A stretch of DNA of 64,000 nt from Paenarthrobacter aurescens TC1 (GTDB taxonomy: Bacteria; Actinomycetota; Actinomycetes; Actinomycetales; Micrococcaceae): assembly GCA_000014925.1 (NCBI GenBank), contig CP000474.1:620001-684000 (forward strand), given 5' to 3'. The notes beneath the pieces were generated by a model. It saw only the letters and a list, made by a program, of their open reading frames with translations, made no database searches and had not been told where the DNA came from. Positions 1-64,000 of the stretch are shown in pieces. The position numbers and the translations under genes were made by a program. The number at the start of each line of letters is the position of its first letter. The first letter of the stretch is position 1.

Positions 1-317
1 ACGTGTTGGCCAAGATCGCCGAGATGCCTGAGGCAGATAAGGCTCTTGCCGAGCGAATCCACGCGATCGTCAAGGAGCACGCCCCGGAGCTCACCCCCAA
101 AACCTGGTACGGTATGCCCGCCTACGCCAGGGACGGGAAGAACATCGTCTTCTTCCAGAGCTCCCACAAGTTCAAGGCGAGGTACGCCACGCTCGGCTTC
201 GAAGAGAACGCCCAGCTGGATGACGGCGCCATGTGGCCCACGTCCTTCGCGCTCACCGAGATCACGCCTGAGACTGAGGCAAGAATCGTCGAGCTCATTA
301 AGAAGGCACTGAGCTAA
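1..317 (+). CDS. DUF1801 (YdhG-like) protein, 5' partial
   Basis: The frame is open from the window edge to TAA at 315-317, giving about 104 visible residues. The motif KTWYGMPAYARDGKNIVFFQ followed by a conserved Phe/Gly-rich core is typical of the DUF1801/YdhG family, small cytoplasmic proteins sometimes compared with frataxin-like iron chaperones; the biochemical role is not established. The family is usually about 110-140 residues, so the true start probably lies before the window, although GTG at 3 cannot be excluded. It is convergent with the AI-2E family gene and no terminator is evident in the 11-bp gap. Confidence 0.72.
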   Translation, partial: VLAKIAEMPEADKALAERIHAIVKEHAPELTPKTWYGMPAYARDGKNIVFFQSSHKFKARYATLGFEENAQLDDGAMWPTSFALTEITPETEARIVELIKKALS

Positions 318-328
318 GGGCGCGCCCG

Positions 329-1465
329 CTAGGTCGGTTGGCTGTTGGCTGGCGGGAGTTCCGGATTCATGGGTTCCAGGTCCGGATCTTCTGCCGTCCA
401 CACTTGGATGATGGCCCACGTTACCGCCGCGATGGGTACCGCCAGGACGGCGCCGATGATGCCCGCAAGGATGGTGCCTGCCGTCAGGGCCATCAGGATG
501 ACCAGTGCGTGGAGCTCCAGGGACTTGCCCATGACCACCGGCTGGAGGAGGTCGCCTTCGAGCTGGTTGACGGCGATCACTACGATGATCACGATCAATG
601 CCACGATGGGACCGTTGGCCACGAGTGCCACCAAAGCAGCCAGGATTCCGGCCACTGTGGCACCCACCAAGGGGATGAATGCGCCGATGAACACGATGAT
701 GGCCAAAGGGATGGCGAGCGGAACTTGCATGATGAGCAAGGCAGCGCCGATGGCCACGGTGTCCACCAACGCCACGATCGCCGTTCCCCGGACGTAGCCC
801 CCCAGGACCTCCATGGTCCGCTTGCCGACGCGGCGAAGTTTGGCTTCGCGCCTGCCTTTGAAGGGCCTCAGGAAGAATTCCCAGATTTTGGCGCCGTCCT
901 TGAGGAAGAAGAACAGGATGACTACCACCAGGCTGGCGCCGGCCAGGAATTCGGTGACTACCGACAGTCCGGTCACTGCACCGGAGCGTACCTGGCTGCT
1001 CTGCGCGAACTCCACTACGGCTTCCCGTGCCTGGTTCAGTTGCTCCCGGTCAATGGGAAACGGTCCGGTCAGCAGGAAGCTTTCCAGTTCGTCCAAACCG
1101 GCTGCTGCCTGACTGATCAGTTCGTCCCATTGGCTTCGGACTGACATCACAATGACAGTGATGACCCCGCCGAGCACTATCAACAAGCCCAGGAAGGCGA
1201 CTCCAGTGGCCAGTCCTCCACGCCATCCGCGGCGTCGCAGCATATTCACGAAGGGGCCGATGGCCGCGGCCAGAATCAGGGCGATGAGCACCGGGATGAC
1301 GAGCAAGCGGATTTGGAGCAGCCCAAAAACCGCAACCACTGTCAGGGTCAGAATGAGCAGTATCTGAAGCGCCCGGGTGGCCGTCCGGCCCAGTGAGTCT
1401 TTCCAGAGGTCGGGTTTGGATGGCTTGCGCACGGAAACGGGGGCTGTTTCCTCGGGTGCCGTCAT
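329..1465 (-). CDS. AI-2E family (PerM/YdiK-type) transporter
   Basis: A 378-residue integral membrane protein. After a charged N-terminal tail of about 28 residues come hydrophobic segments near residues 30-48 and 53-70, a third helix near 85-108, a hydrophilic loop of about 45 residues, and a hydrophobic C-terminal half with several more helices. This is the usual AI-2E exporter/PerM layout of about 8 helices and 350-400 residues. The family name comes from a few AI-2 exporters; other members are Na+/H+ antiporters or unknown, so the substrate cannot be assigned. ATG start at 1465. It appears monocistronic. Confidence 0.85.
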   Translation of the reverse strand: MTAPEETAPVSVRKPSKPDLWKDSLGRTATRALQILLILTLTVVAVFGLLQIRLLVIPVLIALILAAAIGPFVNMLRRRGWRGGLATGVAFLGLLIVLGGVITVIVMSVRSQWDELISQAAAGLDELESFLLTGPFPIDREQLNQAREAVVEFAQSSQVRSGAVTGLSVVTEFLAGASLVVVILFFFLKDGAKIWEFFLRPFKGRREAKLRRVGKRTMEVLGGYVRGTAIVALVDTVAIGAALLIMQVPLAIPLAIIVFIGAFIPLVGATVAGILAALVALVANGPIVALIVIIVVIAVNQLEGDLLQPVVMGKSLELHALVILMALTAGTILAGIIGAVLAVPIAAVTWAIIQVWTAEDPDLEPMNPELPPANSQPT

Positions 1466-1566
1466 GATGAGCTCCTGTTCGTTCGCATCGGTTAGCCGAC
1501 GTGATCAAACATAAGCCTACTGACTATTGCCCTGGAGTGGAGACGTCCTGCGCCGGATTGGCCCGC

Positions 1567-1749
1567 CTAGTGAGTCGGATCGGGGTGCGGTGGGACGGGC
1601 CCGGGATCGGGAACCGGCAATGGACCAGGGGTTGGGTTCGGGTCCGGAATGGGGCTGGGTGGAAAGGGGGTGGTGGGATCCGGCGGTGGCGGCACGGGTC
1701 CGGGATCCGGAGGGAATGGCTCGGGCTCGTGGGTGGGAGGAAGTGTCAC
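1567..1749 (-). CDS. Small proline-rich protein (60 aa)
   Basis: A 60-residue ORF with a GTG start at 1749, preceded by AAAGGAGAG six bases upstream, one of the best ribosome-binding sites in the window. The product is almost entirely Pro, Asp, Gly and short hydrophobics (PPPPDPTTPFPPSP, PDPGPVPPHPDPTH), has no predicted globular fold and no signal peptide or membrane segment. Pro-rich short proteins of this style occur in Arthrobacter-type genomes without a function. The RBS and GC-skewed codons argue that it is translated. The opposite-strand reading here is Gly/Arg-rich and looks like a shadow. Confidence 0.6.
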   Translation of the reverse strand: MTLPPTHEPEPFPPDPGPVPPPPDPTTPFPPSPIPDPNPTPGPLPVPDPGPVPPHPDPTH

Positions 1750-1910
1750 GATCTCTCCTTTGCGTACTCAGGGTATTGCTCCGGCAGATAACTGCAGCCT
1801 ACTCCCGGTTTCCAGTCAGCCACAGGGCTGCCTTTGCTGCAATACGGACAAATGGACCGCGGTGGGCGTATGCCGAGCTCCGGCCGCTGCTGGGATGAGT
1901 AGTTCAATTT

Positions 1911-1926
1911 TAGGTCATATGACCTA
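1911..1926. promoter_or_regulatory. Perfect 16-bp palindrome, candidate TetR operator
   Basis: TAGGTCATATGACCTA is a perfect 16-bp palindrome ending 11 bp before the ATG at 1938, first gene of an operon whose second gene is a TetR repressor. Size, symmetry and position fit a TetR operator covering the transcription start or early leader. The assignment to the adjacent regulator is inference. Confidence 0.7.
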
Positions 1927-1937
1927 GAATAGAACTC

Positions 1938-3005
1938 ATGACTGATTTCCTTGAACTCGATACCACCGGTCCTGTGCTGATCGTCGGCGGTTACGGCACC
2001 GTCGGCACAGCGCTGACCCGACTCGCCGCAGCCGAATGGCCCTTGCTCCTCACCGGCCGGAACCCGGAGCGCGGCAGCCACCTGATCAGCAGCAACGTTC
2101 CCGGTGAGCAACAAAAAGTGACAGTGCAGAAATGGGACCTCAACCAAACCGAGCCATTCGCCGCCAAGATCAGGGCGGTCATCAGCACAGTCAACGATCC
2201 CCATGACAGGGTGCTTCGCGCAGCCGTCTCCGCCGGAATTCCGTACGTCGACGTCACCCGTTGGACCAGCCGCGTCACCAGGGCACTCACTCTGGCAACC
2301 CTGCTGCAGCCAACCGCTCCTGTCTTGCTGAGCTCAGGCTGGATGGGCGGGGTCACCAACATCGTCGCAGCAGCTTTGGCCCACGATGCCGGCGGCGGGG
2401 ACCAGATCGACGTCGCCATCCGGTACGACATCAATGACAAGGCCGGAGTCGATTCAGTGGACTTCATGGACCGGCTGGGACTGGACTTCGAAGTACGCAA
2501 AGGCGGTCAGGCCGCCGTCGTACGCCCCCTGACTGACGCGCGCTGGGTGGACATTGCCGGGCACCGCACCAAAGTGGCGCGGCTCGACACACCTGAACAG
2601 TTCACATTGCCGCTCACCCTTGGCGCCGGATCGGTGTCCACCCGGATCGGCTTCAGTTCCAACGCGTCCACCACGGCGTTGCTCGCCGCACGTGCGGTGG
2701 GACTCTTCCGCTGGGGTAGCGGGGCACGGTGGGCGCCGCTGCGAAGGTCCTTCCTCTACTCGCCCGGCTCAGGTGGCACGGCACATATCCGCATCGATGT
2801 GAAAGGTCCGGCCGGAACGCGAACTGCCGTCATTTCCGATCCGCAAGGGCAGGCGCACCTCACCGCTTTGGGCGGTTTGCTGGGGCTGCGCAGTGTTCTC
2901 GCGGAGGGCGCCGGGCCCGGTGTTACCTTCCCCGAATCCGCACCGGATCCAGCATCCCGTCTGGCGGAACTTGAATCCCACGGTGTGACAATATTGAGGT
3001 CATGA
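1938..3005 (+). CDS. Saccharopine-dehydrogenase-like NAD(P)-binding protein
   Basis: A 355-residue protein with an N-terminal Rossmann fold: hydrophobic strand VLIVGGYGTVG (about residues 13-23) followed by a helix and an LLLTGRNPERG second strand, as in the saccharopine dehydrogenase/trans-enoyl reductase-like superfamily. The C-terminal half (about 130-355) is the alpha/beta domain of these proteins. Substrate unknown; true saccharopine dehydrogenase is unlikely in this setting. It overlaps the TetR gene by ATGA at 3002-3005 and lies behind the palindrome at 1911-1926, so it is probably the repressed gene of an autoregulated operon. Confidence 0.75.
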   Translation: MTDFLELDTTGPVLIVGGYGTVGTALTRLAAAEWPLLLTGRNPERGSHLISSNVPGEQQKVTVQKWDLNQTEPFAAKIRAVISTVNDPHDRVLRAAVSAGIPYVDVTRWTSRVTRALTLATLLQPTAPVLLSSGWMGGVTNIVAAALAHDAGGGDQIDVAIRYDINDKAGVDSVDFMDRLGLDFEVRKGGQAAVVRPLTDARWVDIAGHRTKVARLDTPEQFTLPLTLGAGSVSTRIGFSSNASTTALLAARAVGLFRWGSGARWAPLRRSFLYSPGSGGTAHIRIDVKGPAGTRTAVISDPQGQAHLTALGGLLGLRSVLAEGAGPGVTFPESAPDPASRLAELESHGVTILRS

Positions 3006-3616
3006 CCGAAAGCAAGGGCGCCCTGCGGAAGGCGGCGCTCCTTGACGCTGCTCAACAAGTTCTGGTCACCAAGGGCAACGCCAATGCTGCCATGCGGGAC
3101 TTCGCCGCCGCGGCCGGAGTGCGCATCGGACACCTGCAGCACTACTTTCCTACGCGGGCGGACCTGATCCGCGCTGTCCTTGAGCGAAGCCTTGAACGCT
3201 CACTGCAGAGGCTTTCGGAAGAGGCCGGGCTGGACCTTGGTGCCGATGCGGCCGGAAGTCTGACCCGGGAGGATTCCCATCGACTCTTGACGGCGCTGCT
3301 GCACGAACACTCAGCGCTTGAAGACGTGAAGATGCACCTGGAGATCTGGGCCCTGGCCTCAGCAGACCAGCAAGCGGCGGCTGCGCTGAGGAGCTTCTAT
3401 GGGCAGTATGCAGCGCACGTCAGCAGCGTGGTGCGGCGCGGCAGGCCAGAGTTGTCGGAGCCGGAACTCGCCGGCGTTGCTGCCGCGATCGTGAGCCTCT
3501 TCGAGGGGGCGGCTGTCACACGCTCGGATATTGCCGGCCTCCGGACAGAGCACGGAGACGGAGCCATTATCCGCGCGGCCCAATGGTTGATCCACGGACA
3601 GGAACCCACGCAGTGA
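3002..3616 (+). CDS. TetR family transcriptional regulator
   Basis: A 204-residue protein with an N-terminal TetR helix-turn-helix at about residues 10-55 (LLDAAQQVLVTKGNANAAMRDFAAAAGVRIGHLQHYFPTR region, with the typical HYFPT element) and an all-helical ligand-binding C-terminus of normal length. The start overlaps the upstream dehydrogenase stop (ATGA) and its stop overlaps the fucosidase start (GTGA), so the three genes are translationally coupled. It probably binds the palindrome at 1911-1926 and represses its own operon; the ligand may derive from the dehydrogenase or fucosidase substrate. Confidence 0.9.
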   Translation: MTESKGALRKAALLDAAQQVLVTKGNANAAMRDFAAAAGVRIGHLQHYFPTRADLIRAVLERSLERSLQRLSEEAGLDLGADAAGSLTREDSHRLLTALLHEHSALEDVKMHLEIWALASADQQAAAALRSFYGQYAAHVSSVVRRGRPELSEPELAGVAAAIVSLFEGAAVTRSDIAGLRTEHGDGAIIRAAQWLIHGQEPTQ

Positions 3617-4887
3617 CCCACCTTGTGCCCACCCCGGCCCAAGTCCGCTGGCAGCAGCTCGAATTTGGCGTCTTTATCCACTACGGCATCAACACCTTCG
3701 CCGGTAAGGAGTGGAGCGACGGCACCGTTCCGGCGTCGATTTTCAACCCGACAGAACTCGACGCCGGCAGTTGGGTCCGCGCCGCGAAAGAGGCGGGTGC
3801 GAGGTACCTCGTCCTGACCGCCAAGCACCATGACGGGTTCTGCCTTTGGCCCACAGTCACCACTGATTATTCCGTTGCGTCCTCGCCGTGGCGCGACGGT
3901 CAGGGGGACGTTGTCCGCGAAGCCGCGGACGCCTGCGCAGAACATGGAATAGGGCTGGGGCTCTACCTATCCCCGTGGGACCGGAACGCCGAGTGCTACA
4001 ACGATCCCGCAGCCTATGACGATTTCTACGTCCAACAGCTGACTGAGCTCTGCACAGGCTACGGTCCGCTCATGGAATTGTGGTTCGATGGCGCGGGCTC
4101 GGTGGGTCGTGAGTATGACTGGGGCAGGATCATCGCTGTTGTTAAGGAACACCAGCCTGAGGCGATGATCTTCAACATGGGCCAACCCACCATCCGCTGG
4201 GTGGGCAACGAGAATGGACTGGCGTCGGACCCCGTCAACTATGTTGTGGACCGCACCTCTGACACCCAGTACACCGAGACCAGCTCAGGGCTGCTGGCCG
4301 AACTCTACTTGCCGCCGGAATGCGATGTCTCCATCCGCCGAGGCTGGTTCTGGCATCCGGACGACCAGCCGAAATCCGTGGAGCACCTGCTCGCCATTTA
4401 CTACCAATCGGTGGGAATGGGCGCGAATCTCCTGCTGAACCTGCCTCCCGATAGTCGCGGACGCCTTCCTGACGAGGATTCCGCGAGGCTCAGGGAGTGG
4501 AAGCGGGAATTGGATCGTCGACTCTCCGGGGTGGTGGAAGCGTCGGTTGAAAACCACGACGGCCAAGCGACCCTCAGTTTTCCGGCTTCCGTCACGTTCA
4601 ATCACCTGGAGCTGGTGGAGGACCTGAGCTCGGGGCAGCGGATCCGCCGGCACGTGGTGGCTGCCGATGGCGTGGACCTTGCAGACGGGATGACTGTTGG
4701 CAACCGTCGTATCCACCAGTTGCCGGCCACCACCGCAAGCCGGCTGCACGTGAGGTTCGGTGGTGCCGGCGACGGTGAAGGTAGCGGCGGACGCTTGGTC
4801 TCTGCGCGGGTATATACAGGTGCTCTGGATGCTGGAGTACCAGCGATCCCCGAAGGATATGAAGCCCCAACAGACGAGCCGGAGTAG
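3613..4887 (+). CDS. Alpha-L-fucosidase (GH29)
   Basis: About 424 residues. GH29 hallmarks are LEFGVFIHYGINTF near the N-terminus, YLVLTAKHHDGFCLW, and PLMELWFDGAG, whose Asp is the expected catalytic nucleophile. A beta-sandwich follows the TIM barrel. No signal peptide is visible, so it should act in the cytoplasm on imported fucosides. Start: GTG at 3613 overlaps the TetR stop by GTGA and begins just before the conserved domain; an in-frame codon at 3583 would lie inside the TetR gene. Last gene of the three-gene operon. Confidence 0.87.
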   Translation: MTHLVPTPAQVRWQQLEFGVFIHYGINTFAGKEWSDGTVPASIFNPTELDAGSWVRAAKEAGARYLVLTAKHHDGFCLWPTVTTDYSVASSPWRDGQGDVVREAADACAEHGIGLGLYLSPWDRNAECYNDPAAYDDFYVQQLTELCTGYGPLMELWFDGAGSVGREYDWGRIIAVVKEHQPEAMIFNMGQPTIRWVGNENGLASDPVNYVVDRTSDTQYTETSSGLLAELYLPPECDVSIRRGWFWHPDDQPKSVEHLLAIYYQSVGMGANLLLNLPPDSRGRLPDEDSARLREWKRELDRRLSGVVEASVENHDGQATLSFPASVTFNHLELVEDLSSGQRIRRHVVAADGVDLADGMTVGNRRIHQLPATTASRLHVRFGGAGDGEGSGGRLVSARVYTGALDAGVPAIPEGYEAPTDEPE

Positions 4888-4931
4888 TTCCTTGAGGGGC
4901 GTCTAATAATGTCGGTGCCTCCTGCCAGAGT

Positions 4932-6470
4932 ATGGACATGGAGCGGATTCGGGAGAGGCAAGCGGGCGCAGTAGTGGCGGATGCGCTTGTTGCTGCCTCG
5001 TCTCGTGGCTTGCCGGCAAGCGCTCTTCAGCTCGGCCCCGTTCCGGCCAGCAAGGTTCCGGCCGGCCCCGTTCCGGCCGGCCCCGTTCCGGCCAGCAAGG
5101 TTCCGGCCAGCCCTGTTCCGGCCAGCACCGTCAGCAGTGACTTGATCGAGCAGCTGCGTGTACTGGAGGAGATGAAGTCCGCGATCTCCGGTTTGCAGGC
5201 GCGGGTTGCCGTGGCCTTTGACCTTGCCCAACGCGCCGAACAAGCCGAAGCCGGTGTTCCTGCGTCCGAACGCGGCCAAGGCGTGGGCGCCCAGATCGCA
5301 CTCGCAAGGCTGGAATCACCCAACCGTGGATCCCGGCTACTCGGACTGGCGAAGGCGCTGGTGACGGAGATGCCACGCACCCTGGCCGCACTGCAATCCG
5401 GGCAGTTGAACGAATGGCGGGCCACGCTGCTCGTAAGGGAAACAGCCTGCCTGTCGGTTGAGGACCGCTGCGCGGTGGACGAGGAACTCGCCGCGGACAC
5501 CGGAACCTTTGCCGGCAAAGGCGACAAAGCGATCATTGCCGCTGCGAAGGCTGCCGCTTACCGGCGGGATCCGCGGTCGGTAGCGAGGCGTGCCAGTCGC
5601 GCCGCCGCTGAACGGACGGTCAGCCTGCGTCCGGCGCCGGACACCATGACCTACCTGACCGCGCTGCTTCCCGTTGCCCAGGGAGTGGCCGCCTACGCAT
5701 CCCTGACCCGGGCAGCTGATTCGGCCCGCGCCAGCGGTGATACTGGGCCTGGCGGTGATACAGGGTCTCGCGGGGATGTCCGGGGCCGAGGCCAGATCAT
5801 GGCCGACACCCTCGTCGAACGCATCACGGGGGTTCCCGGTGGGGTCAGCGGCGTGGAGCTCCAACTCATCATGACCGACCGAACCCTTCTCCAAGGCGAT
5901 AACGAACCAGCCAGGCTTCAGGGCTACGGAATCGTCCCTTCGGAATGGGGCAGGAAACTACTCCGCCTTGGGCGCCCGGAAAGCACCGCGGCCGTGGGGG
6001 AGCCGGGGCAGACCAGGCAAGAGCAAGTACCCGATAGCCTCGAACCGGCGAACCTCAGTCCAGAACAAGCAGACCAGGACCACGAGTTCCGCATCTGGCT
6101 TCGTCGGCTTTACACCGCGCCGGCCTCAGGAGAACTCCTGACCATGGACTCCAAAGCACGGCTGTTCCCCACAAGGCTCCGGCGCTTCATCGAAATCCGT
6201 GACGATACCTGCCGCACCCCGTACTGCGACGCGCCCATCCGGCATATCGACCATGTGCTTCCGTGGCGCTCCGGCGGGACCACCACTGTGGAGAACGGTG
6301 CAGGGCTCTGCGAAGCCTGCAACCACACCAAAGAAAGCCCCGGCTGGAACAACAAAACCGTGAACAGGGACGGACAGGGCAATCACACGCTCGAAGTCAG
6401 CACGCCTACCGGGCATACCTACCAATCGAAAGCCCCACCCCTGCCCGGGCATCGGCCCTCCAGAACGTAG
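4932..6470 (+). CDS. DUF222 / HNH endonuclease domain protein
   Basis: A 512-residue protein of the actinobacterial DUF222-HNH (13E12-like) family. The N-terminal two thirds is DUF222. The C-terminus has an HNH zinc nuclease motif: CRTPYCDAPIRHIDHVLPW, then GGTTTVENGAGLCEACNHTK. These proteins are multi-copy in Arthrobacter and mycobacteria; function is unknown, with a selfish or DNA-processing role suspected. Residues about 37-66 are a Val-Pro-Ala-(Ser/Gly) repeat encoded by six 15-bp tandem units. ATG at 4932, with another ATG at 4938; the RBS is weak for both. Confidence 0.88.
   Translation: MDMERIRERQAGAVVADALVAASSRGLPASALQLGPVPASKVPAGPVPAGPVPASKVPASPVPASTVSSDLIEQLRVLEEMKSAISGLQARVAVAFDLAQRAEQAEAGVPASERGQGVGAQIALARLESPNRGSRLLGLAKALVTEMPRTLAALQSGQLNEWRATLLVRETACLSVEDRCAVDEELAADTGTFAGKGDKAIIAAAKAAAYRRDPRSVARRASRAAAERTVSLRPAPDTMTYLTALLPVAQGVAAYASLTRAADSARASGDTGPGGDTGSRGDVRGRGQIMADTLVERITGVPGGVSGVELQLIMTDRTLLQGDNEPARLQGYGIVPSEWGRKLLRLGRPESTAAVGEPGQTRQEQVPDSLEPANLSPEQADQDHEFRIWLRRLYTAPASGELLTMDSKARLFPTRLRRFIEIRDDTCRTPYCDAPIRHIDHVLPWRSGGTTTVENGAGLCEACNHTKESPGWNNKTVNRDGQGNHTLEVSTPTGHTYQSKAPPLPGHRPSRT
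5041..5130 (+). repeat. Six tandem 15-bp repeats inside the HNH gene
   Basis: Units start at 5041, 5056, 5071, 5086, 5101 and 5116. Each begins TTCCGGCC(A/G)GC and varies only in its last bases, encoding a VPA(S/G)xx spacer. A whole-codon unit allows copy-number change without frameshift, so this is a likely length-polymorphic site. Confidence 0.9.
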
Positions 6471-6491
6471 GCAAAGGCTCCGTTGGGGCGC

Positions 6492-6506
6492 TGAAAAACT
6501 TTTTCA
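6492..6506. promoter_or_regulatory. A/T inverted repeat in the gap before the sigma factor
   Basis: TGAAAAA-C-TTTTTCA is a perfect inverted repeat just after the HNH stop, in the 286-bp gap 6471-6756 that otherwise shows no ORF. It is followed by AAAACCTTGTACC, a candidate -35-like element. It may be a weak terminator for the HNH gene or part of the sigma factor promoter; neither can be decided by eye. Confidence 0.35.
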
Positions 6507-6756
6507 AAAAACCTTGTACCCCGCGTAACCCTTTGGCGTGCCGTGACGATTACGTCTTTGAAAGGGCCGAGCTGGAATTTGTCCCCCATCATGTTCCAGC
6601 TCGGCTCTTCCTTGTCTCCAGGGTGTTTGTCGGGCAAGCGGGTCCTTCCACGGAAGGGCAGATAGAGCAGTTACCCTTGGTGGGGTCGTCCGTTGGTGAC
6701 AAGCGGACGTCCAGACCCAAGCAACGGACCTGCCGCCAACCGAAAGCCTCATTTCT

Positions 6757-7311
6757 GTGACCGACGCATTGACCGATGAAGCGCTTCAGGCGCTCAAGGG
6801 CAATAACGCGGAACTGTTCGGCGCCGTCTACCAGGCATATGCCGGTCAGGTTCTGGGCTATCTGACGGCCAAAGGTGTGTCAGATCCGGAAGCAGTCACG
6901 CAGGACGTGTTCCTGGCCGTTCTACCCCGACTGGATGGCATCAACGGTGGGGTCCACGGCCTCCGGACTTTCGTTTTCTCGGTGGCACATGCCCGCATGG
7001 TGGATGAGCACCGGAAGCAAAGCAGGTCGCCCGAACAGCACGAGTTCGAGGCTGAGCGGGATACACGGGAAGCGAGTTCGGCCGAGGCCGAAGCCATGGG
7101 TCGCTTGGCACCGTATGAGGTCATGGCGCTGTTGGACCACCTCGGGGCCGAGCAGCGGGAGGTTCTGACGCTTCGCATTGTGGCAGGCCTGACCGTTGAC
7201 CAGGTTGCCGAGATCATGGGGAAATCCGCTGGTGCAGTGAAGCAACTGCAGCGGCGGGCACTCATAACGCTCCGTGAGCTTTCGGCAGTGAAGGAATACG
7301 TGTCGCCATGA
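6757..7311 (+). CDS. Sigma-70 family (ECF-like) sigma factor
   Basis: 184 residues with region 2 at about residues 22-90 (GAVYQAYAGQVLGYLTAKGVSDPEAVTQDVFLAVL, then the FSVAHARMVDEHRK core) and region 4 at about 120-178 (LDHLGAEQREVLTLRIVAGLTVDQVAEIMGKSAGAVKQLQRRA), the classic sigma-4 HTH. GTG start at 6757. Its stop overlaps the next gene by ATGA (7308-7311), so the two are translationally coupled, as sigma/anti-sigma pairs often are. The regulon is unknown. Confidence 0.9.
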   Translation: MTDALTDEALQALKGNNAELFGAVYQAYAGQVLGYLTAKGVSDPEAVTQDVFLAVLPRLDGINGGVHGLRTFVFSVAHARMVDEHRKQSRSPEQHEFEAERDTREASSAEAEAMGRLAPYEVMALLDHLGAEQREVLTLRIVAGLTVDQVAEIMGKSAGAVKQLQRRALITLRELSAVKEYVSP

Positions 7312-8168
7312 CATATAGGGATAGTGAACGCGAAGCGATGGTGGACGAGCTGCTGCTCGACGCTGATCTCATCGACGCCGCTGACATCCGGCAGGCGCTG
7401 CTCTCCATGGGTTCCTTCGCCAACCTTGAAGCCCCAACGCCGGGACCGGAGCTCTCCGCCATGCTGGCTGGTCCGCATGATGAAGTCAGCAAACGCCGCT
7501 GGAGGCACAAGCACCGAACGGCAGTAGTAAGCGTAGCCGTGGTGGCAGCAATGGGCCTCGGCGTCAGCGGGGTTGCCGCCGCCAGTTCCGGGTTCACCCG
7601 GAACCCCTCCTTCATCGATGAACTCCTGGGCAACTACAGTCCGCAGCCGGCAGCCGCGCCCGTACTGCCGGTTCCCGACGCACCGCGCGTCACCACGGAA
7701 CCTGCTCCGGTGGTAGATCCTGCAGCGGTTCCGCCCATCCCGGCAGCTTCATCCATTCCCGTACCCGGCAGTGCAGCACCTGCGGAAACACAGGCACAGG
7801 CACAGGCACAGGCAGCGGCACCCACCGAGGCCCTGGCTCAACCACAACCACAGGCACCCGCAGCACAGGCACAGCCGCCGGTACCCTCAGTGGTTCAACC
7901 TCCCGCCGATGCCCCGCCGAGCAACGTCGCCCCAAACCCTGCCCGCAGCCCGCAGGCAGAGCCGGGCCCGGCCAAAGACGAGAAGCAACAAGCCGCCAAG
8001 CCTGATGCTTCGCCGCAGGATGCCGGGAAGCCCGCGAAGCCCTTGCCCGGAGTGGAAGGTAATAGGCCCGGACACGTACCTCCAGGGCTGATCAACCAAC
8101 GGGCCGAAGAGCAGTTCCAAGGCGGCGTCGACAAGTGGAAGCAGTGGCTTAAGAGCGGCGACCATTAG
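7308..8168 (+). CDS. Pro/Ala-rich single-pass membrane protein, candidate sigma partner
   Basis: 286 residues. About 65 acidic residues precede a basic patch RRWRHKHR and one transmembrane helix at about residues 70-92 (TAVVSVAVVAAMGLGVSGVAA). A long Pro/Ala/Gln-rich low-complexity exterior region (about 105-225, with alternating AQAQAQAQA) and a charged tail follow. No zinc anti-sigma motif is recognised. ATGA coupling to the sigma factor and the cytoplasm-membrane-exterior layout suggest it is the sigma partner; this is inference. The poor conservation expected of Pro/Ala repeats will make homology weak. Confidence 0.75.
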   Translation: MTYRDSEREAMVDELLLDADLIDAADIRQALLSMGSFANLEAPTPGPELSAMLAGPHDEVSKRRWRHKHRTAVVSVAVVAAMGLGVSGVAAASSGFTRNPSFIDELLGNYSPQPAAAPVLPVPDAPRVTTEPAPVVDPAAVPPIPAASSIPVPGSAAPAETQAQAQAQAAAPTEALAQPQPQAPAAQAQPPVPSVVQPPADAPPSNVAPNPARSPQAEPGPAKDEKQQAAKPDASPQDAGKPAKPLPGVEGNRPGHVPPGLINQRAEEQFQGGVDKWKQWLKSGDH

Positions 8169-8177
8169 GCTTGGGTC

Positions 8178-8603
8178 ATGATGCATGTCAACGATCCGGC
8201 CGTCGTCGAGCGGTTGATGCGAACCAAAGGCACCTGGGCCGTCGTGGGCCTTAGCACCAACCAATGGCGCTCCGCGTATGACGTCTCGCTCTATGTCAGG
8301 GACACCATGGGCATGGAGATCATTCCCGTCAACCTCAAGGGCGAGGATGTGCACGGCGAAAAGGGGTACAAGAGCCTTGCTGACATTCCCGAGGCCAAGC
8401 ACCCCATCGACGTTGTTGAATGTTTCGTTAATTCCCAGCGCGTAGGCGCGGTAATAGATCAGGCGATTGCGATAGGCGCCAAGGCCGTGTGGCTGCAGTT
8501 GGGCGTCTTCGACGACGACGCCGCACAGCGCGCACGCGAAGCCGGACTGGACGTGGTGGTCAACTCGTGCCCGGCACGTGAAGGCTGGCATTACGGCCTG
8601 TAA
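8178..8603 (+). CDS. CoA-binding domain protein (YccU-like)
   Basis: 141 residues, a single CoA-binding Rossmann domain. GTWAVVGLSTNQWRSAYDVSLYV contains the nucleotide-binding strand-loop-helix, followed by IIPVNLKGEDVHGEKGYKSLADIP and the family-typical PIDVVECFVNSQRVG and AKAVWLQLGVFDDDAAQRAREAGLDVVVNSCP. Family size matches (about 135-145 aa). Role unproven: members bind CoA or a related nucleotide. Tandem ATG at 8178 and 8181; either could be the start. The 9-bp gap after the preceding gene suggests cotranscription. Confidence 0.85.
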   Translation: MMHVNDPAVVERLMRTKGTWAVVGLSTNQWRSAYDVSLYVRDTMGMEIIPVNLKGEDVHGEKGYKSLADIPEAKHPIDVVECFVNSQRVGAVIDQAIAIGAKAVWLQLGVFDDDAAQRAREAGLDVVVNSCPAREGWHYGL

Positions 8604-8666
8604 TTCGAGGACGGATTCATCTGCTAGATTTCAGCTGAATCATTTCTTGAGTCTTGGGGGACAGCC

Positions 8667-9581
8667 ATGTTCGGCGGCCATTCTGCGGTGTCTATTTCCA
8701 CTCCCAGCAGACGGGCCGTCTTCAGTGTTTTAGGTGCTTCCGTGGTGGCAGGCCTGACGGCTTGCACTGCCGCTGAAGGCGCTGAAACCACTCAAGGCGC
8801 TGGAACCACTCAAGGCGCTGGAACCACTCAAGGCGCTGGAACCGCTCAACGCTCGACGCCGGCGCTGACGCCGACTACCGCTGCCGAGTCGCCCGGGGTT
8901 CCGCCCGCATCCGCGTCCCCGACGCCCACCCCCACGCCCACCAAACGCATCCGGCGCACTTTCATCCCGGATTACCAGCTGCCGCCGATCGTCAGTGGCC
9001 TGGCTCCGGTGATCACCAAAATCGAGACCAAGCACCCGGTGGTGTTCCTGACCATCGATGACGGCAACATCAAAACACCGGAGTCGATCAAGCTCATGGC
9101 GGAGTACGACTATCCGTCGTCACTGTTCCTCACCAAGGACACCATCGCGGACAACCCGGCGTTCTTCAACGCGTTCAAAGCCCAGGGCAGCTTGATCGAG
9201 AACCACACGGTGACCCACAACATCAACATGGTGCGGCAGTGGGGTTACCAGCAGCAGCTGAACGACATGGTGGGCATGCAGGAGTACGCGTTGCAGCACT
9301 ATGGGCGCCGTCCCACACTGTTCCGGCCGCCGGGAGGCGCATATTCCAATGTGATGCGCCAAGCTGTGGCTGACGCCGGCATGAAGGCGATCATTACGTG
9401 GGAGGCGAAAGCAAACGCCGGGAAGATGGACTACCAGGTGGGCAACGCACTGCGTCCCGGCGATATTGTCCTCATGCACTTCCGGGCCGAGTTTGCAGCC
9501 GACCTCGCTGCTTTCCGCGCCGCCCAGTTGGCGGCGGGACTGGAAGTGGTGCTGCTGGAGGACTTCCTCGGCGTGGCATAG
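8667..9581 (+). CDS. Polysaccharide deacetylase family lipoprotein
   Basis: 304 residues. The N-terminus SRRAVFSVLGASVVAGLTACT combines a twin-Arg-like n-region with a lipobox (LTAC), predicting a lipid-anchored extracellular protein. Residues about 38-65 are a Thr/Gln/Gly linker made of four 6-residue repeats, then a Pro/Thr linker. The NodB domain (about 125-300) shows VVFLTIDDGN (metal-binding DD), ENHTVTHNIN (His pair), LFRPPGGAYSN and GDIVLMHF. Substrate is probably peptidoglycan or another N-acetylated glycan. ATG at 8667 with SD-like GGGGGACAG upstream. Confidence 0.87.
   Translation: MFGGHSAVSISTPSRRAVFSVLGASVVAGLTACTAAEGAETTQGAGTTQGAGTTQGAGTAQRSTPALTPTTAAESPGVPPASASPTPTPTPTKRIRRTFIPDYQLPPIVSGLAPVITKIETKHPVVFLTIDDGNIKTPESIKLMAEYDYPSSLFLTKDTIADNPAFFNAFKAQGSLIENHTVTHNINMVRQWGYQQQLNDMVGMQEYALQHYGRRPTLFRPPGGAYSNVMRQAVADAGMKAIITWEAKANAGKMDYQVGNALRPGDIVLMHFRAEFAADLAAFRAAQLAAGLEVVLLEDFLGVA
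8778..8849 (+). repeat. Four tandem 18-bp repeats in the deacetylase linker
   Basis: Units at 8778, 8796, 8814 and 8832 share GGCGCTGGAACCACTCAA; the first and last differ by one base each. Each encodes GA(G/E)TTQ-type hexapeptides between the lipobox and the catalytic domain. Near-identity implies recent slippage expansion. Confidence 0.92.
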
Positions 9582-9630
9582 GCGCGGCATCAGCGTGGCC
9601 CCTCGCTCGGAGCACCAGTAGGCTCTCCCC

Positions 9631-10041
9631 ATGGACGTTCCCACCCTCCGCGCCATTTGCCTGGGCTTTCCCGGCGCGTTCGAAGACTTCCCGTTCGGGC
9701 CTGAAACCTCCGTGTTCAAGGTGCGTTCCGCCGTCGCCGGTGGTTCGCGTCAAGAGGCCAAGATGTTCGCACTGTCCAGTATGGATCCGGAGAACTGGTC
9801 CGTAAGCCTCAAGTGCGAGCCCGCGTTGGCCGAGCAACTCAGGGCAGCGAACCCCGAGATCACCGGTGCCTGGCATATGAACAAGACCCATTGGAACGGC
9901 GTTCGCTTGGATGGAACACTGCCCGACGACATGATCCGGGACATGGTGGAGGATTCCTATGACCTGGTGGTGGCCACTCTGAGCCGCCGGCAACAGGAGC
10001 AACTCGGCTGGGCCAGGCTCGCTAAACCGCAAGGCAACTGA
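9631..10041 (+). CDS. MmcQ/YjbR family DNA-binding-like protein
   Basis: 136 residues matching the MmcQ/YjbR (CyaY-like fold) family: LRAICLGFPGAFEDFPFGPETSVFKV at the N-terminus, MFALSSMD, SLKCEPALAEQLRA, then ITGAWHMNKTHWNGVRLDG and DDMIRDMVEDSYDLVVATLS. The family is small, cytoplasmic and of uncertain function; a DNA-binding role is suggested from fold. ATG at 9631. It stands alone between the deacetylase and a TPR-like gene. Confidence 0.88.
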   Translation: MDVPTLRAICLGFPGAFEDFPFGPETSVFKVRSAVAGGSRQEAKMFALSSMDPENWSVSLKCEPALAEQLRAANPEITGAWHMNKTHWNGVRLDGTLPDDMIRDMVEDSYDLVVATLSRRQQEQLGWARLAKPQGN

Positions 10042-10137
10042 CACGCCCGCAAACCCCCTCCCCACGGCGCTGACATGGGACTAGATTGATACTGCATACC
10101 TAAAGACCTCAGCCATGCGCTGGTCAGGAGCGGTTTG

Positions 10138-10764
10138 ATGCTGGATCAGAAGACACTGGACCACCTTTGGAACTTTCGCGATCCGGCAGCCTCCGAGGCG
10201 ACGTTCCGCGCCGCGATGAGCGAGAAAGCTTACGACGCCGACGAACGCGCCGAGTTGGCAACCCAGCTTGGGCGGGCCATCAGTTTGCAGGGCCGCTTCG
10301 AAGAAGCCGATGCCCTTCTGGACGACATTGACGACGACGAGCCAACCGTGGGCGTGCGTATCCTCCTTGAGCGCGGGCGGGTTTTGAACTCCGGCGGACG
10401 AGGCGCCATGGCTGTGCCACTCCTGGAACAGGCGGCCGAGTTGGCGGACCATCTTGGTGAGGAATTCCTGGCCGTCGATGCCCTGCACATGCTCTCGATC
10501 GCAGATGCCGCGAATGCCGAAGTTTGGATGCGCAGCGCACTGGAATATGCCTCCACGGCCCATGATGAGCGAACCAAGCGCTGGATGATTGCTTTGCACG
10601 TCAGCCTCGGTGAGTTACTGCAGGGTAAAAAGCGGCTCACCGAAGCCATGGTGGAGTACCAATTGGCTGAACAATGGGCGGAACGACTGGGAACTGAGCG
10701 GCAGAGGGTCATGGCCCGGCATGCGATAACGGAGTGCGGAAAAGCTCTCGCGGAAGGCCCGTAG
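10138..10764 (+). CDS. TPR-like helical repeat protein of unknown function
   Basis: About 208 residues, predominantly helical, with TPR-like pairs such as LGRAISLQGRFEEADALLDD and RVLNSGGRGAMAVPLLEQAAELADHLG. The C-terminus has LGELLQGKKRLTEAMVEYQLAEQWAERLG. No catalytic motif or export signal. Start: ATG at 10138 has CAGGAGC about 8 bp upstream; an upstream in-frame TTG at 10135 is less likely. TPR scaffolds mediate protein contacts; the partner is unknown. Confidence 0.75.
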   Translation: MLDQKTLDHLWNFRDPAASEATFRAAMSEKAYDADERAELATQLGRAISLQGRFEEADALLDDIDDDEPTVGVRILLERGRVLNSGGRGAMAVPLLEQAAELADHLGEEFLAVDALHMLSIADAANAEVWMRSALEYASTAHDERTKRWMIALHVSLGELLQGKKRLTEAMVEYQLAEQWAERLGTERQRVMARHAITECGKALAEGP

Positions 10765-10776
10765 AAAGATCACGCT

Positions 10777-10915
10777 TTGACAAATGTTGATCGAAAGTAC
10801 CGAGAAAGATTGATTTTCGATCATTCGTGGTGAATTATGTCACAGAAGGTTGGTGCTGCCAGAGCGCCGACCCAGACTGTCTGACTGAACGGTTTTCCTG
10901 CCGCAACAGTCTGAC
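10777..10915 (+). promoter_or_regulatory. Promoter/operator region of ngcEFG with paired repeats
   Basis: TTGACA at 10777-10782 is a possible -35, without an obvious -10 at 17-18 bp. TGATCGAAA (10788-10796) and TTTCGATCA (10815-10823) form a 9-bp inverted repeat. CTGTCTGAC (10877-10885) and CAGTCTGAC (10907-10915) are near-identical copies 30 bp apart, and the first overlaps the palindrome CAGACTGTCTG (10873-10883). These are likely binding sites for one or two sugar-responsive regulators; no regulator gene adjoins. Confidence 0.5.
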
Positions 10916-10941
10916 ACTACGAGTCACTGGAGGGTTTAGAA

Positions 10942-12351
10942 ATGAACGTTCAGCACCAGTCCGTCGGTCGCCGTGGATTCCTGCGCGGAGCACTCGCAGC
11001 AGCCGTGCTTGTGCCCATGGGGGGAACCATTGCTTCCTGTGCCGCCGGTGGTGGCAGCACGACTGCCGGCCCCACGGGCACTGTTTCCGACACCAACCCG
11101 TTTGGCATGGCGGAAAAGGCGACCCTCGACGCCGTGATCTTCAAGGGTGGCTACGGCATCGACTACGTCGAGTTCGCCGGCAAGATCTTTGAAAAGACCC
11201 ACGAGGGTTCCACGGCCAAGATCTCACCGTCCACGGATATCGCGCAGGAGCTCCAGCCGCGCTTCGTCGGTGGCAACCCGCCGGACCTGATCGACAACTC
11301 CGGCGCGAAGAGAATCGGCTTCAGCACCATCCTGCCTCAGCTTGAGGACCTCACCAGCGTTGTGGAGGCCAAGAACCTCGAAGGCAAGGTCATCAAGGAC
11401 ACCCTCTATGGGGGCGTATTGGCTCCCGGCACCTTCGAAGGCAAGCTCGCCGCGGTCAACTACGTGCTGACCGTCTACGCCCTGTGGTACTCAGATTCAC
11501 TCCTCAAGGAGAACGGCTGGACTGTTCCCAAGACCTGGGACGAGCTGTATGCCCTGGGCGAGCAGGCGAAGGCCAAAGGCAAGTACCTGTTTGTCTGGGG
11601 CAAGGAAGCGGCCACGTACTACCAGGAGCTGGCGATTGACTCCGCAATCAAGGAAGGCGGTGACGAGGTTCGGCTCGGACTTGAGAACCTCAAGGAAGGT
11701 TGCTGGTCGCACCCGGCCATCCAGTCCGTTTTCACGGCCTTGGACAAGATCGTCAAGGCAGGCTTCTTCAAGCCGGGCGGTTCCGGCACGCAGTTCACGG
11801 CAGCGCAGGCTCAGTGGAGCAACGCCCAAGATGCAGTGTTCTACCCCTCCGGTTCGTGGATCGAAAACGAAATGAAGGACCAGACGAAGGCTGGCTTCAA
11901 CATGATGGGTGCGCCGGTTCCGACACTGACCTCGAGCCCGAAGATGCCTTACACCGCACTCCACAGCGCTGCGGGCGAGCCGTTCATTGTTCCGTCGCAG
12001 GGCAAGAACGCTGCCGGCGGCAAAGAACTGCTCCGCATCATGCTGTCCAAGGAAGCTGCAACCAACTTCGCCAAGACCAAGCTCGCACCCACCATCGTCA
12101 AGGACACAGTCCCGGCCGACGGTTTCGGTTCCACGGCGCTGGTCTCGCAGACCAAGCTGCTAGAAGATGCCGGAGACGACATCTTTACCTGGACGTTCGT
12201 GGACTTGTACGGAACCAACAAGGACCAGCTCGTCGTGTGGAACACGTTCCTCGACGGCAAGTCCGACGTCGCCACCCTTACGTCTGCATTGCAAAACATC
12301 ACGGACAAGGTCCGCAACGACAGCTCGGTCAAGAAGATCGAAGTGAAGTGA
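10942..12351 (+). CDS. ngcE: N-acetylglucosamine/chitobiose ABC transporter binding lipoprotein
   Basis: 469 residues. The Tat-type lipoprotein signal VGRRGFLRGALAAAVLVPMGG ends at a lipobox (IASC). The mature protein is a CUT1-family solute-binding protein with FAGKIFEKTHEGSTAKISPSTDIAQELQPRFVGGNPPDLIDN and YALWYSDSLLKENGWTVPKTWDEL, closely resembling NgcE of actinomycetes. It should capture GlcNAc or diacetylchitobiose outside the membrane for the two permeases encoded next. SD GGAGGG at 10929-10934. The ATG at 10942 is well placed. Exact sugar specificity is inferred. Confidence 0.85.
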   Translation: MNVQHQSVGRRGFLRGALAAAVLVPMGGTIASCAAGGGSTTAGPTGTVSDTNPFGMAEKATLDAVIFKGGYGIDYVEFAGKIFEKTHEGSTAKISPSTDIAQELQPRFVGGNPPDLIDNSGAKRIGFSTILPQLEDLTSVVEAKNLEGKVIKDTLYGGVLAPGTFEGKLAAVNYVLTVYALWYSDSLLKENGWTVPKTWDELYALGEQAKAKGKYLFVWGKEAATYYQELAIDSAIKEGGDEVRLGLENLKEGCWSHPAIQSVFTALDKIVKAGFFKPGGSGTQFTAAQAQWSNAQDAVFYPSGSWIENEMKDQTKAGFNMMGAPVPTLTSSPKMPYTALHSAAGEPFIVPSQGKNAAGGKELLRIMLSKEAATNFAKTKLAPTIVKDTVPADGFGSTALVSQTKLLEDAGDDIFTWTFVDLYGTNKDQLVVWNTFLDGKSDVATLTSALQNITDKVRNDSSVKKIEVK

Positions 12352-13373
12352 CTTCAGTGAAAACTCAGCAGAGCCGGAGCGACGACGGGCTGACCGCCGT
12401 CGTTCCGGCCACGGCTCCGCAGCAAGTGGTTAAGCGGCGTCGGAAGCCGTTGACGTGGGACAAGGTCAGCTTCTTCGCGGTGTTCCTCGGACTACCGCTG
12501 GCGATCTACCTTTTGTTCGTGATTTGGCCTTTCGTTCAGGCGTTTGGATACTCGTTGACCGACTGGTCAGGTTTTTCGCCTACCCAGAACTTCATCGGTC
12601 TGGAGAACTACGCCAAGATCTTTACGGACGACATTTTCATGAAGGCCATGGGGAACAACATCCTCCTGGTCATCTTCCTCCCGATCATCACTATCATCCT
12701 CAGCCTGGTGCTGGCGTCCTTGGTGACGGTTGGCGGGAGCAGCAAAGGCCAGATCAAGGGCCTTCGGAATTCCAGTTTCTACCGTGTTGTGTCGTTCTTC
12801 CCGTACACCATCCCGGCGATCGCCATTGGCATCATGTGGGGTCAGATTTACGACCCCTCCGGTGGCCTGCTGAACGGCATCCTCACCGGGCTCGGCTTTG
12901 ACCAGTTCAAGGACTTTGCCTGGCTGGGTGACAAGAACACGGCCATGATTGCCACTATGTTCGTGATCGTGTGGGGCTTTGTTGGCTTCTACATGGTGCT
13001 CTTTGTTGCCGGTATCAAAGGCATTCCTGCCGAGCTGTTCGAGGCCGCCAGGATCGATGGCGCGGGTCGTTTCCGCACTGCAGTGTCCATCACCATCCCT
13101 TTGATTCGGGACAACATCCAGACTGCCTACATTTACATGGGAATCCTGGCCTTGGACGCGTTCGTTTACATGGCGGCACTGAACTCGGGCGGCGGCCCGG
13201 ACAACTCCACGCTGGTCATGGCACAGCAGCTGTTCTTTACCGCATTCAGCAAGGGACAGTTCGGCCTCGCCAGCGCCATGGGCGTCGTGTTGGCCGTTGC
13301 CACGCTGATCTTCTCCGGATTGGTCTTCCTGGTCAACCGGCTCACCGGCGGCGATAAGGATGTGAGCCTGTAA
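12348..13373 (+). CDS. ngcF: Sugar ABC transporter permease, CUT1 first subunit
   Basis: About 341 residues. A basic cytoplasmic N-terminus (VVKRRRKPLTWDKVS) precedes six transmembrane helices. The EAA loop is GIPAELFEAARIDGAGRFRTAVSITIPLI, which docks the ATPase. GTG at 12348 overlaps the ngcE stop (GTGA); a GTG at 12357 is an alternative. The open frame extends far upstream inside ngcE, but that part is antisense-like noise. Order binding protein-permease-permease with no ATPase gene is normal for CUT1 importers energised by a shared MsiK-type ATPase. Confidence 0.88.
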   Translation: MTSVKTQQSRSDDGLTAVVPATAPQQVVKRRRKPLTWDKVSFFAVFLGLPLAIYLLFVIWPFVQAFGYSLTDWSGFSPTQNFIGLENYAKIFTDDIFMKAMGNNILLVIFLPIITIILSLVLASLVTVGGSSKGQIKGLRNSSFYRVVSFFPYTIPAIAIGIMWGQIYDPSGGLLNGILTGLGFDQFKDFAWLGDKNTAMIATMFVIVWGFVGFYMVLFVAGIKGIPAELFEAARIDGAGRFRTAVSITIPLIRDNIQTAYIYMGILALDAFVYMAALNSGGGPDNSTLVMAQQLFFTAFSKGQFGLASAMGVVLAVATLIFSGLVFLVNRLTGGDKDVSL

Positions 13374-14266
13374 TGACAACCAAAGTCTCAACACCGGAAA
13401 TGAAGTCACTGCATTTCCAGCCGCGCACCCCGGCAACAACCACGGGCGACAAAGTGGTGGGCGCGGTGTCGCACACGGCGCTGACCATTTGGACGCTGAT
13501 CGTGATCCTTCCGCTGCTGTGGACGGTCATGTCATCGTTCAAGACCTCCAGCGAGATCTTTGCCTCACCGTTCGCCTTGCCGGCCGAATGGAAGCTGGAT
13601 AACTACACCAAGGCTTGGAGCGAGGCCGGCATCGGATCTGCCTTCCTCAACTCCGTGCTGGTTGTGGCGGTGGCATTGGTGATCGTCATGGTCCTCGGCG
13701 CCATGTGTGCTTACGTTCTGGCCCGCTACACATTCCCGGGGAGCAGAGCGATTTACTACCTGATGCTCGCCGGCCTGACCTTCCCGATCTTCCTGGCCAT
13801 GGTGCCGTTGTTCTTCGTCCTGAAGAACATGGGCCTCCTGAACACCCTGCCGGGTCTCATCTTGGTGTACGTGGGCTTCGCGCTTCCGTTCACGGTGTTC
13901 TTCCTGTTCTCCTTCTTCAAGTCGCTGCCTCACGAAATCACCGAAGCAGCAGCCTTGGACGGAGCAGGGGAGTGGCGGACGTTCTTCCAGGTCATGTTGC
14001 CGATGGCAAAGCCGGGCCTCGCTTCGGTTGCCATCTTCAACTTCCTGGGCCTGTGGAACCAGTTCCTCATTCCGGTGTCCATCAACGCCGCCGGTCCTCG
14101 CGTCCTGTCCCAAGAGCTCGCGGCCTTCGCTGGACAGATGGGTTACGCAGTGGACTTCGGCGCGCTCTTTGCAGCAGTTACGGTCACTGTGGTGCCGGTG
14201 CTGATTGTGTACATCATTTTCCAGCGCCAGCTGCAGGGTTCCGTATCGCAGGGCACCTCCAAGTAG
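13373..14266 (+). CDS. ngcG: Sugar ABC transporter permease, CUT1 second subunit
   Basis: 297 residues with six transmembrane helices and the EAA motif SLPHEITEAAALDGAGEWRTFFQVMLPMAKPGL. The N-terminal helix LTIWTLIVILPLLWTVMSSFKTSSEIFASPFALPAEW is typical of the MalG-side permease. The start overlaps the ngcF stop by one base (TAATG). A strong hairpin follows at 14290-14327, so ngcEFG ends here. Confidence 0.9.
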   Translation: MTTKVSTPEMKSLHFQPRTPATTTGDKVVGAVSHTALTIWTLIVILPLLWTVMSSFKTSSEIFASPFALPAEWKLDNYTKAWSEAGIGSAFLNSVLVVAVALVIVMVLGAMCAYVLARYTFPGSRAIYYLMLAGLTFPIFLAMVPLFFVLKNMGLLNTLPGLILVYVGFALPFTVFFLFSFFKSLPHEITEAAALDGAGEWRTFFQVMLPMAKPGLASVAIFNFLGLWNQFLIPVSINAAGPRVLSQELAAFAGQMGYAVDFGALFAAVTVTVVPVLIVYIIFQRQLQGSVSQGTSK

Positions 14267-14289
14267 TACAACCGAGCTAAAACAACGTT

Positions 14290-14327
14290 CGACGGCGGTC
14301 CTCACCTCACGGTGGGGGCCGCCGTCG
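14290..14327 (+). terminator. Terminator after ngcG
   Basis: CGACGGCGG (14290-14298) pairs with CCGCCGTCG (14319-14327); additional inner pairs strengthen the stem. No long T tract follows, as is common in high-GC actinobacteria. Confidence 0.75.
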
Positions 14328-14387
14328 GGCGTAAAAGGCAGTGACAGAATGGAACGGATTCTGTAATGCAACGAAAGGAAGCAGCCC

Positions 14388-14708
14388 GTGATCTTTATTG
14401 TGGTTAAGTTCAACGTCAAGCCCGAGTGGTCCGAGCGCTGGATGGACCTGGTGGCCGACTTCACTGAGGCGACCCGCGCAGAGCCCGGCAACTTGTGGTT
14501 CGACTGGTCCCGCAGCGTGGACAACACGAACGAGTTCGTCCTGGTGGAAGCTTTCCAGGACGACGCCGCGGAGGCCCACGTCAATAGCGATCACTTCAAG
14601 AAGGCCATGGCAGACATGCCGCAGGCACTGGTGGAGACCCCGCACATCATCAGCCGCCAGTTCGAAGGCAGCGGCTGGGACCGCATGGGTGAACTGACCA
14701 TCGCGTAG
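14388..14708 (+). CDS. Putative quinol monooxygenase / ABM domain protein
   Basis: 106 residues with an antibiotic-biosynthesis-monooxygenase (YgiN-like) ferredoxin fold: IFIVVKFNVKPEWSERWMDLV, EPGNLWFDWSRSVDNTNEFVLVEAFQDDAAEAHVNSDHFKKAM. Members oxidise quinols or act as small dimeric detoxifying proteins. GTG at 14388 follows AAAGGAAG by about 6-7 bases. Monocistronic, bounded by terminators on both sides. Confidence 0.87.
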   Translation: MIFIVVKFNVKPEWSERWMDLVADFTEATRAEPGNLWFDWSRSVDNTNEFVLVEAFQDDAAEAHVNSDHFKKAMADMPQALVETPHIISRQFEGSGWDRMGELTIA

Positions 14709-14740
14709 CGGCTGTACCGCATCCACCCACTTTGGAAGCA

Positions 14741-14784
14741 AACCGCCCCCGACACACCTTCAAAAAGGCGTGTCGGGGGCGGTT
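14741..14784. terminator. Bidirectional terminator
   Basis: AACCGCCCCCGACAC (14741-14755) pairs perfectly with GTGTCGGGGGCGGTT (14770-14784), 15-bp stem with T-rich flank. It lies between convergent genes (ABM protein and the flavin reductase operon) and can serve both. Confidence 0.93.
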
Positions 14785-14830
14785 TTGATTCAAAGAAGGT
14801 CGTGGTGGCACAGGCCCGTGACCGTACTAC

Positions 14831-15355
14831 TCAGAACATCCAGGGGATCTCCGCATGGCCGAAGTCGCTGAACGAGCCGAACCGGCCCGCCTTGAACGCC
14901 AGCACTTCGCCGTCCCTGTCCCGGCACGTGGTGACCTGGCCGAAGAAGACCTGGTGATCGCCGACGTCGTACTGCTGCACAACGGTGCAGTCCGCCTGGG
15001 CGAGGGCGCCCTTGATCACGGGAAGGCCGTTGTCGGTGATGTCGAAGTCTCCGTCGCCGAAGCGGTCGCCGCCGCGGACTGCGAACCGCCGTGCCACCGA
15101 CTCCTGCTTGGCGCCGAGGATGGACACAGCGAACTTGCCGCTCTCCATCAGGGCTTCGCCGGTCCGGGTACCGAAGTTCAGCGAAATCATCAGGATGGGA
15201 GGCTCCAAGCTGATGGAGGTCAGCGAGCTGATGGTCATCCCATATTGCTCGTCCTCATGCTGGGTGGTGACCACGGCGACGCCCGTGAGGAAGCGGCCCA
15301 TAGCGCGGCGCATCCCCATGGCGTCGGGGATGGTGAAGGCTGGTGCCAGGCTCAT
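14831..15355 (-). CDS. Flavin reductase (HpaC-like component of two-component monooxygenase)
   Basis: 174 residues of the flavin reductase-like FMN-binding split-barrel family: MRRAMGRFLTGVAVVTTQ, GMTISSLTSISLEPPILMISL, and the C-terminal DHQVFFGQVTTCRDRDGEVLAFKAGRFG. It should supply reduced FAD/FMN to the HpaB-type oxygenase of the same operon. It is the last gene, one base after the cupin stop, and ends before a strong terminator. Confidence 0.87.
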   Translation of the reverse strand: MSLAPAFTIPDAMGMRRAMGRFLTGVAVVTTQHEDEQYGMTISSLTSISLEPPILMISLNFGTRTGEALMESGKFAVSILGAKQESVARRFAVRGGDRFGDGDFDITDNGLPVIKGALAQADCTVVQQYDVGDHQVFFGQVTTCRDRDGEVLAFKAGRFGSFSDFGHAEIPWMF

Positions 15356-15356
15356 G

Positions 15357-15728
15357 TCAGTTGCTCCGCTCCGCTGGTGTGGGCTCCGTGTAATACCGAA
15401 CTTCGAACATTTTGGCTCCGTTCTCCGAAACCCATGGCCCGTGTTCCATGCCCGGCGGACGGGTGGCCCAGTCGCCGGCTTTGAAGGTCCGGCCTAGGCG
15501 CTGGTCCACGAACGAGCCCTCAAAGATGAAGACTTCTTCCCAGAAATCATGTGTGAGGACGCCGTTGGGTGAGGTGTCGGTGCCGGGCTCGAACTTGAGG
15601 ATGCGCGTGACGCTGTCGTTGTCCGAATCCCTGGCGAGGATGGCCTCGGACAGGCCTTCGATGTGCGGGTTGCAGGGTGCGAAGTCCACCGACGATACGG
15701 GGGTGAACTCGAATTCCGGCTTTGCCAT
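15357..15728 (-). CDS. Cupin-domain protein
   Basis: 123 residues. VTRILKFEPGTDTSPNGVLTHDFWEEVFIFEGSFVDQRLGRTFKAGDWATRPPGMEHGPW shows the two cupin motifs, with metal ligands of the H...E...H type, as in ChrR-like/quercetinase-like single cupins. Role in the operon unknown: possibly a dioxygenase, isomerase or hydrolase acting on the monooxygenase product. Two bases separate it from the HpaB-type gene. Confidence 0.8.
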   Translation of the reverse strand: MAKPEFEFTPVSSVDFAPCNPHIEGLSEAILARDSDNDSVTRILKFEPGTDTSPNGVLTHDFWEEVFIFEGSFVDQRLGRTFKAGDWATRPPGMEHGPWVSENGAKMFEVRYYTEPTPAERSN

Positions 15729-15730
15729 GG

Positions 15731-17203
15731 TCAGATCCCTTCCGATTCGGTGGCGCTCGCGATGCTGTAGGACCCCAGGAAGGTGTCCAGCTCTGCCACC
15801 AGGGCGTCGTAGCCGTAGTTGCGGTACGTGTAGGCGCCTCGGACCACGAACGGTGCACCGGCGTAGAACATTTCGTACTGCTGGTGGCGTCCGGCGAATT
15901 CGGAACCGATGATGTCCCAGGCAAGCTTGAAGAGCTTCACGCGCTCCTCGCTGGTAACGCCGGGGGACTGGACGTAGCGTTCCATGTCCGGGCGGGTCAC
16001 GCTGCTGGTCATGTCGGCGATGCTGGACGGCAGCTGCAGGACGCCGCCACCCACCACGTCGCGGAGGATCGAGATCACGCGGGGGTACGTCTCGGACTGT
16101 AAGCCCATTGCCCCGTACAGTGCGCTCTTCCCCGGAACGCGCATGCCGGCGTCGTCCGTTGTTGCCGTGTATTCGGCGGCGAGGACGGCCGATTCAACCG
16201 ACTGCACAATTGCGGCGAGCTCGCCCAGCTTCTCCTGGACGCCGGGGATCTTGTCCGTGCCGTTCACCTGAGTGACCTTGCGGGCCACCGACGCGATGAA
16301 CTTCAGCTTGGTGGAGAACCGGATTTGTGCCTGCCAGTTACCCAGGGCATGGGCGCCGGTGTCGAAGAATTGGCGGCGGAGGGTGTCGATGTTCCGGTTG
16401 ATGAACACGCGGTCCCATGGGATGAGCACGTCGTCGAACACAACCAAGGCGTCGGGCTCGTCGTAGTGGCTGGTGAGCGGGTAGTCGAAGTCGCTGGTTG
16501 CGGCGGGCGCGAACGGGCGGCGGCAGTAGAGCTTCAGGCCGTCGGTGGCCACAGGGATGGCGAAGCTGACCGCGAAGTCAACGTCGTCCGGGCCAAGCGG
16601 CTTGATGCAGGTGACAAAGACTTCGTCGGCGATCGCGGCACCTGTGGCGAGCATCTGGGAACCGCGGACAATAATGCCCTCCTCGGTTTCCCGCACGACG
16701 CCGACCTGAAGGTATTCGCCTTCCCAACCGGACGCTGTGGTTGCGCGCGAGACCTGCGGGGGAATGATCGCGTAGGAAAGGTACAGGTTCTCGGAGAGGA
16801 TCTTCTTGTAGTACCGCTCCACGTTGCCGGCGAAGTCCCGCTCGTCGTTCTTGAAGACGTCCGGGTGGGAGCCGAAGGCGGCGAAGAAGGTACCAACATG
16901 GTCCGGGCTGCGGCCCACCCAGCCGTGCGTGTGCTTGGCCCACTTCTCGATCGCCTGACGGCGCAGGACCAACTCTTCCTGCGTGCGGGGAGCTGCGAAC
17001 GTGCGGTTGGCAGGCCCGTCGATTTCCTCGGAATGGAACTGCATTCCATTCTCGGGATCAGCTGCGATGTCGAACAGCTCGGCCATGGTCCGGGCAACGT
17101 TCGCGAAGGCCGGGTGTTCCAGGACGTTGCCGACAACCTCGCCGTCGAGGATCACCGACCGGCCATCGTTCAGGGACTTCAGGTACTCTTTTCCGGTCCT
17201 CAT
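15731..17203 (-). CDS. HpaB-type FADH2-dependent monooxygenase, oxygenase component
   Basis: 490 residues of the 4-hydroxyphenylacetate 3-hydroxylase family. The N-terminal domain begins TGKEYLKSLNDGRSVILDGE. The acyl-CoA-dehydrogenase-like core includes NLYLSYAIIPPQVSRA, a GSQMLATGAAIADEVFVTC strand and FDDVLIPWDRVFI. HpaB relatives hydroxylate phenols, pyrroles, pyridines and indoles, so the substrate cannot be read from the family. Its neighbours (nitrilase-fold amidase, DUF2848, cupin) differ from an Hpa pathway and suggest an N-containing ring substrate. Start overlaps the DUF2848 stop by one base. Confidence 0.85.
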   Translation of the reverse strand: MRTGKEYLKSLNDGRSVILDGEVVGNVLEHPAFANVARTMAELFDIAADPENGMQFHSEEIDGPANRTFAAPRTQEELVLRRQAIEKWAKHTHGWVGRSPDHVGTFFAAFGSHPDVFKNDERDFAGNVERYYKKILSENLYLSYAIIPPQVSRATTASGWEGEYLQVGVVRETEEGIIVRGSQMLATGAAIADEVFVTCIKPLGPDDVDFAVSFAIPVATDGLKLYCRRPFAPAATSDFDYPLTSHYDEPDALVVFDDVLIPWDRVFINRNIDTLRRQFFDTGAHALGNWQAQIRFSTKLKFIASVARKVTQVNGTDKIPGVQEKLGELAAIVQSVESAVLAAEYTATTDDAGMRVPGKSALYGAMGLQSETYPRVISILRDVVGGGVLQLPSSIADMTSSVTRPDMERYVQSPGVTSEERVKLFKLAWDIIGSEFAGRHQQYEMFYAGAPFVVRGAYTYRNYGYDALVAELDTFLGSYSIASATESEGI

Positions 17204-17886
17204 CAGAGTGAGCCTTTCTTGATTTTGTAGTTATGTTCAATGGTGGTCCCATTCGGGAAGGAGAGCTCCAACTTCCAGGAAGTTCCATCCACAAACTTTC
17301 CGTTCAGCAGCGGCAGGGTGCCGCCGAGGCACATGAAGTCTGCGTCGCCGATGTCGGTGCGGGCCAAAAGGCGCTCGACGACGTCGGCCGGCTTGCGCAG
17401 GCCGCTCAACGAACCTTCCTGGTACAGGGTTCCGTCAACCCACGAGCGCGCGGTGCATGTATCGAGGTCGAGGTCCTCCAAGGATTCGACGGCGATAACC
17501 TCGCCTGCGACGGGCTTGGGGCATGCGCGCTTCGAATCGCCAATGTCCCGGGCTTCGATGTCGCGGTCCGTGTGGTCAGAGCCGATGCCGAGGTAGTACT
17601 GGCCGTTGTGGCGGATGTAGAGGGGTTCGATCTCACCGGAGGTCAGGTTCTCCGACGTGTCATGCTCCCCGGAAGTTTCGAACAGGTCCGAGTCCATCCG
17701 GTAGAACATGGGAACCTCTGGCGGCGGAGCTACGCCTATGGCTGCCAATTCGTCGATGTGGTGCTGGACTGCCTTCGGATCCCGGCCGGTGTAACCAGCC
17801 ACTACTCCGTGGAAATCCGAGACCACGATTGTCTGGTCCGTGCCTACCACCCTGAAGGTGAGTGGGACTTGCCTTGTTGTTTCCAT
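17203..17886 (-). CDS. DUF2848 protein (FAH-like fold)
   Basis: 227 residues of the DUF2848 family: VVSDFHGVVAGYTGRDPKAVQHHIDELAAIGVAPPPEVPMFYR at the N-terminus, YLGIGSDHTDRDIE, SKRACPKPVAGEVIA, and C-terminal FMCLGGTLPLLNGKFVDGTSWKLEL. The pattern recalls fumarylacetoacetate hydrolase-like acid hydratases/hydrolases. A hydrolytic or decarboxylating step after ring oxygenation is plausible but unproven. A 37-bp gap separates it from the amidase gene upstream. Confidence 0.8.
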   Translation of the reverse strand: METTRQVPLTFRVVGTDQTIVVSDFHGVVAGYTGRDPKAVQHHIDELAAIGVAPPPEVPMFYRMDSDLFETSGEHDTSENLTSGEIEPLYIRHNGQYYLGIGSDHTDRDIEARDIGDSKRACPKPVAGEVIAVESLEDLDLDTCTARSWVDGTLYQEGSLSGLRKPADVVERLLARTDIGDADFMCLGGTLPLLNGKFVDGTSWKLELSFPNGTTIEHNYKIKKGSL

Positions 17887-17923
17887 TCCGTCTCCTTGGA
17901 GGGCTTCTGAACGTTCTTGGGGT

Positions 17924-18718
17924 CTAAACGGTGAGTGTGTTGTAGGCGGGGAGCCGGTCTCCGATGACAGGGAATTCGCTGCGGACGGCGTCCACTTGCA
18001 GGGGATCGATGTCCACCATCAAGACGGCCTCGTCGGAGTCCGCTTCGGCGAGGACAGTGCCGGATGGGTCCACCACCCTGCTGTGCCCGCCAAGTGCCAC
18101 ACCTTCCTGGGTTCCTGCGGCGTTGCACGCGATCACGAAGATCTGGTGCTCCAGCGCCCGGGCAGTGGTGAGCAGGCGCCAGTGTTCCCGTCGGGCTGCC
18201 GGCCAGGCCGCGGGGACTATGACGATCTCCGCACCGCGTGTGCTCAGCTCCATCCACAGGCCCGGGAAGCGGAGGTCGTAGCAAGTGATGCCGGCAACGG
18301 ATCCGAACGGCAAAGGAACCACGGGAAGCGAGGATCCGGCTGTGAGCAGGCTGGCTTCCTTGGACTTGTAGCCGAACACGTGGATCTTCCGGTAGGTGTG
18401 GACCACGCTGCCGTCCGGCCCCAGCAGGATGGAGGTGTTGCTGAGCTGCCCGTCCTGGCCGGCTTCGATGATGCTGCCGAGGTGGAGGTATACGCCCAGA
18501 TCCGCCGCTACCCGTGAGCACATGGAGACGGTGGGACCGGTAAGCGTTTCGGCCAATGCCTCGTACTCGTCGAAGTGGAAGTAGCCGGCGCTCCAGAGTT
18601 CAGGGAGCACGATGAGTTCGGCGCCGTTGATCCCGCGGAGAATCGCTTCGACACGATCAATCCGGTCCTCGCGGGTTTCGGAATCCGGGCTGGCCACCTG
18701 GACGAGTGCGATTTTCAT
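17924..18718 (-). CDS. Carbon-nitrogen hydrolase (nitrilase superfamily amidase)
   Basis: 264 residues with the nitrilase-superfamily triad: Glu in LIVLPELWSAGYF, Lys in TYRKIHVFGY, and Cys in GITCYDLRFP. The downstream NAAGTQEGVALGGHSRVVDPSGTVLAE is typical of omega-amidase-like members. Expected to hydrolyse an amide formed in the pathway. ATG at 18718 overlaps the transporter stop (ATGA at 18715-18718); the frame is open far upstream, inside the transporter, but that part is spurious. Confidence 0.88.
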   Translation of the reverse strand: MKIALVQVASPDSETREDRIDRVEAILRGINGAELIVLPELWSAGYFHFDEYEALAETLTGPTVSMCSRVAADLGVYLHLGSIIEAGQDGQLSNTSILLGPDGSVVHTYRKIHVFGYKSKEASLLTAGSSLPVVPLPFGSVAGITCYDLRFPGLWMELSTRGAEIVIVPAAWPAARREHWRLLTTARALEHQIFVIACNAAGTQEGVALGGHSRVVDPSGTVLAEADSDEAVLMVDIDPLQVDAVRSEFPVIGDRLPAYNTLTV

Positions 18719-20076
18719 GCTTGTTCCTTCTCTTTGCTGGTCGGCTCGTCCAAATCGCTCAGCTTTAGGCCCTTGGTTTCCTTGGCGAACATCACCGAAA
18801 CCATGGAGATCAAGCCCATGGCGGCGAGGTAGATGCCGATCGCATAGCCGGTTCCGAAAGCGCTGTAGAGTGCCAGGGCGATGATCGGGGACAAGGAACC
18901 GGCGATCAGCGACGCCAGGTTGTAGGACACCGAGGTACCGCTGTACCGGACGTCCGTGGGGAAGAGTTCCGAGAAGAAGGCGCCGATCACCGAGCTGTAG
19001 GCCGCGAAGATCAACAGGCCTCCGACGGCTGCGGCGATGATGCCCCACACTTGGCCCGTGTTCAGGAGGAAGAAGAACGCGAAGGCCCACACCATGGTGG
19101 CAATCGAGGCGCCAATGAGGATGGGTTTCCTGCCTACCTTGTCCGCGTAGATCGCCAGGATGGGAATGGCGACGACGGCCACGCCTTGGCCGATCATGAC
19201 GGCGGTAAGGCCTGTCTGCCTCTGCAGTCCCATGATTTGGGTGACGTAGGTGATGATGAACAGCGAGTAGATGTAAAAACCCGCGTTCTCGCCCATCCTG
19301 CTGCCGGTGGCGATGAGGATTTCGCGCCAGTTGCGGCGGAACAGGATGGTCAGCGGCATCTTCCGTTCCTTGTTGCCTTCGGCTTCGCGCTTCCGCTGTG
19401 CTTCCTTGAACAGAGGGGTTTCCTGCACGTAGAGCCGCAGGATGAGGCCAATGACCACCAGCAGGGCAGACAATCCGAACGCGATGCGCCAACCCCACGC
19501 CAGGAACTCGCTCTCCGGCATGGTGGCGGCGAGGATGGCCAGGACGCCGGCGGCCATCAGGTTGCCGAGGGGCGGTCCCATATTGGGCCAGGAAGCCCAG
19601 AAGGCACGACGGGTGCTCTCGTTGCTGTGCTCCGAGACGAGGAGAACGGCTCCGCCCCACTCGCCGCCAAGCGCAAACCCCTGAATCAGGCGGAGCAGGA
19701 GGAGGAGCAAGGGTGCTGCAAGGCCGATGGCAGCGTAGGAGGGAATGAAGGCAATGAGGGTGGTGGCTACGCCCATGAGCATCAGGCTGGCCACCAGGGT
19801 TGCGCGGCGGCCGTGCTTGTCGCCGAGATGGCCCAGCACTATGGCCCCGATGGGGCGGGCCAGGAAGCCGGCCGCGAACGTTCCGAGTGCCAGCATGGTG
19901 CCCACCAAAGGATCGTCGGTGGGGAAGTAGAGCTTGTTGAATACCAATGCGGCGGCGGTGCCGTAGAGAAAGAAGTCATACCATTCCACCGCGGTGCCGG
20001 CCAGGCTTGAAGCGGCCACCACGGGCAGGCTTGAGTGCTTCTGTTGCCTCAGTTCTGCTTTCTTCAATTCGGTCAT
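18715..20076 (-). CDS. MHS-family MFS transporter (metabolite:H+ symporter)
   Basis: 453 residues, 12 predicted transmembrane helices. WYDFFLYGTAAALVFNKLYFP at helix 1 and RPIGAIVLGHLGDKHGRRATL at the 2-3 loop are diagnostic of the metabolite:H+ symporter branch (ShiA/ProP-like). First gene of the six-gene operon, and so probably the importer of its substrate, likely a carboxylate or zwitterion. Divergent from the GntR regulator with the operator at 20195-20208 between them. Confidence 0.9.
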   Translation of the reverse strand: MTELKKAELRQQKHSSLPVVAASSLAGTAVEWYDFFLYGTAAALVFNKLYFPTDDPLVGTMLALGTFAAGFLARPIGAIVLGHLGDKHGRRATLVASLMLMGVATTLIAFIPSYAAIGLAAPLLLLLLRLIQGFALGGEWGGAVLLVSEHSNESTRRAFWASWPNMGPPLGNLMAAGVLAILAATMPESEFLAWGWRIAFGLSALLVVIGLILRLYVQETPLFKEAQRKREAEGNKERKMPLTILFRRNWREILIATGSRMGENAGFYIYSLFIITYVTQIMGLQRQTGLTAVMIGQGVAVVAIPILAIYADKVGRKPILIGASIATMVWAFAFFFLLNTGQVWGIIAAAVGGLLIFAAYSSVIGAFFSELFPTDVRYSGTSVSYNLASLIAGSLSPIIALALYSAFGTGYAIGIYLAAMGLISMVSVMFAKETKGLKLSDLDEPTSKEKEQA

Positions 20077-20194
20077 TCTGGAGGTCCTTTGCGATGGGGA
20101 GCGGCGGGCTGCCGGTGGAACCGGTGGCCGGGGCTCCCAGGAAATTGGGGTCTTTCCGGTGCGTGAGCGGAGTCACTGAACTTCACTGTAGACG

Positions 20195-20208
20195 GGTTGT
20201 ATACAACC
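20195..20208. promoter_or_regulatory. GntR-type operator palindrome
   Basis: GGTTGTATACAACC is a perfect 14-bp palindrome with the TTGTATACAA core often bound by FadR-subfamily GntR regulators. It lies 119 bp upstream of the transporter start and 90 bp upstream of the GntR start. A TATACT -10-like hexamer at 20267-20272 may belong to the GntR promoter. Confidence 0.78.
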
Positions 20209-20297
20209 TGTCTATAGTTAGGGGAGAAGTTTTTCGGGACGTCCGGAACATCCGGAATGCAACTCGTATACTGTGGGCTTCGCGAGAAAGGCTCTGC

Positions 20298-20939
20298 ATG
20301 ATCCAGATGACCCCCGCTGCACAGTCGCAGCCAGAAGTGGCCTACCAATGGATGAAAAGCTTCATCTCAGCCCTGCCAAGGGAGGAAGAAACCTTCCTGA
20401 ACGAGGCGGTCCTGGCCAAGACCACCGGTACGTCACGTACGCCCGTGCGCGAGGCATTGCTGCGCCTCGAAGCTGAAGGGTTCGTCAAACGGATCCCGCA
20501 CAAAGGCGCTTTCGTGCCCCCCATCTCCGACCCCGACGTCCGGGCTATCCTGCAGGCCAGGTCCGTGGTGGAGAAATGGGCGGTCTCGGCACTGGAGAGC
20601 ATGCTGGATGCCCAGATCGACGCATTCCAGCGCGTCATTGACCAGCAGCAGGAAGCCAAGGATGATCCCGCCCGGTTCATCGAACTGGATACCGAGTTCC
20701 ACACCCTCATGGTCCGTGCCGGAGGTAATCCCGTCCTTGCCGATTTCTACGCTTCGCTCCGGCAAAAACAACTCAGGATCGGCGTCAAGGCAGTAAGCCA
20801 GCAAACGGACCGCGCAGGGGATGTCCTCAGGGAGCACCAGCTCATTGTGGATGCGCTGCGCAGCCGCAGCCTGGATGCGGCACACCAAGCGATCGACGCC
20901 CACCTGAACTCAACGCGCCTGGCGGTCATCGGCTATTAG
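20298..20939 (+). CDS. GntR (FadR/FCD subfamily) regulator
   Basis: About 213 residues. The winged HTH spans residues 25-75 (FLNEAVLAKTTGTSRTPVREALLRLEAEGFVKR). The FCD ligand domain follows, with FIELDTEFHTLMVRAGGNP and REHQLIVDALRSRSLDAAHQAIDAHL supplying the conserved Asp/His metal ligands. ATG at 20298; the frame is open for 117 codons further upstream but that part crosses the intergenic operator and lacks homology. It probably represses the divergent HpaB-type operon. Confidence 0.9.
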   Translation: MIQMTPAAQSQPEVAYQWMKSFISALPREEETFLNEAVLAKTTGTSRTPVREALLRLEAEGFVKRIPHKGAFVPPISDPDVRAILQARSVVEKWAVSALESMLDAQIDAFQRVIDQQQEAKDDPARFIELDTEFHTLMVRAGGNPVLADFYASLRQKQLRIGVKAVSQQTDRAGDVLREHQLIVDALRSRSLDAAHQAIDAHLNSTRLAVIGY

Positions 20940-21229
20940 TCCTCGCTGTGCAGCTCCCGCTGCCGTGCGCTGAGCAGCTCAAACTCAGGCCGGGCAGCCA
21001 CGAACCGTTCAACGGCGTCGAGCACTTGCTGAAGATGCGCGTGGTCCGGTGCCACCACAGCGGCGCCAACCAGCGCCCGTCGGTGCTGGTCCTGAAGCCC
21101 GGTTTCCGCAGCAGAAACATCGAAGCGCCGCTTCAGTTCGGCCACCAAGGGCCGTACGAGCGAGCGCTTCTCCTTCAGGCTATGGACATCGCCCAAGAGG
21201 ACGTCGAACTCAATCCAACCGATCCACAT
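20936..21229 (-). CDS. DUF503 (YlxP-like) protein
   Basis: 97 residues beginning MWIGWIEFDVLLGDVHSLKEKRSLVRPLVAELKRRFDVSAAETG, the signature of DUF503/YlxP, a small conserved protein often linked to ribosome biogenesis. Here the usual nusA-infB neighbours are absent. Its stop overlaps the convergent GntR stop by four bases. Confidence 0.88.
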   Translation of the reverse strand: MWIGWIEFDVLLGDVHSLKEKRSLVRPLVAELKRRFDVSAAETGLQDQHRRALVGAAVVAPDHAHLQQVLDAVERFVAARPEFELLSARQRELHSED

Positions 21230-21323
21230 GGTTCATTATCACGGCAGGCCAGGGGTGCCGGCGAGAACACCGCGCTCGCCGTCTCCTGCACGGGTTTCCG
21301 GCCTGACATCGCCAAGAGCGGCT

Positions 21324-21833
21324 TCAGTTAACGGTGCTGAAGGATGACTGTGCTTGTTCGGTCATGACATCCCAGAGCTGCCAAGGTGCCAGCCCTGCGA
21401 AATGCGAAAATTCCGTCAGCGTGATCATTCGACCCAGCCAAGCCGATCCTGTTGCGGAATTGCGGAGAACCCAGGCGCCATACTGGTTCCTACCCAGTTC
21501 AAAATCCTTGGCAGTTTGATCGGAAGTCACGGGCACGGACGTTGGCACCAGCAACGGGTTGCCCATACGTCGGCGATGTCGGTTCGCCAGCCTGTACACA
21601 AGTACCAGCTCCATGTCCCATAAGTCAGCGCCCGCGAAAAAGATCCGTTCATCGCGGTCTCTTTCAGATTCGGACAAGACAAACCAGTCGTTTTCCTGCC
21701 GAAACCAGAGCTTCACCTCGCCGCCGAGGTTGTAAATGCACCACGAGCCGTCGGGATAATTCTCGATGGTGTAGTGGGCCAAAGAGGCGGCAGGGCCAAG
21801 CCGGTCCATCATTGACTGGACATCAGTACTCAT
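21324..21833 (-). CDS. Probable immunity protein for the TNT-like toxin
   Basis: 169 residues, cytoplasmic, rich in aromatic residues, with no named domain I can assign: YTIENYPDGSWCIYNLGGEVKLWFRQENDWFVLSESERDRDERIFFAGADLWDMELVLVYRLANRHRRR. The start overlaps the toxin-domain ORF by 11 bp, the usual order (toxin first, immunity second). Size resembles the known immunity factor of mycobacterial TNT (under 200 aa). The role is inferred only from position and composition. Confidence 0.6.
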   Translation of the reverse strand: MSTDVQSMMDRLGPAASLAHYTIENYPDGSWCIYNLGGEVKLWFRQENDWFVLSESERDRDERIFFAGADLWDMELVLVYRLANRHRRRMGNPLLVPTSVPVTSDQTAKDFELGRNQYGAWVLRNSATGSAWLGRMITLTEFSHFAGLAPWQLWDVMTEQAQSSFSTVN

Positions 21834-22155
21834 ACGTCAATACCCCCATTTTCAGCAGGTCCTCGACACTGATAAGAGTGTCCTCTTCATCGAAAAAGAG
21901 CACTTGGGTCGCCCCGCCCGCTCGGCCGAACCATGGGGCAACGCTTGAAGACTGAATCTTCCAGCCCGCCATTCCGTCCGGCCAGTCGTCTGCCACCCGG
22001 TAGCTGAAGTAGGGCAGCTCCAGTGCACTGACGGGAAGGGAACGGGCCTCGAAGCTTTCCGGCTTTCCCTCTTTCAGGGCATAGAGGTAGGAGCCGTCCT
22101 CAAAACCGCCCACCCCTAGTCCCATTCGGGCCAAATTAGGTGGTGAAAACGCCAT
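21823..22155 (-). CDS. TNT-like NAD-glycohydrolase toxin domain, stand-alone
   Basis: 110 residues matching the TNT (tuberculosis necrotizing toxin, formerly DUF4237) domain: GSYLYALKEGKPESFEARSLP, then LPYFSYRV, GWKIQSSSVAPWFGRAGGATQVLF and ISVEDLLKMGVL. TNT domains normally form the C-terminal tip of long secreted toxins and hydrolyse NAD+. Here the ORF starts almost at the domain boundary and an in-frame TAG lies two codons upstream of the ATG, so no delivery module is attached. It may be a displaced toxin cassette or a remnant. The common PYH triplet reads PYF. No SD is obvious. Confidence 0.65.
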   Translation of the reverse strand: MAFSPPNLARMGLGVGGFEDGSYLYALKEGKPESFEARSLPVSALELPYFSYRVADDWPDGMAGWKIQSSSVAPWFGRAGGATQVLFFDEEDTLISVEDLLKMGVLTYEY

Positions 22156-22307
22156 TCCCTAGACCACAACAAACCCATCTAGGTGTTCCGCACCAAGACT
22201 CGCCCAGCTTTCTTGAGCCAATCCTGAGCAAACGTCGCATTGAGGTTGAGAAAGCCCCGCGACACTGGACTCAAAGGCAGAATGATGACCAGCTGAGGGG
22301 GTTGGAC

Positions 22308-23486
22308 ATGGTGCTCGATGCGTTCTCGGTAAGGGTTGCGCTTGGCGTAGTCACTGTCACACTCTTGCTGCTGTTCTGCGCCTCATTCCACCGCACACGC
22401 TCGCCGTACGCAGGCTGGTGGAGCCTCGCTTTGCTCGAGTTCATGGTGGGAAACGCGGCGTTCCTCCTCAACGGAACTCCCCACCAGCTGTGGGCCAACC
22501 CCTTGGGTAACGTCCTTGTGGTGGCTGGAGCCTTCAGCGTCTGGGCCGGAGCGAAGACCCTGAGGAACCGGAAAGCCGCACCATGGCAGTTGGCGCTTGG
22601 ACCGGCCGTCACTGCGGTCGCGTCGTTCCTGGAAAACCCGGGAAACAATGTTTGGTCGGGCGGCTTGGTCTATCTGGCCATGATGACCCTGGGCATAGCA
22701 CTTGCAGCGTATGACCTCTGGTTTATCAAGTCCTCGCACTCGCAAGTCCACAAAGCCCTGTCCGTGGCCGCGGGTATGTTGGCCGTCTACTACTTGTGCC
22801 GCTGGGTGGTCTACGCACTCGAAGGACCGGCCAGTTACACGTTCCGCACCTACTTTGGACCCGGACCGTCCGCACTGATATCCATGGTGCTTCTGGTCAC
22901 CGTGTCCTTCAGCATGACGGCCCTTACCAGTGATCAACTCATCAAAGGCCTCCGTGAACGTGCCACCCGCGACCATCTGACGGGACTCCTCAACCGCGGA
23001 GCTTTCCTGGACCTTGCCACCACTGAACTTGAGCGTCTGCAATCCACGGGCTCGGGCGCATCCGTAGTCCTGGCGGACCTGGACCACTTCAAAGCCGTCA
23101 ATGACGAGCACGGGCACGGGGCCGGGGACGTGGCCTTGCGGGCATTCGCTGAAGCCTGCGCCGGATCGGTCAGGTCCACGGACCTCATCGGACGGTATGG
23201 AGGGGAAGAGTTCGTCCTCTTCCTGCCGGGCGCAACGCAGGACCGGGCCGAGAACATCGCAAGCGAAATCAGTCGCCGGATGGCAGCCATGCAGACCCCC
23301 GAAGGTGTGGTTTTCCCCACCGTCAGCTATGGAGTAACGTCCAGCATCCCCGCTGTCGCAGACCTCAATTTCATGATCGAGGTAGCGGACGCAGCACTTT
23401 ACAGCGCAAAGGCGCAAGGCAGAAACAGGATTGTAGGAGCCGACCGCCTCGAGGCGGCCACTATCGCGGATGAGGCACGATCATGA
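22308..23486 (+). CDS. Membrane-bound GGDEF diguanylate cyclase
   Basis: About 392 residues. Several hydrophobic helices fill residues 1-200, then a GGDEF domain: RDHLTGLLNRGAFLD, LADLDHFKAVNDEHGHGAGD, and GRYGGEEFVLFLPG, an intact active site. RSTD, five residues before GGEEF, is an RxxD product-inhibition site. Start: ATG 22308 with GAGGGG upstream (TTG at 22302 possible); the longer frame from 22140 overlaps the toxin ORF and is not hydrophobic. It makes c-di-GMP in response to an unknown membrane signal. Confidence 0.88.
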   Translation: MVLDAFSVRVALGVVTVTLLLLFCASFHRTRSPYAGWWSLALLEFMVGNAAFLLNGTPHQLWANPLGNVLVVAGAFSVWAGAKTLRNRKAAPWQLALGPAVTAVASFLENPGNNVWSGGLVYLAMMTLGIALAAYDLWFIKSSHSQVHKALSVAAGMLAVYYLCRWVVYALEGPASYTFRTYFGPGPSALISMVLLVTVSFSMTALTSDQLIKGLRERATRDHLTGLLNRGAFLDLATTELERLQSTGSGASVVLADLDHFKAVNDEHGHGAGDVALRAFAEACAGSVRSTDLIGRYGGEEFVLFLPGATQDRAENIASEISRRMAAMQTPEGVVFPTVSYGVTSSIPAVADLNFMIEVADAALYSAKAQGRNRIVGADRLEAATIADEARS

Positions 23487-23986
23487 CCTTCAACGAACTC
23501 ACCACCCGGATCCAGATCCAGCACACCCAGGAACTGTCCGCGTTCCGGCAAGACATCACCAGCGCTCCCTACAAAGCAGGGACGCCCACAACGCTGAACG
23601 CGGACCGCCGCTCGGTCAGGATGAGCCCTGTTCAGTCGGTGGAGGACAGCAACGCGAATCTGACCATAGTGGCCGACGTCGAAGGCCTCGCCTGGTTCAC
23701 CGCGGATAAGGGCCTCCTGGGCAGCTGCATCACGGTGTCCATCGCTGGTCATCGCAGGAACACCGGCACACGTGTTCACCTCCCGCTGGCAGAGTGCGAT
23801 GCCTGGATTGAGGCAATCCTGGGCGGGGCATGGATCACCCACGTTTACCGCGCAGGAAACAAGGTGGAGCCCGACGGCAGGCTGGACATCGCTTCCTACC
23901 GGCTCTTCCTGGACGAACGCCGCAACCCCGTATCCAAGCCGCAAGCTGTGGCCGACTCATCATTGCGACGCCTGGAAGAGTCGTGA
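23483..23986 (+). CDS. Unknown protein between two c-di-GMP genes
   Basis: 167 residues, soluble, no domain recognised. A mostly beta central section (ANLTIVADVEGLAWFTADKGLLGSCITVSIAGHRRNTGTRVHLPLAECDAWIEAILGG) is followed by a charged C-terminus. ATGA overlap with the upstream GGDEF gene and GTGA overlap with the downstream GGDEF-EAL gene enforce coupled expression. It could be a c-di-GMP effector or an adaptor between the two enzymes; no PilZ RxxxR or DxSxxG motif is seen. Confidence 0.75.
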   Translation: MTFNELTTRIQIQHTQELSAFRQDITSAPYKAGTPTTLNADRRSVRMSPVQSVEDSNANLTIVADVEGLAWFTADKGLLGSCITVSIAGHRRNTGTRVHLPLAECDAWIEAILGGAWITHVYRAGNKVEPDGRLDIASYRLFLDERRNPVSKPQAVADSSLRRLEES

Positions 23987-25401
23987 GCGCCACCAAGCCC
24001 CACCGGCTGGTCCCCGCTGATTCACGGATCGAGAAACTGGAGCGGCACGTCCAGGCTCTCATGCAGGAGCTCCACCAAGCACGCTATGAACAGCGCCGAG
24101 ATGCCCTCACAGACGCCCTCACCGGGCTCGGCAACCGCCAGGCGCTGGTCAATTCCTTCATCGAAGCCCAGGACGCCGCGGCCAAAGGCGCCGTCCCGCC
24201 GGCACTCCTCTTGGTGAACCTGGACGGCTTCAAAGCACTGAAGAACTCCGCCGGCCATGCCGCCTCGGACCAGATTCTGGTCACCGTCGCCATGCGCATC
24301 CGGTCGGCAGTCCGGGAGAACGACGTCGTCACCCGCTTGGGCGGCGACGAATTCGCCGTGCTGTTGCCCGCCACCCCGCAAAACCGGGCCACCGCCGTCG
24401 GAAACCGCATCCTGGCAGCGCTGGAACCGAACATCGACCTCGGGAACAACAGCATCCGCTGCGGCGCAAGCGTCGGCCTGCGTACCGCGGAACCGCATCA
24501 CAGCATCGAGGACATTCTCCAAGAGGCCGATCTGGCCATGGAAGATTCCAAAAACGAGGGCAGGAACAAGCTGAAGGTGTTCGATCCCGCAACCCTGCAT
24601 GCGCAGCTGCTCCAGCGGCAGATAGTGGGGGAACTCCGCGAAGCCATCCGTGCAGACCAGCTGGTCCTCTACTACCAGCCGATCGTGGAGCTCTCCACCG
24701 GCAGGATCGAAGGCTGCGAAGCTCTGGTCCGATGGAACCACCCCGTGCACGGCCTGATCATGCCGGACCAGTTCATTCCCATAGCTGAGGCGACCGGCCT
24801 CATTGCGGAACTGGGCAGGTGGGTCCTGCGCACGGCCGTGCGTCAGTTGCGGCGTTGGCGGGACCATCCTGTCACTGCACAGCAGGACTTCTCCATGAGG
24901 ATCAATGCCTCGGCCGCGGACCTTCAAAGCCTGGAGTTCGTGGACGCTGTCAGTGCGGCCTTGGCGGAGGAGCACCTGGCCCCGGATTCACTGGTGCTGG
25001 AGCTGACTGAGAGCGCCATCATCCAGAACAACGAGCTGGACCGTTACACACTGGCGAGTCTGCACAGGCTAGGTGTCGGACTTGAGATCGACGACTTCGG
25101 CGCCGGCTACTCGTCCATGGGCTACCTGCGGAAACTGCCCGTGGACCGGGTGAAAGTGGATCGGCAATTCGTGAAGGACTTGGGGAAAGATCCTTCCCAG
25201 CTGGGCTTCCTGGCCGCCATCCAGCACGTCATCCATTCTTGTGGTTTGGAGGGCGTTTGGGAGGGAATCGAGACCGCCGAACAGGCAGAGGCACTTCGGA
25301 GCATCGGCTGCGCGAGCGGCCAAGGGTATTACTTTGGCAGGCCGTTGCCGGAGGCGGAGTTCACTGAACAGTTGTCGCGGCTGCGGACCTGGCCGGGGTA
25401 A
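23983..25401 (+). CDS. GGDEF-EAL bifunctional c-di-GMP protein
   Basis: About 472 residues, no membrane segment. A short coiled coil (residues 12-35) leads to a GGDEF domain with RENDVVTRLGGDEF (RxxD I-site and active site both intact) and an EAL domain with EALVRWNHP, ELTESAI, IDDFGAGYSS, KVDRQFV and EGIETAEQAEAL, which carry the metal- and substrate-binding residues of active phosphodiesterases. GTG 23983 overlaps the preceding stop. Synthesis and degradation are both possible; the net direction is unknown. Confidence 0.88.
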   Translation: MSATKPHRLVPADSRIEKLERHVQALMQELHQARYEQRRDALTDALTGLGNRQALVNSFIEAQDAAAKGAVPPALLLVNLDGFKALKNSAGHAASDQILVTVAMRIRSAVRENDVVTRLGGDEFAVLLPATPQNRATAVGNRILAALEPNIDLGNNSIRCGASVGLRTAEPHHSIEDILQEADLAMEDSKNEGRNKLKVFDPATLHAQLLQRQIVGELREAIRADQLVLYYQPIVELSTGRIEGCEALVRWNHPVHGLIMPDQFIPIAEATGLIAELGRWVLRTAVRQLRRWRDHPVTAQQDFSMRINASAADLQSLEFVDAVSAALAEEHLAPDSLVLELTESAIIQNNELDRYTLASLHRLGVGLEIDDFGAGYSSMGYLRKLPVDRVKVDRQFVKDLGKDPSQLGFLAAIQHVIHSCGLEGVWEGIETAEQAEALRSIGCASGQGYYFGRPLPEAEFTEQLSRLRTWPG

Positions 25402-25416
25402 ACCCTGTGAGACAGC

Positions 25417-25462
25417 AAAAGGCCCCTGCACACGTCCTGGCGGACGCTCGCAGGGGCCTTTT
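25417..25462. terminator. Bidirectional terminator between c-di-GMP operon and purL
   Basis: AAAAGGCCCCTGC (25417-25429) pairs with GCAGGGGCCTTTT (25450-25462), a perfect 13-bp stem with A and T ends that works for both convergent operons. Confidence 0.92.
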
Positions 25463-25475
25463 GGCTTAGTTGTTC

Positions 25476-27785
25476 TTAACCGAAGTACTTGGGCAGGGTG
25501 GCTTCGTGTGCTTCGCGGAGAGCGTCCAAGGAGAGCTCGTCCACGCCGTTGATCTCCAGCTTTCCACCGGCAGCGTCAACAACGCCGATCCGGAGGTGGG
25601 CGAAGCCGCGGGCCGTGCACATGTCCTTGAAGCGGACTTCCTCGGAGCGCGGCACGGACACGATTGCACGGGCCTGGGACTCGGAGAAGAGGGCGGTGAA
25701 CAGGTCCACGCCGTCGCGCTCCATGAGTTCCTCAAGGGCGATGCGGGCGCCCACGCCGTAGCGCAGCGAGGACTCAACCAAGGCAGCCGCGAGGCCACCT
25801 TCGGAGAGGTCGTGTGCTGCGTCAACCATGCCGTCGCGGGAAGCGTTGATCAGGATCTCGCCCAATGCGCGCTCAGCTGCGAGGTCCACCTTCGGCGGCA
25901 AGCCACCAAGGTGTCCGCGCAGGTTGGACCATTCCGAACCGTCCAGCTCTGCTGCGGTGGTGCCCAGCAGGTAGATGGCCTGGCCGTCCTCGCGCCAGCC
26001 TGACGGCGTGCGGCGGGCGACGTCGTCGAGCTTGCCCAGGACAGCCACCACGGGGGAGGGGTGGATCGGCGTGGTGCCGGTCTGGTTGTACAGCGATACG
26101 TTACCGCCGGTGACCGGGATGCCGAGCTCCATACAGGCGTCGGACAGGCCACGGATGGCTTCGGCCAGCTGCCACATGACATCCGGATCTTCCGGTGAAC
26201 CGAAGTTCAGGCAGTCGCTGACGGCCATCGGAACAGCGCCGGAGGTGGCAACGTTGCGGTAGGCCTCGGCCAGCGCGAGCTGTGCACCCTGGTAGGGCTC
26301 CAGGTAGGTGTAGCGGCCGTTGGCGTCAGTGGCCAGGGCAACGCCCAGGCCGGTTTCCTCGTCAACGCGGACCACGCCGGCATCGTCCGGGAAGGCCATG
26401 GCAGTGTTGCCGCCAACATAGCGGTCGTACTGCTTGGTGATCCAGGCTTTGCTGCACATGTTCGGCGATGCCACGAGCTCGGTGACGGCCGCAGCCAGCT
26501 CGGTGGGAGCCGACGGACGGCCTGCGTCTTCAACAGATCCGGTGAAGGAGTTGGCCTGAACCGAGTCCTGCCACTCCGGGCGGGCGAACGGACGGTCGTA
26601 GACCGGGCCGTCGTGCGCAACGGTGCGGGGATCGACGTCGACGATTACTTCGCCTTCCCAGGTGATGATGAGGCGACCGGTATCGGTGACCTCACCCAAC
26701 CAGGAGTACTCCACAGCCCACTTGTCCATCACAGCTTCGAACGCTGCGATGTTCTCCGGGGTGACCACGGCCATCATGCGTTCCTGAGATTCGGACATGA
26801 GGATCTCACCCGGGGTCAGCGTGGGATCGCGCAGCAGGACCGAGGTCAGCTCCACCTCCATGCCGCCGTCGCCGTTGGAGGCGAGCTCGGACGTGGCGCA
26901 GGAGATGCCTGCAGCGCCGAGGTCCTGGATGCCTTCAACCAGCGAGCCCTTGAAGAGCTCCAGGCAGCACTCGATGAGGACCTTCTCTGCGAAGGGGTCG
27001 CCCACCTGGACGGCCGGACGCTTGGACGGCTTGGTGTCGTCGAAGGACTCGGAAGCGAGCACCGAGGCACCGCCGATTCCGTCGCCACCGGTGCGCGCGC
27101 CGAACAGGACAACCTTGTTGCCCTTGCCGGAGGCGTTGGCCAGGCGGATGTCCTCGTGGCGCATGACGCCCACTGCCAGTGCGTTCACCAGCGGGTTGCC
27201 CTGGTAGACGGAGTCGAAGACCATTTCGCCGCCGATGTTCGGCAGGCCGAGGCAGTTGCCGTAGCCGCCGATGCCGGCAACAGCACCATGCATGACGCGG
27301 GCGGTGTCCGGGTGGTCGATCGCACCGAAGCGCAACGGGTCCATCACGGCGACCGGGCGGGCACCCATGGAAATGATGTCGCGGACAATACCGCCGATGC
27401 CGGTAGCGGCACCCTGGTACGGCTCAACGAACGACGGCGAGTTGTGCGACTCGATCTTGAACGTTACGGCCCAGCCGTCGCCCAGGTTGGTGACGCCGGC
27501 GTTCTCGCCGATGCCAACCAGCATGTCCTTCTTCATTTCCTCGGTGACCTTCTCGCCGAACTGGCGAAGGTGGTTCTTGGAGGACTTGTAGGAGCAGTGC
27601 TCGCTCCACATGACGGAGTACATGGCCAGCTCGGCACCGGTGGGGCGGCGGCCAAGGACCTTGACGATCTCGTCGAATTCGTTCTGCTTCAAGCCGAGCT
27701 CGGCCCACGGGAGTTCCGTGTCCGGGGTCTTGGCAGCGTGCTCAACGGTATCGATGTTGAACTTCTTGGTGGTTTCCGTGGTCAC
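25476..27785 (-). CDS. purL: Phosphoribosylformylglycinamidine synthase subunit PurL
   Basis: 769 residues, the small-type PurL of the three-protein FGAM synthase. [22 protein letters not shown] near the N-terminus and [36 protein letters not shown] are diagnostic. It converts FGAR, ATP and glutamine-derived ammonia to FGAM in purine synthesis, in complex with PurQ and PurS. GTG start at 27785 overlaps the purQ stop by GTGA. Confidence 0.97.
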
Positions 27786-28552
27786 TTGTCGCCTCCCACA
27801 ATCTTGGTCAGTACGGAGGTGAAGAAGCCCAGGCCGTCGGTGTCGCGGGGCGCGCCATCAAGGGACTCCGGGCCGAAGCCGGTCTCCACTGCGTGCTCGG
27901 GGTGCGGCATGAGGCCCACTACGTTGCCGGCCGCGTTGGAGATGCCCGCGATGTCGCGGCGGGAGCCGTTCGGGTTGAAGCCCACGTAGCGGAACACCAC
28001 GCGACCCTCAGCCTCAAGGGCGTCCAACGTCTTCTCGTCGGCGATGTACTGGCCGTCCTGGTTCTTCAGCGGCACAACGATCTCCTGGCCATCCGTGTAG
28101 TCCACAGTCCAGGCAGTGTTGGCGTTTTCCACGCGCAGTGTCTGGTCCCGGCAGATGAACTTCAGGTGGTCGTTCTTGATCATGGAACCGGGCAGCAGGT
28201 GCGACTCGGTCAGGATCTGGAAACCATTGCAAATACCCAAAACCGGGAGCTTGGCGTCGGAGTTCGCGGCGTCAATGATCTTGGACATCAACGGAGCGAA
28301 CCGCGAGATGGCGCCGGCGCGGAGGTAGTCACCGTAGGAGAAACCGCCGGGGATGATGACTGCGTCAACATCGCCGAGTTCGGTGTCTGCATGCCAGAGC
28401 GAAACAGCGGTGCCGCCTGCAAGACGCACTGCACGTGCGGCGTCGCGGTCGTCAAGGGTGCCGGGGAAGGTGACGACGCCGATCTTGGCGCCGGCCAAGC
28501 GGGGTTCTGCGGCGACGGCCACAGCCTCGCCAATCAGGGGAATCGACGTCAT
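27782..28552 (-). CDS. purQ: Phosphoribosylformylglycinamidine synthase subunit PurQ
   Basis: About 256 residues, class I glutamine amidotransferase providing ammonia to Pur[21 protein letters not shown] begins the domain; nucleophile Cys lies in [15 protein letters not shown] and the His/Glu pair in [10 protein letters not shown]. Start: ATG 28552, one base after the purS stop; the N-terminal extension of about 22 residues before KIGVV is slightly longer than usual. An in-frame codon further upstream would lie inside purS. Confidence 0.95.
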
Positions 28553-28553
28553 A

Positions 28554-28805
28554 TCAGGCCTCGACGACCTCGACGTTGACAACATCCTCGATCACCGGGT
28601 TGGACAGGAGAGTCTCAGCAGCTTCACGGGCCTGAGCCAGGATAGCGTCGGTCACCTCGCCGTCGACGGTCAGTTCGAAGCGCTTGCCCTGGCGGACTGC
28701 GCTGAAGCTGTTGAAGCCGAGGCGGGGCAGAGCACCCACGATGGCCTTCCCCTGGGGGTCCAGAATCTCGGGCTTGGGCATGACGTCAACGACGATCCGG
28801 GGCAT
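28554..28805 (-). CDS. purS: Phosphoribosylformylglycinamidine synthase subunit PurS
   Basis: 83 residues, starting [21 protein letters not shown], with [17 protein letters not shown] and the C-terminal [18 protein letters not shown]. PurS bridges PurL and PurQ. ATG 28805 has AGGAG about 7 bp upstream, which fixes the start; the longer open frame to 28889 lacks PurS homology. First gene of the purSQL operon. Confidence 0.95.
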
Positions 28806-29110
28806 CCGGTAACTCCTGTGCGTGAGTTGGGTGAACCTTAAATAAGGCTGCCGCGGAGGTGCCGTCTCACGCCGTTCAGCCGCATTCAAACAGCGTTATG
28901 AACACAGGTAAAACACGGTTGTGAACTGCAATGTTTGAACGGCATGGGGGGCGCTCCGCGAGCTTGCACACCCATTCTACCGGGAGCGGCGCGCATACCC
29001 TATTCAGCCGGATTGCGCGAGGACACCCCGCCGCGGCGGGGGAAAAAGCCTCAATTGACGGCTCGACGGCGGCACTTTCCCTGCGTGGCGGGCGTCACTA
29101 GGATTGCGGC
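28806..29110. other. Intergenic stretch upstream of purS and the 29111 gene
   Basis: This 305-bp gap has no convincing ORF. GCCGTTCA (28871-28878) and TGAACGGC (28936-28943) form an inverted repeat around an AT-richer core (about 28885-28935) that probably contains the purSQL promoter. No riboswitch fold is obvious. Confidence 0.4.
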
Positions 29111-29293
29111 ATGGCTGAGAAACCGAAATCGATGGTGCTGGGCGTTGTGGCCGCAGCCGTTTTTGCAGGTCTGGGCCGAATGGTCATCCAAAAGATCATG
29201 GCTGACCGGGCGGCACGGGAGCATCGCGTCACCGCGCCCTTGGATAAGGAAACGCGAGCCAAAATCAGCGACGCCCTGCGCACCCCAAAGTAA
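29111..29293 (+). CDS. Small membrane-associated protein (60 aa)
   Basis: 60 residues: one hydrophobic stretch at about 8-27 (MVLGVVAAAVFAGLGRMVIQ) and a charged tail (KIMADRAAREHRVTAPLDKETRAKISDALRTPK). ATG follows AGGA by about 6 bases. A short single-pass protein of unknown role; the opposite-strand frames here look like shadows. Confidence 0.55.
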   Translation: MAEKPKSMVLGVVAAAVFAGLGRMVIQKIMADRAAREHRVTAPLDKETRAKISDALRTPK

Positions 29294-29457
29294 GCAGGAC
29301 CTAAGCTCCGAATGGCTGTTTTCCGGCGGAATGGCGCGGATTAGGGCACATACAAATGCGCTATTCAAAGCGGTTAAAAGGCGTGGTTTCGGCGTAGTTT
29401 GGAAGTACACCAGGGGTAAAGCCCCGGTACCTTTCAGGACCCACACCAGGAGGAACA

Positions 29458-29748
29458 ATGACCGAACACATTGCCGAAGTATCCGCCTGTAGCGTTGGCA
29501 CGTGCGGATTCAACCACAACGGATGCACCGCATTCGGAATCACCATCGGTGGCAGCCAGGACCACGCCTCCTGCGCTACGTTCATTGACACGAATGCCAT
29601 GGGTGGCCTTCCCAAGGTTCTTGCCCACGTTGGCGCTTGCCAGCGCTCCGAATGCGTCCACAACAACAACCTCATGTGCGAAGCACACGACGTCAAGGTT
29701 GGCCCCGGCCGTGAGGCCGCCGACTGCCTGACGTACGAGCACGCCTGA
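29458..29748 (+). CDS. DUF1540 cysteine-rich protein
   Basis: 96 residues with two DUF1540 modules, each with spaced Cys residues (VSACSVGTCGFNHNGCTAFGI ... CATF; GACQRSECVHNNNLMCEAHDV ... DCLTY), suggesting zinc or other metal binding. ATG at 29458 follows AGGAGGAACA, a strong SD. Monocistronic, ended by the terminator at 29764-29801. Function unknown; DUF1540 proteins are small, abundant and often stress- or sporulation-linked. Confidence 0.9.
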   Translation: MTEHIAEVSACSVGTCGFNHNGCTAFGITIGGSQDHASCATFIDTNAMGGLPKVLAHVGACQRSECVHNNNLMCEAHDVKVGPGREAADCLTYEHA

Positions 29749-29763
29749 TATTTACTGACGACC

Positions 29764-29801
29764 AAAAGGGTCCCCGCCTCGGTTGAGGCGGGGACCCTTT
29801 T
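29764..29801. terminator. Bidirectional terminator
   Basis: AAAAGGGTCCCCGCCTC (29764-29780) pairs with GAGGCGGGGACCCTTTT (29785-29801), a perfect 17-bp stem with a 4-nt loop, between the convergent DUF1540 and manganese catalase genes. Confidence 0.95.
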
Positions 29802-29808
29802 GTGTCCG

Positions 29809-30777
29809 CTATTTCTTCTTGGTTGCCGCAGGCTTGGCTTCCTTGGGGCTATCGGCTTCCTTCATTTCCTGCTCTGCCGTGGCCTGGATCAAGGCCAGCA
29901 GCTCCGGGTCCAGGCCGGGAGCAAACTCTTCCTTGCGTTCCGGAGAAATGGTGATCGGGAATCCTTCGGGCATGACGTCCGTGCTCAGCTCGGTGCCGTC
30001 ATTGGAGGGCGACGCTCCGCGGTAGAGCTTCCCTGCTTCGCTGAGGTTGTCGGCGCTGAAGGTGTACTGGATGCTCTGGAGACCCTTGTCCAGCAGCTTC
30101 TTCACCTCGGGGAACTGCTCCGCGTTGGTCTTTGGGATGGGGAGGACCTTGCCCCAGTTCACGCCCAGGCTCTCCAAGGCCTTGGCGTAAGCATTCTCGT
30201 GGGCTTGGTCGCGAACGATCAGGTACGCGATGGTGGAGCGCGCCGTCTTGTTTTCCGTCATCTCGTAGATACGGCACTTCTGGAGCCTGCCCGTTGACTC
30301 AAGCATCAGGTTGTAGAGCAGGTCCAGCACCAGGTTGCCACTGTTGTAGACGTAGGATCCGCTCCACGGATTGCCCGCGGCGTCCACGGGCAGGGCACCC
30401 TGGGCACCCACCAGATAGTGGTGGATGTTGCTGGTGTCCAGCGCGATCTTCAGTGGAGTGGCTCCGCCGGCACCCGGCTGGTCCACAGGATCGGACTTTT
30501 TCCCCTGGTAGCGCGGCGAGCCGTCCAAGAGCTGGGAAATGGTGGTTCCAATGAGCTCCACATGGCTGATCTCCTCAGTGCCGATGCCCTGGAGGAGGTC
30601 CTTGTAGGGCTTCGAGGCGGCGTCGCCCCGGAAGTTCATGCTTTGGAAGAGGTACTGCATCATGGTGCGCATCTCGCCGAATTGTCCGCCGAGGCCTTCC
30701 TGGAGGGCGTTGGCGGCTGCGGGATCTGGCTCGTCTGCAGCGATTTCATTGATGAGAAGCTGGGTGTGCAGGTACAT
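29809..30777 (-). CDS. Manganese catalase
   Basis: About 322 residues of the Mn-catalase (ferritin-like) family: MYLHTQLLINEIAADEPDP, MMQYLFQSMNFRGDA, GIGTEEISHVELIGTTISQLL and RDQAHENAYAKALESLGVNWG supply the Glu/His ligands of the dimanganese centre. It dismutates hydrogen peroxide without haem. ATG 30777 is preceded by GAGGAAA; a GTG at 30789 is part of that SD. A Lys/Ala tail ends the protein. Motif TAAGCATGCTTA lies 73 bp upstream. Confidence 0.92.
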   Translation of the reverse strand: MYLHTQLLINEIAADEPDPAAANALQEGLGGQFGEMRTMMQYLFQSMNFRGDAASKPYKDLLQGIGTEEISHVELIGTTISQLLDGSPRYQGKKSDPVDQPGAGGATPLKIALDTSNIHHYLVGAQGALPVDAAGNPWSGSYVYNSGNLVLDLLYNLMLESTGRLQKCRIYEMTENKTARSTIAYLIVRDQAHENAYAKALESLGVNWGKVLPIPKTNAEQFPEVKKLLDKGLQSIQYTFSADNLSEAGKLYRGASPSNDGTELSTDVMPEGFPITISPERKEEFAPGLDPELLALIQATAEQEMKEADSPKEAKPAATKKK

Positions 30778-30849
30778 ACGTTTCCTCACGTTGTCTCATG
30801 CTATGCGTGGGATGGAAACCCTCTGCTGGCCACCCCGGAATCATTACAA

Positions 30850-30861
30850 TAAGCATGCTTA
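30850..30861. promoter_or_regulatory. TAAGCATGCTTA palindrome upstream of Mn-catalase
   Basis: A perfect 12-bp palindrome 73 bp before the catalase ATG. Its AGCATGCTTA core recurs at 53788-53797, upstream of the LapA-like gene, and nowhere else that I saw in the window. This suggests a shared, possibly stress-responsive, factor. Confidence 0.5.
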
Positions 30862-30902
30862 CTATTTCAATGCAAGGAATTCCGTGAGGAATTGGGGATT
30901 GC

Positions 30903-31850
30903 TTAGCCCGCAACTTTGTTGGTTAGTGGCTTGCCGTCCCTCAGTGCGGAGATGTTGGCTGTGACCAGCTTGGCCGACCCCTTGGGGCGGTTGCCTGCCA
31001 CATGGGGAGTGATGATCAGGTTGGGGGCGCTCCAAAGTTTGGAATCGGCGGGCAGCGGCTCGTCCTTGGTGACGTCCAGGGCGGCCGCCCGCAGCCTGCC
31101 CTCTTCCAGTGCGGCAATCAAGGCCTCTTCGTCAACGGTGGCTCCACGGCCAACGTTCACGAAGACTGCGCTGGCCGGGAGGCTGCGGAGGATTTCTTCG
31201 TTCAGGGCATCCGCGGTGTCCTGAGTGGCCGGCAGGATGGAGACCAGGACGTCCGTGGTGCGCAGGACATCGGGGAATTCGTCCTCGGCCACCACCGGGA
31301 AGCCATAGCGCTCGCCCTTGGAGCTGGCGACGCCGGTGACCTTTGCACCCAGTGCGGCCAGCAGGGGAGCGAGCCGCCCGGCAATTGAACCGAAGCCCCA
31401 AATGGTGACCTTGGCGCCGTCGAGCGTGTAAAGGTACTCGGTGTCAGGCACGGACTGGGCTGCGTTATATGCCTGGTTCCAGGACGAGGCCTTCTGGGAC
31501 TCCATCAGCTGGTCCAGGCGGCGCACTGTGGCCAGAATCAGGGCAAGTGCGTGTTCGGCGACGGGGCCGTCGTGCAGTGAGCGGCCGGACGTGATGGCCA
31601 CGTTGTCCGCGAAGCCCGCTGCCAGCACTGAATCCGGGCCCGCTGCGAGCGTCTGCACCAACCTGAGGGCGGACATTTCCTTAGCGGCGTCGGACAAGTT
31701 CTCCGAGGTGTTCCGCCACACCACCAGCACCTCAGCGTCACGGTGTTCGCTGGGGACGGGCTTGTCCACCGCGTAAACCACCACATCGTCACCCGCGGCA
31801 ACCAGATGGGCGAGGTCCAGTTCGATGGTGTCCGGGACGAGGATTTTCAC
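30903..31850 (-). CDS. D-isomer-specific 2-hydroxyacid dehydrogenase
   Basis: About 315 residues. The NAD-binding Rossmann loop is AKVTIWGFGSIAGRLAPLLAALGAKVTG. Catalytic motifs follow: VFVNVGRGATVDEEALIAALEEGRLRAAALDVTKDEPLP (Arg and Glu) and LIITPHVAGNRP (His). The substrate is a 2-keto/2-hydroxy acid, such as glyoxylate or hydroxypyruvate; it cannot be fixed from sequence. Start: GTG 31850 (MKILVPDTIEL) has GGAG 6-7 bp upstream; ATG 31934 would add 28 residues outside the fold. Confidence 0.85.
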   Translation of the reverse strand: MKILVPDTIELDLAHLVAAGDDVVVYAVDKPVPSEHRDAEVLVVWRNTSENLSDAAKEMSALRLVQTLAAGPDSVLAAGFADNVAITSGRSLHDGPVAEHALALILATVRRLDQLMESQKASSWNQAYNAAQSVPDTEYLYTLDGAKVTIWGFGSIAGRLAPLLAALGAKVTGVASSKGERYGFPVVAEDEFPDVLRTTDVLVSILPATQDTADALNEEILRSLPASAVFVNVGRGATVDEEALIAALEEGRLRAAALDVTKDEPLPADSKLWSAPNLIITPHVAGNRPKGSAKLVTANISALRDGKPLTNKVAG

Positions 31851-32059
31851 GGGGGCTCCAAGGGTAAATGTGGCGGGTGTTTGCGCTCTCGAGGCTATCG
31901 CTTCACCAGGCTCGGAGAGGCTACTGCGATTCATCTCTAGCAATGTGACGACTGACACCCTATGGTTGTAGGACGTTCGACGTGGCACGTAACACAAGTA
32001 GTCTGCACGTCGTCGTTTCGCATCCTCCCGCTCGAAGCAGTTTCGAAAGGACATCGGAT

Positions 32060-34996
32060 TTGAGATCCTGTTCATCACCTCTCGCCCGCATCGCCGCCGT
32101 CGGCACCGTCAGCCTGGGCCTTCTGGCCGGCTTGGGCCTTCCCGCCACCGCTGCACCCATTCCGCCCAGCAACCCCGCGGCAGCTCCCGGTGCATTCACC
32201 GAGGCCAACATCGGCGCTGACCGTACGGCCGCCAACTTCTTCTACCGGATTCCGGCCCTGACCTATCTGGGCAACAACGTGGTGCTCGCGGCCTGGGACG
32301 GGCGTCCGGGCTCGGCCGCGGATGCCCCCAACCCGAACTCGATCGTGCAGCGCCGCAGCACCGACGGCGGCCAGACGTGGGGACCCGTTACCGTCATCGC
32401 CGCGGGACATGTTGGCGATGCCAGCGGACCCAAATACGGATACAGCGACCCCTCCTACATTTACGATGCCGAAGCCGGCAAGGTCTTAGCCTTCTTCGTG
32501 TACTCCAAGGACCAGGGCTTCGGCGGCAGCCAATTCGGCAACAATGACGCCGACAGGACTGTGATCTCCTCGGCAGTTATCGAGTCCTCGGACGGCGGCG
32601 TCACGTGGAGCCAGCCCCGACTCATCACCAACGTCACCAAGCCGGGCACCAGCAAGACCAGCCCTGTTGCCGGCGATGTCAGGTCCAACTTCGCATCCTC
32701 CGGCGAAGGCATCCAGCTCAAGTACGGCCAATACAAGGGCCGCCTGATCCAGCAGTTCGCCGGCGATATCCGCCAGACGGACGGCACCAACAAGATCCAG
32801 GCATACTCCGTTTACTCCGATGACCATGGCGCCACCTGGCACAAGGGCGCCAACGTCGGGGACCGCATGGATGAGAACAAAACCGTGGAACTTTCCGACG
32901 GCCGCGTGCTCCTGAACTCACGGGACAACGCCAACCAGGGCTACCGCAAGGTGGCCATTTCCACGGACGGTGGCGCCACATATGGCCCGGTCACGCAGGA
33001 CACCGAACTCCCGGATCCCGCCAACAACGGCGCCATTGCGCGGATGTTCCCCAACGCTGCGCAGGGCTCGGCTGATGCCAAGAAGCTCATCTTCACCAAC
33101 GCGAACTCCAAGACCGGCCGCGAAAACGTCTCGGCCAGGGTCTCCTGTGACGACGGCGCCACCTGGCCGGGCGTCCGCACCATCCGTTCGGGTTTCTCCG
33201 CCTACTCCACGGTCACCCGTCTGGAAAACGATAAGTTCGGTGTGCTCTACGAGGGCAACTACACGGACAACATGCCGTTCGCGAAGTTCGACGACGCCTG
33301 GCTGAACTACGTCTGTGCCCCGCTGGCTGTCCCGGCTGTCACCACCGCGCCGGGGGCCACCCAGCAGGTGCCCGTGACTGTCACCAACCAGGAAGCCGCC
33401 ACACTTTCGGGCGCCAGCGCCACCGTCTACACACCCAGCGGCTGGTCGGCCACCACGGTGCCGGTTCCCGACGTCGCCCCCGGCGCTTCGGTGACCGTCA
33501 ACGTTGCCCTAACGGCACCGGCCAACGCCAGCGGTCCGCAGAACCTCAATGCAGCCTTCACGACGGCGAACGGCCGGGTTTCGCAGTTCACCTTCACCGC
33601 AACGGTGCCGGCAGCTCCGCAGGTAGGCCTCGCCATTACCGGGACGGCACCCGCCCGCGATGTCGTGGCCAGCCCCTACCAGATGGGCGACGTTCTCAGC
33701 TACTCGCTCAACGTCAAGAGCACCGCCAACGTCACGGCCAATTCAGTACCGGTTTCCGGGACGTTCGACTCCGGGTTCCTGCCGCCGTCGGCCCCCAACT
33801 GCCGGTTCAACAATCTGGCCGCAGGTGCCAGCTACACCTGCACCACCGCCAAGCACGTGATCACGGCAGCCGACATCCAACGCGGCTATTTCGTGCCGGA
33901 GGCCAGCTTCAGCATCACGGCAAGCTCGACGCCGTCGCTGACCAAAACGGTACCGTTCACCGGCGCTGCGGTGGCCTTGCGTGACGGCCTGCTGACGGCC
34001 GATATCAGCGGGGCGCGCGCCGACGTCGGACGTGATCTGGCAACCCAGCCATACGCGGCCGGCGACCAGGTCCCATATGCCTTCACGGTGAAGAACACGA
34101 GTCCGCTGGTGGAGAAGGTGGTCCCCACAGCCGGTAACTTCAGCCCGTTCCTGCCGGAAGGGCCCGGCAACTGCCGCTACAGTGTGCTCCCGGCCGGCCA
34201 AAGCTACCAGTGTGCCACCCCGCGCCACACCGTGACCGCAGAAGAAGCCGAGCAGGGTTTCTTCATTCCGAAGACCACCTGGGAGGTCAGCTCGGCCGGT
34301 CAAAGCACCAAGACCATTACGGTGGACGGCGGCGAAGTGGACCTCAAGGTTCGCGAGCCCAAGCTGGAGGGAACCGTGTCTGCCGAGTGGAGCGACGCTG
34401 ACGGCGACCGCTTCGCGAGCGTCGGCGATCCCGTGACGTACACGTACACGGTGGGCAACGCCGGGAACGTCGCAGTGACCGGATTGGAGGCGCCCGACGC
34501 CGGCATCTCGGCGGCCACGCTGCCTGCCGGTGACACCGTTACGGCTACACGAGAGCGTGTGCTGACAGCCGCGGACGTTGCTGCGGGGAGTTTGGGTGCT
34601 GTCTCATTTGAAGCGACGGCCTGGAATGGTTCACGGGCAGTTGCGGCCGCAGCCGGGAGTGACCCGCTGGCGCTCGCCGTTCAGCCAGCGCGTCCAGACT
34701 CTGTGCCGACACTGACTGTCCAGGAGTTGGGCACGCCGCCGACGGACCTCGGGACTGCGGATAAGTACCGCACGGGCCAGAAGGTAGTGCTCAAGGGCTT
34801 GGAGTACGGGAATTGGTACTACGTGTACTTGAATAAGACGGGCTACCGGCTCGGATGGATTTTCCCCACCACGGATAACGCAGTGGAGTTCATTCTTCCG
34901 TCGGACGTGAAGAACGGCCGGGATGACGCGGTGGTCCTGGACAAGGACGGCGGCCAAGTCTCCTTCGACCGCCTGCAGGTGACCCCCAAGGGCTAG
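32060..34996 (+). CDS. Secreted exo-alpha-sialidase (GH33)
   Basis: About 978 residues. A Sec signal (LARIAAVGTVSLGLLAGLGLPATAAP) leads to a sialidase propeller with the FYRIPALTYL (F/YRIP) motif and Asp boxes STDGGQTWGP, SSDGGVTWSQ, SDDHGATWHK, STDGGATYGP and CDDGATWPG. After about residue 415 come a NEW3-type beta domain and three tandem repeats with conserved NCRFNN/NCRYSV and YTCTT/YQCAT elements, perhaps for surface or glycan binding. No LPxTG. Start: TTG 32060 with AAAGGA upstream; a GTG at 31982 is possible but puts 26 residues before the signal. Confidence 0.88.
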   Translation: MRSCSSPLARIAAVGTVSLGLLAGLGLPATAAPIPPSNPAAAPGAFTEANIGADRTAANFFYRIPALTYLGNNVVLAAWDGRPGSAADAPNPNSIVQRRSTDGGQTWGPVTVIAAGHVGDASGPKYGYSDPSYIYDAEAGKVLAFFVYSKDQGFGGSQFGNNDADRTVISSAVIESSDGGVTWSQPRLITNVTKPGTSKTSPVAGDVRSNFASSGEGIQLKYGQYKGRLIQQFAGDIRQTDGTNKIQAYSVYSDDHGATWHKGANVGDRMDENKTVELSDGRVLLNSRDNANQGYRKVAISTDGGATYGPVTQDTELPDPANNGAIARMFPNAAQGSADAKKLIFTNANSKTGRENVSARVSCDDGATWPGVRTIRSGFSAYSTVTRLENDKFGVLYEGNYTDNMPFAKFDDAWLNYVCAPLAVPAVTTAPGATQQVPVTVTNQEAATLSGASATVYTPSGWSATTVPVPDVAPGASVTVNVALTAPANASGPQNLNAAFTTANGRVSQFTFTATVPAAPQVGLAITGTAPARDVVASPYQMGDVLSYSLNVKSTANVTANSVPVSGTFDSGFLPPSAPNCRFNNLAAGASYTCTTAKHVITAADIQRGYFVPEASFSITASSTPSLTKTVPFTGAAVALRDGLLTADISGARADVGRDLATQPYAAGDQVPYAFTVKNTSPLVEKVVPTAGNFSPFLPEGPGNCRYSVLPAGQSYQCATPRHTVTAEEAEQGFFIPKTTWEVSSAGQSTKTITVDGGEVDLKVREPKLEGTVSAEWSDADGDRFASVGDPVTYTYTVGNAGNVAVTGLEAPDAGISAATLPAGDTVTATRERVLTAADVAAGSLGAVSFEATAWNGSRAVAAAAGSDPLALAVQPARPDSVPTLTVQELGTPPTDLGTADKYRTGQKVVLKGLEYGNWYYVYLNKTGYRLGWIFPTTDNAVEFILPSDVKNGRDDAVVLDKDGGQVSFDRLQVTPKG

Positions 34997-35016
34997 CCAT
35001 GTGGCTCGGAAGCAGG

Positions 35017-35049
35017 CGGCGGATCGCAGGACTCTCCTGCGGTCCGCCG
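35017..35049 (+). terminator. Terminator after the sialidase
   Basis: CGGCGGA-T-CGCAGGA (35017-35031) pairs with TCCTGCG-G-TCCGCCG (35035-35049), 3-nt loop, followed by TTTG. Confidence 0.85.
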
Positions 35050-35161
35050 TTTGTCATTCCATGACGAATCACCCTTGTTGTGACAAGACAAAAATCTTGA
35101 AATGTGCTGTATGTCATATTCGGCTATCACTAGGTACTCTGTGACTCGGCTGGTTGCGCGG

Positions 35162-35182
35162 CTTTGACAAGAACTGTCAAAG
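35162..35182. promoter_or_regulatory. Inverted repeat upstream of the subtilase
   Basis: CTTTGACA-AGAAC-TGTCAAAG is an 8-bp perfect inverted repeat 73 bp before the subtilase GTG. A further TTGACA at 35200-35205 may be a -35 or a half-site. It could be an operator for protease expression. Confidence 0.5.
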
Positions 35183-35255
35183 GTTCAACCAACTGAAAGT
35201 TGACAGGCCTGGGCGATGGAGCCCGGTCCTCCCTCAGTGAAAGGTGCAACCACTC

Positions 35256-38200
35256 GTGAAATCACAAGGAAAGAGCTTCGTCAGAAGCGGGGGACTCCGG
35301 AAGGCGGCGGCGATGGCCGTCGGCCTGCCGTTGCTGCTCTCGTCCATGGCGATGCCGGCCCAGGCCGCTCCCGCCCCGGAGGCGCCCGGGAATGTTGCAG
35401 GCGTGGCCAAGAAGAACCTTGACCCCGGCTCCTACAAGGACGGCCGTTACATGGTGGTCCTTGCCGAGAAGCCTGCAGCCACATACGACGGCGGCACGGC
35501 GGGCCTTGCGCCCACCAAGCCCGAAGAGGGCAAGAAACTGGACGTCGACAGTGCCGAGGTGAAGCAATACCAGCAGCACCTCCAACAGAAGCAGCAGGAA
35601 GTCGCCCAGCAGGAAAACGTCACCATCAAGCGTGACTTCACCACTGCCGTTAACGGCTTCAGTGCCACCCTTACGGCAGACCAAGCAATCAACCTCGCCA
35701 AGGATCCCAAGGTCCTCATGGTGGCGCCGGATACGCAGTACGCGCCGGACTACTCCACTACCGACTTCCTCAAGCTCAGCGGCCCCAACGGAACCTGGGC
35801 TACGCAGTACGGCGGCCAGGACAACGCCGGTAAGGGCACCGTTGTTGGCGTAATCGACACCGGCTACACCCCGTCCAACCCGTTCTTCGCCGGTGAGCCC
35901 GTTGGTCCGCTGGTGGGCAACCCCCAGGTCGGCGTTCCCTACCGCACCGCCGACGGCAAGATCGCCATGCTCAAAGCCGACGGCGATACTTTCGTCGGCG
36001 AATGCCAGCCAGGTACCGATACCGGCGCGGATTACGACGGCAGCGCCTGCAACTCCAAGGTCCTCAGCACCCACTACTTCGCGGACGCCTTCCTCGAAAC
36101 AGTTCCGCCGGAAAACCGTGCCCCGGAAGAAGTCATTTCACCCGTGGACGTGGACAGCCACGGCACCCACACAGCCAGCACGGCAGCGGGCAACGCCAAC
36201 GTTGACGCCGTCGTAGATGGCCGCAGCTTCGGAACAACCAGCGGCATCGCACCCGCCGCCAAGCTCTCCGTATATAAGGTCTGCTGGGAAGACACCGATC
36301 CCGCCACCGGCGGCTGCTACGGCTCCGCTTCCGTGGATGCAATCGAACAAGCCATCCTGGACGGCGTGGATGTCCTGAACTACTCCATCTCCGGTTCAAC
36401 CACGTCCACCACGGATCCTGTGTCGTTGGCATTCCTGTCAGCCGCTTCCGCAGGCATCTTCGTGGCAACCTCGGCCGGCAACTCCGGACCGACCGCCAGC
36501 ACCGTGAACCATGGAGCGCCGTGGTTGACTACCGTAGCCGCCACCTCCTTCTCGCAAGAGCTCCAGGGCACTGTTGAGTTCTCCGATGGCAGCAAATTCC
36601 GCGGAGCGTCCATCATGAACCGCGAGGTGACCGGGGCCGGCGTCGTGCTTTCCACCAACGCCGCAAGCGGTGAAGGCAACGCGGCACTCTGCGCCCCGGG
36701 CTCGCTGGACCCGGCCAAGGTAGCCGGCAAGGTTGTTGTCTGTGACCGCGGCGTTGTTGACCGGACCGCCAAGAGCGCGGAGGTTCTGCGCGGGGGTGGC
36801 GTTGGCATGATCCTGGTGAACCTGACTGATTCATCGTTGGACACCGATAAGCACATTATTCCCACGGTCCACGTGAACCCGCCCGCCACCCAGACCATCA
36901 AGGACAAGGTCACGGCCAACCCGGCCATCACCGTGTCCCTGCTAAACCGGGACACCACGGGCCTGCCTGCTGAAGCGCAGCCGCAGATCGCCGGATTCTC
37001 CTCCCGTGGTCCGCTGCTCGCCACGGACTCGGACCTGTTGAAGCCTGACGTGTCCGCGCCGGGCGTCGCGATCCTCGCAGGCGTTTCGCCGATCGGAACC
37101 GGAGGGGACAACTTCGGCTTCCTCTCCGGAACGTCCATGGCTTCCCCGCACGTTGCCGGTTTCGGCGCGCTGATCCTGGCCAAGAACCCCCAGTGGTCCC
37201 CGGCCACCGTGAAGTCCGCCATGATGACCACCGCTGGTCCGGTCAAGCTGGCCAACGGCGCCGTCAACAAGGACGTTTTTGCCACCGGTGCCGGGCAGGT
37301 GGATCCTGCGAAGGTACTCTCACCGGGCCTCGTGTACGACGCCACCACCGAGGACTACCTGAAGTTCATCCAAGGCACAGGCATGGACCTGGGCATGGAA
37401 GGGCTGGGCACCACCCAGGCACGCGACATGAACGTACCTTCCTTCGCCTTGGGCAACCTGGCCGGCAAGATCGAGGTCACTCGTACCCTGACGGCACTGA
37501 CTCCGGGAACATACCGGGCGTCAGTCAACGTCCCCGGTGTCAACGTCAAAGTCACACCGTCAGTCCTAACCTTCGGGGCTCCCGGCGAGAAGAAGACCTT
37601 CAAGGTTCAGTTCGAAAACAACAACGCTGCCCTGGGCAAGTTCGCCATGGGTTCGCTGAACTGGCAGGGTGCCAACAAGACCGTCACCTCGCCCATCGCA
37701 GTGCGGCCGCAGTCAGTCATCGCGGATAAGGCGTTGGCCTTCACCGGAACGGGCCCCAACGGCTCCGGAACCATCAACATCACCTCAGGCACCAACCTGC
37801 CGGTGGGTGTGACCATTGATGGTCTTTCCAAGGCCGATTCCTCTGCAGTCGAGCTGGTTCCCGGTCCGTTCGCGGGCGAGACCAATGCGTCCAACTATGT
37901 GAAGAAGGTCACCGTTGGTGAGGGCAGCGCCCTTGCTAAGTTCTCGGTCATCTCCTCCAACGAGGCCGCGGACTTCGACATGCTGGTGGTCACCCCGTCC
38001 GGTCAGCAACTGCCGGCCGCCACCGCCTCAGCAAGTGAAACCCTGTCCGTGCCCAACCCGGCAGCAGGCGACTACTACGTCTACGCCAACCTGTACGCGA
38101 GCCCCAACAACCAGGCCACCAAGGCAACTGTTGATGCCGCGGTCCTGGGCGCCAATCAGGGCAACGCCTCCGTGACGCCGAATCCGATCCGCCTCGCCAA

Positions 38201-38432
38201 CGGCAAGACCGGTCAGATTTCGCTGAACTGGAAGAACCTTGAACCCGGTTCCTACATTGGTCGTCTGACCTTCGCAGGAACCAGCGAGCCGAGCTTCGTC
38301 ACCGTCCTGGTCAACCCGGGCGGAGCCGTGGTGGTTCCTGATGAGGAAGACCCGAAGAAGGACAAGAAGGACAAGAAGCACCGCGGCAAGATCCGCGCTG
38401 ACGAGCCGACGCAGAGCAACAACGCCGGCTGA
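35256..38432 (+). CDS. Secreted subtilisin-like serine protease (S8)
   Basis: About 1058 residues. A Sec signal (LRKAAAMAVGLPLLLSSMAMPAQA), an inhibitor-I9-type propeptide (YMVVLAEKPAATYDG...), then the S8 domain: Asp in GVIDTGYTPSN, His in DSHGTHTAST, Ser in LSGTSMASPHVAG. A PA domain (AALCAPGSLDPAKVAGKVVVCDRG) is inserted before the Ser, as in cucumisin-type and actinobacterial subtilases. A C-terminal Fn3-like region ends in a Lys/Asp-rich tail. GTG 35256 is chosen over 35244 because AAAGG lies about 11 bp upstream and the signal begins there. Two SSI-like genes follow in convergent orientation. Confidence 0.92.
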   Translation: MKSQGKSFVRSGGLRKAAAMAVGLPLLLSSMAMPAQAAPAPEAPGNVAGVAKKNLDPGSYKDGRYMVVLAEKPAATYDGGTAGLAPTKPEEGKKLDVDSAEVKQYQQHLQQKQQEVAQQENVTIKRDFTTAVNGFSATLTADQAINLAKDPKVLMVAPDTQYAPDYSTTDFLKLSGPNGTWATQYGGQDNAGKGTVVGVIDTGYTPSNPFFAGEPVGPLVGNPQVGVPYRTADGKIAMLKADGDTFVGECQPGTDTGADYDGSACNSKVLSTHYFADAFLETVPPENRAPEEVISPVDVDSHGTHTASTAAGNANVDAVVDGRSFGTTSGIAPAAKLSVYKVCWEDTDPATGGCYGSASVDAIEQAILDGVDVLNYSISGSTTSTTDPVSLAFLSAASAGIFVATSAGNSGPTASTVNHGAPWLTTVAATSFSQELQGTVEFSDGSKFRGASIMNREVTGAGVVLSTNAASGEGNAALCAPGSLDPAKVAGKVVVCDRGVVDRTAKSAEVLRGGGVGMILVNLTDSSLDTDKHIIPTVHVNPPATQTIKDKVTANPAITVSLLNRDTTGLPAEAQPQIAGFSSRGPLLATDSDLLKPDVSAPGVAILAGVSPIGTGGDNFGFLSGTSMASPHVAGFGALILAKNPQWSPATVKSAMMTTAGPVKLANGAVNKDVFATGAGQVDPAKVLSPGLVYDATTEDYLKFIQGTGMDLGMEGLGTTQARDMNVPSFALGNLAGKIEVTRTLTALTPGTYRASVNVPGVNVKVTPSVLTFGAPGEKKTFKVQFENNNAALGKFAMGSLNWQGANKTVTSPIAVRPQSVIADKALAFTGTGPNGSGTINITSGTNLPVGVTIDGLSKADSSAVELVPGPFAGETNASNYVKKVTVGEGSALAKFSVISSNEAADFDMLVVTPSGQQLPAATASASETLSVPNPAAGDYYVYANLYASPNNQATKATVDAAVLGANQGNASVTPNPIRLANGKTGQISLNWKNLEPGSYIGRLTFAGTSEPSFVTVLVNPGGAVVVPDEEDPKKDKKDKKHRGKIRADEPTQSNNAG

Positions 38433-38450
38433 TCCCCTTTGAGTCGATAA

Positions 38451-38490
38451 ACAGCAGTGGCCGGTGGGTGTTCCCGCCGGCCACTGCTGT
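38451..38490. terminator. Bidirectional terminator between subtilase and SSI-like genes
   Basis: ACAGCAGTGGCCGG (38451-38464) pairs with CCGGCCACTGCTGT (38477-38490), a 14-bp perfect stem serving convergent genes. Confidence 0.93.
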
Positions 38491-38522
38491 TGTGCAGCCG
38501 GAAAGGGTGGCGCGAGCCGGGC

Positions 38523-38927
38523 TTAGCTTGCCCCGGTTGAGCCCCCTGTATTGCCCAACAAGGCAGCTAAGGTCTTCCAACGGGCGATCTCGCAACCATC
38601 GGTCCTGCTGAACTGGCTGTGAACTTTGCGTCCCCGGAACCAACCCTCCACCACAGCTACCTGCGGGCCGCCGTACTGCTGCGTGCAGATCCGGTCCGGA
38701 CGGGGTTCCGGAAAGAAGATTTCCTCTCCGAACTGCTCGACGGCGGCCAGCGCGGCACGTGCGTCCGGCAAGTTCGAGTCCAGCGAGTCAGGGTCGGGCG
38801 AGAGGATGCCGGTGGCGGACCGGAGGAAAAACTCGTGGCTCTCAGCGCCAGGTGCCTCTGTCAGCGTGACTGTGAGGTCGACGTCGTACTCGCTCGTGCT
38901 TGTGTCGCTCGTGTTTGCGGAAACCAT
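38523..38927 (-). CDS. SSI-like protein lacking a signal peptide and the first disulfide
   Basis: 134 residues paralogous to the SSI-like lipoprotein at 39882-40415: VDLTVTLTEAPGAESHEFFL, RICTQQYGGPQVAVVEGWFRGRKVHSQFSRTDGCEIARWKTL. The Cys pair of the second SSI disulfide (71-101 in SSI numbering) is kept, but the Cys35/Cys50 pair is lost and there is no signal peptide, so a cytoplasmic location is predicted. The residue at the SSI P1 position (CTQQY) is Gln. ATG follows AAAGG. Last gene of a three-gene minus-strand group. Confidence 0.7.
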   Translation of the reverse strand: MVSANTSDTSTSEYDVDLTVTLTEAPGAESHEFFLRSATGILSPDPDSLDSNLPDARAALAAVEQFGEEIFFPEPRPDRICTQQYGGPQVAVVEGWFRGRKVHSQFSRTDGCEIARWKTLAALLGNTGGSTGAS

Positions 38928-38956
38928 GGTTACCTTTCGCTGGTGGCGGCGGGTGC

Positions 38957-39895
38957 TCAGGCAGCCAAACCGCTCAGCTCGTCCAAGAGCGGCCCTACTG
39001 CCTGGAGCACGCGGGCCCGCAGCTCCTGGGATTCGGCCGCGAAAGCCCGCTGGTATTCAACGTACTCGGCCTTGCCCTGCGGTGTCTCAATCCTGATGGG
39101 CGGGTAGCCCCATTCCTCAAGATCGTAGGGGGATGCTTGCATGTCCATCGCGCGGATTCGCCAGGACAGTTCGAAGCAGTCCATCACCAGCTCACTCGGA
39201 AGCGCCGGCGTCAGCTTGTAAGCCCACTTATACAGGTCCATGTTGGCGTGCAGGCATCCCGGCTGCTCCATGCTGCGCTGGTTCTCGCGGGTGGGCGTGA
39301 GCTCATTCAGTGGGATGGCATCGGGTGTGTAGAAGCGGAAAGCGTCAAAGTGCGAGCAGCGGATGCGGTTCTCTTCAACAACTGCGTCCGTGCCATCGCC
39401 GCCGAGCCTCAGTTGCAGGTACTCGTGCCGCAGCTCAAACTTTTCCTGCCGGTACACCATGGCCCACTCGTGCAAGCCAAAGCAGCCAAACTGTGCCGGT
39501 CGCTTGGCCGTGCCCCCGAGGATGATTCCCGCAAAGCGGACAGCTTCGGCGCGATCGGTCATGAAGCTGCCCCGATCAAAGGTGACCGCCGGCGTGTCCG
39601 GGGCCAGCCCCACTGAGGCGAGCTCGCCGTCGTCGAGCGTTCTGTAGAACTTCCAAGCGGCGCGCTCCAAGGCGCGTTCGCCGCTGAGGACCACGCCGTC
39701 GCCGGGATGCCAGCGGAGCAGCTGGCCCGGTTTCTGCGTGTAGTAGGTGAAGAGGAAGTCCTCCACGGGGTGTTTCTTGCCGGCCGAACGGCGGGCCAGA
39801 TAGGGATCGGCGTAGCGAGCGACGCGCGCGTGATGGGCTGCCTCCAGCCCGAGCCACTGCGCTTGGGGGAGGTGCCGCAGCCTAGAGGCCGCCAT
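38957..39895 (-). CDS. Conserved actinobacterial protein (annotated 3-methyladenine DNA glycosylase)
   Basis: About 312 residues. HHARVARYADPYLARRSAGKKHPVEDFLFTYYTQKPGQLLRWHPG and ENRIRCSHFDAFRFYTPDAIPLN, then QRSMEQPGCLHANMDLYKWAYKL, match a widespread actinobacterial family labelled 3-methyladenine DNA glycosylase in databases, without clear HhH or AAG motifs. The enzymatic role is doubtful. ATG 39895 overlaps the SSI-like lipoprotein stop by 14 bp; the longer frame to 39982 would lie in that gene. Confidence 0.75.
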   Translation of the reverse strand: MAASRLRHLPQAQWLGLEAAHHARVARYADPYLARRSAGKKHPVEDFLFTYYTQKPGQLLRWHPGDGVVLSGERALERAAWKFYRTLDDGELASVGLAPDTPAVTFDRGSFMTDRAEAVRFAGIILGGTAKRPAQFGCFGLHEWAMVYRQEKFELRHEYLQLRLGGDGTDAVVEENRIRCSHFDAFRFYTPDAIPLNELTPTRENQRSMEQPGCLHANMDLYKWAYKLTPALPSELVMDCFELSWRIRAMDMQASPYDLEEWGYPPIRIETPQGKAEYVEYQRAFAAESQELRARVLQAVGPLLDELSGLAA

Positions 39896-40415
39896 CTGAA
39901 CCGAGGACGCTCTTTGCGGCGTCCCATAAGCCGATCTGGCAGCCATCCGTGCGGTTGAAGGAAGCGCTGACCTCCTTGCCATCCACGGAGCCGGTTACCT
40001 TGGCCGTTGCCGGGCCGCCGTACTGCATGGTGCAGGCCTGATCCGTCCGGGTGGGGGCCGGGCTCAGGAGGGAGGGGCTGTTCTTGAGTGCAGTGCAGGC
40101 CTCGGCCGCCGAGGGGTGGCTGCTCTCAGCTGCCGGCGCGCCGTTTGTGCAGACGAGCGTGAACATCTGGGGTGCCGCTTCCGGAGTTTCAAGGAGCGTG
40201 ATGGAGAGCTCCGCGTTCCCCTGTCCCGGCGCCGCCGAGGTGCTGGTGGGGGAGGCGCTTGGAGTTGCGGTGCTGCTTGGGCTGCTGGAGGTGGCCGACG
40301 ACGACGGCGCCTGGGTTGCGCTTCCCGTAGTACCCGGGGTGGGGCTGCCTGAGCATGCGGCGAGTCCGGCGACGGCCAGTACTGCCGGTAAGGGCCGAAC
40401 AAATCGCATGCGCAT
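39882..40415 (-). CDS. Subtilisin-inhibitor-like (SSI, I16) lipoprotein
   Basis: 177 residues. A lipoprotein signal (LPAVLAVAGLAAC) and a Ser/Pro/Thr linker (about 21-63) precede an SSI-like domain: LSITLLETPEAAPQMFTLVCTNGAPAAESSHPSAAEACTAL, then ACTMQYGGPATAKVTGSVDGKEVSASFNRTDGC. Four Cys residues match the two SSI disulfides, and CTMQY aligns with the SSI reactive site CPMVY (P1 Met kept). Probably a membrane-anchored inhibitor of subtilases such as the neighbouring S8 protease. Confidence 0.82.
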   Translation of the reverse strand: MRMRFVRPLPAVLAVAGLAACSGSPTPGTTGSATQAPSSSATSSSPSSTATPSASPTSTSAAPGQGNAELSITLLETPEAAPQMFTLVCTNGAPAAESSHPSAAEACTALKNSPSLLSPAPTRTDQACTMQYGGPATAKVTGSVDGKEVSASFNRTDGCQIGLWDAAKSVLGSDGGL

Positions 40416-40528
40416 CTAATCTCCTAAGTTGCATCCATTTTACGTGGCAGTTCCGGTGCCCGTCTCAAGGAGACCACTGAGGCTGTGCGCTTGGCTAGGG
40501 GCAACGCTGCCGGGTTTGTCCGGTTCGC

Positions 40529-40990
40529 CTAGTTGTTCCGCTGGGTGGCGGCGATCAGCCCGGTCATGGCCTGGTGGAGTTCAGCTACTTCTTCGCGGCT
40601 GAGTTGCAGGCGCTCGCGGATCTCGCCCGGAACAGCGGTGGCCTGCTCGCGGAGTGCGGCACCTTTATCTGTCAGCTTCACGGCCAACGCCCGCTCGTTG
40701 CCGGGTACGCGCTCGCGGGTGATCAGCTCGGCTTCCTCCAAACGCCTCAGCAAAGGGGAGAGAGTGGCAGGCTCGTGGAGGAGGCTGTCGCTGATGTCTT
40801 TCAGGGTCCGGGGGCTTCGTTCCCAGAGGGCCAGCATTACCAAGTACTGGGGATGGGTGAGTCCAAGGCGCTCCAGCACAGGCTTGTAGACGCCAACAAC
40901 ACTGCGGGAGGCCACGGTCAGGGCGAAGCACAGCTGGCGTTCCAGAAGGAGGTCGTCCGTCTCGGGGGTGGACTCATCAACGGCTGTCAT
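40529..40990 (-). CDS. MarR family regulator, OhrR-like
   Basis: About 153 residues. LLLERQLCFALTVASRSVVGVYKPVLERLGLTHPQYLVMLALWE matches the N-terminal helix of OhrR, including the reactive Cys (QLCFAL) that senses organic peroxides. The winged HTH follows (LKDISDSLLHEPATLSPLLRRLEEAELITRERV). A residue usually Tyr after FAL is Thr. ATG 40990 has AGGAGG at ideal spacing. Divergent from the small gene at 41107; TTAG-type repeats lie between. No ohr gene is in the window. Confidence 0.88.
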   Translation of the reverse strand: MTAVDESTPETDDLLLERQLCFALTVASRSVVGVYKPVLERLGLTHPQYLVMLALWERSPRTLKDISDSLLHEPATLSPLLRRLEEAELITRERVPGNERALAVKLTDKGAALREQATAVPGEIRERLQLSREEVAELHQAMTGLIAATQRNN

Positions 40991-41020
40991 GGCTGCCTCC
41001 TGTGCTCGCTGCCTCATCTA

Positions 41021-41068
41021 TTAGCGCACACCCGGCGATTAGTTAGTGCACTAATTATTAGCGTACTA
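41021..41068. promoter_or_regulatory. Triple TTAGYGYAC repeat, candidate MarR operators
   Basis: TTAGCGCAC (41021-41029), the perfect palindrome TTAGTGCACTAA (41043-41054) and TTAGCGTACTA (41058-41068) lie between the divergent MarR gene and the 41107 gene. MarR proteins bind such short palindromes, so autoregulation is likely. Confidence 0.7.
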
Positions 41069-41106
41069 TGGACTCATTGAACCGCCTAAAAGAGGAGTCG
41101 ATCCGC

Positions 41107-41331
41107 GTGGCCAAGGAATCCTTCACTCGGAAATTCATGCGCGCGACAGGGAAGTTCCGGATAATTTTCGGCCCCGCGCACAGCAGCTCCCTGGACCACG
41201 AGATGACCGACGCCAACCGGAAACTGCTCGCCCAGCGCCAGGCTGAGACGCAGCAATGGGAAACCCTCCGCCGGCCCGACGGCAGCACCTATGTGGTGCC
41301 ACGCAACCCGGAGGACAAGTCGCTGCGGTAA
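41107..41331 (+). CDS. Small protein of unknown function divergent from MarR
   Basis: About 74 residues: AKESFTRKFMRATGKFRIIFGPAHSSSLDHEMTDANRKLLAQRQAETQQWETLRRPDGSTYVVPRNPEDKSLR. Basic N-terminus, no membrane segment, no domain recognised. GTG 41107 has AGAGGAG about 9 bp upstream; ATG 41068 would give 13 more residues but sits inside the operator repeats. Probably the MarR-controlled gene. Confidence 0.65.
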   Translation: MAKESFTRKFMRATGKFRIIFGPAHSSSLDHEMTDANRKLLAQRQAETQQWETLRRPDGSTYVVPRNPEDKSLR

Positions 41332-41338
41332 ACCCGTC

Positions 41339-42244
41339 TCAGCGGGGGATTTCGGCGTTGGTTGAAGCGCCAAGAGCTACGGAAAAGTCCCGGGCAACCT
41401 TCGCGGCCAGCACCCCCGCTTGATCCAAATGCCGTCCAAACCGCTGCTTGGGCGCGCTGACATTGAAGGCTGCAACGACGCGTTGCTTGAAGTCGTAGAC
41501 GGGTGCCGAGACGCCCACTACGCCCAGTTCGAATTCTTCGTCCACCACCGCATAACCCTGCCGTCGGATGAGGTTGATCTCGGCGCGAAGGTCCTCGAAC
41601 GTTTGGATCTTGGACGTGAGGTCCCCTGTTGACGGGCTTTGGCCCGCTTGAAGCGCCAGGGGCGAAAGGTCCTGCCGATCAGGCCGAACCCCGGCCTTGG
41701 CTTCGGCGGTATGCGTGTCATACCAATCCTTCAGGGCGGCGTCGTCCCAGTCGCTGACGAGTACCCTGCCGGCTGATGTGCTCCAGGCGTCCACGCTGAC
41801 ACCTTCCCAGCCCAGCGCCCTATAGGTGTGATTGGACATTTCACTCTTGAGGGTCAGGACGGTGCCGCCGCGCAGCACGCAAAGGTGCGTTGTTTCGTGA
41901 GTAGCTGCCGACACCCGCTTGAGGTATTGTGCCGATGCGCTGACCATGCGAGCCTCGGTGGTCCGGGCAGCCAAGGCGTAGAGGCTGTGCCCGAGAGTGT
42001 AGAGCAGGCTCTCCGGGTCCCTGCTGACCAAGCCCGCTTCCGCCAGTGTGGCAAGTGTCCGGGACACTTGGGCTTTGTCCCGCCCGGTGATCTCGGCAAC
42101 CTTGTTTACTCCGAGCCCCCCTCCGGCCACGGCCTCCGGGGAGCCCAGGATCTCCAGCAGTTCCAAATCCCTGCGGAGGCCCGAGGAATTTCGCCTGGGG
42201 ATGGGTGTTCCGTTCACGGCTGGCTCCTTGGTTGTTCCGGTCAC
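41339..42244 (-). CDS. IclR family transcriptional regulator
   Basis: 301 residues. N-terminal winged HTH (LRRDLELLEILG ... GLGVNKVAEITGRDKAQVSRTLATLAEAGLVSRDPESLLYTLG) and the GAF-like IclR effector domain (THETTHLCVLRGGTVLTLKSEM, GWEGVSVDAWSTSAGRVLVSD, RRQGYAVVDEEFELGVVGVSAPVYDF). GTG 42244. Divergent from the importer and catabolic genes that begin at 42387, which it probably controls; the effector is likely the pathway substrate or an intermediate. Confidence 0.9.
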   Translation of the reverse strand: MTGTTKEPAVNGTPIPRRNSSGLRRDLELLEILGSPEAVAGGGLGVNKVAEITGRDKAQVSRTLATLAEAGLVSRDPESLLYTLGHSLYALAARTTEARMVSASAQYLKRVSAATHETTHLCVLRGGTVLTLKSEMSNHTYRALGWEGVSVDAWSTSAGRVLVSDWDDAALKDWYDTHTAEAKAGVRPDRQDLSPLALQAGQSPSTGDLTSKIQTFEDLRAEINLIRRQGYAVVDEEFELGVVGVSAPVYDFKQRVVAAFNVSAPKQRFGRHLDQAGVLAAKVARDFSVALGASTNAEIPR

Positions 42245-42386
42245 GCTCCGATCCTAACCGTCATGGCGTTGACATTTCAACAACATTCATTGCGCAAAAG
42301 GGAACGCCCCCTCTACGGTTGTGTCATGGCTCACGGAGATGTGGGCCCCGATCCTTACCCCCAATGAAGTGAAAAGGAGGATCACG

Positions 42387-43052
42387 TTGAACGACACCCT
42401 TCTGTCCGACCTTGGACAGTTCCTCGTCAAGAGATCGGCAGACATTGCCGAATCCGCCGCCCAGCACCTGGTGGTTGTCTTGGTTTCCCTGCTGATAGCA
42501 ACGGTCATCGGTGTGGGGGTCGGTGTCCTTGTGTGGAACAAGCCCATCAGCCGCTCGATGGCCATCGCCGGGGCCGGTGTTGGCCTGACCATTCCGTCCA
42601 TGGCGCTCCTGGCACTCCTTATCCCCGTGCTGGGACTCGGCTGGACTCCCACCGTTGTGGGTCTGGCCTTCTACGCGCTGCTCCCCATCATCCGCAACAC
42701 GGTGGTGGGGCTGCGCGAAGTACCGCCGGCAGTGTCCGAATCCGCATTGGGCATGGGGATGGGCACCGTGAAGACCCTGTTCCGGGTCCAGCTGCCCATG
42801 GCTTGGCCGGTAGTGCTCACCGGAGTCCGTGTTTCGGCCCAACTGTCCATGGGTATCGCAGCCATCGCTGCTTATGTGGGTGGTCCCGGTCTGGGCGAAA
42901 TGATCTTCAAAGGCCTGTCGAGCCTGGGGTCCAAGAACGCCCTGAACTTCGCCGTCGTCGGAACCGTCGGTGTCATTGTCCTTGCCCTGCTGCTGGATGG
43001 CGCGTTCGTGCTCATCCGCCGCGTTACTACCTCAAGGGGACTTCGTGTCTGA
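42387..43052 (+). CDS. Quaternary-amine ABC transporter permease (OpuCB-like)
   Basis: About 221 residues, six transmembrane helices and an EAA loop (REVPPAVSESALGMGMGTVKTLFRVQLPMAWPVVLTGVR). GSSG and KLGA-type features are those of OpuC/ProW permeases for betaine, choline and carnitine. Start: TTG 42387, with AAGGAGG 6-7 bp upstream; a longer frame from 42321 lacks an SD. First gene of the importer. Confidence 0.87.
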   Translation: MNDTLLSDLGQFLVKRSADIAESAAQHLVVVLVSLLIATVIGVGVGVLVWNKPISRSMAIAGAGVGLTIPSMALLALLIPVLGLGWTPTVVGLAFYALLPIIRNTVVGLREVPPAVSESALGMGMGTVKTLFRVQLPMAWPVVLTGVRVSAQLSMGIAAIAAYVGGPGLGEMIFKGLSSLGSKNALNFAVVGTVGVIVLALLLDGAFVLIRRVTTSRGLRV

Positions 43053-44061
43053 ATCAACAACCCCGGCCGCCGGCGCCCGGATCGTCCTCAAGGACGTCAC
43101 CAAGACCTACCCCGGTCAGGTGATTCCCGCCGTCGAATCCTTCTCCATGGACATCGCACCAGGCGAACTGATCATGTTCGTTGGTCCGTCCGGCTGCGGC
43201 AAGACCACCACTATGAAGATGATCAACCGGATCATCGAACCGAGCTCGGGCTCCATCACCATCGACGGTGAGGACGTCCTGTCCCTGAACCCCAACGAGC
43301 TGCGCCGTCGGATCGGCTACGTCATCCAGCAGATCGGCCTGTTCCCGCATATGACCATCGCGGAGAACATCTCGGTGGTGCCCAAGCTCCTGGGCTGGGA
43401 CAAGAAGCGCACGCGGGACCGCGTCGAAGAGCTGCTGGCCGTCGTCGAGCTTGACCCCAAAACGTTCGCCTCCCGCTACCCGCGCCAACTGTCCGGCGGG
43501 CAGCAACAGCGTGTTGGCGTTGCGCGGGCCTTGGCCGCGGATCCGCCCGTGATGCTCATGGACGAACCCTTCGGTGCCACGGATCCCATCACCCGGGAAA
43601 AGCTGCAAAGTGAATTCCTCCGCCTGCAGGAGAAACTGAGCAAGACCATCGTGTTCGTCACGCACGACTTCGATGAAGCGGTTCGGCTCGGCGACAGGAT
43701 CGCGGTGCTGTCCGAACGAAGCCAGATCGAGCAGTTCGACACCCCCGCGAACATCCTGGCCAATCCCGCCAACGATTATGTGTCCCAGTTCGTAGGACAC
43801 GGTGCCGCCCTAAAGCGGCTGGGACTCATCCCTGTGGGCCACGCGGCGCTGGGTCCGGCCGGGGGACAAACCGCCATGACCATAGGTGTGGACGACTCCC
43901 TGCGGGACGCGCTGGATGCCTTGGTGCTGTCCGGTGGCCTTCCCGTATCGGTCCTGGACCGGAACGGCAGTTCTGTGGGAACCATCGACATCGAACGAAT
44001 CTCCGCTGTCCTCGGCGCCGAAATTCTCCCGCCAGCCCTTGCCGGGGGAGTGCGGCCATGA
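43045..44061 (+). CDS. Quaternary-amine ABC transporter ATPase (OpuCA-like)
   Basis: About 338 residues. Walker A GPSGCGKTTTMKM, signature LSGGQQQRVGVARALA, Walker B PVMLMDEPFGATDP, H-loop VFVTHDFDEAVRLGD. The C-terminal region (about 240-338) contains a CBS-like regulatory part, as in OpuCA. GTG 43045 overlaps the permease stop by 8 bp and has GGGGA upstream. Confidence 0.88.
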   Translation: MSESTTPAAGARIVLKDVTKTYPGQVIPAVESFSMDIAPGELIMFVGPSGCGKTTTMKMINRIIEPSSGSITIDGEDVLSLNPNELRRRIGYVIQQIGLFPHMTIAENISVVPKLLGWDKKRTRDRVEELLAVVELDPKTFASRYPRQLSGGQQQRVGVARALAADPPVMLMDEPFGATDPITREKLQSEFLRLQEKLSKTIVFVTHDFDEAVRLGDRIAVLSERSQIEQFDTPANILANPANDYVSQFVGHGAALKRLGLIPVGHAALGPAGGQTAMTIGVDDSLRDALDALVLSGGLPVSVLDRNGSSVGTIDIERISAVLGAEILPPALAGGVRP

Positions 44062-44843
44062 CTGCGCAGGCAACGCGGGATCTGGCCACGTCCTTCGGCA
44101 CCGCCTCAAACCGCAAAGGCAAGTACTTCTCCTTCAAACGGTTCGGAACACCGCTGATCATCGTGGGCGCATTGCTGGCATTGTTCCTCTGGATCTCCTC
44201 GCTGACGCTCGATTCCATTGAGTTGCGCACCCTGAACTGGGACTACCTTGCCGATCGGACCAGGGAACACCTCCTGCTGACCGTCACGGCGTCCGCGATC
44301 GTGTCCCTGATTGCCATCCCGGCAGGTATTGCCCTGAGCAGGGTGCATTCCAAGGCTGTCCACGCAGTGGTGTTCGGGATTGCCAACGTGGGGCAGGCAA
44401 CACCCGCCATCGGCTTGGTGATCCTGCTGGCCATCGTGTGGAAGACAGGCTTTGAAGTGGCACTGGTAGGCCTGGTTGCCTACTCGGTCCTTCCTGTCCT
44501 CCGGAACACCCTGGTGGGACTCCAACAGGTTGACTCCAGCCTCACGGAAGCGGCCAAGGGCATGGGCATGCGTCCGCTGGAAGTGCTGGCCCGCATCGAG
44601 CTCCCTTTGGCCGTGCCGGTGATCATTGCCGGACTTCGGACCGCGCTGGTGTTCTGCGTCGGCGTCGCCACAGTGGCCACATTCATCAACGCCGGCGGCC
44701 TGGGCGACATGATCGTCAACGGCCTGAAACTCCAGCGCTGGCCCGTCCTCATCACCGGAGCCGTGGTGGTCTCCTGCATTGCCCTCACCATCGACTGGCT
44801 GGCAGGCCTCGCAGAGGACCTGCTCAAGCCCAAAGGCATCTGA
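44058..44843 (+). CDS. Quaternary-amine ABC transporter permease (OpuCD-like)
   Basis: 261 residues with a basic N-terminus and six transmembrane helices; EAA loop QQVDSSLTEAAKGMGMRPLEVLARIELPLAVPVIIAGLR. ATG overlaps the ATPase stop (ATGA). Second permease of the OpuC-type importer. Confidence 0.88.
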   Translation: MTAQATRDLATSFGTASNRKGKYFSFKRFGTPLIIVGALLALFLWISSLTLDSIELRTLNWDYLADRTREHLLLTVTASAIVSLIAIPAGIALSRVHSKAVHAVVFGIANVGQATPAIGLVILLAIVWKTGFEVALVGLVAYSVLPVLRNTLVGLQQVDSSLTEAAKGMGMRPLEVLARIELPLAVPVIIAGLRTALVFCVGVATVATFINAGGLGDMIVNGLKLQRWPVLITGAVVVSCIALTIDWLAGLAEDLLKPKGI

Positions 44844-44871
44844 CTTTTCCTACTTTCGCAAGGACAACATC

Positions 44872-45807
44872 ATGAAAAAACCCGCAATGACCCTCCTGGC
44901 CACCGGCGTGGCCGTGGCCCTCAGCCTCACAGCCTGCGGCGGCTCGGCCTCCTCCACGTCAAGCGGAGCCGGAAGCAACGAACTCGAAGGCCTCACCGGC
45001 GTGTTCGGTGCCAAGGACTTCTCCGAGCAGTTCATCCTGTCCCACATCACCAGCCAGGTCCTGAACGCCCACGGCGCAGACACCACCACCAACACCAGCG
45101 TGGTGGGCTCGGCCAACGTCCGCACGGCTTTCGAGACCGGCCAGTTCGCCGGCTACTGGGAGTACACCGGAACGTCCTGGATCACCTACAACAAGCAGAC
45201 CACGCCTATCAAGGACAAAACGGAGATGTTCAAGGCCGTGAAGGATGCCGATGCCAAGAAGGGCATTGCCTGGCTGGACCCCGCACCGCTGAACAACACC
45301 TACGCATTCGCCGTTCGCGAGGATAAGGCCAAGGAACTCGGCATCAAGAGCCTCTCGGACGTGGCCAAGCTTCCCGCCAGCGAGCAGACCTTCTGCGTGG
45401 AGAGTGAGTTTTCAACCCGCGACGACGGCTGGCCGGGACTGCGCAAAGAGTACGGTCTGAGCCCCGACGCCAAGGTCTCCATGCTTGACACCGGCGTCAT
45501 CTACACCGCCACCCAGAAGGGCCAGGACTGCAACTTCGGCGAAGTCTTCGAAACGGACGGCCGCATTCCCGCGCTGAAGCTTCAGGTCATGGAAGACGAC
45601 AAGAACTTCTTCCCGATTTACCAAGGTGCCCTCACTGTCAAGGCCGACATCCTCGCCAAGTACCCGGCCATCACGGACATTATGGCCAAGGTCTCCCCGA
45701 AGCTCACCACCGAGGTCATGCAGCAGCTGAACGCCAAGGCTGACGTGGATGGCGAAGACCCGGAAGACATTGCCAAGGAATGGCTCGAATCCGAAGGACT
45801 GATCTGA
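44872..45807 (+). CDS. Quaternary-amine binding lipoprotein (OpuCC-like)
   Basis: About 311 residues. Lipoprotein signal MKKPAMTLLATGVAVALSLTACGG, then the OpuAC/OpuCC domain: LTGVFGAKDFSEQFILSHITSQVL, FETGQFAGYWEYTGTSW, YAFAVREDKAKELGIKSLSDVAKLP. The aromatic residues YWEYTG fit a cation-pi cage for an N-methylated substrate. ATG 44872 with AAGGA upstream. Confidence 0.87.
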   Translation: MKKPAMTLLATGVAVALSLTACGGSASSTSSGAGSNELEGLTGVFGAKDFSEQFILSHITSQVLNAHGADTTTNTSVVGSANVRTAFETGQFAGYWEYTGTSWITYNKQTTPIKDKTEMFKAVKDADAKKGIAWLDPAPLNNTYAFAVREDKAKELGIKSLSDVAKLPASEQTFCVESEFSTRDDGWPGLRKEYGLSPDAKVSMLDTGVIYTATQKGQDCNFGEVFETDGRIPALKLQVMEDDKNFFPIYQGALTVKADILAKYPAITDIMAKVSPKLTTEVMQQLNAKADVDGEDPEDIAKEWLESEGLI

Positions 45808-45809
45808 AA

Positions 45810-46319
45810 ATGACTGAACAGCTTCAAATCGGCGAGTCCTTCATTGGGGACGGCGTCAACGCAGCGCACGTCAACACCGTACTGGGACACCGAAGCGGCC
45901 CCGCTGGAACCGCGTGGGCCACGGCTTTGGCATCACCGAGTGCCGGCCACGTTCCGTTCGTCGCCGTCCTCCGGCCCTCGCTTCCCGTGAAGCCGCTGAC
46001 GCTCTTCGTCACCAAGGCGGCGCCGTCCAACGACCAGCACGGCAACCTCATTTGGGGTGCAGCGCAGGCCGGCATCGCCGCAGGCGTGGCAGACGCTGTG
46101 GCCGACGGCATCCTCACGGACGAACAGGCCGATTCGCACGCGCTGATCGCCGCGGTGTGGGTGAACCCCAACGCCGACGACGACGACGCCGTCTACCGCA
46201 ATAACCGTGAGTCAGTCCGGACTGCTTTGGAGAACGGGGTCAAGAACCTTCCCTCCACGGCAGAAGTGATCGAGGCACGCAACTCCCCGTCCAACCCCTT
46301 CTTCACCCCGCGAGGCTGA
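45810..46319 (+). CDS. Formaldehyde-activating-enzyme (Fae) family protein
   Basis: 169 residues. GESFIGDGVNAAHVNTVLGHRSGPAG aligns with the N-terminus of Fae (GDGxxxAHxxxxxGxRGSP), including the catalytic His (His20 here, His22 in Methylobacterium Fae). LPVKPLTLFVTKA, WGAAQAGIAAGVADAVADGILTDEQADSHALIAAVWVNPNADDDDAVYRNNRESVRTAL completes the fold. Fae joins formaldehyde to tetrahydromethanopterin, a cofactor not expected here, so the true substrate may be another C1 or aldehyde reaction. Cotranscribed with the importer. Confidence 0.85.
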   Translation: MTEQLQIGESFIGDGVNAAHVNTVLGHRSGPAGTAWATALASPSAGHVPFVAVLRPSLPVKPLTLFVTKAAPSNDQHGNLIWGAAQAGIAAGVADAVADGILTDEQADSHALIAAVWVNPNADDDDAVYRNNRESVRTALENGVKNLPSTAEVIEARNSPSNPFFTPRG

Positions 46320-46324
46320 CAGCA

Positions 46325-47428
46325 ATGAAGATCACCGCAATCCGGCTGACCCGCATGGTCCTGCCCCTGGACCCGCCGTTCAACGCCGCTTGGGATCCTG
46401 AACCCCGCACATCATTCCCGGCAACTTTGGTGGAGGTGGAAACTGACGAAGGCATCACCGGCGTAGGCTCCGGCGACACGATGGATGGCTTCGAGGCCTA
46501 TGAGCACCTGTTCATCGGGACCGACCCTATGGCCATCCTCAACCAGGTCCGCAGGATCGAAACCATCAACTTCCACGGCGGCCGCTACTGGCCACTCGAA
46601 GCGGCGCTGTGGGACATCATCGGCAAAGTTGCCGGACTCCCGGTAGCTACTCTCTTCGGCGGAGCCCAGGATCGCCTGGTGGCCTACGCTTCCTCCGGCG
46701 AACTGAAGGCGCCCGCAGCGAGGGCCGAGTCTGCACTCGCGGCGAAGGAGCGCGGCTTCAAAGCCATGAAGATCCGTATTTCCCGGGACCACCTGGACCA
46801 AGGCGTGGAGTCCGTCCGCGCTGCCAGGGAAGCCGTGGGCAAAGACTTCGACCTGATGGTGGACCTCAACCAGATGTGGCGCATGAGCGGCGACATCGAA
46901 CCGGCCCTGGAACTTGCCAAAGTCCACCGACTCGCAGCCCAGCTGGCTGAACTGGATGTCCGCTGGCTCGAGGAACCACTTCCGCAGGCCGATATCAAGG
47001 GCGCACAGCGCGTGCGTGAGCAGACCGGCATCCAGGTCTCGGGAGGCGAGATGGTCCGCAGCATGCCGGAAATGATGGCCCTCATCGAAGCCGACGCCTA
47101 CGACATCTACCAGCCCGACGTCGCCCTGGCAGTTGGCATGTACCGCGCCCGCCAAGTGGCCGAAACGGCAAACCTGAAGCACCGCTTCTTCACACCGCAC
47201 ACGTGGAGCAATGGTTTGGGCTTGCTGGCCAACCTGCACGTAGCCGCAGGCGTGGACGCGGGGCCATACTTGGAATTCCCCTATGACCCGCCGGGCTGGA
47301 CCCCCGAGCGCCGCGACTTCTTCATGGAGCCCCTGGACATCGACGACGACGGTGCACTCCGCGTGCCCGACCTTCCGGGCCTGGGCGCCGTCATCGACTA
47401 CGACGCCGTCAAGAAGTACTCGGTCTAA
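46325..47428 (+). CDS. Enolase-superfamily (MR/MLE subgroup) enzyme
   Basis: 367 residues. The barrel carries KAMKIRI (catalytic Lys), DLMVDLNQMWR (Asp ligand), RWLEEPLPQ and ISGGE-like VSGGEMVRS (Glu ligands), and FFTPHTWSNGLGLLANLHVA with a His in the position used by dehydratases. Likely abstracts a proton alpha to a carboxylate: dehydration, racemisation or epimerisation of a hydroxyacid or betaine. ATG 46325 is 5 bases after the Fae stop. Substrate unknown. Confidence 0.83.
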   Translation: MKITAIRLTRMVLPLDPPFNAAWDPEPRTSFPATLVEVETDEGITGVGSGDTMDGFEAYEHLFIGTDPMAILNQVRRIETINFHGGRYWPLEAALWDIIGKVAGLPVATLFGGAQDRLVAYASSGELKAPAARAESALAAKERGFKAMKIRISRDHLDQGVESVRAAREAVGKDFDLMVDLNQMWRMSGDIEPALELAKVHRLAAQLAELDVRWLEEPLPQADIKGAQRVREQTGIQVSGGEMVRSMPEMMALIEADAYDIYQPDVALAVGMYRARQVAETANLKHRFFTPHTWSNGLGLLANLHVAAGVDAGPYLEFPYDPPGWTPERRDFFMEPLDIDDDGALRVPDLPGLGAVIDYDAVKKYSV

Positions 47429-47438
47429 GGAGCCCGCC

Positions 47439-48956
47439 ATGGCAACAACGAAGAACGACTGGATCGAGCGGGCGGCAGCCCAGCAGCCAGCCACGGGACT
47501 GTATATCGACGGCGGTTTCCGCTCCGCGCGCAGCGGTGAAACATTCCCCACTGTCTCGCCGAGGGACGGCTCCATCACGGCTCACGTGGCGGCAGCGGGG
47601 GATCAGGACGTGGACGATGCCGTCCGGTCCGCGCACCGTACTTTCGAAAGCGGCGTGTGGTCGAGGACCGATCGACGCCACCGGCAAACAGTCCTGACCA
47701 GGCTCTCGGACCTGATCCTGGAAAACCTCGAGGAACTCGCGCTCCTGGAGTCCACGGATGCCGGGCACCCCATCAGCGACGCACTCGCCGTTGACGTGCC
47801 CAGCTGCGCACGGACCTTCCGCTGGTACGCGGAAGCCCTGGACAAGGTCTACGACGACGTCGCACCCACTCCGCGCAACGCCCTCGCGGTCATTTCCCGC
47901 GAGGCACTCGGTGTGATCGGCGCAGTGGTTCCGTGGAACTATCCACTGATCATCACGGCCTGGAAAGTAGCTCCCGCCCTCGCCGCCGGAAACTCCGTGG
48001 TCCTCAAGCCCTCGGAGCAGACCAGCCTGACTGCGTTGCGCCTGGCCGAACTCGCCACTGAGGCGGGCGTGCCGGATGGCGTATTCAACGTCGTCCCCGG
48101 CCTCGGCCACGTTGCGGGTGCTGCCTTGGGGCGGCATGACCTCGTGGACAAGATCACCTTCACGGGCTCACCGGAGGTTGGGCGGTACTTCCAACGCTAC
48201 GCCTCCGAATCCAATGGCAAGCAGGTGGCGCTGGAGCTCGGTGGCAAGTCGCCGCAGGTGGTTCTTCACGACGTCGGAGACATCGCAGCCTGCGCTTCGG
48301 CTGTGGCCTGGGGGATCTTCTACAACGCCGGGCAGACCTGCCACGGAGGTTCCCGACTCCTGGTGGACGAACGCGTCCACGACGAATTGATCGAAGAAGT
48401 CATCAAGGTGGGGCGCTCGCTGCAGCTCGGCGACCCGCTGGATCCTGCCACCCAGATCGGGGCGATTATTGATGACCGGCAGCTTGAGAGCATCCTCGGC
48501 TACTACGCCGTCGCAGAAGGCGAGGGCATCGCGGTGGCCAGCGGCGGCACCCAAGTCCACCCTGCCGGCGTCGAACATGGCTACTACCTGGAACCCACGG
48601 TCCTGGACCGGGTCAACAACGCCGGCCGCATCGGCCAGGAAGAGATCTTCGGGCCGGTACTGGCAGTATCGACGTTCCGTGGCGCTGCGGAGGGCATCCG
48701 GATGGCCAACGACACCAAGTACGGGCTGGCTGCCAGCGTGTGGACGCAGGACATCACCAAGGCGCACACAGCCGCACGTGAACTCCGCGCCGGCACCGTC
48801 TGGGTGAACACCTTCGACGTCGCGGACATCATTACGCCCTTTGGCGGTTTTAAGGAATCCGGGTTCGGCAGGGACCGTTCCCTGCACGCCCTGGACGCCT
48901 ACTCCGCACTGAAAACAACCTGGATCAACCTGGGCGACGCTGCCCTGGACGACTGA
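47439..48956 (+). CDS. Aldehyde dehydrogenase
   Basis: About 505 residues. NAD(P)-dependent ALDH: VVPWNYPLIITAWKVAPALAAGNSVVLKPSEQT, ALELGGKSPQVV (general-base Glu) and NAGQTCHGGSRLL (catalytic Cys). Similar to betaine-aldehyde or gamma-aminobutyraldehyde dehydrogenases. ATG 47439 follows TAAGGAG; the longer frame starts inside the enolase gene and is spurious. Confidence 0.92.
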   Translation: MATTKNDWIERAAAQQPATGLYIDGGFRSARSGETFPTVSPRDGSITAHVAAAGDQDVDDAVRSAHRTFESGVWSRTDRRHRQTVLTRLSDLILENLEELALLESTDAGHPISDALAVDVPSCARTFRWYAEALDKVYDDVAPTPRNALAVISREALGVIGAVVPWNYPLIITAWKVAPALAAGNSVVLKPSEQTSLTALRLAELATEAGVPDGVFNVVPGLGHVAGAALGRHDLVDKITFTGSPEVGRYFQRYASESNGKQVALELGGKSPQVVLHDVGDIAACASAVAWGIFYNAGQTCHGGSRLLVDERVHDELIEEVIKVGRSLQLGDPLDPATQIGAIIDDRQLESILGYYAVAEGEGIAVASGGTQVHPAGVEHGYYLEPTVLDRVNNAGRIGQEEIFGPVLAVSTFRGAAEGIRMANDTKYGLAASVWTQDITKAHTAARELRAGTVWVNTFDVADIITPFGGFKESGFGRDRSLHALDAYSALKTTWINLGDAALDD

Positions 48957-48983
48957 ACCACCCAGCCTGAATTGAGACTCGAT

Positions 48984-49970
48984 ATGACTGCAACAACGCA
49001 CGTTTCCGCCACGGAAACACAACTCCTCACGCCCGGAACCGCCCGCATCGGCTTCATCGGCCTCGGCAACATGGGCTCGGGCATGACGCGCAACCTCCAA
49101 GCCGCGGGCTTTCACCTGGTGGTCAACGATGTCCGCAAGGAATCCGCGGCCGAACTCCTAGCGAACGGAGCGGAGTGGGCGGAGGACGCAGCGGCAGTCG
49201 CCGCCGGCTCCGATGTCGTCATCACCATGCTCCCCACGCCCAAGCACGTGGAGACGGTGGCCATGGGGCCCGGCGGCATCCTTGCCGGGATGCCCGACGG
49301 CGGCACCTGGGTGGACATGTCCACCTCGGTTCCGGAGGTGGCCAACAGGGTTCGCGAGGCGGGCTCAGTCCGCGGCATCCGCGTCCTGGACGCACCCGTC
49401 AGCGGCATGTCCGTAGGCGCTGCGAACGGCATGCTGCAGATCTTCGTCGGTGGCGAGCCTGCCGACGTCGAACGTCTTCGTCCCGTGTTCGAAGCTATGG
49501 GCGATCCTGAACGGATACTGCACGTGGGCGGCCATGGCGCCGGCTACGCGGTGAAGCTCATGATCAACCAGCTGTGGTTCTCGCACCTGGTGGCCACCGC
49601 GGAGGTCCTGAGCACAGGCGTCAAGGCGGGTGTGGACCTGGAAGTCCTGAGGCAGGCGCTGATCGCCAGCCCGGCGAACTCCAACTTCGTCCAAAACGAT
49701 GTCCTGTCCATCCTCAACCACGGCGACTACGACGAAGGCTTCGCGATCGCCTTGGCCTGCAAAGACCTTGGCTTGTCCGTGGACCTGGCCCGTTCCGTTG
49801 GAGTTCCCATGGAGTTGTCCGGCTTGGTGGAGCAGCTCTACCGCCGGGCCAAGGCTCTTTACGGCGACAAGGCCGGGGAGATGACCCCGGTAAAACTTTA
49901 CGAAGACGCTATCGGCATCCAGTTGCGGACGCCCGTGCAGGCCTCCGGCAGCGCCACGGAAGGAGCTTGA
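48984..49970 (+). CDS. 3-hydroxyisobutyrate-dehydrogenase-like NAD(P)-binding enzyme
   Basis: About 328 residues. RIGFIGLGNMGSGMTRNLQAAGF (dinucleotide fold), LDAPVSGMSVGAANGMLQIFVGG, GHGAGYAVKLMINQLWFSHL with catalytic Lys. Family members oxidise beta-hydroxyacids to semialdehydes (HIBADH, tartronate semialdehyde reductase). ATG 48984 is preferred over 48972; no strong SD. Confidence 0.9.
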   Translation: MTATTHVSATETQLLTPGTARIGFIGLGNMGSGMTRNLQAAGFHLVVNDVRKESAAELLANGAEWAEDAAAVAAGSDVVITMLPTPKHVETVAMGPGGILAGMPDGGTWVDMSTSVPEVANRVREAGSVRGIRVLDAPVSGMSVGAANGMLQIFVGGEPADVERLRPVFEAMGDPERILHVGGHGAGYAVKLMINQLWFSHLVATAEVLSTGVKAGVDLEVLRQALIASPANSNFVQNDVLSILNHGDYDEGFAIALACKDLGLSVDLARSVGVPMELSGLVEQLYRRAKALYGDKAGEMTPVKLYEDAIGIQLRTPVQASGSATEGA

Positions 49971-49975
49971 CCATC

Positions 49976-51163
49976 ATGCAGACACGTATGCAGATCCACG
50001 CTGAACTGGCCTCCACGGAGCTGACGCTGGATCCGAAGCCCACCGCCTACTTTGGGCGGGGCCGCGTGGTTGAGATTGGAGGGATTGTCGCTGCCCTCGG
50101 CGCGAAATCCGCCCTGATTGTCACGGACCCTTTCCTTGCCACCACAGACGTCGTAGCGGCCGTGCGGGAGTCCCTGGAAGCAGCCGGGCTCTCCGTCAGC
50201 GTGTTTGACGGCGTCACGCCCAACCCGACCACCACGTGCGTGGATGCGGGTTCGGACCAGGCCGCGGCATCCGGAGTCGATGTACTGGTGCCTGTTGGCG
50301 GGGGATCGTCCATGGACGCAGCAAAGGGCATCTCGCTGGGTGCCGTGAACCCGGCCCGGGGAGCGGGACTGGACTACAGCAACCACTTTGAGAACCCGGC
50401 GCTGCCTATTGTTGCCGTGCCCACCACTGCCGGCACCGGTGCCGAGGTCAATGCTTTCGGGGTGGTCACGGATGTGGAAGCGCACCGCAAGTTCTATGTC
50501 GGCCACGAATCGGCGCTACCCAAGGCCGCGGTCCTGGATCCTGAGCTGACCCTTGGGCTGCCGCCGAAGGCTACCGCGGCCACCGGCATGGATGCGCTCA
50601 CGCACGCCATTGAGTCCTACTCGTCCATCCGGCAGAACCCGTACTCGGACGGCATTGCCCTTCAGGTGGTCTCCATGGTGGCCGAGTTCCTGCCCCGCGC
50701 AGTGGCCGACGGCAGTGACATCGAGGCGCGTTCGCAGCTGCTCCTGGCCTCACACATTGCGGGCGTTGGCTTCTCCCACACCGGTCTGGGCCTGGTGCAC
50801 GCCATCGCCCACCCGCTGGGCGGCCGTTTCAACATCCCGCATGGCCTGGCGCTGTGCCTGGTGATCGAGGACGTCCTTCGCCTCAACCTCCGCAACCGGC
50901 TTGACCGGACCGCGCGGCTCGCCTTCGCGCTGGGTGTCGGAGACACTGCGGCCACGGTCGAACAAAACGCGGATGCCGCCGTCGAGGCTGTTGCCACGCT
51001 GGCGCGGGAGGTGGGCATGACAGCCCGACTTACCGACTTCGGCGTGACTGAAGCCGACCTCGACTCCCTCGTGGAGGACACCTTGGCGGACTCGGTCATC
51101 AACAACACCCCGGTGCCGCCCACCGCCGTCGAAATCCGCACGATCCTCGAGAAAGCGCTCTAA
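49976..51163 (+). CDS. Iron-containing alcohol dehydrogenase
   Basis: About 395 residues. VDVLVPVGGGSSMDAAKGIS binds NAD; VPTTAGTGAEVNAFGVV; metal ligands in GMDALTHAIESYSS (Asp/His) and GLVHAIAHPLGGRFNIPHGLALCL (His, His). Type III Fe-ADH; reduces or oxidises an alcohol/aldehyde pair. ATG 49976 with AGGAG upstream. Six bases after the previous stop. Confidence 0.93.
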   Translation: MQTRMQIHAELASTELTLDPKPTAYFGRGRVVEIGGIVAALGAKSALIVTDPFLATTDVVAAVRESLEAAGLSVSVFDGVTPNPTTTCVDAGSDQAAASGVDVLVPVGGGSSMDAAKGISLGAVNPARGAGLDYSNHFENPALPIVAVPTTAGTGAEVNAFGVVTDVEAHRKFYVGHESALPKAAVLDPELTLGLPPKATAATGMDALTHAIESYSSIRQNPYSDGIALQVVSMVAEFLPRAVADGSDIEARSQLLLASHIAGVGFSHTGLGLVHAIAHPLGGRFNIPHGLALCLVIEDVLRLNLRNRLDRTARLAFALGVGDTAATVEQNADAAVEAVATLAREVGMTARLTDFGVTEADLDSLVEDTLADSVINNTPVPPTAVEIRTILEKAL

Positions 51164-52663
51164 GTGGAAAACACCCTGACTTTTGATACGTCCGCTCTGA
51201 CAGGCGCCGAGCGGACGTTCGTCGAGTCCCTGCCCACGCAGCTTTACATCGACGGCCAGTGGACAGACGCGTCCGACGGCGGGACGTCCGTTGTTGAGGA
51301 CCCCTCCACGGGCGCTGTGCTCACCAGGATCGCTGACGCGACTCCCGCTGACGGCCACCGTGCGTTGGAAGCTGCTGCCCGCGTCCAGGAATCCTGGGCG
51401 GCAACCCCGCCTCGCGAACGAGGAGAAATCCTCCGCAGGGCGTTCGAGCTGGTCACGGCCCGGGCCGAGGACTTCGCCCTGGCGATGACACTCGAGATGG
51501 GTAAGCCGTTGGCCGAGTCCCGGGGCGAAGTGGCGTACGGTGCCGAGTTCCTGCGCTGGTTCTCCGAGGAAGCGGTGCGGGTTTCGGGCCGCTACTCCAC
51601 GGCACCGGACGGCAAGTCCCGTCTGCTCGTGACCAAGCGCCCGGTGGGCCCGTGCCTGTTCATCACCCCGTGGAATTTCCCGTTGGCCATGGCCACGCGG
51701 AAGATCGCCCCGGCCATTGCCGCCGGCTGCACCATGGTCCTCAAACCGGCCAACCTTACTCCGTTGACGGCCTTGTTGTTCACTCGGGTCCTGGAGGAAG
51801 CAGGCCTTCCGGCGGGCGTCCTGAACGTCATTCCCACCACCCGCCCGGGCGACGTTACGGGGCCGCTCATCCGGGACAGTCGCCTCCGGAAGCTCTCGTT
51901 CACCGGATCAACCGGCGTGGGGCAGCAGCTCATCGCTGACTCTGCGCATCAAGTGCTCCGGACTTCCATGGAACTGGGCGGCAACGCGCCGTTCCTGGTC
52001 TTCGAGGATGCGGACCTGGATGCAGCGATTGATGGCGCCATGGTGGCCAAGCTCCGGAACATGGGGGAGGCCTGCACAGCGGCGAACCGGTTCATTGTCC
52101 ACGAATCGCTGGCTAGTGAGTTCAGCGAGCGTTTGGCGGAGCGGATGTCTTCTTTGGTGTTGGGGCGCGGGTCCGCGGATGGCACCAACATCGGGCCGCT
52201 CATTGATGCCAAGAGTCGCGCGAAGGTGGACGAACTGGTGACTGATGCCGTTGACTGCGGCGCGACAGTTTTGACTGGTGGGGCTCCATCGGACGGGGAG
52301 GGCTACTTCTACCCGCCCACCGTGCTGACGAACGTTCCCGCCTCAGCCCGGATCCTGCATGAGGAGGTGTTCGGTCCTGTGGCGCCCGTGGTCAGTTTCT
52401 CCACCGAGGATGAAGCGATCGCTTTGGCGAACGACACCGAGTACGGCCTGGTGGCCTACGCCTACACGCGGGACCTCAACCGCGGTATCCGGCTGTCCGA
52501 GAAAGTGGACGTGGGCATGTTCGGACTCAACACAGGCATCGTGTCCAACCCGGCGGCGCCGTTTGGCGGTGTGAAGCAATCCGGCCTTGGCCGCGAAGGT
52601 GGCACCGAGGGCATCGAGGAGTTCCTGGAGACCCGCTACATCGGTATCGCGGACCCCTCCTGA
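51164..52663 (+). CDS. Aldehyde dehydrogenase (succinate-semialdehyde type)
   Basis: 499 residues. GPCLFITPWNFPLAMATRKIAPAIAAGCTMVLKPA, MELGGNAPFLVFEDADL and MGEACTAANRF (catalytic Cys) match GabD-like ALDHs. GTG starts immediately after the preceding TAA. A second ALDH in the cluster implies two aldehyde intermediates. Confidence 0.92.
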   Translation: MENTLTFDTSALTGAERTFVESLPTQLYIDGQWTDASDGGTSVVEDPSTGAVLTRIADATPADGHRALEAAARVQESWAATPPRERGEILRRAFELVTARAEDFALAMTLEMGKPLAESRGEVAYGAEFLRWFSEEAVRVSGRYSTAPDGKSRLLVTKRPVGPCLFITPWNFPLAMATRKIAPAIAAGCTMVLKPANLTPLTALLFTRVLEEAGLPAGVLNVIPTTRPGDVTGPLIRDSRLRKLSFTGSTGVGQQLIADSAHQVLRTSMELGGNAPFLVFEDADLDAAIDGAMVAKLRNMGEACTAANRFIVHESLASEFSERLAERMSSLVLGRGSADGTNIGPLIDAKSRAKVDELVTDAVDCGATVLTGGAPSDGEGYFYPPTVLTNVPASARILHEEVFGPVAPVVSFSTEDEAIALANDTEYGLVAYAYTRDLNRGIRLSEKVDVGMFGLNTGIVSNPAAPFGGVKQSGLGREGGTEGIEEFLETRYIGIADPS

Positions 52664-53343
52664 TGCTTCGTTTACTTGTGACGGGCGGCACCAGCGGGAT
52701 CGGTGCCGCCCTGGTCAGGGAGTCCTTGCGGGCCGGGCATTCGGTGTTCGCCACGGGCCGTGACCCTGTGAAACTCGCAGCGTTCCTTGAGACATGCTCC
52801 GGCCTGGGTCATGTTGGTGGTGTGGTGGCAGATGCCGGCGACTGGGAGCAGACCCGGGATGCCGTTTCCGCAGCGCATGAGTTCCTTGGCGGCATCGACG
52901 TCGCCGTGGCAAACGCCGGGTTCTCCGCGGCCGGTGATCTCTCCGACGGCGACCCGGACCAATGGCGGCACATGGTCCTCACCAACGTCTACGGCCCCGC
53001 AATCCTGGCCAAGGCCGCCCTGCCGCAACTCCTGGAGAACCGTGGACACATGGTACTGATCGGCAGCACGGCAGGGAGGAAGGTATATCCCGGAAATCTG
53101 TACACCGCCACCAAATGGGCCGTGACCGGGTATGCGGAGTCACTTCGCCAACAGTTGGTGGGGACAGGAGTGCGGGTGCTCCACATCGCGCCGGGCCATG
53201 TAGACACCCCGCTGTGGAAAGAAGCACCGGATGCTCTCATCCCGCCCGAGTCCGTGGCTGGGACCATGCTGTGGGCTCTGACCCAGCCACCCGGCGTCGA
53301 CGTTTCAGAAGTCATGGTCCGGGCGACCGGCCAGGCGTTCTAG
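52663..53343 (+). CDS. Short-chain dehydrogenase/reductase (SDR)
   Basis: 226 residues. LLVTGGTSGIGAALVRES (TGxxxGIG), VAVANAGFSAAG (NAG), and the active-site IGSTAGRK ... LYTATKWAVTGY (Ser, Tyr, Lys). Classical SDR; probably oxidises a secondary alcohol. Start overlaps the ALDH stop by one base. Last gene of the cluster. Confidence 0.92.
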   Translation: MLRLLVTGGTSGIGAALVRESLRAGHSVFATGRDPVKLAAFLETCSGLGHVGGVVADAGDWEQTRDAVSAAHEFLGGIDVAVANAGFSAAGDLSDGDPDQWRHMVLTNVYGPAILAKAALPQLLENRGHMVLIGSTAGRKVYPGNLYTATKWAVTGYAESLRQQLVGTGVRVLHIAPGHVDTPLWKEAPDALIPPESVAGTMLWALTQPPGVDVSEVMVRATGQAF

Positions 53344-53442
53344 CCCGCCTCAGGCCGCGCCTTTTTCCCTCAACGGGCGTAAAATTGCCTCACTGATTGG
53401 CACTCGCTTTTTCTCTCTCCGGTAGGGAAGGAGGTGGAAAAC

Positions 53443-53673
53443 ATGGGACGCAGAATGGAAGGCTTCGTCCATGTGACCGAGCGGCTGCAGTCCGTTTTTG
53501 GACCGGCAACCCACGGCGATACGGACGGCCCTGTGGTGCACAAGCACGATGATTTCGAGACCGCTTCCGAGGCGGATCTGAAGAACTTCGACGTCGAGAC
53601 CGACTCTGAGGGCCATCACTACGCAGTCCGGAACAATGATCCCGGGCCAACCAGCACCGACTACAGCCTTTAA
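53443..53673 (+). CDS. Small acidic protein of unknown function
   Basis: About 76 residues: GRRMEGFVHVTERLQSVFGPATHGDTDGPVVHKHDDFETASEADLKNFDVETDSEGHHYAVRNNDPGPTSTDYSL. Acidic and hydrophilic, no membrane segment. ATG 53443 has AAGGAGG about 7 bp upstream. No domain recognised. Confidence 0.7.
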   Translation: MGRRMEGFVHVTERLQSVFGPATHGDTDGPVVHKHDDFETASEADLKNFDVETDSEGHHYAVRNNDPGPTSTDYSL

Positions 53674-53690
53674 AAAGGCGTGAGATGCCG

Positions 53691-53718
53691 AAGGGCCGGA
53701 CCGCGAACTCCGGCCCTT
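53691..53718 (+). terminator. Terminator
   Basis: AAGGGCCGGA (53691-53700) pairs with TCCGGCCCTT (53709-53718), followed by CCTTACG; ends the small acidic gene. Confidence 0.85.
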
Positions 53719-53782
53719 CCTTACGTGCAGACCGGCACGGCGCCTTGACCCTGATTCCCTTACAGTGCCACTGTTGAGCAAC

Positions 53783-53800
53783 TAATCAGCATGCTTATTA
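53783..53800. promoter_or_regulatory. AGCATGCTTA-containing inverted repeat
   Basis: TAATCAGCATGCTTATTA is an 18-bp inverted repeat with one mismatched pair, 43 bp before the LapA-like ATG. The AGCATGCTTA core matches the site at 30850-30861. Confidence 0.5.
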
Positions 53801-53843
53801 TGTGAGTAGTACGGTAAATGCTGGTCTACAGAGGGGGCCTTCC

Positions 53844-54227
53844 ATGAGTTTCCAAGATGATGCAGCAAGCGTACCGAACAGCTCCGCCCGTCCGGATCGA
53901 GGTAGTTCCGAGCGCCGGAAACCAGTAACCCCGACGCCCTCGTCAGGCCACGACAGGCCAACCCGCACCGCCGCCCTGTGGGTGGCAGTAGCCGTTGGTT
54001 TGGTGGTCCTGGTGATGCTCATCGTGTTCTTCGTCCAAAACCAGGACATGATCACGGTCCGGTTCTTTGGGCTGGAGGGGACGCTCGCACTCGGCACCAC
54101 GCTGTTCATAGCGGCTGTAGGTGGCGGCGTGCTGGTGGCGCTCGCAGGAGGCGCCCGCATCCTTCAGCTGAGGATGAGCAACCACCGCCGCAAAAAGGCC
54201 GTTGGTGGGCCGGGCGTGGCCCCTTAG
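53844..54227 (+). CDS. LapA/DUF1049-family membrane protein
   Basis: About 127 residues. Two transmembrane helices (AALWVAVAVGLVVLVMLIVFFVQN and GTTLFIAAVGGGVLVALAGGARIL) around NQDMITVRFFGLEGTLALG, the LapA domain signature; basic C-terminal RMSNHRRKKA. ATG 53844 with GAGGGGG upstream. Role in envelope assembly is suggested for the family. Confidence 0.85.
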   Translation: MSFQDDAASVPNSSARPDRGSSERRKPVTPTPSSGHDRPTRTAALWVAVAVGLVVLVMLIVFFVQNQDMITVRFFGLEGTLALGTTLFIAAVGGGVLVALAGGARILQLRMSNHRRKKAVGGPGVAP

Positions 54228-54234
54228 ACCTGTT

Positions 54235-54278
54235 AATTGCGGAAGGACCGGAGCGCTTGCTCCGGTCCTTCCGCAATT
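54235..54278. terminator. Perfect 20-bp hairpin terminator, copy A
   Basis: Arms 54235-54254 (starting AATTGCGGAAGGACCGGAGC) and 54259-54278 pair perfectly around loop GCTT. Its 32-nt core 54241-54272 is identical to 59384-59415. It lies between the convergent LapA-like and DUF4193 genes. Confidence 0.95.
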
Positions 54279-54335
54279 TAATCCCGACGGCGGCACTCCC
54301 TGACGATGTTAAGTCCGCCGGGGTGTTGTGTCGTC

Positions 54336-54635
54336 TTAGCCTTCGCAGTCAGTGCAGTAGGCGACGCCATCTTTTTCGCGTGCGATCTGCGAGCGGTGGC
54401 GAACCAGGAAGCAGGAGTGACAAGTGAACTCGTCGTTTGCCTGCGGAATGACCTGGATGACCAGTTCTTCGGCGACGATTTCGCCGCCGGGGCCGTTGGC
54501 GTCGAGGCCATCGGTTTCGTCCAGTTCAAGCACGACACTCTTGGCCGTGGGAGCGCTGGCGGACTGGAGAGCCTGGAGGGACTGCTCCTGGTTCTCTTTT
54601 ACATCGGTACGGAGTTCGTCGTAATCGGCTGCCAC
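54336..54635 (-). CDS. DUF4193 zinc-ribbon-like protein
   Basis: 99 residues: YDELRTDVKENQEQSLQALQ, AEELVIQVIPQANDEFTCHSCFLVRHRSQIA, GVAYCTDCEG. Two CxxC pairs form a probable zinc ribbon. A family characteristic of Actinobacteria, function unknown. GTG 54635 with AGAGG upstream. Confidence 0.92.
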   Translation of the reverse strand: MAADYDELRTDVKENQEQSLQALQSASAPTAKSVVLELDETDGLDANGPGGEIVAEELVIQVIPQANDEFTCHSCFLVRHRSQIAREKDGVAYCTDCEG

Positions 54636-54790
54636 TTTTTAATGCCTCTTCGTGTTAGGGGGTTACCGGGTATGCAACGTACAGCATGCCACGAAAATTC
54701 CATACCATACCCCAGTTCTACAGCTTGTGGCGAAAACCACGTGGGTGGCGGCCAAAAAAATCCGCCACCCACGGTCATTTCGCCTCTGTG

Positions 54791-57286
54791 TTACCGAAGT
54801 TCTATGTCCAGAGATTGGAAGTCGTCGGCCGCGTGTCGACCTACAAGCAGGCGGAACGTGCCCTGCTCAAACTGCCACCCGCCGTCGTAATGTGCAAACG
54901 CTTTGGCCGGGATGCGTATTTCCACACTCTCGGTGCCAGCGGGGGCGAGGTGCGCTCCCGCATAGCCAGCGAGCCAGCGGACCGGGCGTTCAACCGCGGA
55001 TTCAGTGCGCTCGACGTAGACCTGCACCACTTCGCGGCCAGTGCGTGTGCCGGTGTTCTTGACCGGCACATGGACCACAAGATCCTTTCCTGCGGTCACC
55101 GCCTGGGGTGCGTGGGCTTTGCCGAATTCAAACGTTGTGTAGCCGAGCCCGAAGCCGAACGGCAGGGCAGGGGCTGCACCGCCTTCGGCTTGCTGCTTCA
55201 GCCAAGCACGGTAGCCGATGTGGATTCCCTCGGAGTAGACCACTTTGCCGTCTGTGGGCGTGGTGTTGAGGACGGGAACATCATCCAGTGCGGAAGGCCA
55301 GGTGGTGGGAAGGCGTCCACCCGGTTCCTCGACACCCAGCAGGATGTCTGCGACGGCGCTGCCGAACTCCTGGCCGCCGAACCAGCCCAGCAGGACCGCG
55401 TCAACCGTGTCCAGCCACGGCATCAGCACAGGCGAGCCCGAGTTCACAACAACCACCGTGCGGGGGTTGGCCGCCGCGACGGCCTTCACCAGCTGGTTCT
55501 GGTACCCGGGGAGATCCAGATCCTTGCGGTCGAATCCTTCAGACTCGATGGCCGCGTTGGTGCCCACAACAACGACGGCGACGTCGGAGGCCCGTGCGGC
55601 TTCCACAGCCGCGTCAATCTCGGCCTGCGGTTCCGCAACCACCGTTTCCTCGCCCAGCAGGATGGCGGTGAAAGGAATGACCTGTTCCTTGGGCAACTGG
55701 TACTCGGCCTCGATCCGAATGCTCTGGCCGGCCGTGGTGTCGATTGCATGGACGGTCTTGGGCGGATCGAACAGGGCGGCGCCCAGGACTTCGGTGTCGT
55801 CCTCAAGTTCGCTGTTGAAGACTTCCGTACCATCCAGGACAAAGCGGATCCGGCCCACGGTGCCGACGCCCAGGTGGTGGACGCCTGCTGTTTCGGCAGT
55901 CCAGTCCGCTTCCATGCGGATGGAGGCCGCGCCGTCGGGAATTCCAATGCCGAACCAAATCAGGTGCGACGCCAAGCGGTCTTCGCCTGAGATCTCCGTG
56001 CCGTCTTCCGCCAGGAAAGTCACGCGGATTCCAGGCACATTGGAGACCGGGTTGTGCAGTGACGTTCGGGGGAACGCCTGGATACCCTCGGCAACCTTGG
56101 CGCCGCGCGCGTAGGTGACCTTGACGCCCTCGGGCAGTGCCTTCCGCAGCCCTTCCAGCGGTGAGACCGTGTACTTAGGCATCACTGTGGCGCTGCCGCC
56201 GCCTTGGGTGCGGGCTTCGTCGGCGTTGTGGCCGATCACAGCCACGCTGCCCAGCGCCTTGGCATCCAGCGGGAGGAGGCCCTTGTTGCGGACCAGCACG
56301 GCGCCGCGGACGGCAACTTCACGCGCGACGGCGGCACCGTTCAGTTCGGTGGGGAGGTGGGTCACTGCTGGTTCGAAACCTTCGAGTGAGCCCACCCTGG
56401 CAGCGAGCCGCAGGATACGGGTGACCTTCTCAAGGATAGCTTCGCGGCTAACGCGGCCTTCGTTGACGGCAGCGAGGAGCTTGGGTCCCCAGTGGCCTAC
56501 CGGGCCGGGCATTTCGAGATCCTGATGGGCGTTGGCCGCGTCGATCGAGCGGACGCCGGTCCAGTCGGATACCACGACGCCGTCGAAGCCCCATTCGGTG
56601 GACAGCGGGGTTTCCAGCAGCTTGTTCTCGCTGGCCGTGGTGCCATTGATGGAGTTGTAAGAGCTCATCACGAGCCAGGCGCGGGCCTCGGTGATGGCGT
56701 CCTCGAAGGCTGCCAGGTAGAGCTCCCTCAGGGGGCGTTCGTCCACCACGGAGTCCGCGGTGAAACGCTCGGTTTCGGCTTCGTTGGCCAGGTAGTGCTT
56801 GGGCGTTGCACCAACACCCATGGACTGGACGCCGGCCACATATCCTGCGGCCATGGTAGCTGTGAGGCGCGGGTCCTCGCTCATGCACTCGAAGTGGCGG
56901 CCGCCCAGCGGAGAGCGGTGGAGATTGATGGTGGGCCCCAGGACGGCGTGGACGCCCTTGCGGCGGGCCTCTTGGCCCAGGACCTGGCCGTAGTTGCGCG
57001 CCGTTTCGACGCTCCAGGTCGCGGACAAAGCCGAGGACGACGGTAAGGAGACTGAGTCGTGGCGCTCATCAAAATCTTCACCGCGGACGCCGGCCGGACC
57101 ATCGGACATGACCACGCGGGACAGGCCGATCTCCGGGATGGCGTGCGTGGACCAAACGTCCGCACCCGTCAGCAGTTGAACCTGCTGTTCGAGAGTCAGG
57201 CTTTGGGCGAGGTCGCGGATCTCGGCTTCCGCATCCTGAGTTCCTGCTGATGGGGCCGTGACGGCGGCTGAGAGTGTGGGATTCAT
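54791..57286 (-). CDS. GH3 beta-glucosidase-type glycosidase with PA14 domain
   Basis: 831 residues. The N-terminal GH3 barrel carries the nucleophile Asp in FDGVVVSDWTGV; ATPKHYLANEAETERFTADSVVDERPLRELYL is typical. A PA14 domain (about 435-560) is inserted, and a C-terminal Fn3-like domain ends at LRL-type strands. No signal peptide, so it should act on imported beta-glucosides. One-base TAATG overlap with the MFS gene upstream. Confidence 0.93.
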   Translation of the reverse strand: MNPTLSAAVTAPSAGTQDAEAEIRDLAQSLTLEQQVQLLTGADVWSTHAIPEIGLSRVVMSDGPAGVRGEDFDERHDSVSLPSSSALSATWSVETARNYGQVLGQEARRKGVHAVLGPTINLHRSPLGGRHFECMSEDPRLTATMAAGYVAGVQSMGVGATPKHYLANEAETERFTADSVVDERPLRELYLAAFEDAITEARAWLVMSSYNSINGTTASENKLLETPLSTEWGFDGVVVSDWTGVRSIDAANAHQDLEMPGPVGHWGPKLLAAVNEGRVSREAILEKVTRILRLAARVGSLEGFEPAVTHLPTELNGAAVAREVAVRGAVLVRNKGLLPLDAKALGSVAVIGHNADEARTQGGGSATVMPKYTVSPLEGLRKALPEGVKVTYARGAKVAEGIQAFPRTSLHNPVSNVPGIRVTFLAEDGTEISGEDRLASHLIWFGIGIPDGAASIRMEADWTAETAGVHHLGVGTVGRIRFVLDGTEVFNSELEDDTEVLGAALFDPPKTVHAIDTTAGQSIRIEAEYQLPKEQVIPFTAILLGEETVVAEPQAEIDAAVEAARASDVAVVVVGTNAAIESEGFDRKDLDLPGYQNQLVKAVAAANPRTVVVVNSGSPVLMPWLDTVDAVLLGWFGGQEFGSAVADILLGVEEPGGRLPTTWPSALDDVPVLNTTPTDGKVVYSEGIHIGYRAWLKQQAEGGAAPALPFGFGLGYTTFEFGKAHAPQAVTAGKDLVVHVPVKNTGTRTGREVVQVYVERTESAVERPVRWLAGYAGAHLAPAGTESVEIRIPAKAFAHYDGGWQFEQGTFRLLVGRHAADDFQSLDIELR

Positions 57287-58566
57287 TACTTGACTCCTTT
57301 GATACGGGTGACGAGGAGGGCTCCGATGATGCCGACAACGGCACCGCCGAGGAACAACGCGGGGTAGCCACCCAGGGCGATCACAGGGAAGGCGATAGCA
57401 GGCACCAGGGACTGAGGGAGGGCCTGGGCGATGTTGAAGACACCGAAGGTCTTGGCATTTTCTGACTGGTCGCTGTGCAGGAGGTCCGTAATGAGGGCTA
57501 CGTCCACGGCGCTGAAGACTCCGAGGCCTAAGCCCAGGATCCCTTGGCCCACCAGCACCTGACCTGTGTTGGTGCTGGTAGCGATGACGACCAGGCCGCC
57601 CATCATGATCAGGGCGGAGATGATGACCATACTCTTGCGCTTACCAAGGCGGTCGCTGATCCAGCCACCTGCGAGGCTGGTGATCACGGTGCCGGCTGAG
57701 CTCACCAAGGTTGCTTGGAACACCAAACTGGTGACCTGCGTTTCGGCGACGTGGAGGTGGTCCGTGAAGAAGTACGGCAGGTAGAGAAGGCCGGCGCAGT
57801 AGCCCACGTAGACCAGGAATTTGGTGACCCAAGCCCACCCCAGGCCCGGGTAATCCTTGGGGTTGAAGTAGAAGGAACCCAGGATCTCCTTGAAGTTCAG
57901 CGGTGCCGGTTTCTCGGTGAGGACGCGGTCCTTGAAGGTGAAGGCAAAGGCAATGGCTATCGCCGTGCCCACGATCCCCGGGACTACCGCCATCTGCAAG
58001 GCGGTTTCGAACATCTGTGCAAAGAAGGCCGCTGCAACAAGGCCGATGGGCAACGTCATGCCGATCAGCCCGGAAAGGCGTCCGCGCTCCATTGGGCCGG
58101 CTTGGTCGGGAAGGGTTGCCACCAGAGCGGCCAAGCCGGCGTTGAAGCCCAGCTGTGCTACAACCCAAGCGATCAGAACCACTCCGACTTCCGTGGCCGA
58201 ACCCAGCAGGAAGAGCGCTGCAAGGCCCACCAGGGAGCCGCCGACGATCCACGGCTTGCGCATGCCGAATCGTGACGTGGTGCGATCGCTGAGTCGGCCA
58301 AAGAACGGGTTGGCGAGCAAGGCAACAGCTGCTCCGACGCCAGCCACGAGGCTGAGTGCTCCAGCGCGCGTGTCCGGTGTGGTGATCTCCGAAATCTTGA
58401 TGGCAAGGACTACCAATGCGGGGGCAAGGACAGCCATCCAGAGGCCGGCGCTCGCGATGGGCATACCGATGACATAGGCGCGGGAAGCGGCTTTAGGCGG
58501 GGTGCTTCGAAGCCCCGGGCTGACGGTTTCCGCGCCTGCCATCTGCTGATTGAGATTGAGGGCCAC
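57286..58566 (-). CDS. MFS transporter (glycoside importer)
   Basis: About 426 residues, 12 transmembrane helices. NPFFGRLSDRTTSRFGMRKPWIVGG is the 2-3 loop MFS signature. Paired with the GH3 enzyme, it probably imports its beta-glucoside or related glycoside. Start: GTG 58566 has AGGAGG 4 bp upstream; ATG 58542 is the alternative. The frame open to 58860 overlaps the TetR operators and gene and is spurious. Confidence 0.87.
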   Translation of the reverse strand: MALNLNQQMAGAETVSPGLRSTPPKAASRAYVIGMPIASAGLWMAVLAPALVVLAIKISEITTPDTRAGALSLVAGVGAAVALLANPFFGRLSDRTTSRFGMRKPWIVGGSLVGLAALFLLGSATEVGVVLIAWVVAQLGFNAGLAALVATLPDQAGPMERGRLSGLIGMTLPIGLVAAAFFAQMFETALQMAVVPGIVGTAIAIAFAFTFKDRVLTEKPAPLNFKEILGSFYFNPKDYPGLGWAWVTKFLVYVGYCAGLLYLPYFFTDHLHVAETQVTSLVFQATLVSSAGTVITSLAGGWISDRLGKRKSMVIISALIMMGGLVVIATSTNTGQVLVGQGILGLGLGVFSAVDVALITDLLHSDQSENAKTFGVFNIAQALPQSLVPAIAFPVIALGGYPALFLGGAVVGIIGALLVTRIKGVK

Positions 58567-58624
58567 ATTGCCTCCTGGTGAACGGGTGACCCACCGTTGG
58601 GTCTCGAAGAACGACTTTAGCCCT

Positions 58625-58678
58625 AAAAATCTAGTGTGACTAGGTTTTTGCGTAAAAAGTCGAGTGAAGCTAGGTTTT
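58625..58678. promoter_or_regulatory. Double TetR operator upstream of GH3-MFS operon
   Basis: AAAAA-N-CTAG-N5-CTAG-N-TTTTT (58625-58649) is an inverted repeat; a second similar copy, AAAAA-GT-CGAG-N5-CTAG-N-TTTT, follows at 58654-58678. The TAGGTTTT portions repeat at 30-bp spacing. It lies in the divergent region between the MFS and TetR genes. Confidence 0.75.
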
Positions 58679-58681
58679 GGG

Positions 58682-59305
58682 ATGGTGAAATACACTGAAC
58701 GGATGTCTACGTCGAGTTCGAGGGCCCGGGGCCAGTACGCCAAGGGTGCGGAACGCCGTGAACAGATCATCCAAACGGCAACTGATGTTTTTGCCACTGA
58801 AGGCTTTGAAGGAACGGCCCTCAAGCGCGTAGCCGAACTTGTGGGAGTCAAGGAAGCCACGCTCTTCCACTATTTCAAGGGGAAGCAAGAGCTCCTAACT
58901 GCCGTGCTGGCGGAACGCGACCGGCGCTCCATTGCAGTCAGCGGCCAGGAGGACGTGGGGCTGAACCTGATGCCGCCTATCGCGGAACGGAACGAGCGCG
59001 AGCCCGGCCTCACCACCCTTTACGCAGTGGCATCGGCCACGGCCAACGATCCCGGGCACAACTCCCACAGCTATTTCAAAGAGCGCTACGAGACGGTGGT
59101 GCGGGACATTGCCGCTGACATCCAACGGCGCCAGGCCTTAGGGGAGGTGCGCACCGACGTCGACTCCGTGATGCTTGCGCGGCTAACGATTGCCGCGTTC
59201 GACGGCCTGCAACTCCAGTGGCTCTACGACAAGTCCGTGGACATGGCGGACGGGCTGCGGCAACTCATTGACGTGCTTTTGGCGCCGGCAGCCAAGGAGG
59301 CATAG
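58682..59305 (+). CDS. TetR family transcriptional regulator
   Basis: About 207 residues. N-terminal HTH: RREQIIQTATDVFATEGFEGTALKRVAELVGVKEATLFHYFKGKQELL. C-terminal ligand domain all helical. ATG at 58682 or 58703, neither with a strong SD. Divergent from MFS-GH3 and next to the double operator; a likely repressor released by a glycoside. Confidence 0.9.
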   Translation: MVKYTERMSTSSSRARGQYAKGAERREQIIQTATDVFATEGFEGTALKRVAELVGVKEATLFHYFKGKQELLTAVLAERDRRSIAVSGQEDVGLNLMPPIAERNEREPGLTTLYAVASATANDPGHNSHSYFKERYETVVRDIAADIQRRQALGEVRTDVDSVMLARLTIAAFDGLQLQWLYDKSVDMADGLRQLIDVLLAPAAKEA

Positions 59306-59383
59306 CTACCCGGGCTCCTCCTCGCTGCGCGAAGGGGCTTGCGACACGTCCTCAACGAATTCGAGTGCCACCAAACTAATGCA

Positions 59384-59415
59384 GGAAGGACCGGAGCGCT
59401 TGCTCCGGTCCTTCC
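59384..59415. terminator. Hairpin terminator, copy B
   Basis: GGAAGGACCGGAGC-GCTT-GCTCCGGTCCTTCC, a 14-bp perfect stem, sits between the convergent TetR and lysC genes. The 32 bases are identical to 54241-54272. Confidence 0.95.
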
Positions 59416-59435
59416 GCTGTTAAGACTTGGTGGCT

Positions 59436-60782
59436 CTAGCGGCCAGTGCCGCCGTAAACGGTAGCCTCAGCGTCGCCGTCGAGCTCGAACGCATTGTGGA
59501 TGGCGCGCACGGCATCATCCAAGGCGTCAGCGCTGGTGACCACGGAGATGCGGATTTCCGAGGTGGAGATCATGTCGATGTTGATGCCGGCGTCGGAGAG
59601 GGCCTTAAAGAACGTGGCCGAAACGCCCGGGTGCGAACGCATGCCCGCGCCGATGAGGGAGAGCTTGCCAACATGCTCGTTGTATTCGATGCTCTCGAAG
59701 CCGATCTGGCCTTCGGCAGCACGCAGGGCGGCAAGGGCGTCGGCACCTTCCACGATGGGAAGGGTGAACGAAATGTCCGTGCGGCCGGTGCCGTGGGTGG
59801 ACACGTTCTGGACGATCATGTCGATGTTCGAGTGCGCGTCGGCGATCACCTGGAAGATCGCGGCAGCCTTGCCGGGGATGTCCGGAACGCCCACAACGGT
59901 GACCTTGGCTTCGGACCGGTCGTGTGCAACGCCGGAGATGATTGGCTGCTCCAAGGCAACTCCCTCTTGAATGTTGAACTTTTCATCGGCGCCGGGGATG
60001 ACCCAAGTGCCTTCGTGCTGGCTAAATGACGAGCGGACGTGCAGCGGCACGCCGAAGCGGCGGGCGTACTCCACACACCGCAGGTGCAGGATCTTGGCAC
60101 CGGAAGCGGCCAACTCCAACATTTCCTCGCTGGAGATACGGTCGATCTTCTGGGCGGAGGTCACAACGCGAGGGTCGGCGGTGTAGATGCCGTCCACGTC
60201 CGTGTAGATTTCGCAGACATCAGCCTCAAGTGCGGCGGCCAACGCAACAGCGGTGGTGTCCGATCCGCCGCGACCCAAGGTGGTGATCTCGTTGGTGCTG
60301 CGGCTCATGCCCTGGAAACCTGCCACGATCGCAATGTGTCCCTTGTCCAGGGCTGTGCGGATGCGGTGGGGGTCGACGTCGATAATCCGGGCCTTGCCGT
60401 GGATGCCGTCGGTAATCATGCCGGCCTGGGAGCCGGTGAAGGACTGCGCGGAAGCGCCGAACTTGTTGATGGCCATGGCGAGCAAAGCCATGGAAATTCG
60501 CTCGCCGGCGGACAACAGCATGTCCATCTCACGGGCGGGAGCGGAGTCCGTGACCTGACCCGCAAGGTCCAGGAGTTCATCGGTGGTGTCGCCCATCGCG
60601 GAGACAACAACCACAACCTCGTTGCCGGCCTTCTGCGCATCCACGACGCGCTGAGCGACCCGTTTGATGCCGTCAGCATCTGCAACCGAGGAACCGCCGA
60701 ACTTCTGAACGATCAGCTGCTTGGTAATCGCAGCCTCGTTGGAGAGCTCTTCGATCTTCACTTCGGTAGTGGGCATAGTCAT
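59436..60782 (-). CDS. lysC: Aspartate kinase
   Basis: 448 residues. [25 protein letters not shown] (KFGGSS active site), [30 protein letters not shown], and two C-terminal ACT domains ([27 protein letters not shown] and [29 protein letters not shown]). Catalyses the first step toward Lys, Met, Thr and diaminopimelate. ATG 60782 with GAGGG upstream; an ATG at 60776 is close. An internal start for a beta subunit is known in related genes; not tested here. Confidence 0.96.
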
Positions 60783-60942
60783 GCGCGCACCCTCACTGCA
60801 TCAATAGGGTTCGAACGCGGCACGCCAAATTTCAAATTTGAGCACGCCAGCGTAGCTTATTTGCCCAGTTTATCGCCGCGCGCAGGGCTGGTAGGAATTG
60901 TGACCACATAGCGGCCACGCACCATACATATGGTGGGTCGTC

Positions 60943-61470
60943 TCACCAACCTGACGTGGCCGGACCGCCTTTGAACGGGCCTACTATCTGCTGAGTGATC
61001 CACCCGCCGTAGAAGCCGCCTTGCTGGAATGTCACCTGCTCGCCGTTGATCTCGCAGGAATCCATATGTTGCGGGTAGAGGGCCACCCGGCTACTGAGGG
61101 GCTCGAAACCCCTGGCCGGATTCGCGTAAGTCCACCCGCCGCGGGATACGACAACACCGCCGGCAACGACGTCGAAATAGCTTGCTTCTCCCTTGAACTC
61201 GCAAAAACTCGTGCCGGCGTGAGGAACCAGCACGCCGGAAGGGAAGGCATCAAAGGGTAGGTAGTAGACGGGCGGGTGGCTTGTCTCCAGAACCCGCACA
61301 GCGTCAGTGGTGTCCACGATCACCTGACCCCCAAGCCGGACAACCACCCTTTCCGAGCGTGGTTCGATCCTCGGCGGACGTGGATAGTCCCACACCGACT
61401 CCTGTCCCTTCTTGGGTTTGATGGGCCGGGGGCGCCGAAAGACGCCGGAAACACTGCGACTGGAGACCAT
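60943..61470 (-). CDS. DUF427 protein
   Basis: About 175 residues. KGQESVWDYPRPPRIEPRSERVVVRLGGQVIVDTTDAVRVLETSHPPVYYLPFDAF and GTSFCEFKGEASYFDVVAGG ... GWTYANPARGF are the DUF427 signature. Function unknown; possibly a small ligand-binding beta protein. ATG 61470 begins near the domain; the longer frame overlaps the divergent membrane gene. Confidence 0.8.
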   Translation of the reverse strand: MVSSRSVSGVFRRPRPIKPKKGQESVWDYPRPPRIEPRSERVVVRLGGQVIVDTTDAVRVLETSHPPVYYLPFDAFPSGVLVPHAGTSFCEFKGEASYFDVVAGGVVVSRGGWTYANPARGFEPLSSRVALYPQHMDSCEINGEQVTFQQGGFYGGWITQQIVGPFKGGPATSGW

Positions 61471-61594
61471 GTCCCATGGTGGCACGCTTGGCTGGGATCT
61501 CCCCGTGAAAGCCGGTGCATCGGAGCCTGGGCCCCGGCGTATCGGTTGGGGCGTGCCCGGCGTACCATCCAACTCATGAGGTTTGTGAGCGGCG

Positions 61595-62686
61595 ATGGCC
61601 GGTTTGCCTGACCATACGGGCGGTTCGGGTCCGGGATGGAACGAGCCCGAATATGAAGTCATCGGCGGCGGGATGATCGATGATCAGCCGTCCAAGGTGA
61701 CCGACCGGAAACCAGGCACGGGGCCGCCGCTCGCCTCTGGAAATTTCTCAGTGACTGCCGGCGAGGCGTGGCGGAACACCCGGGAGTCCTTCACGTCATG
61801 GTGGTTCTGGCTGGCCTGCGCACTTGGGATTGCTCTCGCCTGGGGGATAGCCGCCGCCTTGGTGGCCTGGGCAGAATCCAGCGGGGGGTTTGAGGCCGGG
61901 GTCGCCAATGCTGTCCATTTATTGATGGCGGCATTTCTGGCACTCTCAGCGGCCGTGCTGGGCGCCGTGTGGGGCTTCCGGCATCCCAACGGAAGCGTCC
62001 CTTCACTGCTGCTTGCTGGAGCCATGCGCGGGGTGGCCTTGGCCGTGCCGGCTTGCGCTGTTCTGATGGTGGTGGGCTTCAACGTCGGCGGGCCGATCGC
62101 GCTGGCCGGTGCCGCCGTCGTCGTCATTGTCCTTGAAGTAGCCCTCTTCGGGCTGATCGGTGCTGGTTCACGGAGATGCTTCGCCAAGGTCATGCCGGCA
62201 GGGGTTTTGGCTGTGGTGCTGATGGCTTTCCTTTGCATAGGAAATGTGGCGGTCACGGTCCTGTTGCTGCCCGCGACCACAGGTACGGGTCAGGCATCCG
62301 TGCCGGTGAACGTGGAGCGGGACGACTCCGGAAGGATCACTGCCTATGAATGCGTTGGCAATCTTCGTCCGGTTGAGGTGGCGCACACGGATCGGGTTGC
62401 CTGGCTGGCCACCACCAACCCTGCCCTGCTCCTGGGCAGCGTGGGCGGGGAACTGGCGCCCACGGACAACCCGATTGGATGGATGTTGTCCGGACTGCAA
62501 TGGGCCGCCGACGGTCCGTCACGCGAAGTCCCGTGCCTTAGCGGGGAATCAAGCGACGGCCTTGCTCCATCCATGCCTGTGGCGCTGACGGGCTTGGTAC
62601 TGCAGGCAGCACTCGCCGCGCTGGCGATTATGTCGGGACGCTGGCTGGCTGACCGCCGGGCGGCGGCTAGTTCGGGTCCTGGCTGA
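61595..62686 (+). CDS. Multi-pass membrane protein of unknown function
   Basis: 363 residues. A polar N-terminus of about 65 residues, then about six transmembrane helices (FWLACALGIALAWGIAAALVAWA, LLMAAFLALSAAVLGAVWGF, VALAVPACAVLMVVGFNV, ALAGAAVVVIVLEVALFGLIGA, VLAVVLMAFLCIGNVAVTVLLL, and a C-terminal helix) with an exterior domain of about 100 residues containing two Cys (YECVGNLRPVE ... VPCLSGES). No family recognised. Its end overlaps the convergent gene by 20 bp. Confidence 0.8.
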   Translation: MAGLPDHTGGSGPGWNEPEYEVIGGGMIDDQPSKVTDRKPGTGPPLASGNFSVTAGEAWRNTRESFTSWWFWLACALGIALAWGIAAALVAWAESSGGFEAGVANAVHLLMAAFLALSAAVLGAVWGFRHPNGSVPSLLLAGAMRGVALAVPACAVLMVVGFNVGGPIALAGAAVVVIVLEVALFGLIGAGSRRCFAKVMPAGVLAVVLMAFLCIGNVAVTVLLLPATTGTGQASVPVNVERDDSGRITAYECVGNLRPVEVAHTDRVAWLATTNPALLLGSVGGELAPTDNPIGWMLSGLQWAADGPSREVPCLSGESSDGLAPSMPVALTGLVLQAALAALAIMSGRWLADRRAAASSGPG

Positions 62687-63272
62687 GCTGCCTCCGAGCG
62701 TACTCAGAAATGACGACTCCCGAGCCGAACGCCGTCGTCGAAACCTCATTGAAGGCGCTGGGCTGGTAGGTGCCGGGCGCAAACAGCGGGATGCCGTCGC
62801 CAAAGAGCACCGGACTGCGTTTGAGCACAAGCCGATCGATTTCACCCGCGAGCTGCGTTGCCAGTTGCCCGCCGCCACAAAGCCAAATCGACTGGCCGGG
62901 CTCGGACTTCAACCGGCGAACAACCTCTACCGGATCTTCATCCGTGACTTTCAGGTTCGGGTGCTCGCCGGGTACGTCCGACTCGGTCCGTGTCCGGGAA
63001 AACACCACTTGTTTGAGGTGCTGATACGGGCTTGTCATGCCCACCGGCAGTCCAACAGCGTAGGTGTTCCAGCCCATCACGACGGTGTCGAACATGGTCC
63101 CCGTGCGTTTGATGCCCATGGCATCGGCAATCACTGTGGGAATGGCGTCAGAAAAGCGCTCATTCTGGGCGGCCATGTGGTCACCCTCCACCGGAAACGC
63201 GTCGAACTCGCCCCCAGGGCCGGCAATATAGCCGTCCAGGCTCACAGCAACGTAGTAGACAAGTTCTCGCAC
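62667..63272 (-). CDS. Dihydrofolate reductase family (RibD C-terminal-like) protein
   Basis: 201 residues. LVYYVAVSLDGYIAGPGGEFDAFP at the N-terminus and IWLCGGGQLATQLAGEIDRLVLKRSPVLFGDGIPLF near the C-terminus match the RibD_C/DHFR-like reductase family. Probably an NADPH reductase of a pterin-like or deaminated substrate; not assigned as FolA. GTG 63272. Confidence 0.87.
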   Translation of the reverse strand: MRELVYYVAVSLDGYIAGPGGEFDAFPVEGDHMAAQNERFSDAIPTVIADAMGIKRTGTMFDTVVMGWNTYAVGLPVGMTSPYQHLKQVVFSRTRTESDVPGEHPNLKVTDEDPVEVVRRLKSEPGQSIWLCGGGQLATQLAGEIDRLVLKRSPVLFGDGIPLFAPGTYQPSAFNEVSTTAFGSGVVISEYARRQLSQDPN

Positions 63273-63308
63273 GGGACCCCAATCACGGTTGATGTTGTGA
63301 TTGCGAGA

Positions 63309-63908
63309 CTACAACAGCGCGTTGCGCCTGCCCTCGAACGCGCGGCCCAAGGTGACCTCGTCCGCGTACTCAAGGTCTCCACCCACGGGGAGGCCCGACG
63401 CCAGCCGTGTCACCGTGATCCCGATCGACTTGAGCATGCGGGCAAGGTACGTTGCCGTAGCTTCGCCCTCAAGGTTCGGGTCAGTGGCGATGATGATTTC
63501 CTGGATGGCGCCGTCGTTGAGGCGCGTGAGGAGTTCACGGATGCGCAACTGTTCCGGCCCGATGCCGGCGATGGGATTAATGGCCCCGCCCAGCACGTGA
63601 TAGCGCCCGCGGAAGGACCGTGTGCGCTCGACGGCCAAGACGTCCTTGGACTCCTCAACGACGCAAATGACCGACGGATCACGACGCTGATCCCGGCAGA
63701 TATTGCACGTTTCCTGCTCGGTCACGTTGAAACAGACAGTGCAGAACTTCACGCGTTCCTTGACCGTGGTGATAGCCGTGACAAGACGCTTCATGTCCTC
63801 GGGATCTGCCTCAAGGATATGGAACGCCAGGCGCTGCGCCGATTTAGGGCCCACACCGGGAAGCCGGCCGAGCTCATCAATCAGCTCTTGAACTGCACCT
63901 TCGTACAC
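63309..63908 (-). CDS. recR: Recombination protein RecR
   Basis: 199 residues. N-terminal HhH ([24 protein letters not shown]), zinc finger [17 protein letters not shown] (Cys4), Toprim [29 protein letters not shown], and a C-terminal [23 protein letters not shown]. Acts with RecF/RecO in gap repair. ATG 63908. Upstream gene is dnaX, the usual arrangement. Confidence 0.97.
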
Positions 63909-63941
63909 AATGTCCTCATTAGTTTGAAATCAGTGCTGGAG

Positions 63942-64000
63942 TCAGCGGGGTTGTAGGGGAGAACCGTCCAAGGCGCGCTCTTCAATCAGCTTTCCGCCCA
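63942..64000 (-). CDS. dnaX: DNA polymerase III gamma/tau subunit, C-terminal end (partial)
   Basis: Minus-strand reading of the window end gives GGKLIEERALDGSPLQPR and stop TGA (63942-63944). The (I/V)GGKLIEE ending and the position 33 bp before recR are those of actinobacterial dnaX. Only about 18 residues are visible, so identity rests mainly on context. Confidence 0.68.
   Translation of the reverse strand, partial: GGKLIEERALDGSPLQPR

Follow-up and report, generated by a model that had tools for sequence, protein, structure and literature searches.

A probable zwitterion-catabolic operon in Paenarthrobacter aurescens TC1 with a Fae-fold protein outside the methanopterin-linked clade

Fae is a marker of methanopterin-linked one-carbon (C1) metabolism, and a Fae homologue that sits beside an ABC importer in a compact operon raises the question of what such a protein does there. 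The operon lies in a 64,000-nucleotide window of Paenarthrobacter aurescens TC1 (contig CP000474.1, positions 620,001 to 684,000), to which all coordinates below refer. A sequence-only reading of the window had proposed twelve tightly packed genes, and all twelve are present: an IclR gene on the minus strand and 11 genes on the plus strand (42321..53343), the latter spaced from an 8-base overlap up to 28 bases. Their Pfam and NCBIfam families are IclR, two BPD_transp_1, a ProV-type ATPase, OpuAC, Fae, MR_MLE, two Aldedh, NAD_binding_2 with NAD_binding_11, Fe-ADH and adh_short. The five proposed dehydrogenases are likewise accounted for by two ALDHs, an HIBADH-like enzyme, an Fe-ADH and an SDR. 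We call the Fae homologue FaeX. The features are as follows.

41339..42244, minus strand: IclR-family regulator (IclR_C 84.9 bits, HTH_IclR 29.2 bits)
42268..42284, plus strand: probable IclR operator GTTG-N9-CAAC, a conserved intergenic motif, followed by the palindrome TTGCGCAA at 42290-42297
42321..43052, plus strand: ABC importer permease 1, ProW-like (BPD_transp_1 72.9 bits)
43045..44061, plus strand: ABC importer ATPase, ProV/OpuCA type (TIGR01186 333.6 bits, cut-off 326.6)
44058..44843, plus strand: ABC importer permease 2 (BPD_transp_1 82.7 bits)
44872..45807, plus strand: betaine-type binding protein (OpuAC 196.3 bits)
45810..46319, plus strand: FaeX, a Fae-fold protein of a probably non-methanopterin clade (PF08714 176 bits, cut-off 27; TIGR03126 one_C_fae 155.4, cut-off 118.05)
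46325..47428, plus strand: enolase-superfamily (MR/MLE) enzyme (MR_MLE_C 171.7 bits)
47439..48956, plus strand: aldehyde dehydrogenase 1, ALDH1 (Aldedh 529 bits; best NCBIfam model among the matches listed PuuC, 542.7, cut-off 850)
48984..49970, plus strand: HIBADH-family beta-hydroxyacid dehydrogenase (NAD_binding_2 157.9 bits)
49976..51163, plus strand: iron-dependent alcohol dehydrogenase, Fe-ADH (ADH_Fe_C 184.3 bits)
51164..52663, plus strand: aldehyde dehydrogenase 2, ALDH2, SSADH-like (TIGR01780 548 bits, cut-off 646.35)
52663..53343, plus strand: short-chain dehydrogenase, SDR, an optional member (adh_short 138.4 bits; only 10 of 51 loci have it close to the Fae gene)

An Rfam scan of positions 40000-55000 gave nothing at gathering scores. 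Neither a sigma-70 scan (3 against a shuffle mean of 1.7) nor a terminator scan (6 against 9.3 in shuffles) gave a clear excess.

The locus had been described as an island, and a search for its neighbourhood in other genomes was proposed as a check. That search reveals instead an operon that many genomes share, in variants built from modules. Other genomes, with proteins 36-98% identical, keep the importer, Fae and enzyme genes in the same order, so the gene set is not a chance assembly. The Fae-centred set recurs across the 51 loci surveyed, with at least one operon enzyme gene near FaeX in 39 and no operon partner nearby in 12. Of 297 genomes searched at the level of the order, 4 gave matches, and two of these were weak and partial (31-36% identity).

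The regulator is part of this conservation. In 26 of the 51 loci the Fae gene has an IclR homologue nearby, in every case divergent from the first importer gene or from the Fae gene, and the strict motif GTTG-N9-CAAC is found in 21 of these 26 intergenic regions, where mononucleotide shuffles predict 0.06. An N8 spacing was rejected, as its matches are merely scattered; N9 fits. Among the five intervals without the strict motif, three have relaxed forms (L012, L034 and L053) and two (L029 and L031) have a strict site just beyond the counted interval. A longer form of the operator has a single match in its own genome; among 11 genomes it is absent from one and has one additional site in another, while its reversed control gives 3 matches across the same 11. 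Three 9-Mb genomes have a further operator site about 105 bp before their separate ALDH2 gene, and L029 has one before its importer, which ties these parts into one regulon. The conserved operator thus backs the earlier suggestion that the operon would be under IclR control.

What might the operon import? The proposed OpuC-type importer is borne out as a betaine-type one. Like the OpuC, ProX and OsmF osmoprotectant importers, it combines a ProV-type ATPase, two permeases and an OpuAC binding protein, here in one operon, and the solved relatives of the binding protein are OpuBC-derived sensors, OsmF, EgtUC, ProX and OpuCC. In an alignment of 13 of the 21 importer-bearing loci, K49, Y96, R184, F227 and Y251 are present in all 13 rows and Y145 in 12 (Phe in L087). 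We take these residues, matched by spacing rather than by ligand structure, to be the aromatic cage and the Lys/Arg carboxylate ligands, with positions and roles drawn from the ProX literature. Unlike the osmoprotectant importers, this one has a family-specific Trp188 and Arg232 and is encoded together with catabolic enzymes and an IclR protein. Taken together, its cargo would be a zwitterion.

Could this be ordinary degradation of choline, betaine, carnitine, trigonelline or ectoine, with a Fae gene hitch-hiking? In Bacillus, GbsAB oxidizes choline with an Fe-ADH and an ALDH under the regulator GbsR, and the same enzyme types adjoin an OpuC-type importer here. Yet the GbsB equivalog model gives 271 bits (cut-off 550), the operon adds Fae, MR/MLE and HIBADH genes, and IclR takes the place of GbsR. 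Betaine-aldehyde and choline dehydrogenase models, among the matches listed, all fall below their cut-offs, and a Lys and an Arg of the binding protein are absent from the aligned engineered choline-type sensors. Moreover, across phyla the FaeX gene retains an oxidoreductase gene and an SSADH-like ALDH gene as neighbours, which is unlike hitch-hiking. We consider a known route of this kind very improbable.

The Fae homologue itself passes both Fae family models, and its predicted fold is the Fae fold. His22, Lys71 and Gln88 (Fae numbering), which we take to be the catalytic residues of Fae, are kept in 49 of 49 FaeX rows. Relative to canonical Fae (PDB 1Y5Y/1Y60, methanopterin-dependent), FaeX shows many aromatic and His switches, among them D24->N, F49->H, Q79->H and F84->W. 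Position 24, a pterin-site residue according to the Fae literature, is Asp in 7/7 canonical rows (two of them identical), and Asn in 48 and Thr in 1 of the 49 FaeX-clade rows. In the tree the FaeX clade separates from canonical Fae with support 100/100. Caballeronia has a second, very divergent ‘Fae’ (L089:66-599). The residue counts leave it out; the tree includes it and places it, on a very long branch, inside the FaeX clade, so its label ‘canonical’ is not borne out. A truncated copy (L097_3732) was excluded from both counts and tree, and L050 and L004 from the tree.

The genomic context differs as well. The canonical Fae of Azoarcus and Phyllobacterium adjoins mch, whereas mch was found in none of 34 Fae-bearing genomes and ftr in none of 19, with archaeal controls positive in both searches. 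In a search with PF09176 (Mpt_N) the controls were silent too. The expected lack of methanopterin genes thus holds for mch and ftr, the two with working controls. Given the residues, the tree and the absence of mch and ftr, we reject FaeX as an ortholog of the C1 Fae; it probably does not work with methanopterin.

The sequence-only reading had the Fae homologue capture or transfer a C1 unit. With a separate clade and the pterin-site Asp replaced, C1 transfer to a pterin becomes the less likely reading, and formaldehyde involvement finds no support here. FaeX might still accept formaldehyde released from N-methyl or hydroxymethyl groups and load it onto a different carrier (tetrahydrofolate or mycothiol). 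The retained His, Lys and Gln would suit such a role, in 8 of 51 loci the gene immediately upstream of FaeX belongs to the 2OG-oxygenase family and could encode a demethylase, and NAD methanol dehydrogenases are the nearest solved relatives of the Fe-ADH. We think this unlikely, since the pocket Asp is replaced, mch and ftr are absent, and the operon holds neither a C1-carrier gene nor, among its genes in the window, a demethylase family. A non-enzymatic part as an aldehyde sensor or carrier would follow proposals made for extra Fae copies in methylotrophs; sensing, signalling or regulatory extra roles for Fae homologues are proposed in PMC3728764. For FaeX this is a long shot, given the invariant residues and the operon enzyme genes, at least one of which accompanies it in 39 of 51 loci.

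The metal-ligand and His/Asp motifs of the MR/MLE enzyme, which we read as the Asp-Glu-Glu metal triad and the His/Asp dyad of the MR subgroup, are retained in 28 locus copies, a number that includes near-duplicates. It shares metal-ligand motifs, GGE and PHxW with acid-sugar dehydratases and related cycloisomerases, but remotely: its best NCBIfam score, 129.7 bits, lies below the cut-off of 500, and its best solved structure scores 123 bits. The second base of the MR subgroup is KxK, whereas this enzyme has KxR (K149-x-R151) together with conserved WDPxPR and DPPxW. The nearest solved structures to the HIBADH-like enzyme are 2-hydroxymethylglutarate dehydrogenase and tartronate semialdehyde reductase; those to the Fe-ADH are NAD methanol dehydrogenase and lactaldehyde reductase; for ALDH2 the first is an unnamed ALDH and the next seven are SSADHs.

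The dehydratase-like residues would also suit a scheme in which a sugar-acid-like intermediate loses water on the MR/MLE enzyme to give a 2-keto acid, from which FaeX, as an aldolase or lyase, cleaves off the terminal carbon in the form of formaldehyde or a small aldehyde. The two proteins stay together in the divergent loci L083-L086 (FaeX 38-40% and MR/MLE 42-45% identical to the TC1 copies), and sugar-related genes occur near FaeX in L013 (an FGGY kinase and a GlcD-like FAD oxidase), L010 (the oxidase) and L029 (the kinase). Nevertheless, FaeX stands beside HIBADH and ALDH2 without MR/MLE in 7 of 51 loci. In Burkholderiaceae and Ensifer loci, seen in a neighbourhood comparison separate from the 51-locus counts, an aldo/keto reductase (AKR) takes the place of HIBADH beside FaeX and an ALDH. 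With a betaine-type binding protein as well, this scheme is distinctly unlikely.

Our preferred reading is that these genes form an inducible operon for catabolism of a zwitterion or amino compound. That it is a regulated operon of this kind with a non-methanopterin Fae-fold protein is very probable. From computed features (gene set, motif, conservation, missing mch and ftr, residue switches and fold) we infer a substrate class, an order of steps and a FaeX chemistry. The IclR protein would read GTTG-N9-CAAC, and substrate or product would open the operon. The importer would take in a small molecule that carries a cationic group for the aromatic cage and a carboxylate for the Lys and Arg, probably with a further acidic or polar group read by Arg232. 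In one module (Fe-ADH, ALDH1 and MR/MLE) an alcohol would become an acid and its alpha-proton would be abstracted, most likely with elimination of a beta-substituent. In a second (HIBADH or AKR, plus SSADH-like ALDH2) a hydroxy acid would be converted via a semialdehyde to a dicarboxylate. FaeX, accompanying both modules, would carry out the initial half of the Fae reaction with no need for the coenzyme. That is, its His20 may act as general acid to dehydrate or split a carbinolamine-, hydroxymethyl- or hydrate-type adduct, with the aldehyde passing to the dehydrogenases. The 2OG-oxygenase-family gene upstream of FaeX in 8 loci fits a substrate that is hydroxylated beside a heteroatom; no obvious enzyme for C-N bond cleavage or N-methyl removal is present in the operon. 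As a whole, a betaine-type zwitterion operon including a FaeX step is the best explanation, one we hold at slightly less than even confidence, and the specific FaeX chemistry is doubtful.

Among the literature matches listed, judged from titles and abstract openings in a collection with few subscription journals, no pathway with this gene set was found, in line with the earlier claim. Several sources label FaeX-type proteins ‘tetrahydromethanopterin hydro-lyase’ or ‘formaldehyde-activating enzyme’, labels that here would point to a C1 pathway lacking mch and ftr. The two clades are cleanly distinguished by their residue signature. Tentatively, FaeX may represent a coenzyme-free Fae-fold enzyme class in Actinomycetota and some Pseudomonadota, with a new aldehyde/carbinolamine hydro-lyase step in an undescribed betaine-type or amino-compound pathway and its own IclR regulon. 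The operon would give soil and other bacteria one more route for degrading osmolytes or amino compounds, and its compactness in culturable Arthrobacter-type strains makes the role of Fae homologues outside methylotrophs directly testable.

Compounds other than a quaternary amine would also qualify as substrate. Some relatives have different transporters next to the genes (MFS, an amino-acid permease or a sodium symporter, the MFS evidence coming from the separate comparison mentioned above), and one group of relatives adds agmatinase-like and GABA-transaminase-like genes.

The gene set reported by the sequence-only reading proved right, as all twelve genes are found as described in the window, and the tight packing it claimed holds for the eleven forward-strand genes, where neighbours overlap by at most 8 bases or lie at most 28 bases apart, with the IclR gene divergent. 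Altogether, they form a conserved and probably IclR-regulated operon containing a distinct Fae-fold clade, represented here by FaeX, the only Fae-family protein encoded in the TC1 genome (5.23 Mb, three contigs). Paenarthrobacter sequences (95% and 90%) are its closest relatives among named Fae proteins, and among the papers listed by literature searches, judged by title and abstract opening, none describes this gene set. Further along (window 54791-58860, reverse strand) lie genes judged by eye from translation to encode a glycoside hydrolase family 3-like enzyme and an MFS sugar transporter-like protein, which are probably not related to the operon.

Fae-family matches occur in 10/150 genomes of the same genus, 10/394 of the class and 17/396 of the phylum (TC1 is included in all three counts, and one other genome is common to the class and phylum counts). 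Scanning the species contigs of GTDB yielded 15 loci, belonging to Arthrobacter, Pseudarthrobacter, Herbiconiux, Umezawaea, Lentzea, Leucobacter, Alpinimonas and Acidimicrobiia; after removal of four GTDB-scan loci duplicating same-genus genomes, the final set comprised 51 loci. The neighbourhood search suggested earlier recovered the importer, MR/MLE, ALDH1, HIBADH and Fe-ADH together in 16 of the 51, with ALDH2 also present in 12 of these. Three loci, all from 9-Mb genomes, carry the four enzymes and ALDH2 without the importer; seven have HIBADH and ALDH2 without MR/MLE (importer in five, none in two); two have MR/MLE, ALDH1 and Fe-ADH, one of them with ALDH2; and four distant loci have MR/MLE at 42-45% identity, with ALDH1 in one. 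HIBADH is the sole partner at one locus and ALDH2 at six, five of which are plasmid loci with an aldo/keto reductase. None of the partners lies near FaeX in 12/51. Some contigs of the set end early (e.g. L004, inside Fe-ADH), so that genes missing there are no evidence of absence.

The plasmid loci have their own arrangement of a core that is shared across phyla. In Caballeronia (L089, L090, L093) and Burkholderia (L088) the order is FaeX, aldo/keto reductase, SSADH-type ALDH and MFS transporter, and in Ensifer (L091) aldo/keto reductase, FaeX and ALDH; FaeX in these genera is 49-52% identical to the window protein. The transporter of Caballeronia aligns in two pieces, at 49% and 55% identity, with the first MFS adjoining FaeX in Leucobacter; its identity to the MFS of an Arthrobacter relative (L053) is 51%. 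Megaplasmids of S. clavuligerus carry importer, FaeX, HIBADH and SSADH (read in 1/16 records); at one such locus (L087:1-10540) the set lies near a hybrid NRPS/PKS gene.

Does FaeX take part in methanopterin-dependent C1 capture? Its predicted structure has the Fae fold, and His22 (M. extorquens numbering), presumably the proton donor, is kept with Lys71 and Gln88 in 49/49 FaeX-type rows. In contrast, Asp24 of canonical Fae, which we take to touch the pterin, is Asn in 48 rows and Thr in one. Other switches include Phe49 to His (47), Gln79 to His (48), Phe84 to Trp (46), His121 to Asn (38) or Asp (11) and Trp122 to Pro (48); the equivalent positions in the window protein are His20, Asn22, His47, Lys69, His77, Trp82 and Gln86. 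The canonical reference comprised seven rows (M. extorquens and six from plasmids, two identical), including Azoarcus and Phyllobacterium proteins whose genes adjoin mch, and the tree separates these seven from all others with support of 100/100. Moreover, the methanopterin genes mch and ftr are absent as anticipated (mch 0/34 and ftr 0/19 of the Fae-bearing genomes tested, archaeal controls positive). Given the residue switches, the clade split and this absence, a methanopterin role is unlikely, even if the absence would be compatible with a possible divergent coenzyme pathway. C1 capture by the Fae homologue was the weaker part of the sequence-only reading. According to one paper, additional copies of Fae in methylotrophs may serve other functions (PMC3728764). 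A further Fae-family gene on one Caballeronia plasmid (L089:66-599) is a very divergent second copy, whose catalytic-His region fails to align and which falls on the FaeX side of the tree on a very long branch.

Other gene contexts bear on what FaeX does instead. In 8/51 loci FaeX is immediately preceded by a member of one gene family, and in most of them the two genes overlap or nearly do:

Upstream family genes, all on the same strand as FaeX
L016:1824-2660
L076:5541-6383
L077:9087-9917
L078:2774-3604
L079:1754-2593
L080:8970-9683
L081:10121-10987
L082:10208-11002

Two members were scanned against Pfam, and both score above the cut-off for HalD, a 2OG-oxygenase-type family; one member has no solved relative by sequence. 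At L072:6212-13803, FaeX has agmatinase-, GABA-permease- and GABA-transaminase-like genes and a sodium symporter as neighbours, and relatives of the first two lie beside it at L073 and L075; this may be a version of the pathway for guanidino or amine compounds. These contexts show that FaeX serves more than one pathway, and because they indicate nitrogen compounds and a carbon beside a heteroatom, we favour carbinolamine/aldehyde chemistry as its role.

The operon is best filed as a variant of betaine-type uptake and catabolism with one enzyme of unassigned chemistry, FaeX. In the binding protein (13 of 21 importer-bearing loci aligned; residues numbered from codon 44869), K49, Y96, R184, F227 and Y251 are kept in 13/13 and Y145 in 12/13; by spacing, K49, R184 and the four aromatics presumably match the Lys, Arg and aromatic cage of ProX. 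EgtUC and the H. pylori-type osmoprotection protein likewise keep both Lys and Arg, whereas in the aligned choline/nicotine-type sensors, which are engineered, the Lys is missing and the Arg is replaced by Lys or Gly. W188 and R232 are also invariant; the solved proteins in the alignment carry Leu, Glu, Gln, Gly or Pro in place of R232. Judging by these residues, the compound bound is probably a zwitterion that bears a carboxylate and one more acidic or polar group. Cys176 and Cys221 of this protein (window 44872-45807) are invariant in the family and possibly form a disulphide.

Across 28 locus copies the MR/MLE enzyme retains its metal-ligand and His/Asp motifs, with KxR replacing KxK; no solved relative scores above 123 bits, and its closest proteins (best 120 listed) have general names only, where named. 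HIBADH has 2-hydroxymethylglutarate dehydrogenase and tartronate semialdehyde reductase as its nearest relatives, ALDH2 has SSADH, and Fe-ADH has NAD methanol dehydrogenase and lactaldehyde reductase. These resemblances do not name exact substrates, since among the listed matches none of the six non-Fae enzymes attains the cut-off of an NCBIfam model.

Regulation is suggested by an inverted repeat between the IclR gene and the first divergent gene:

42268-42284, candidate operator GTTG-N9-CAAC, upstream of the operon; TTGCGCAA at 42290

In that interval, this form is present at 21 of the 26 loci where an IclR gene lies near FaeX, against 0.06 expected from mononucleotide shuffles; the 21 are not independent cases, as close relatives share descent. 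A relaxed form is present at 24, against 0.41 expected. Around the fixed half-sites, sequences differ among Micrococcales, Pseudonocardiaceae, 9-Mb and 1.3-Mb genomes. From this pattern we infer that the IclR protein would bind GTTG-N9-CAAC. A longer form has one match in the TC1 genome. Of the 11 Fae-bearing genomes tested, 10 contain it, G412 being the exception, and G497 has a second match elsewhere; a reversed control pattern gave three matches in the same 11. Second copies of the operator motif link separate transcription units: in the three 9-Mb genomes they lie some 105 bp ahead of the ALDH2 gene, which stands apart there (L026:12218, L027:8857, L028:8812), and at L029:8401 one precedes the importer genes.
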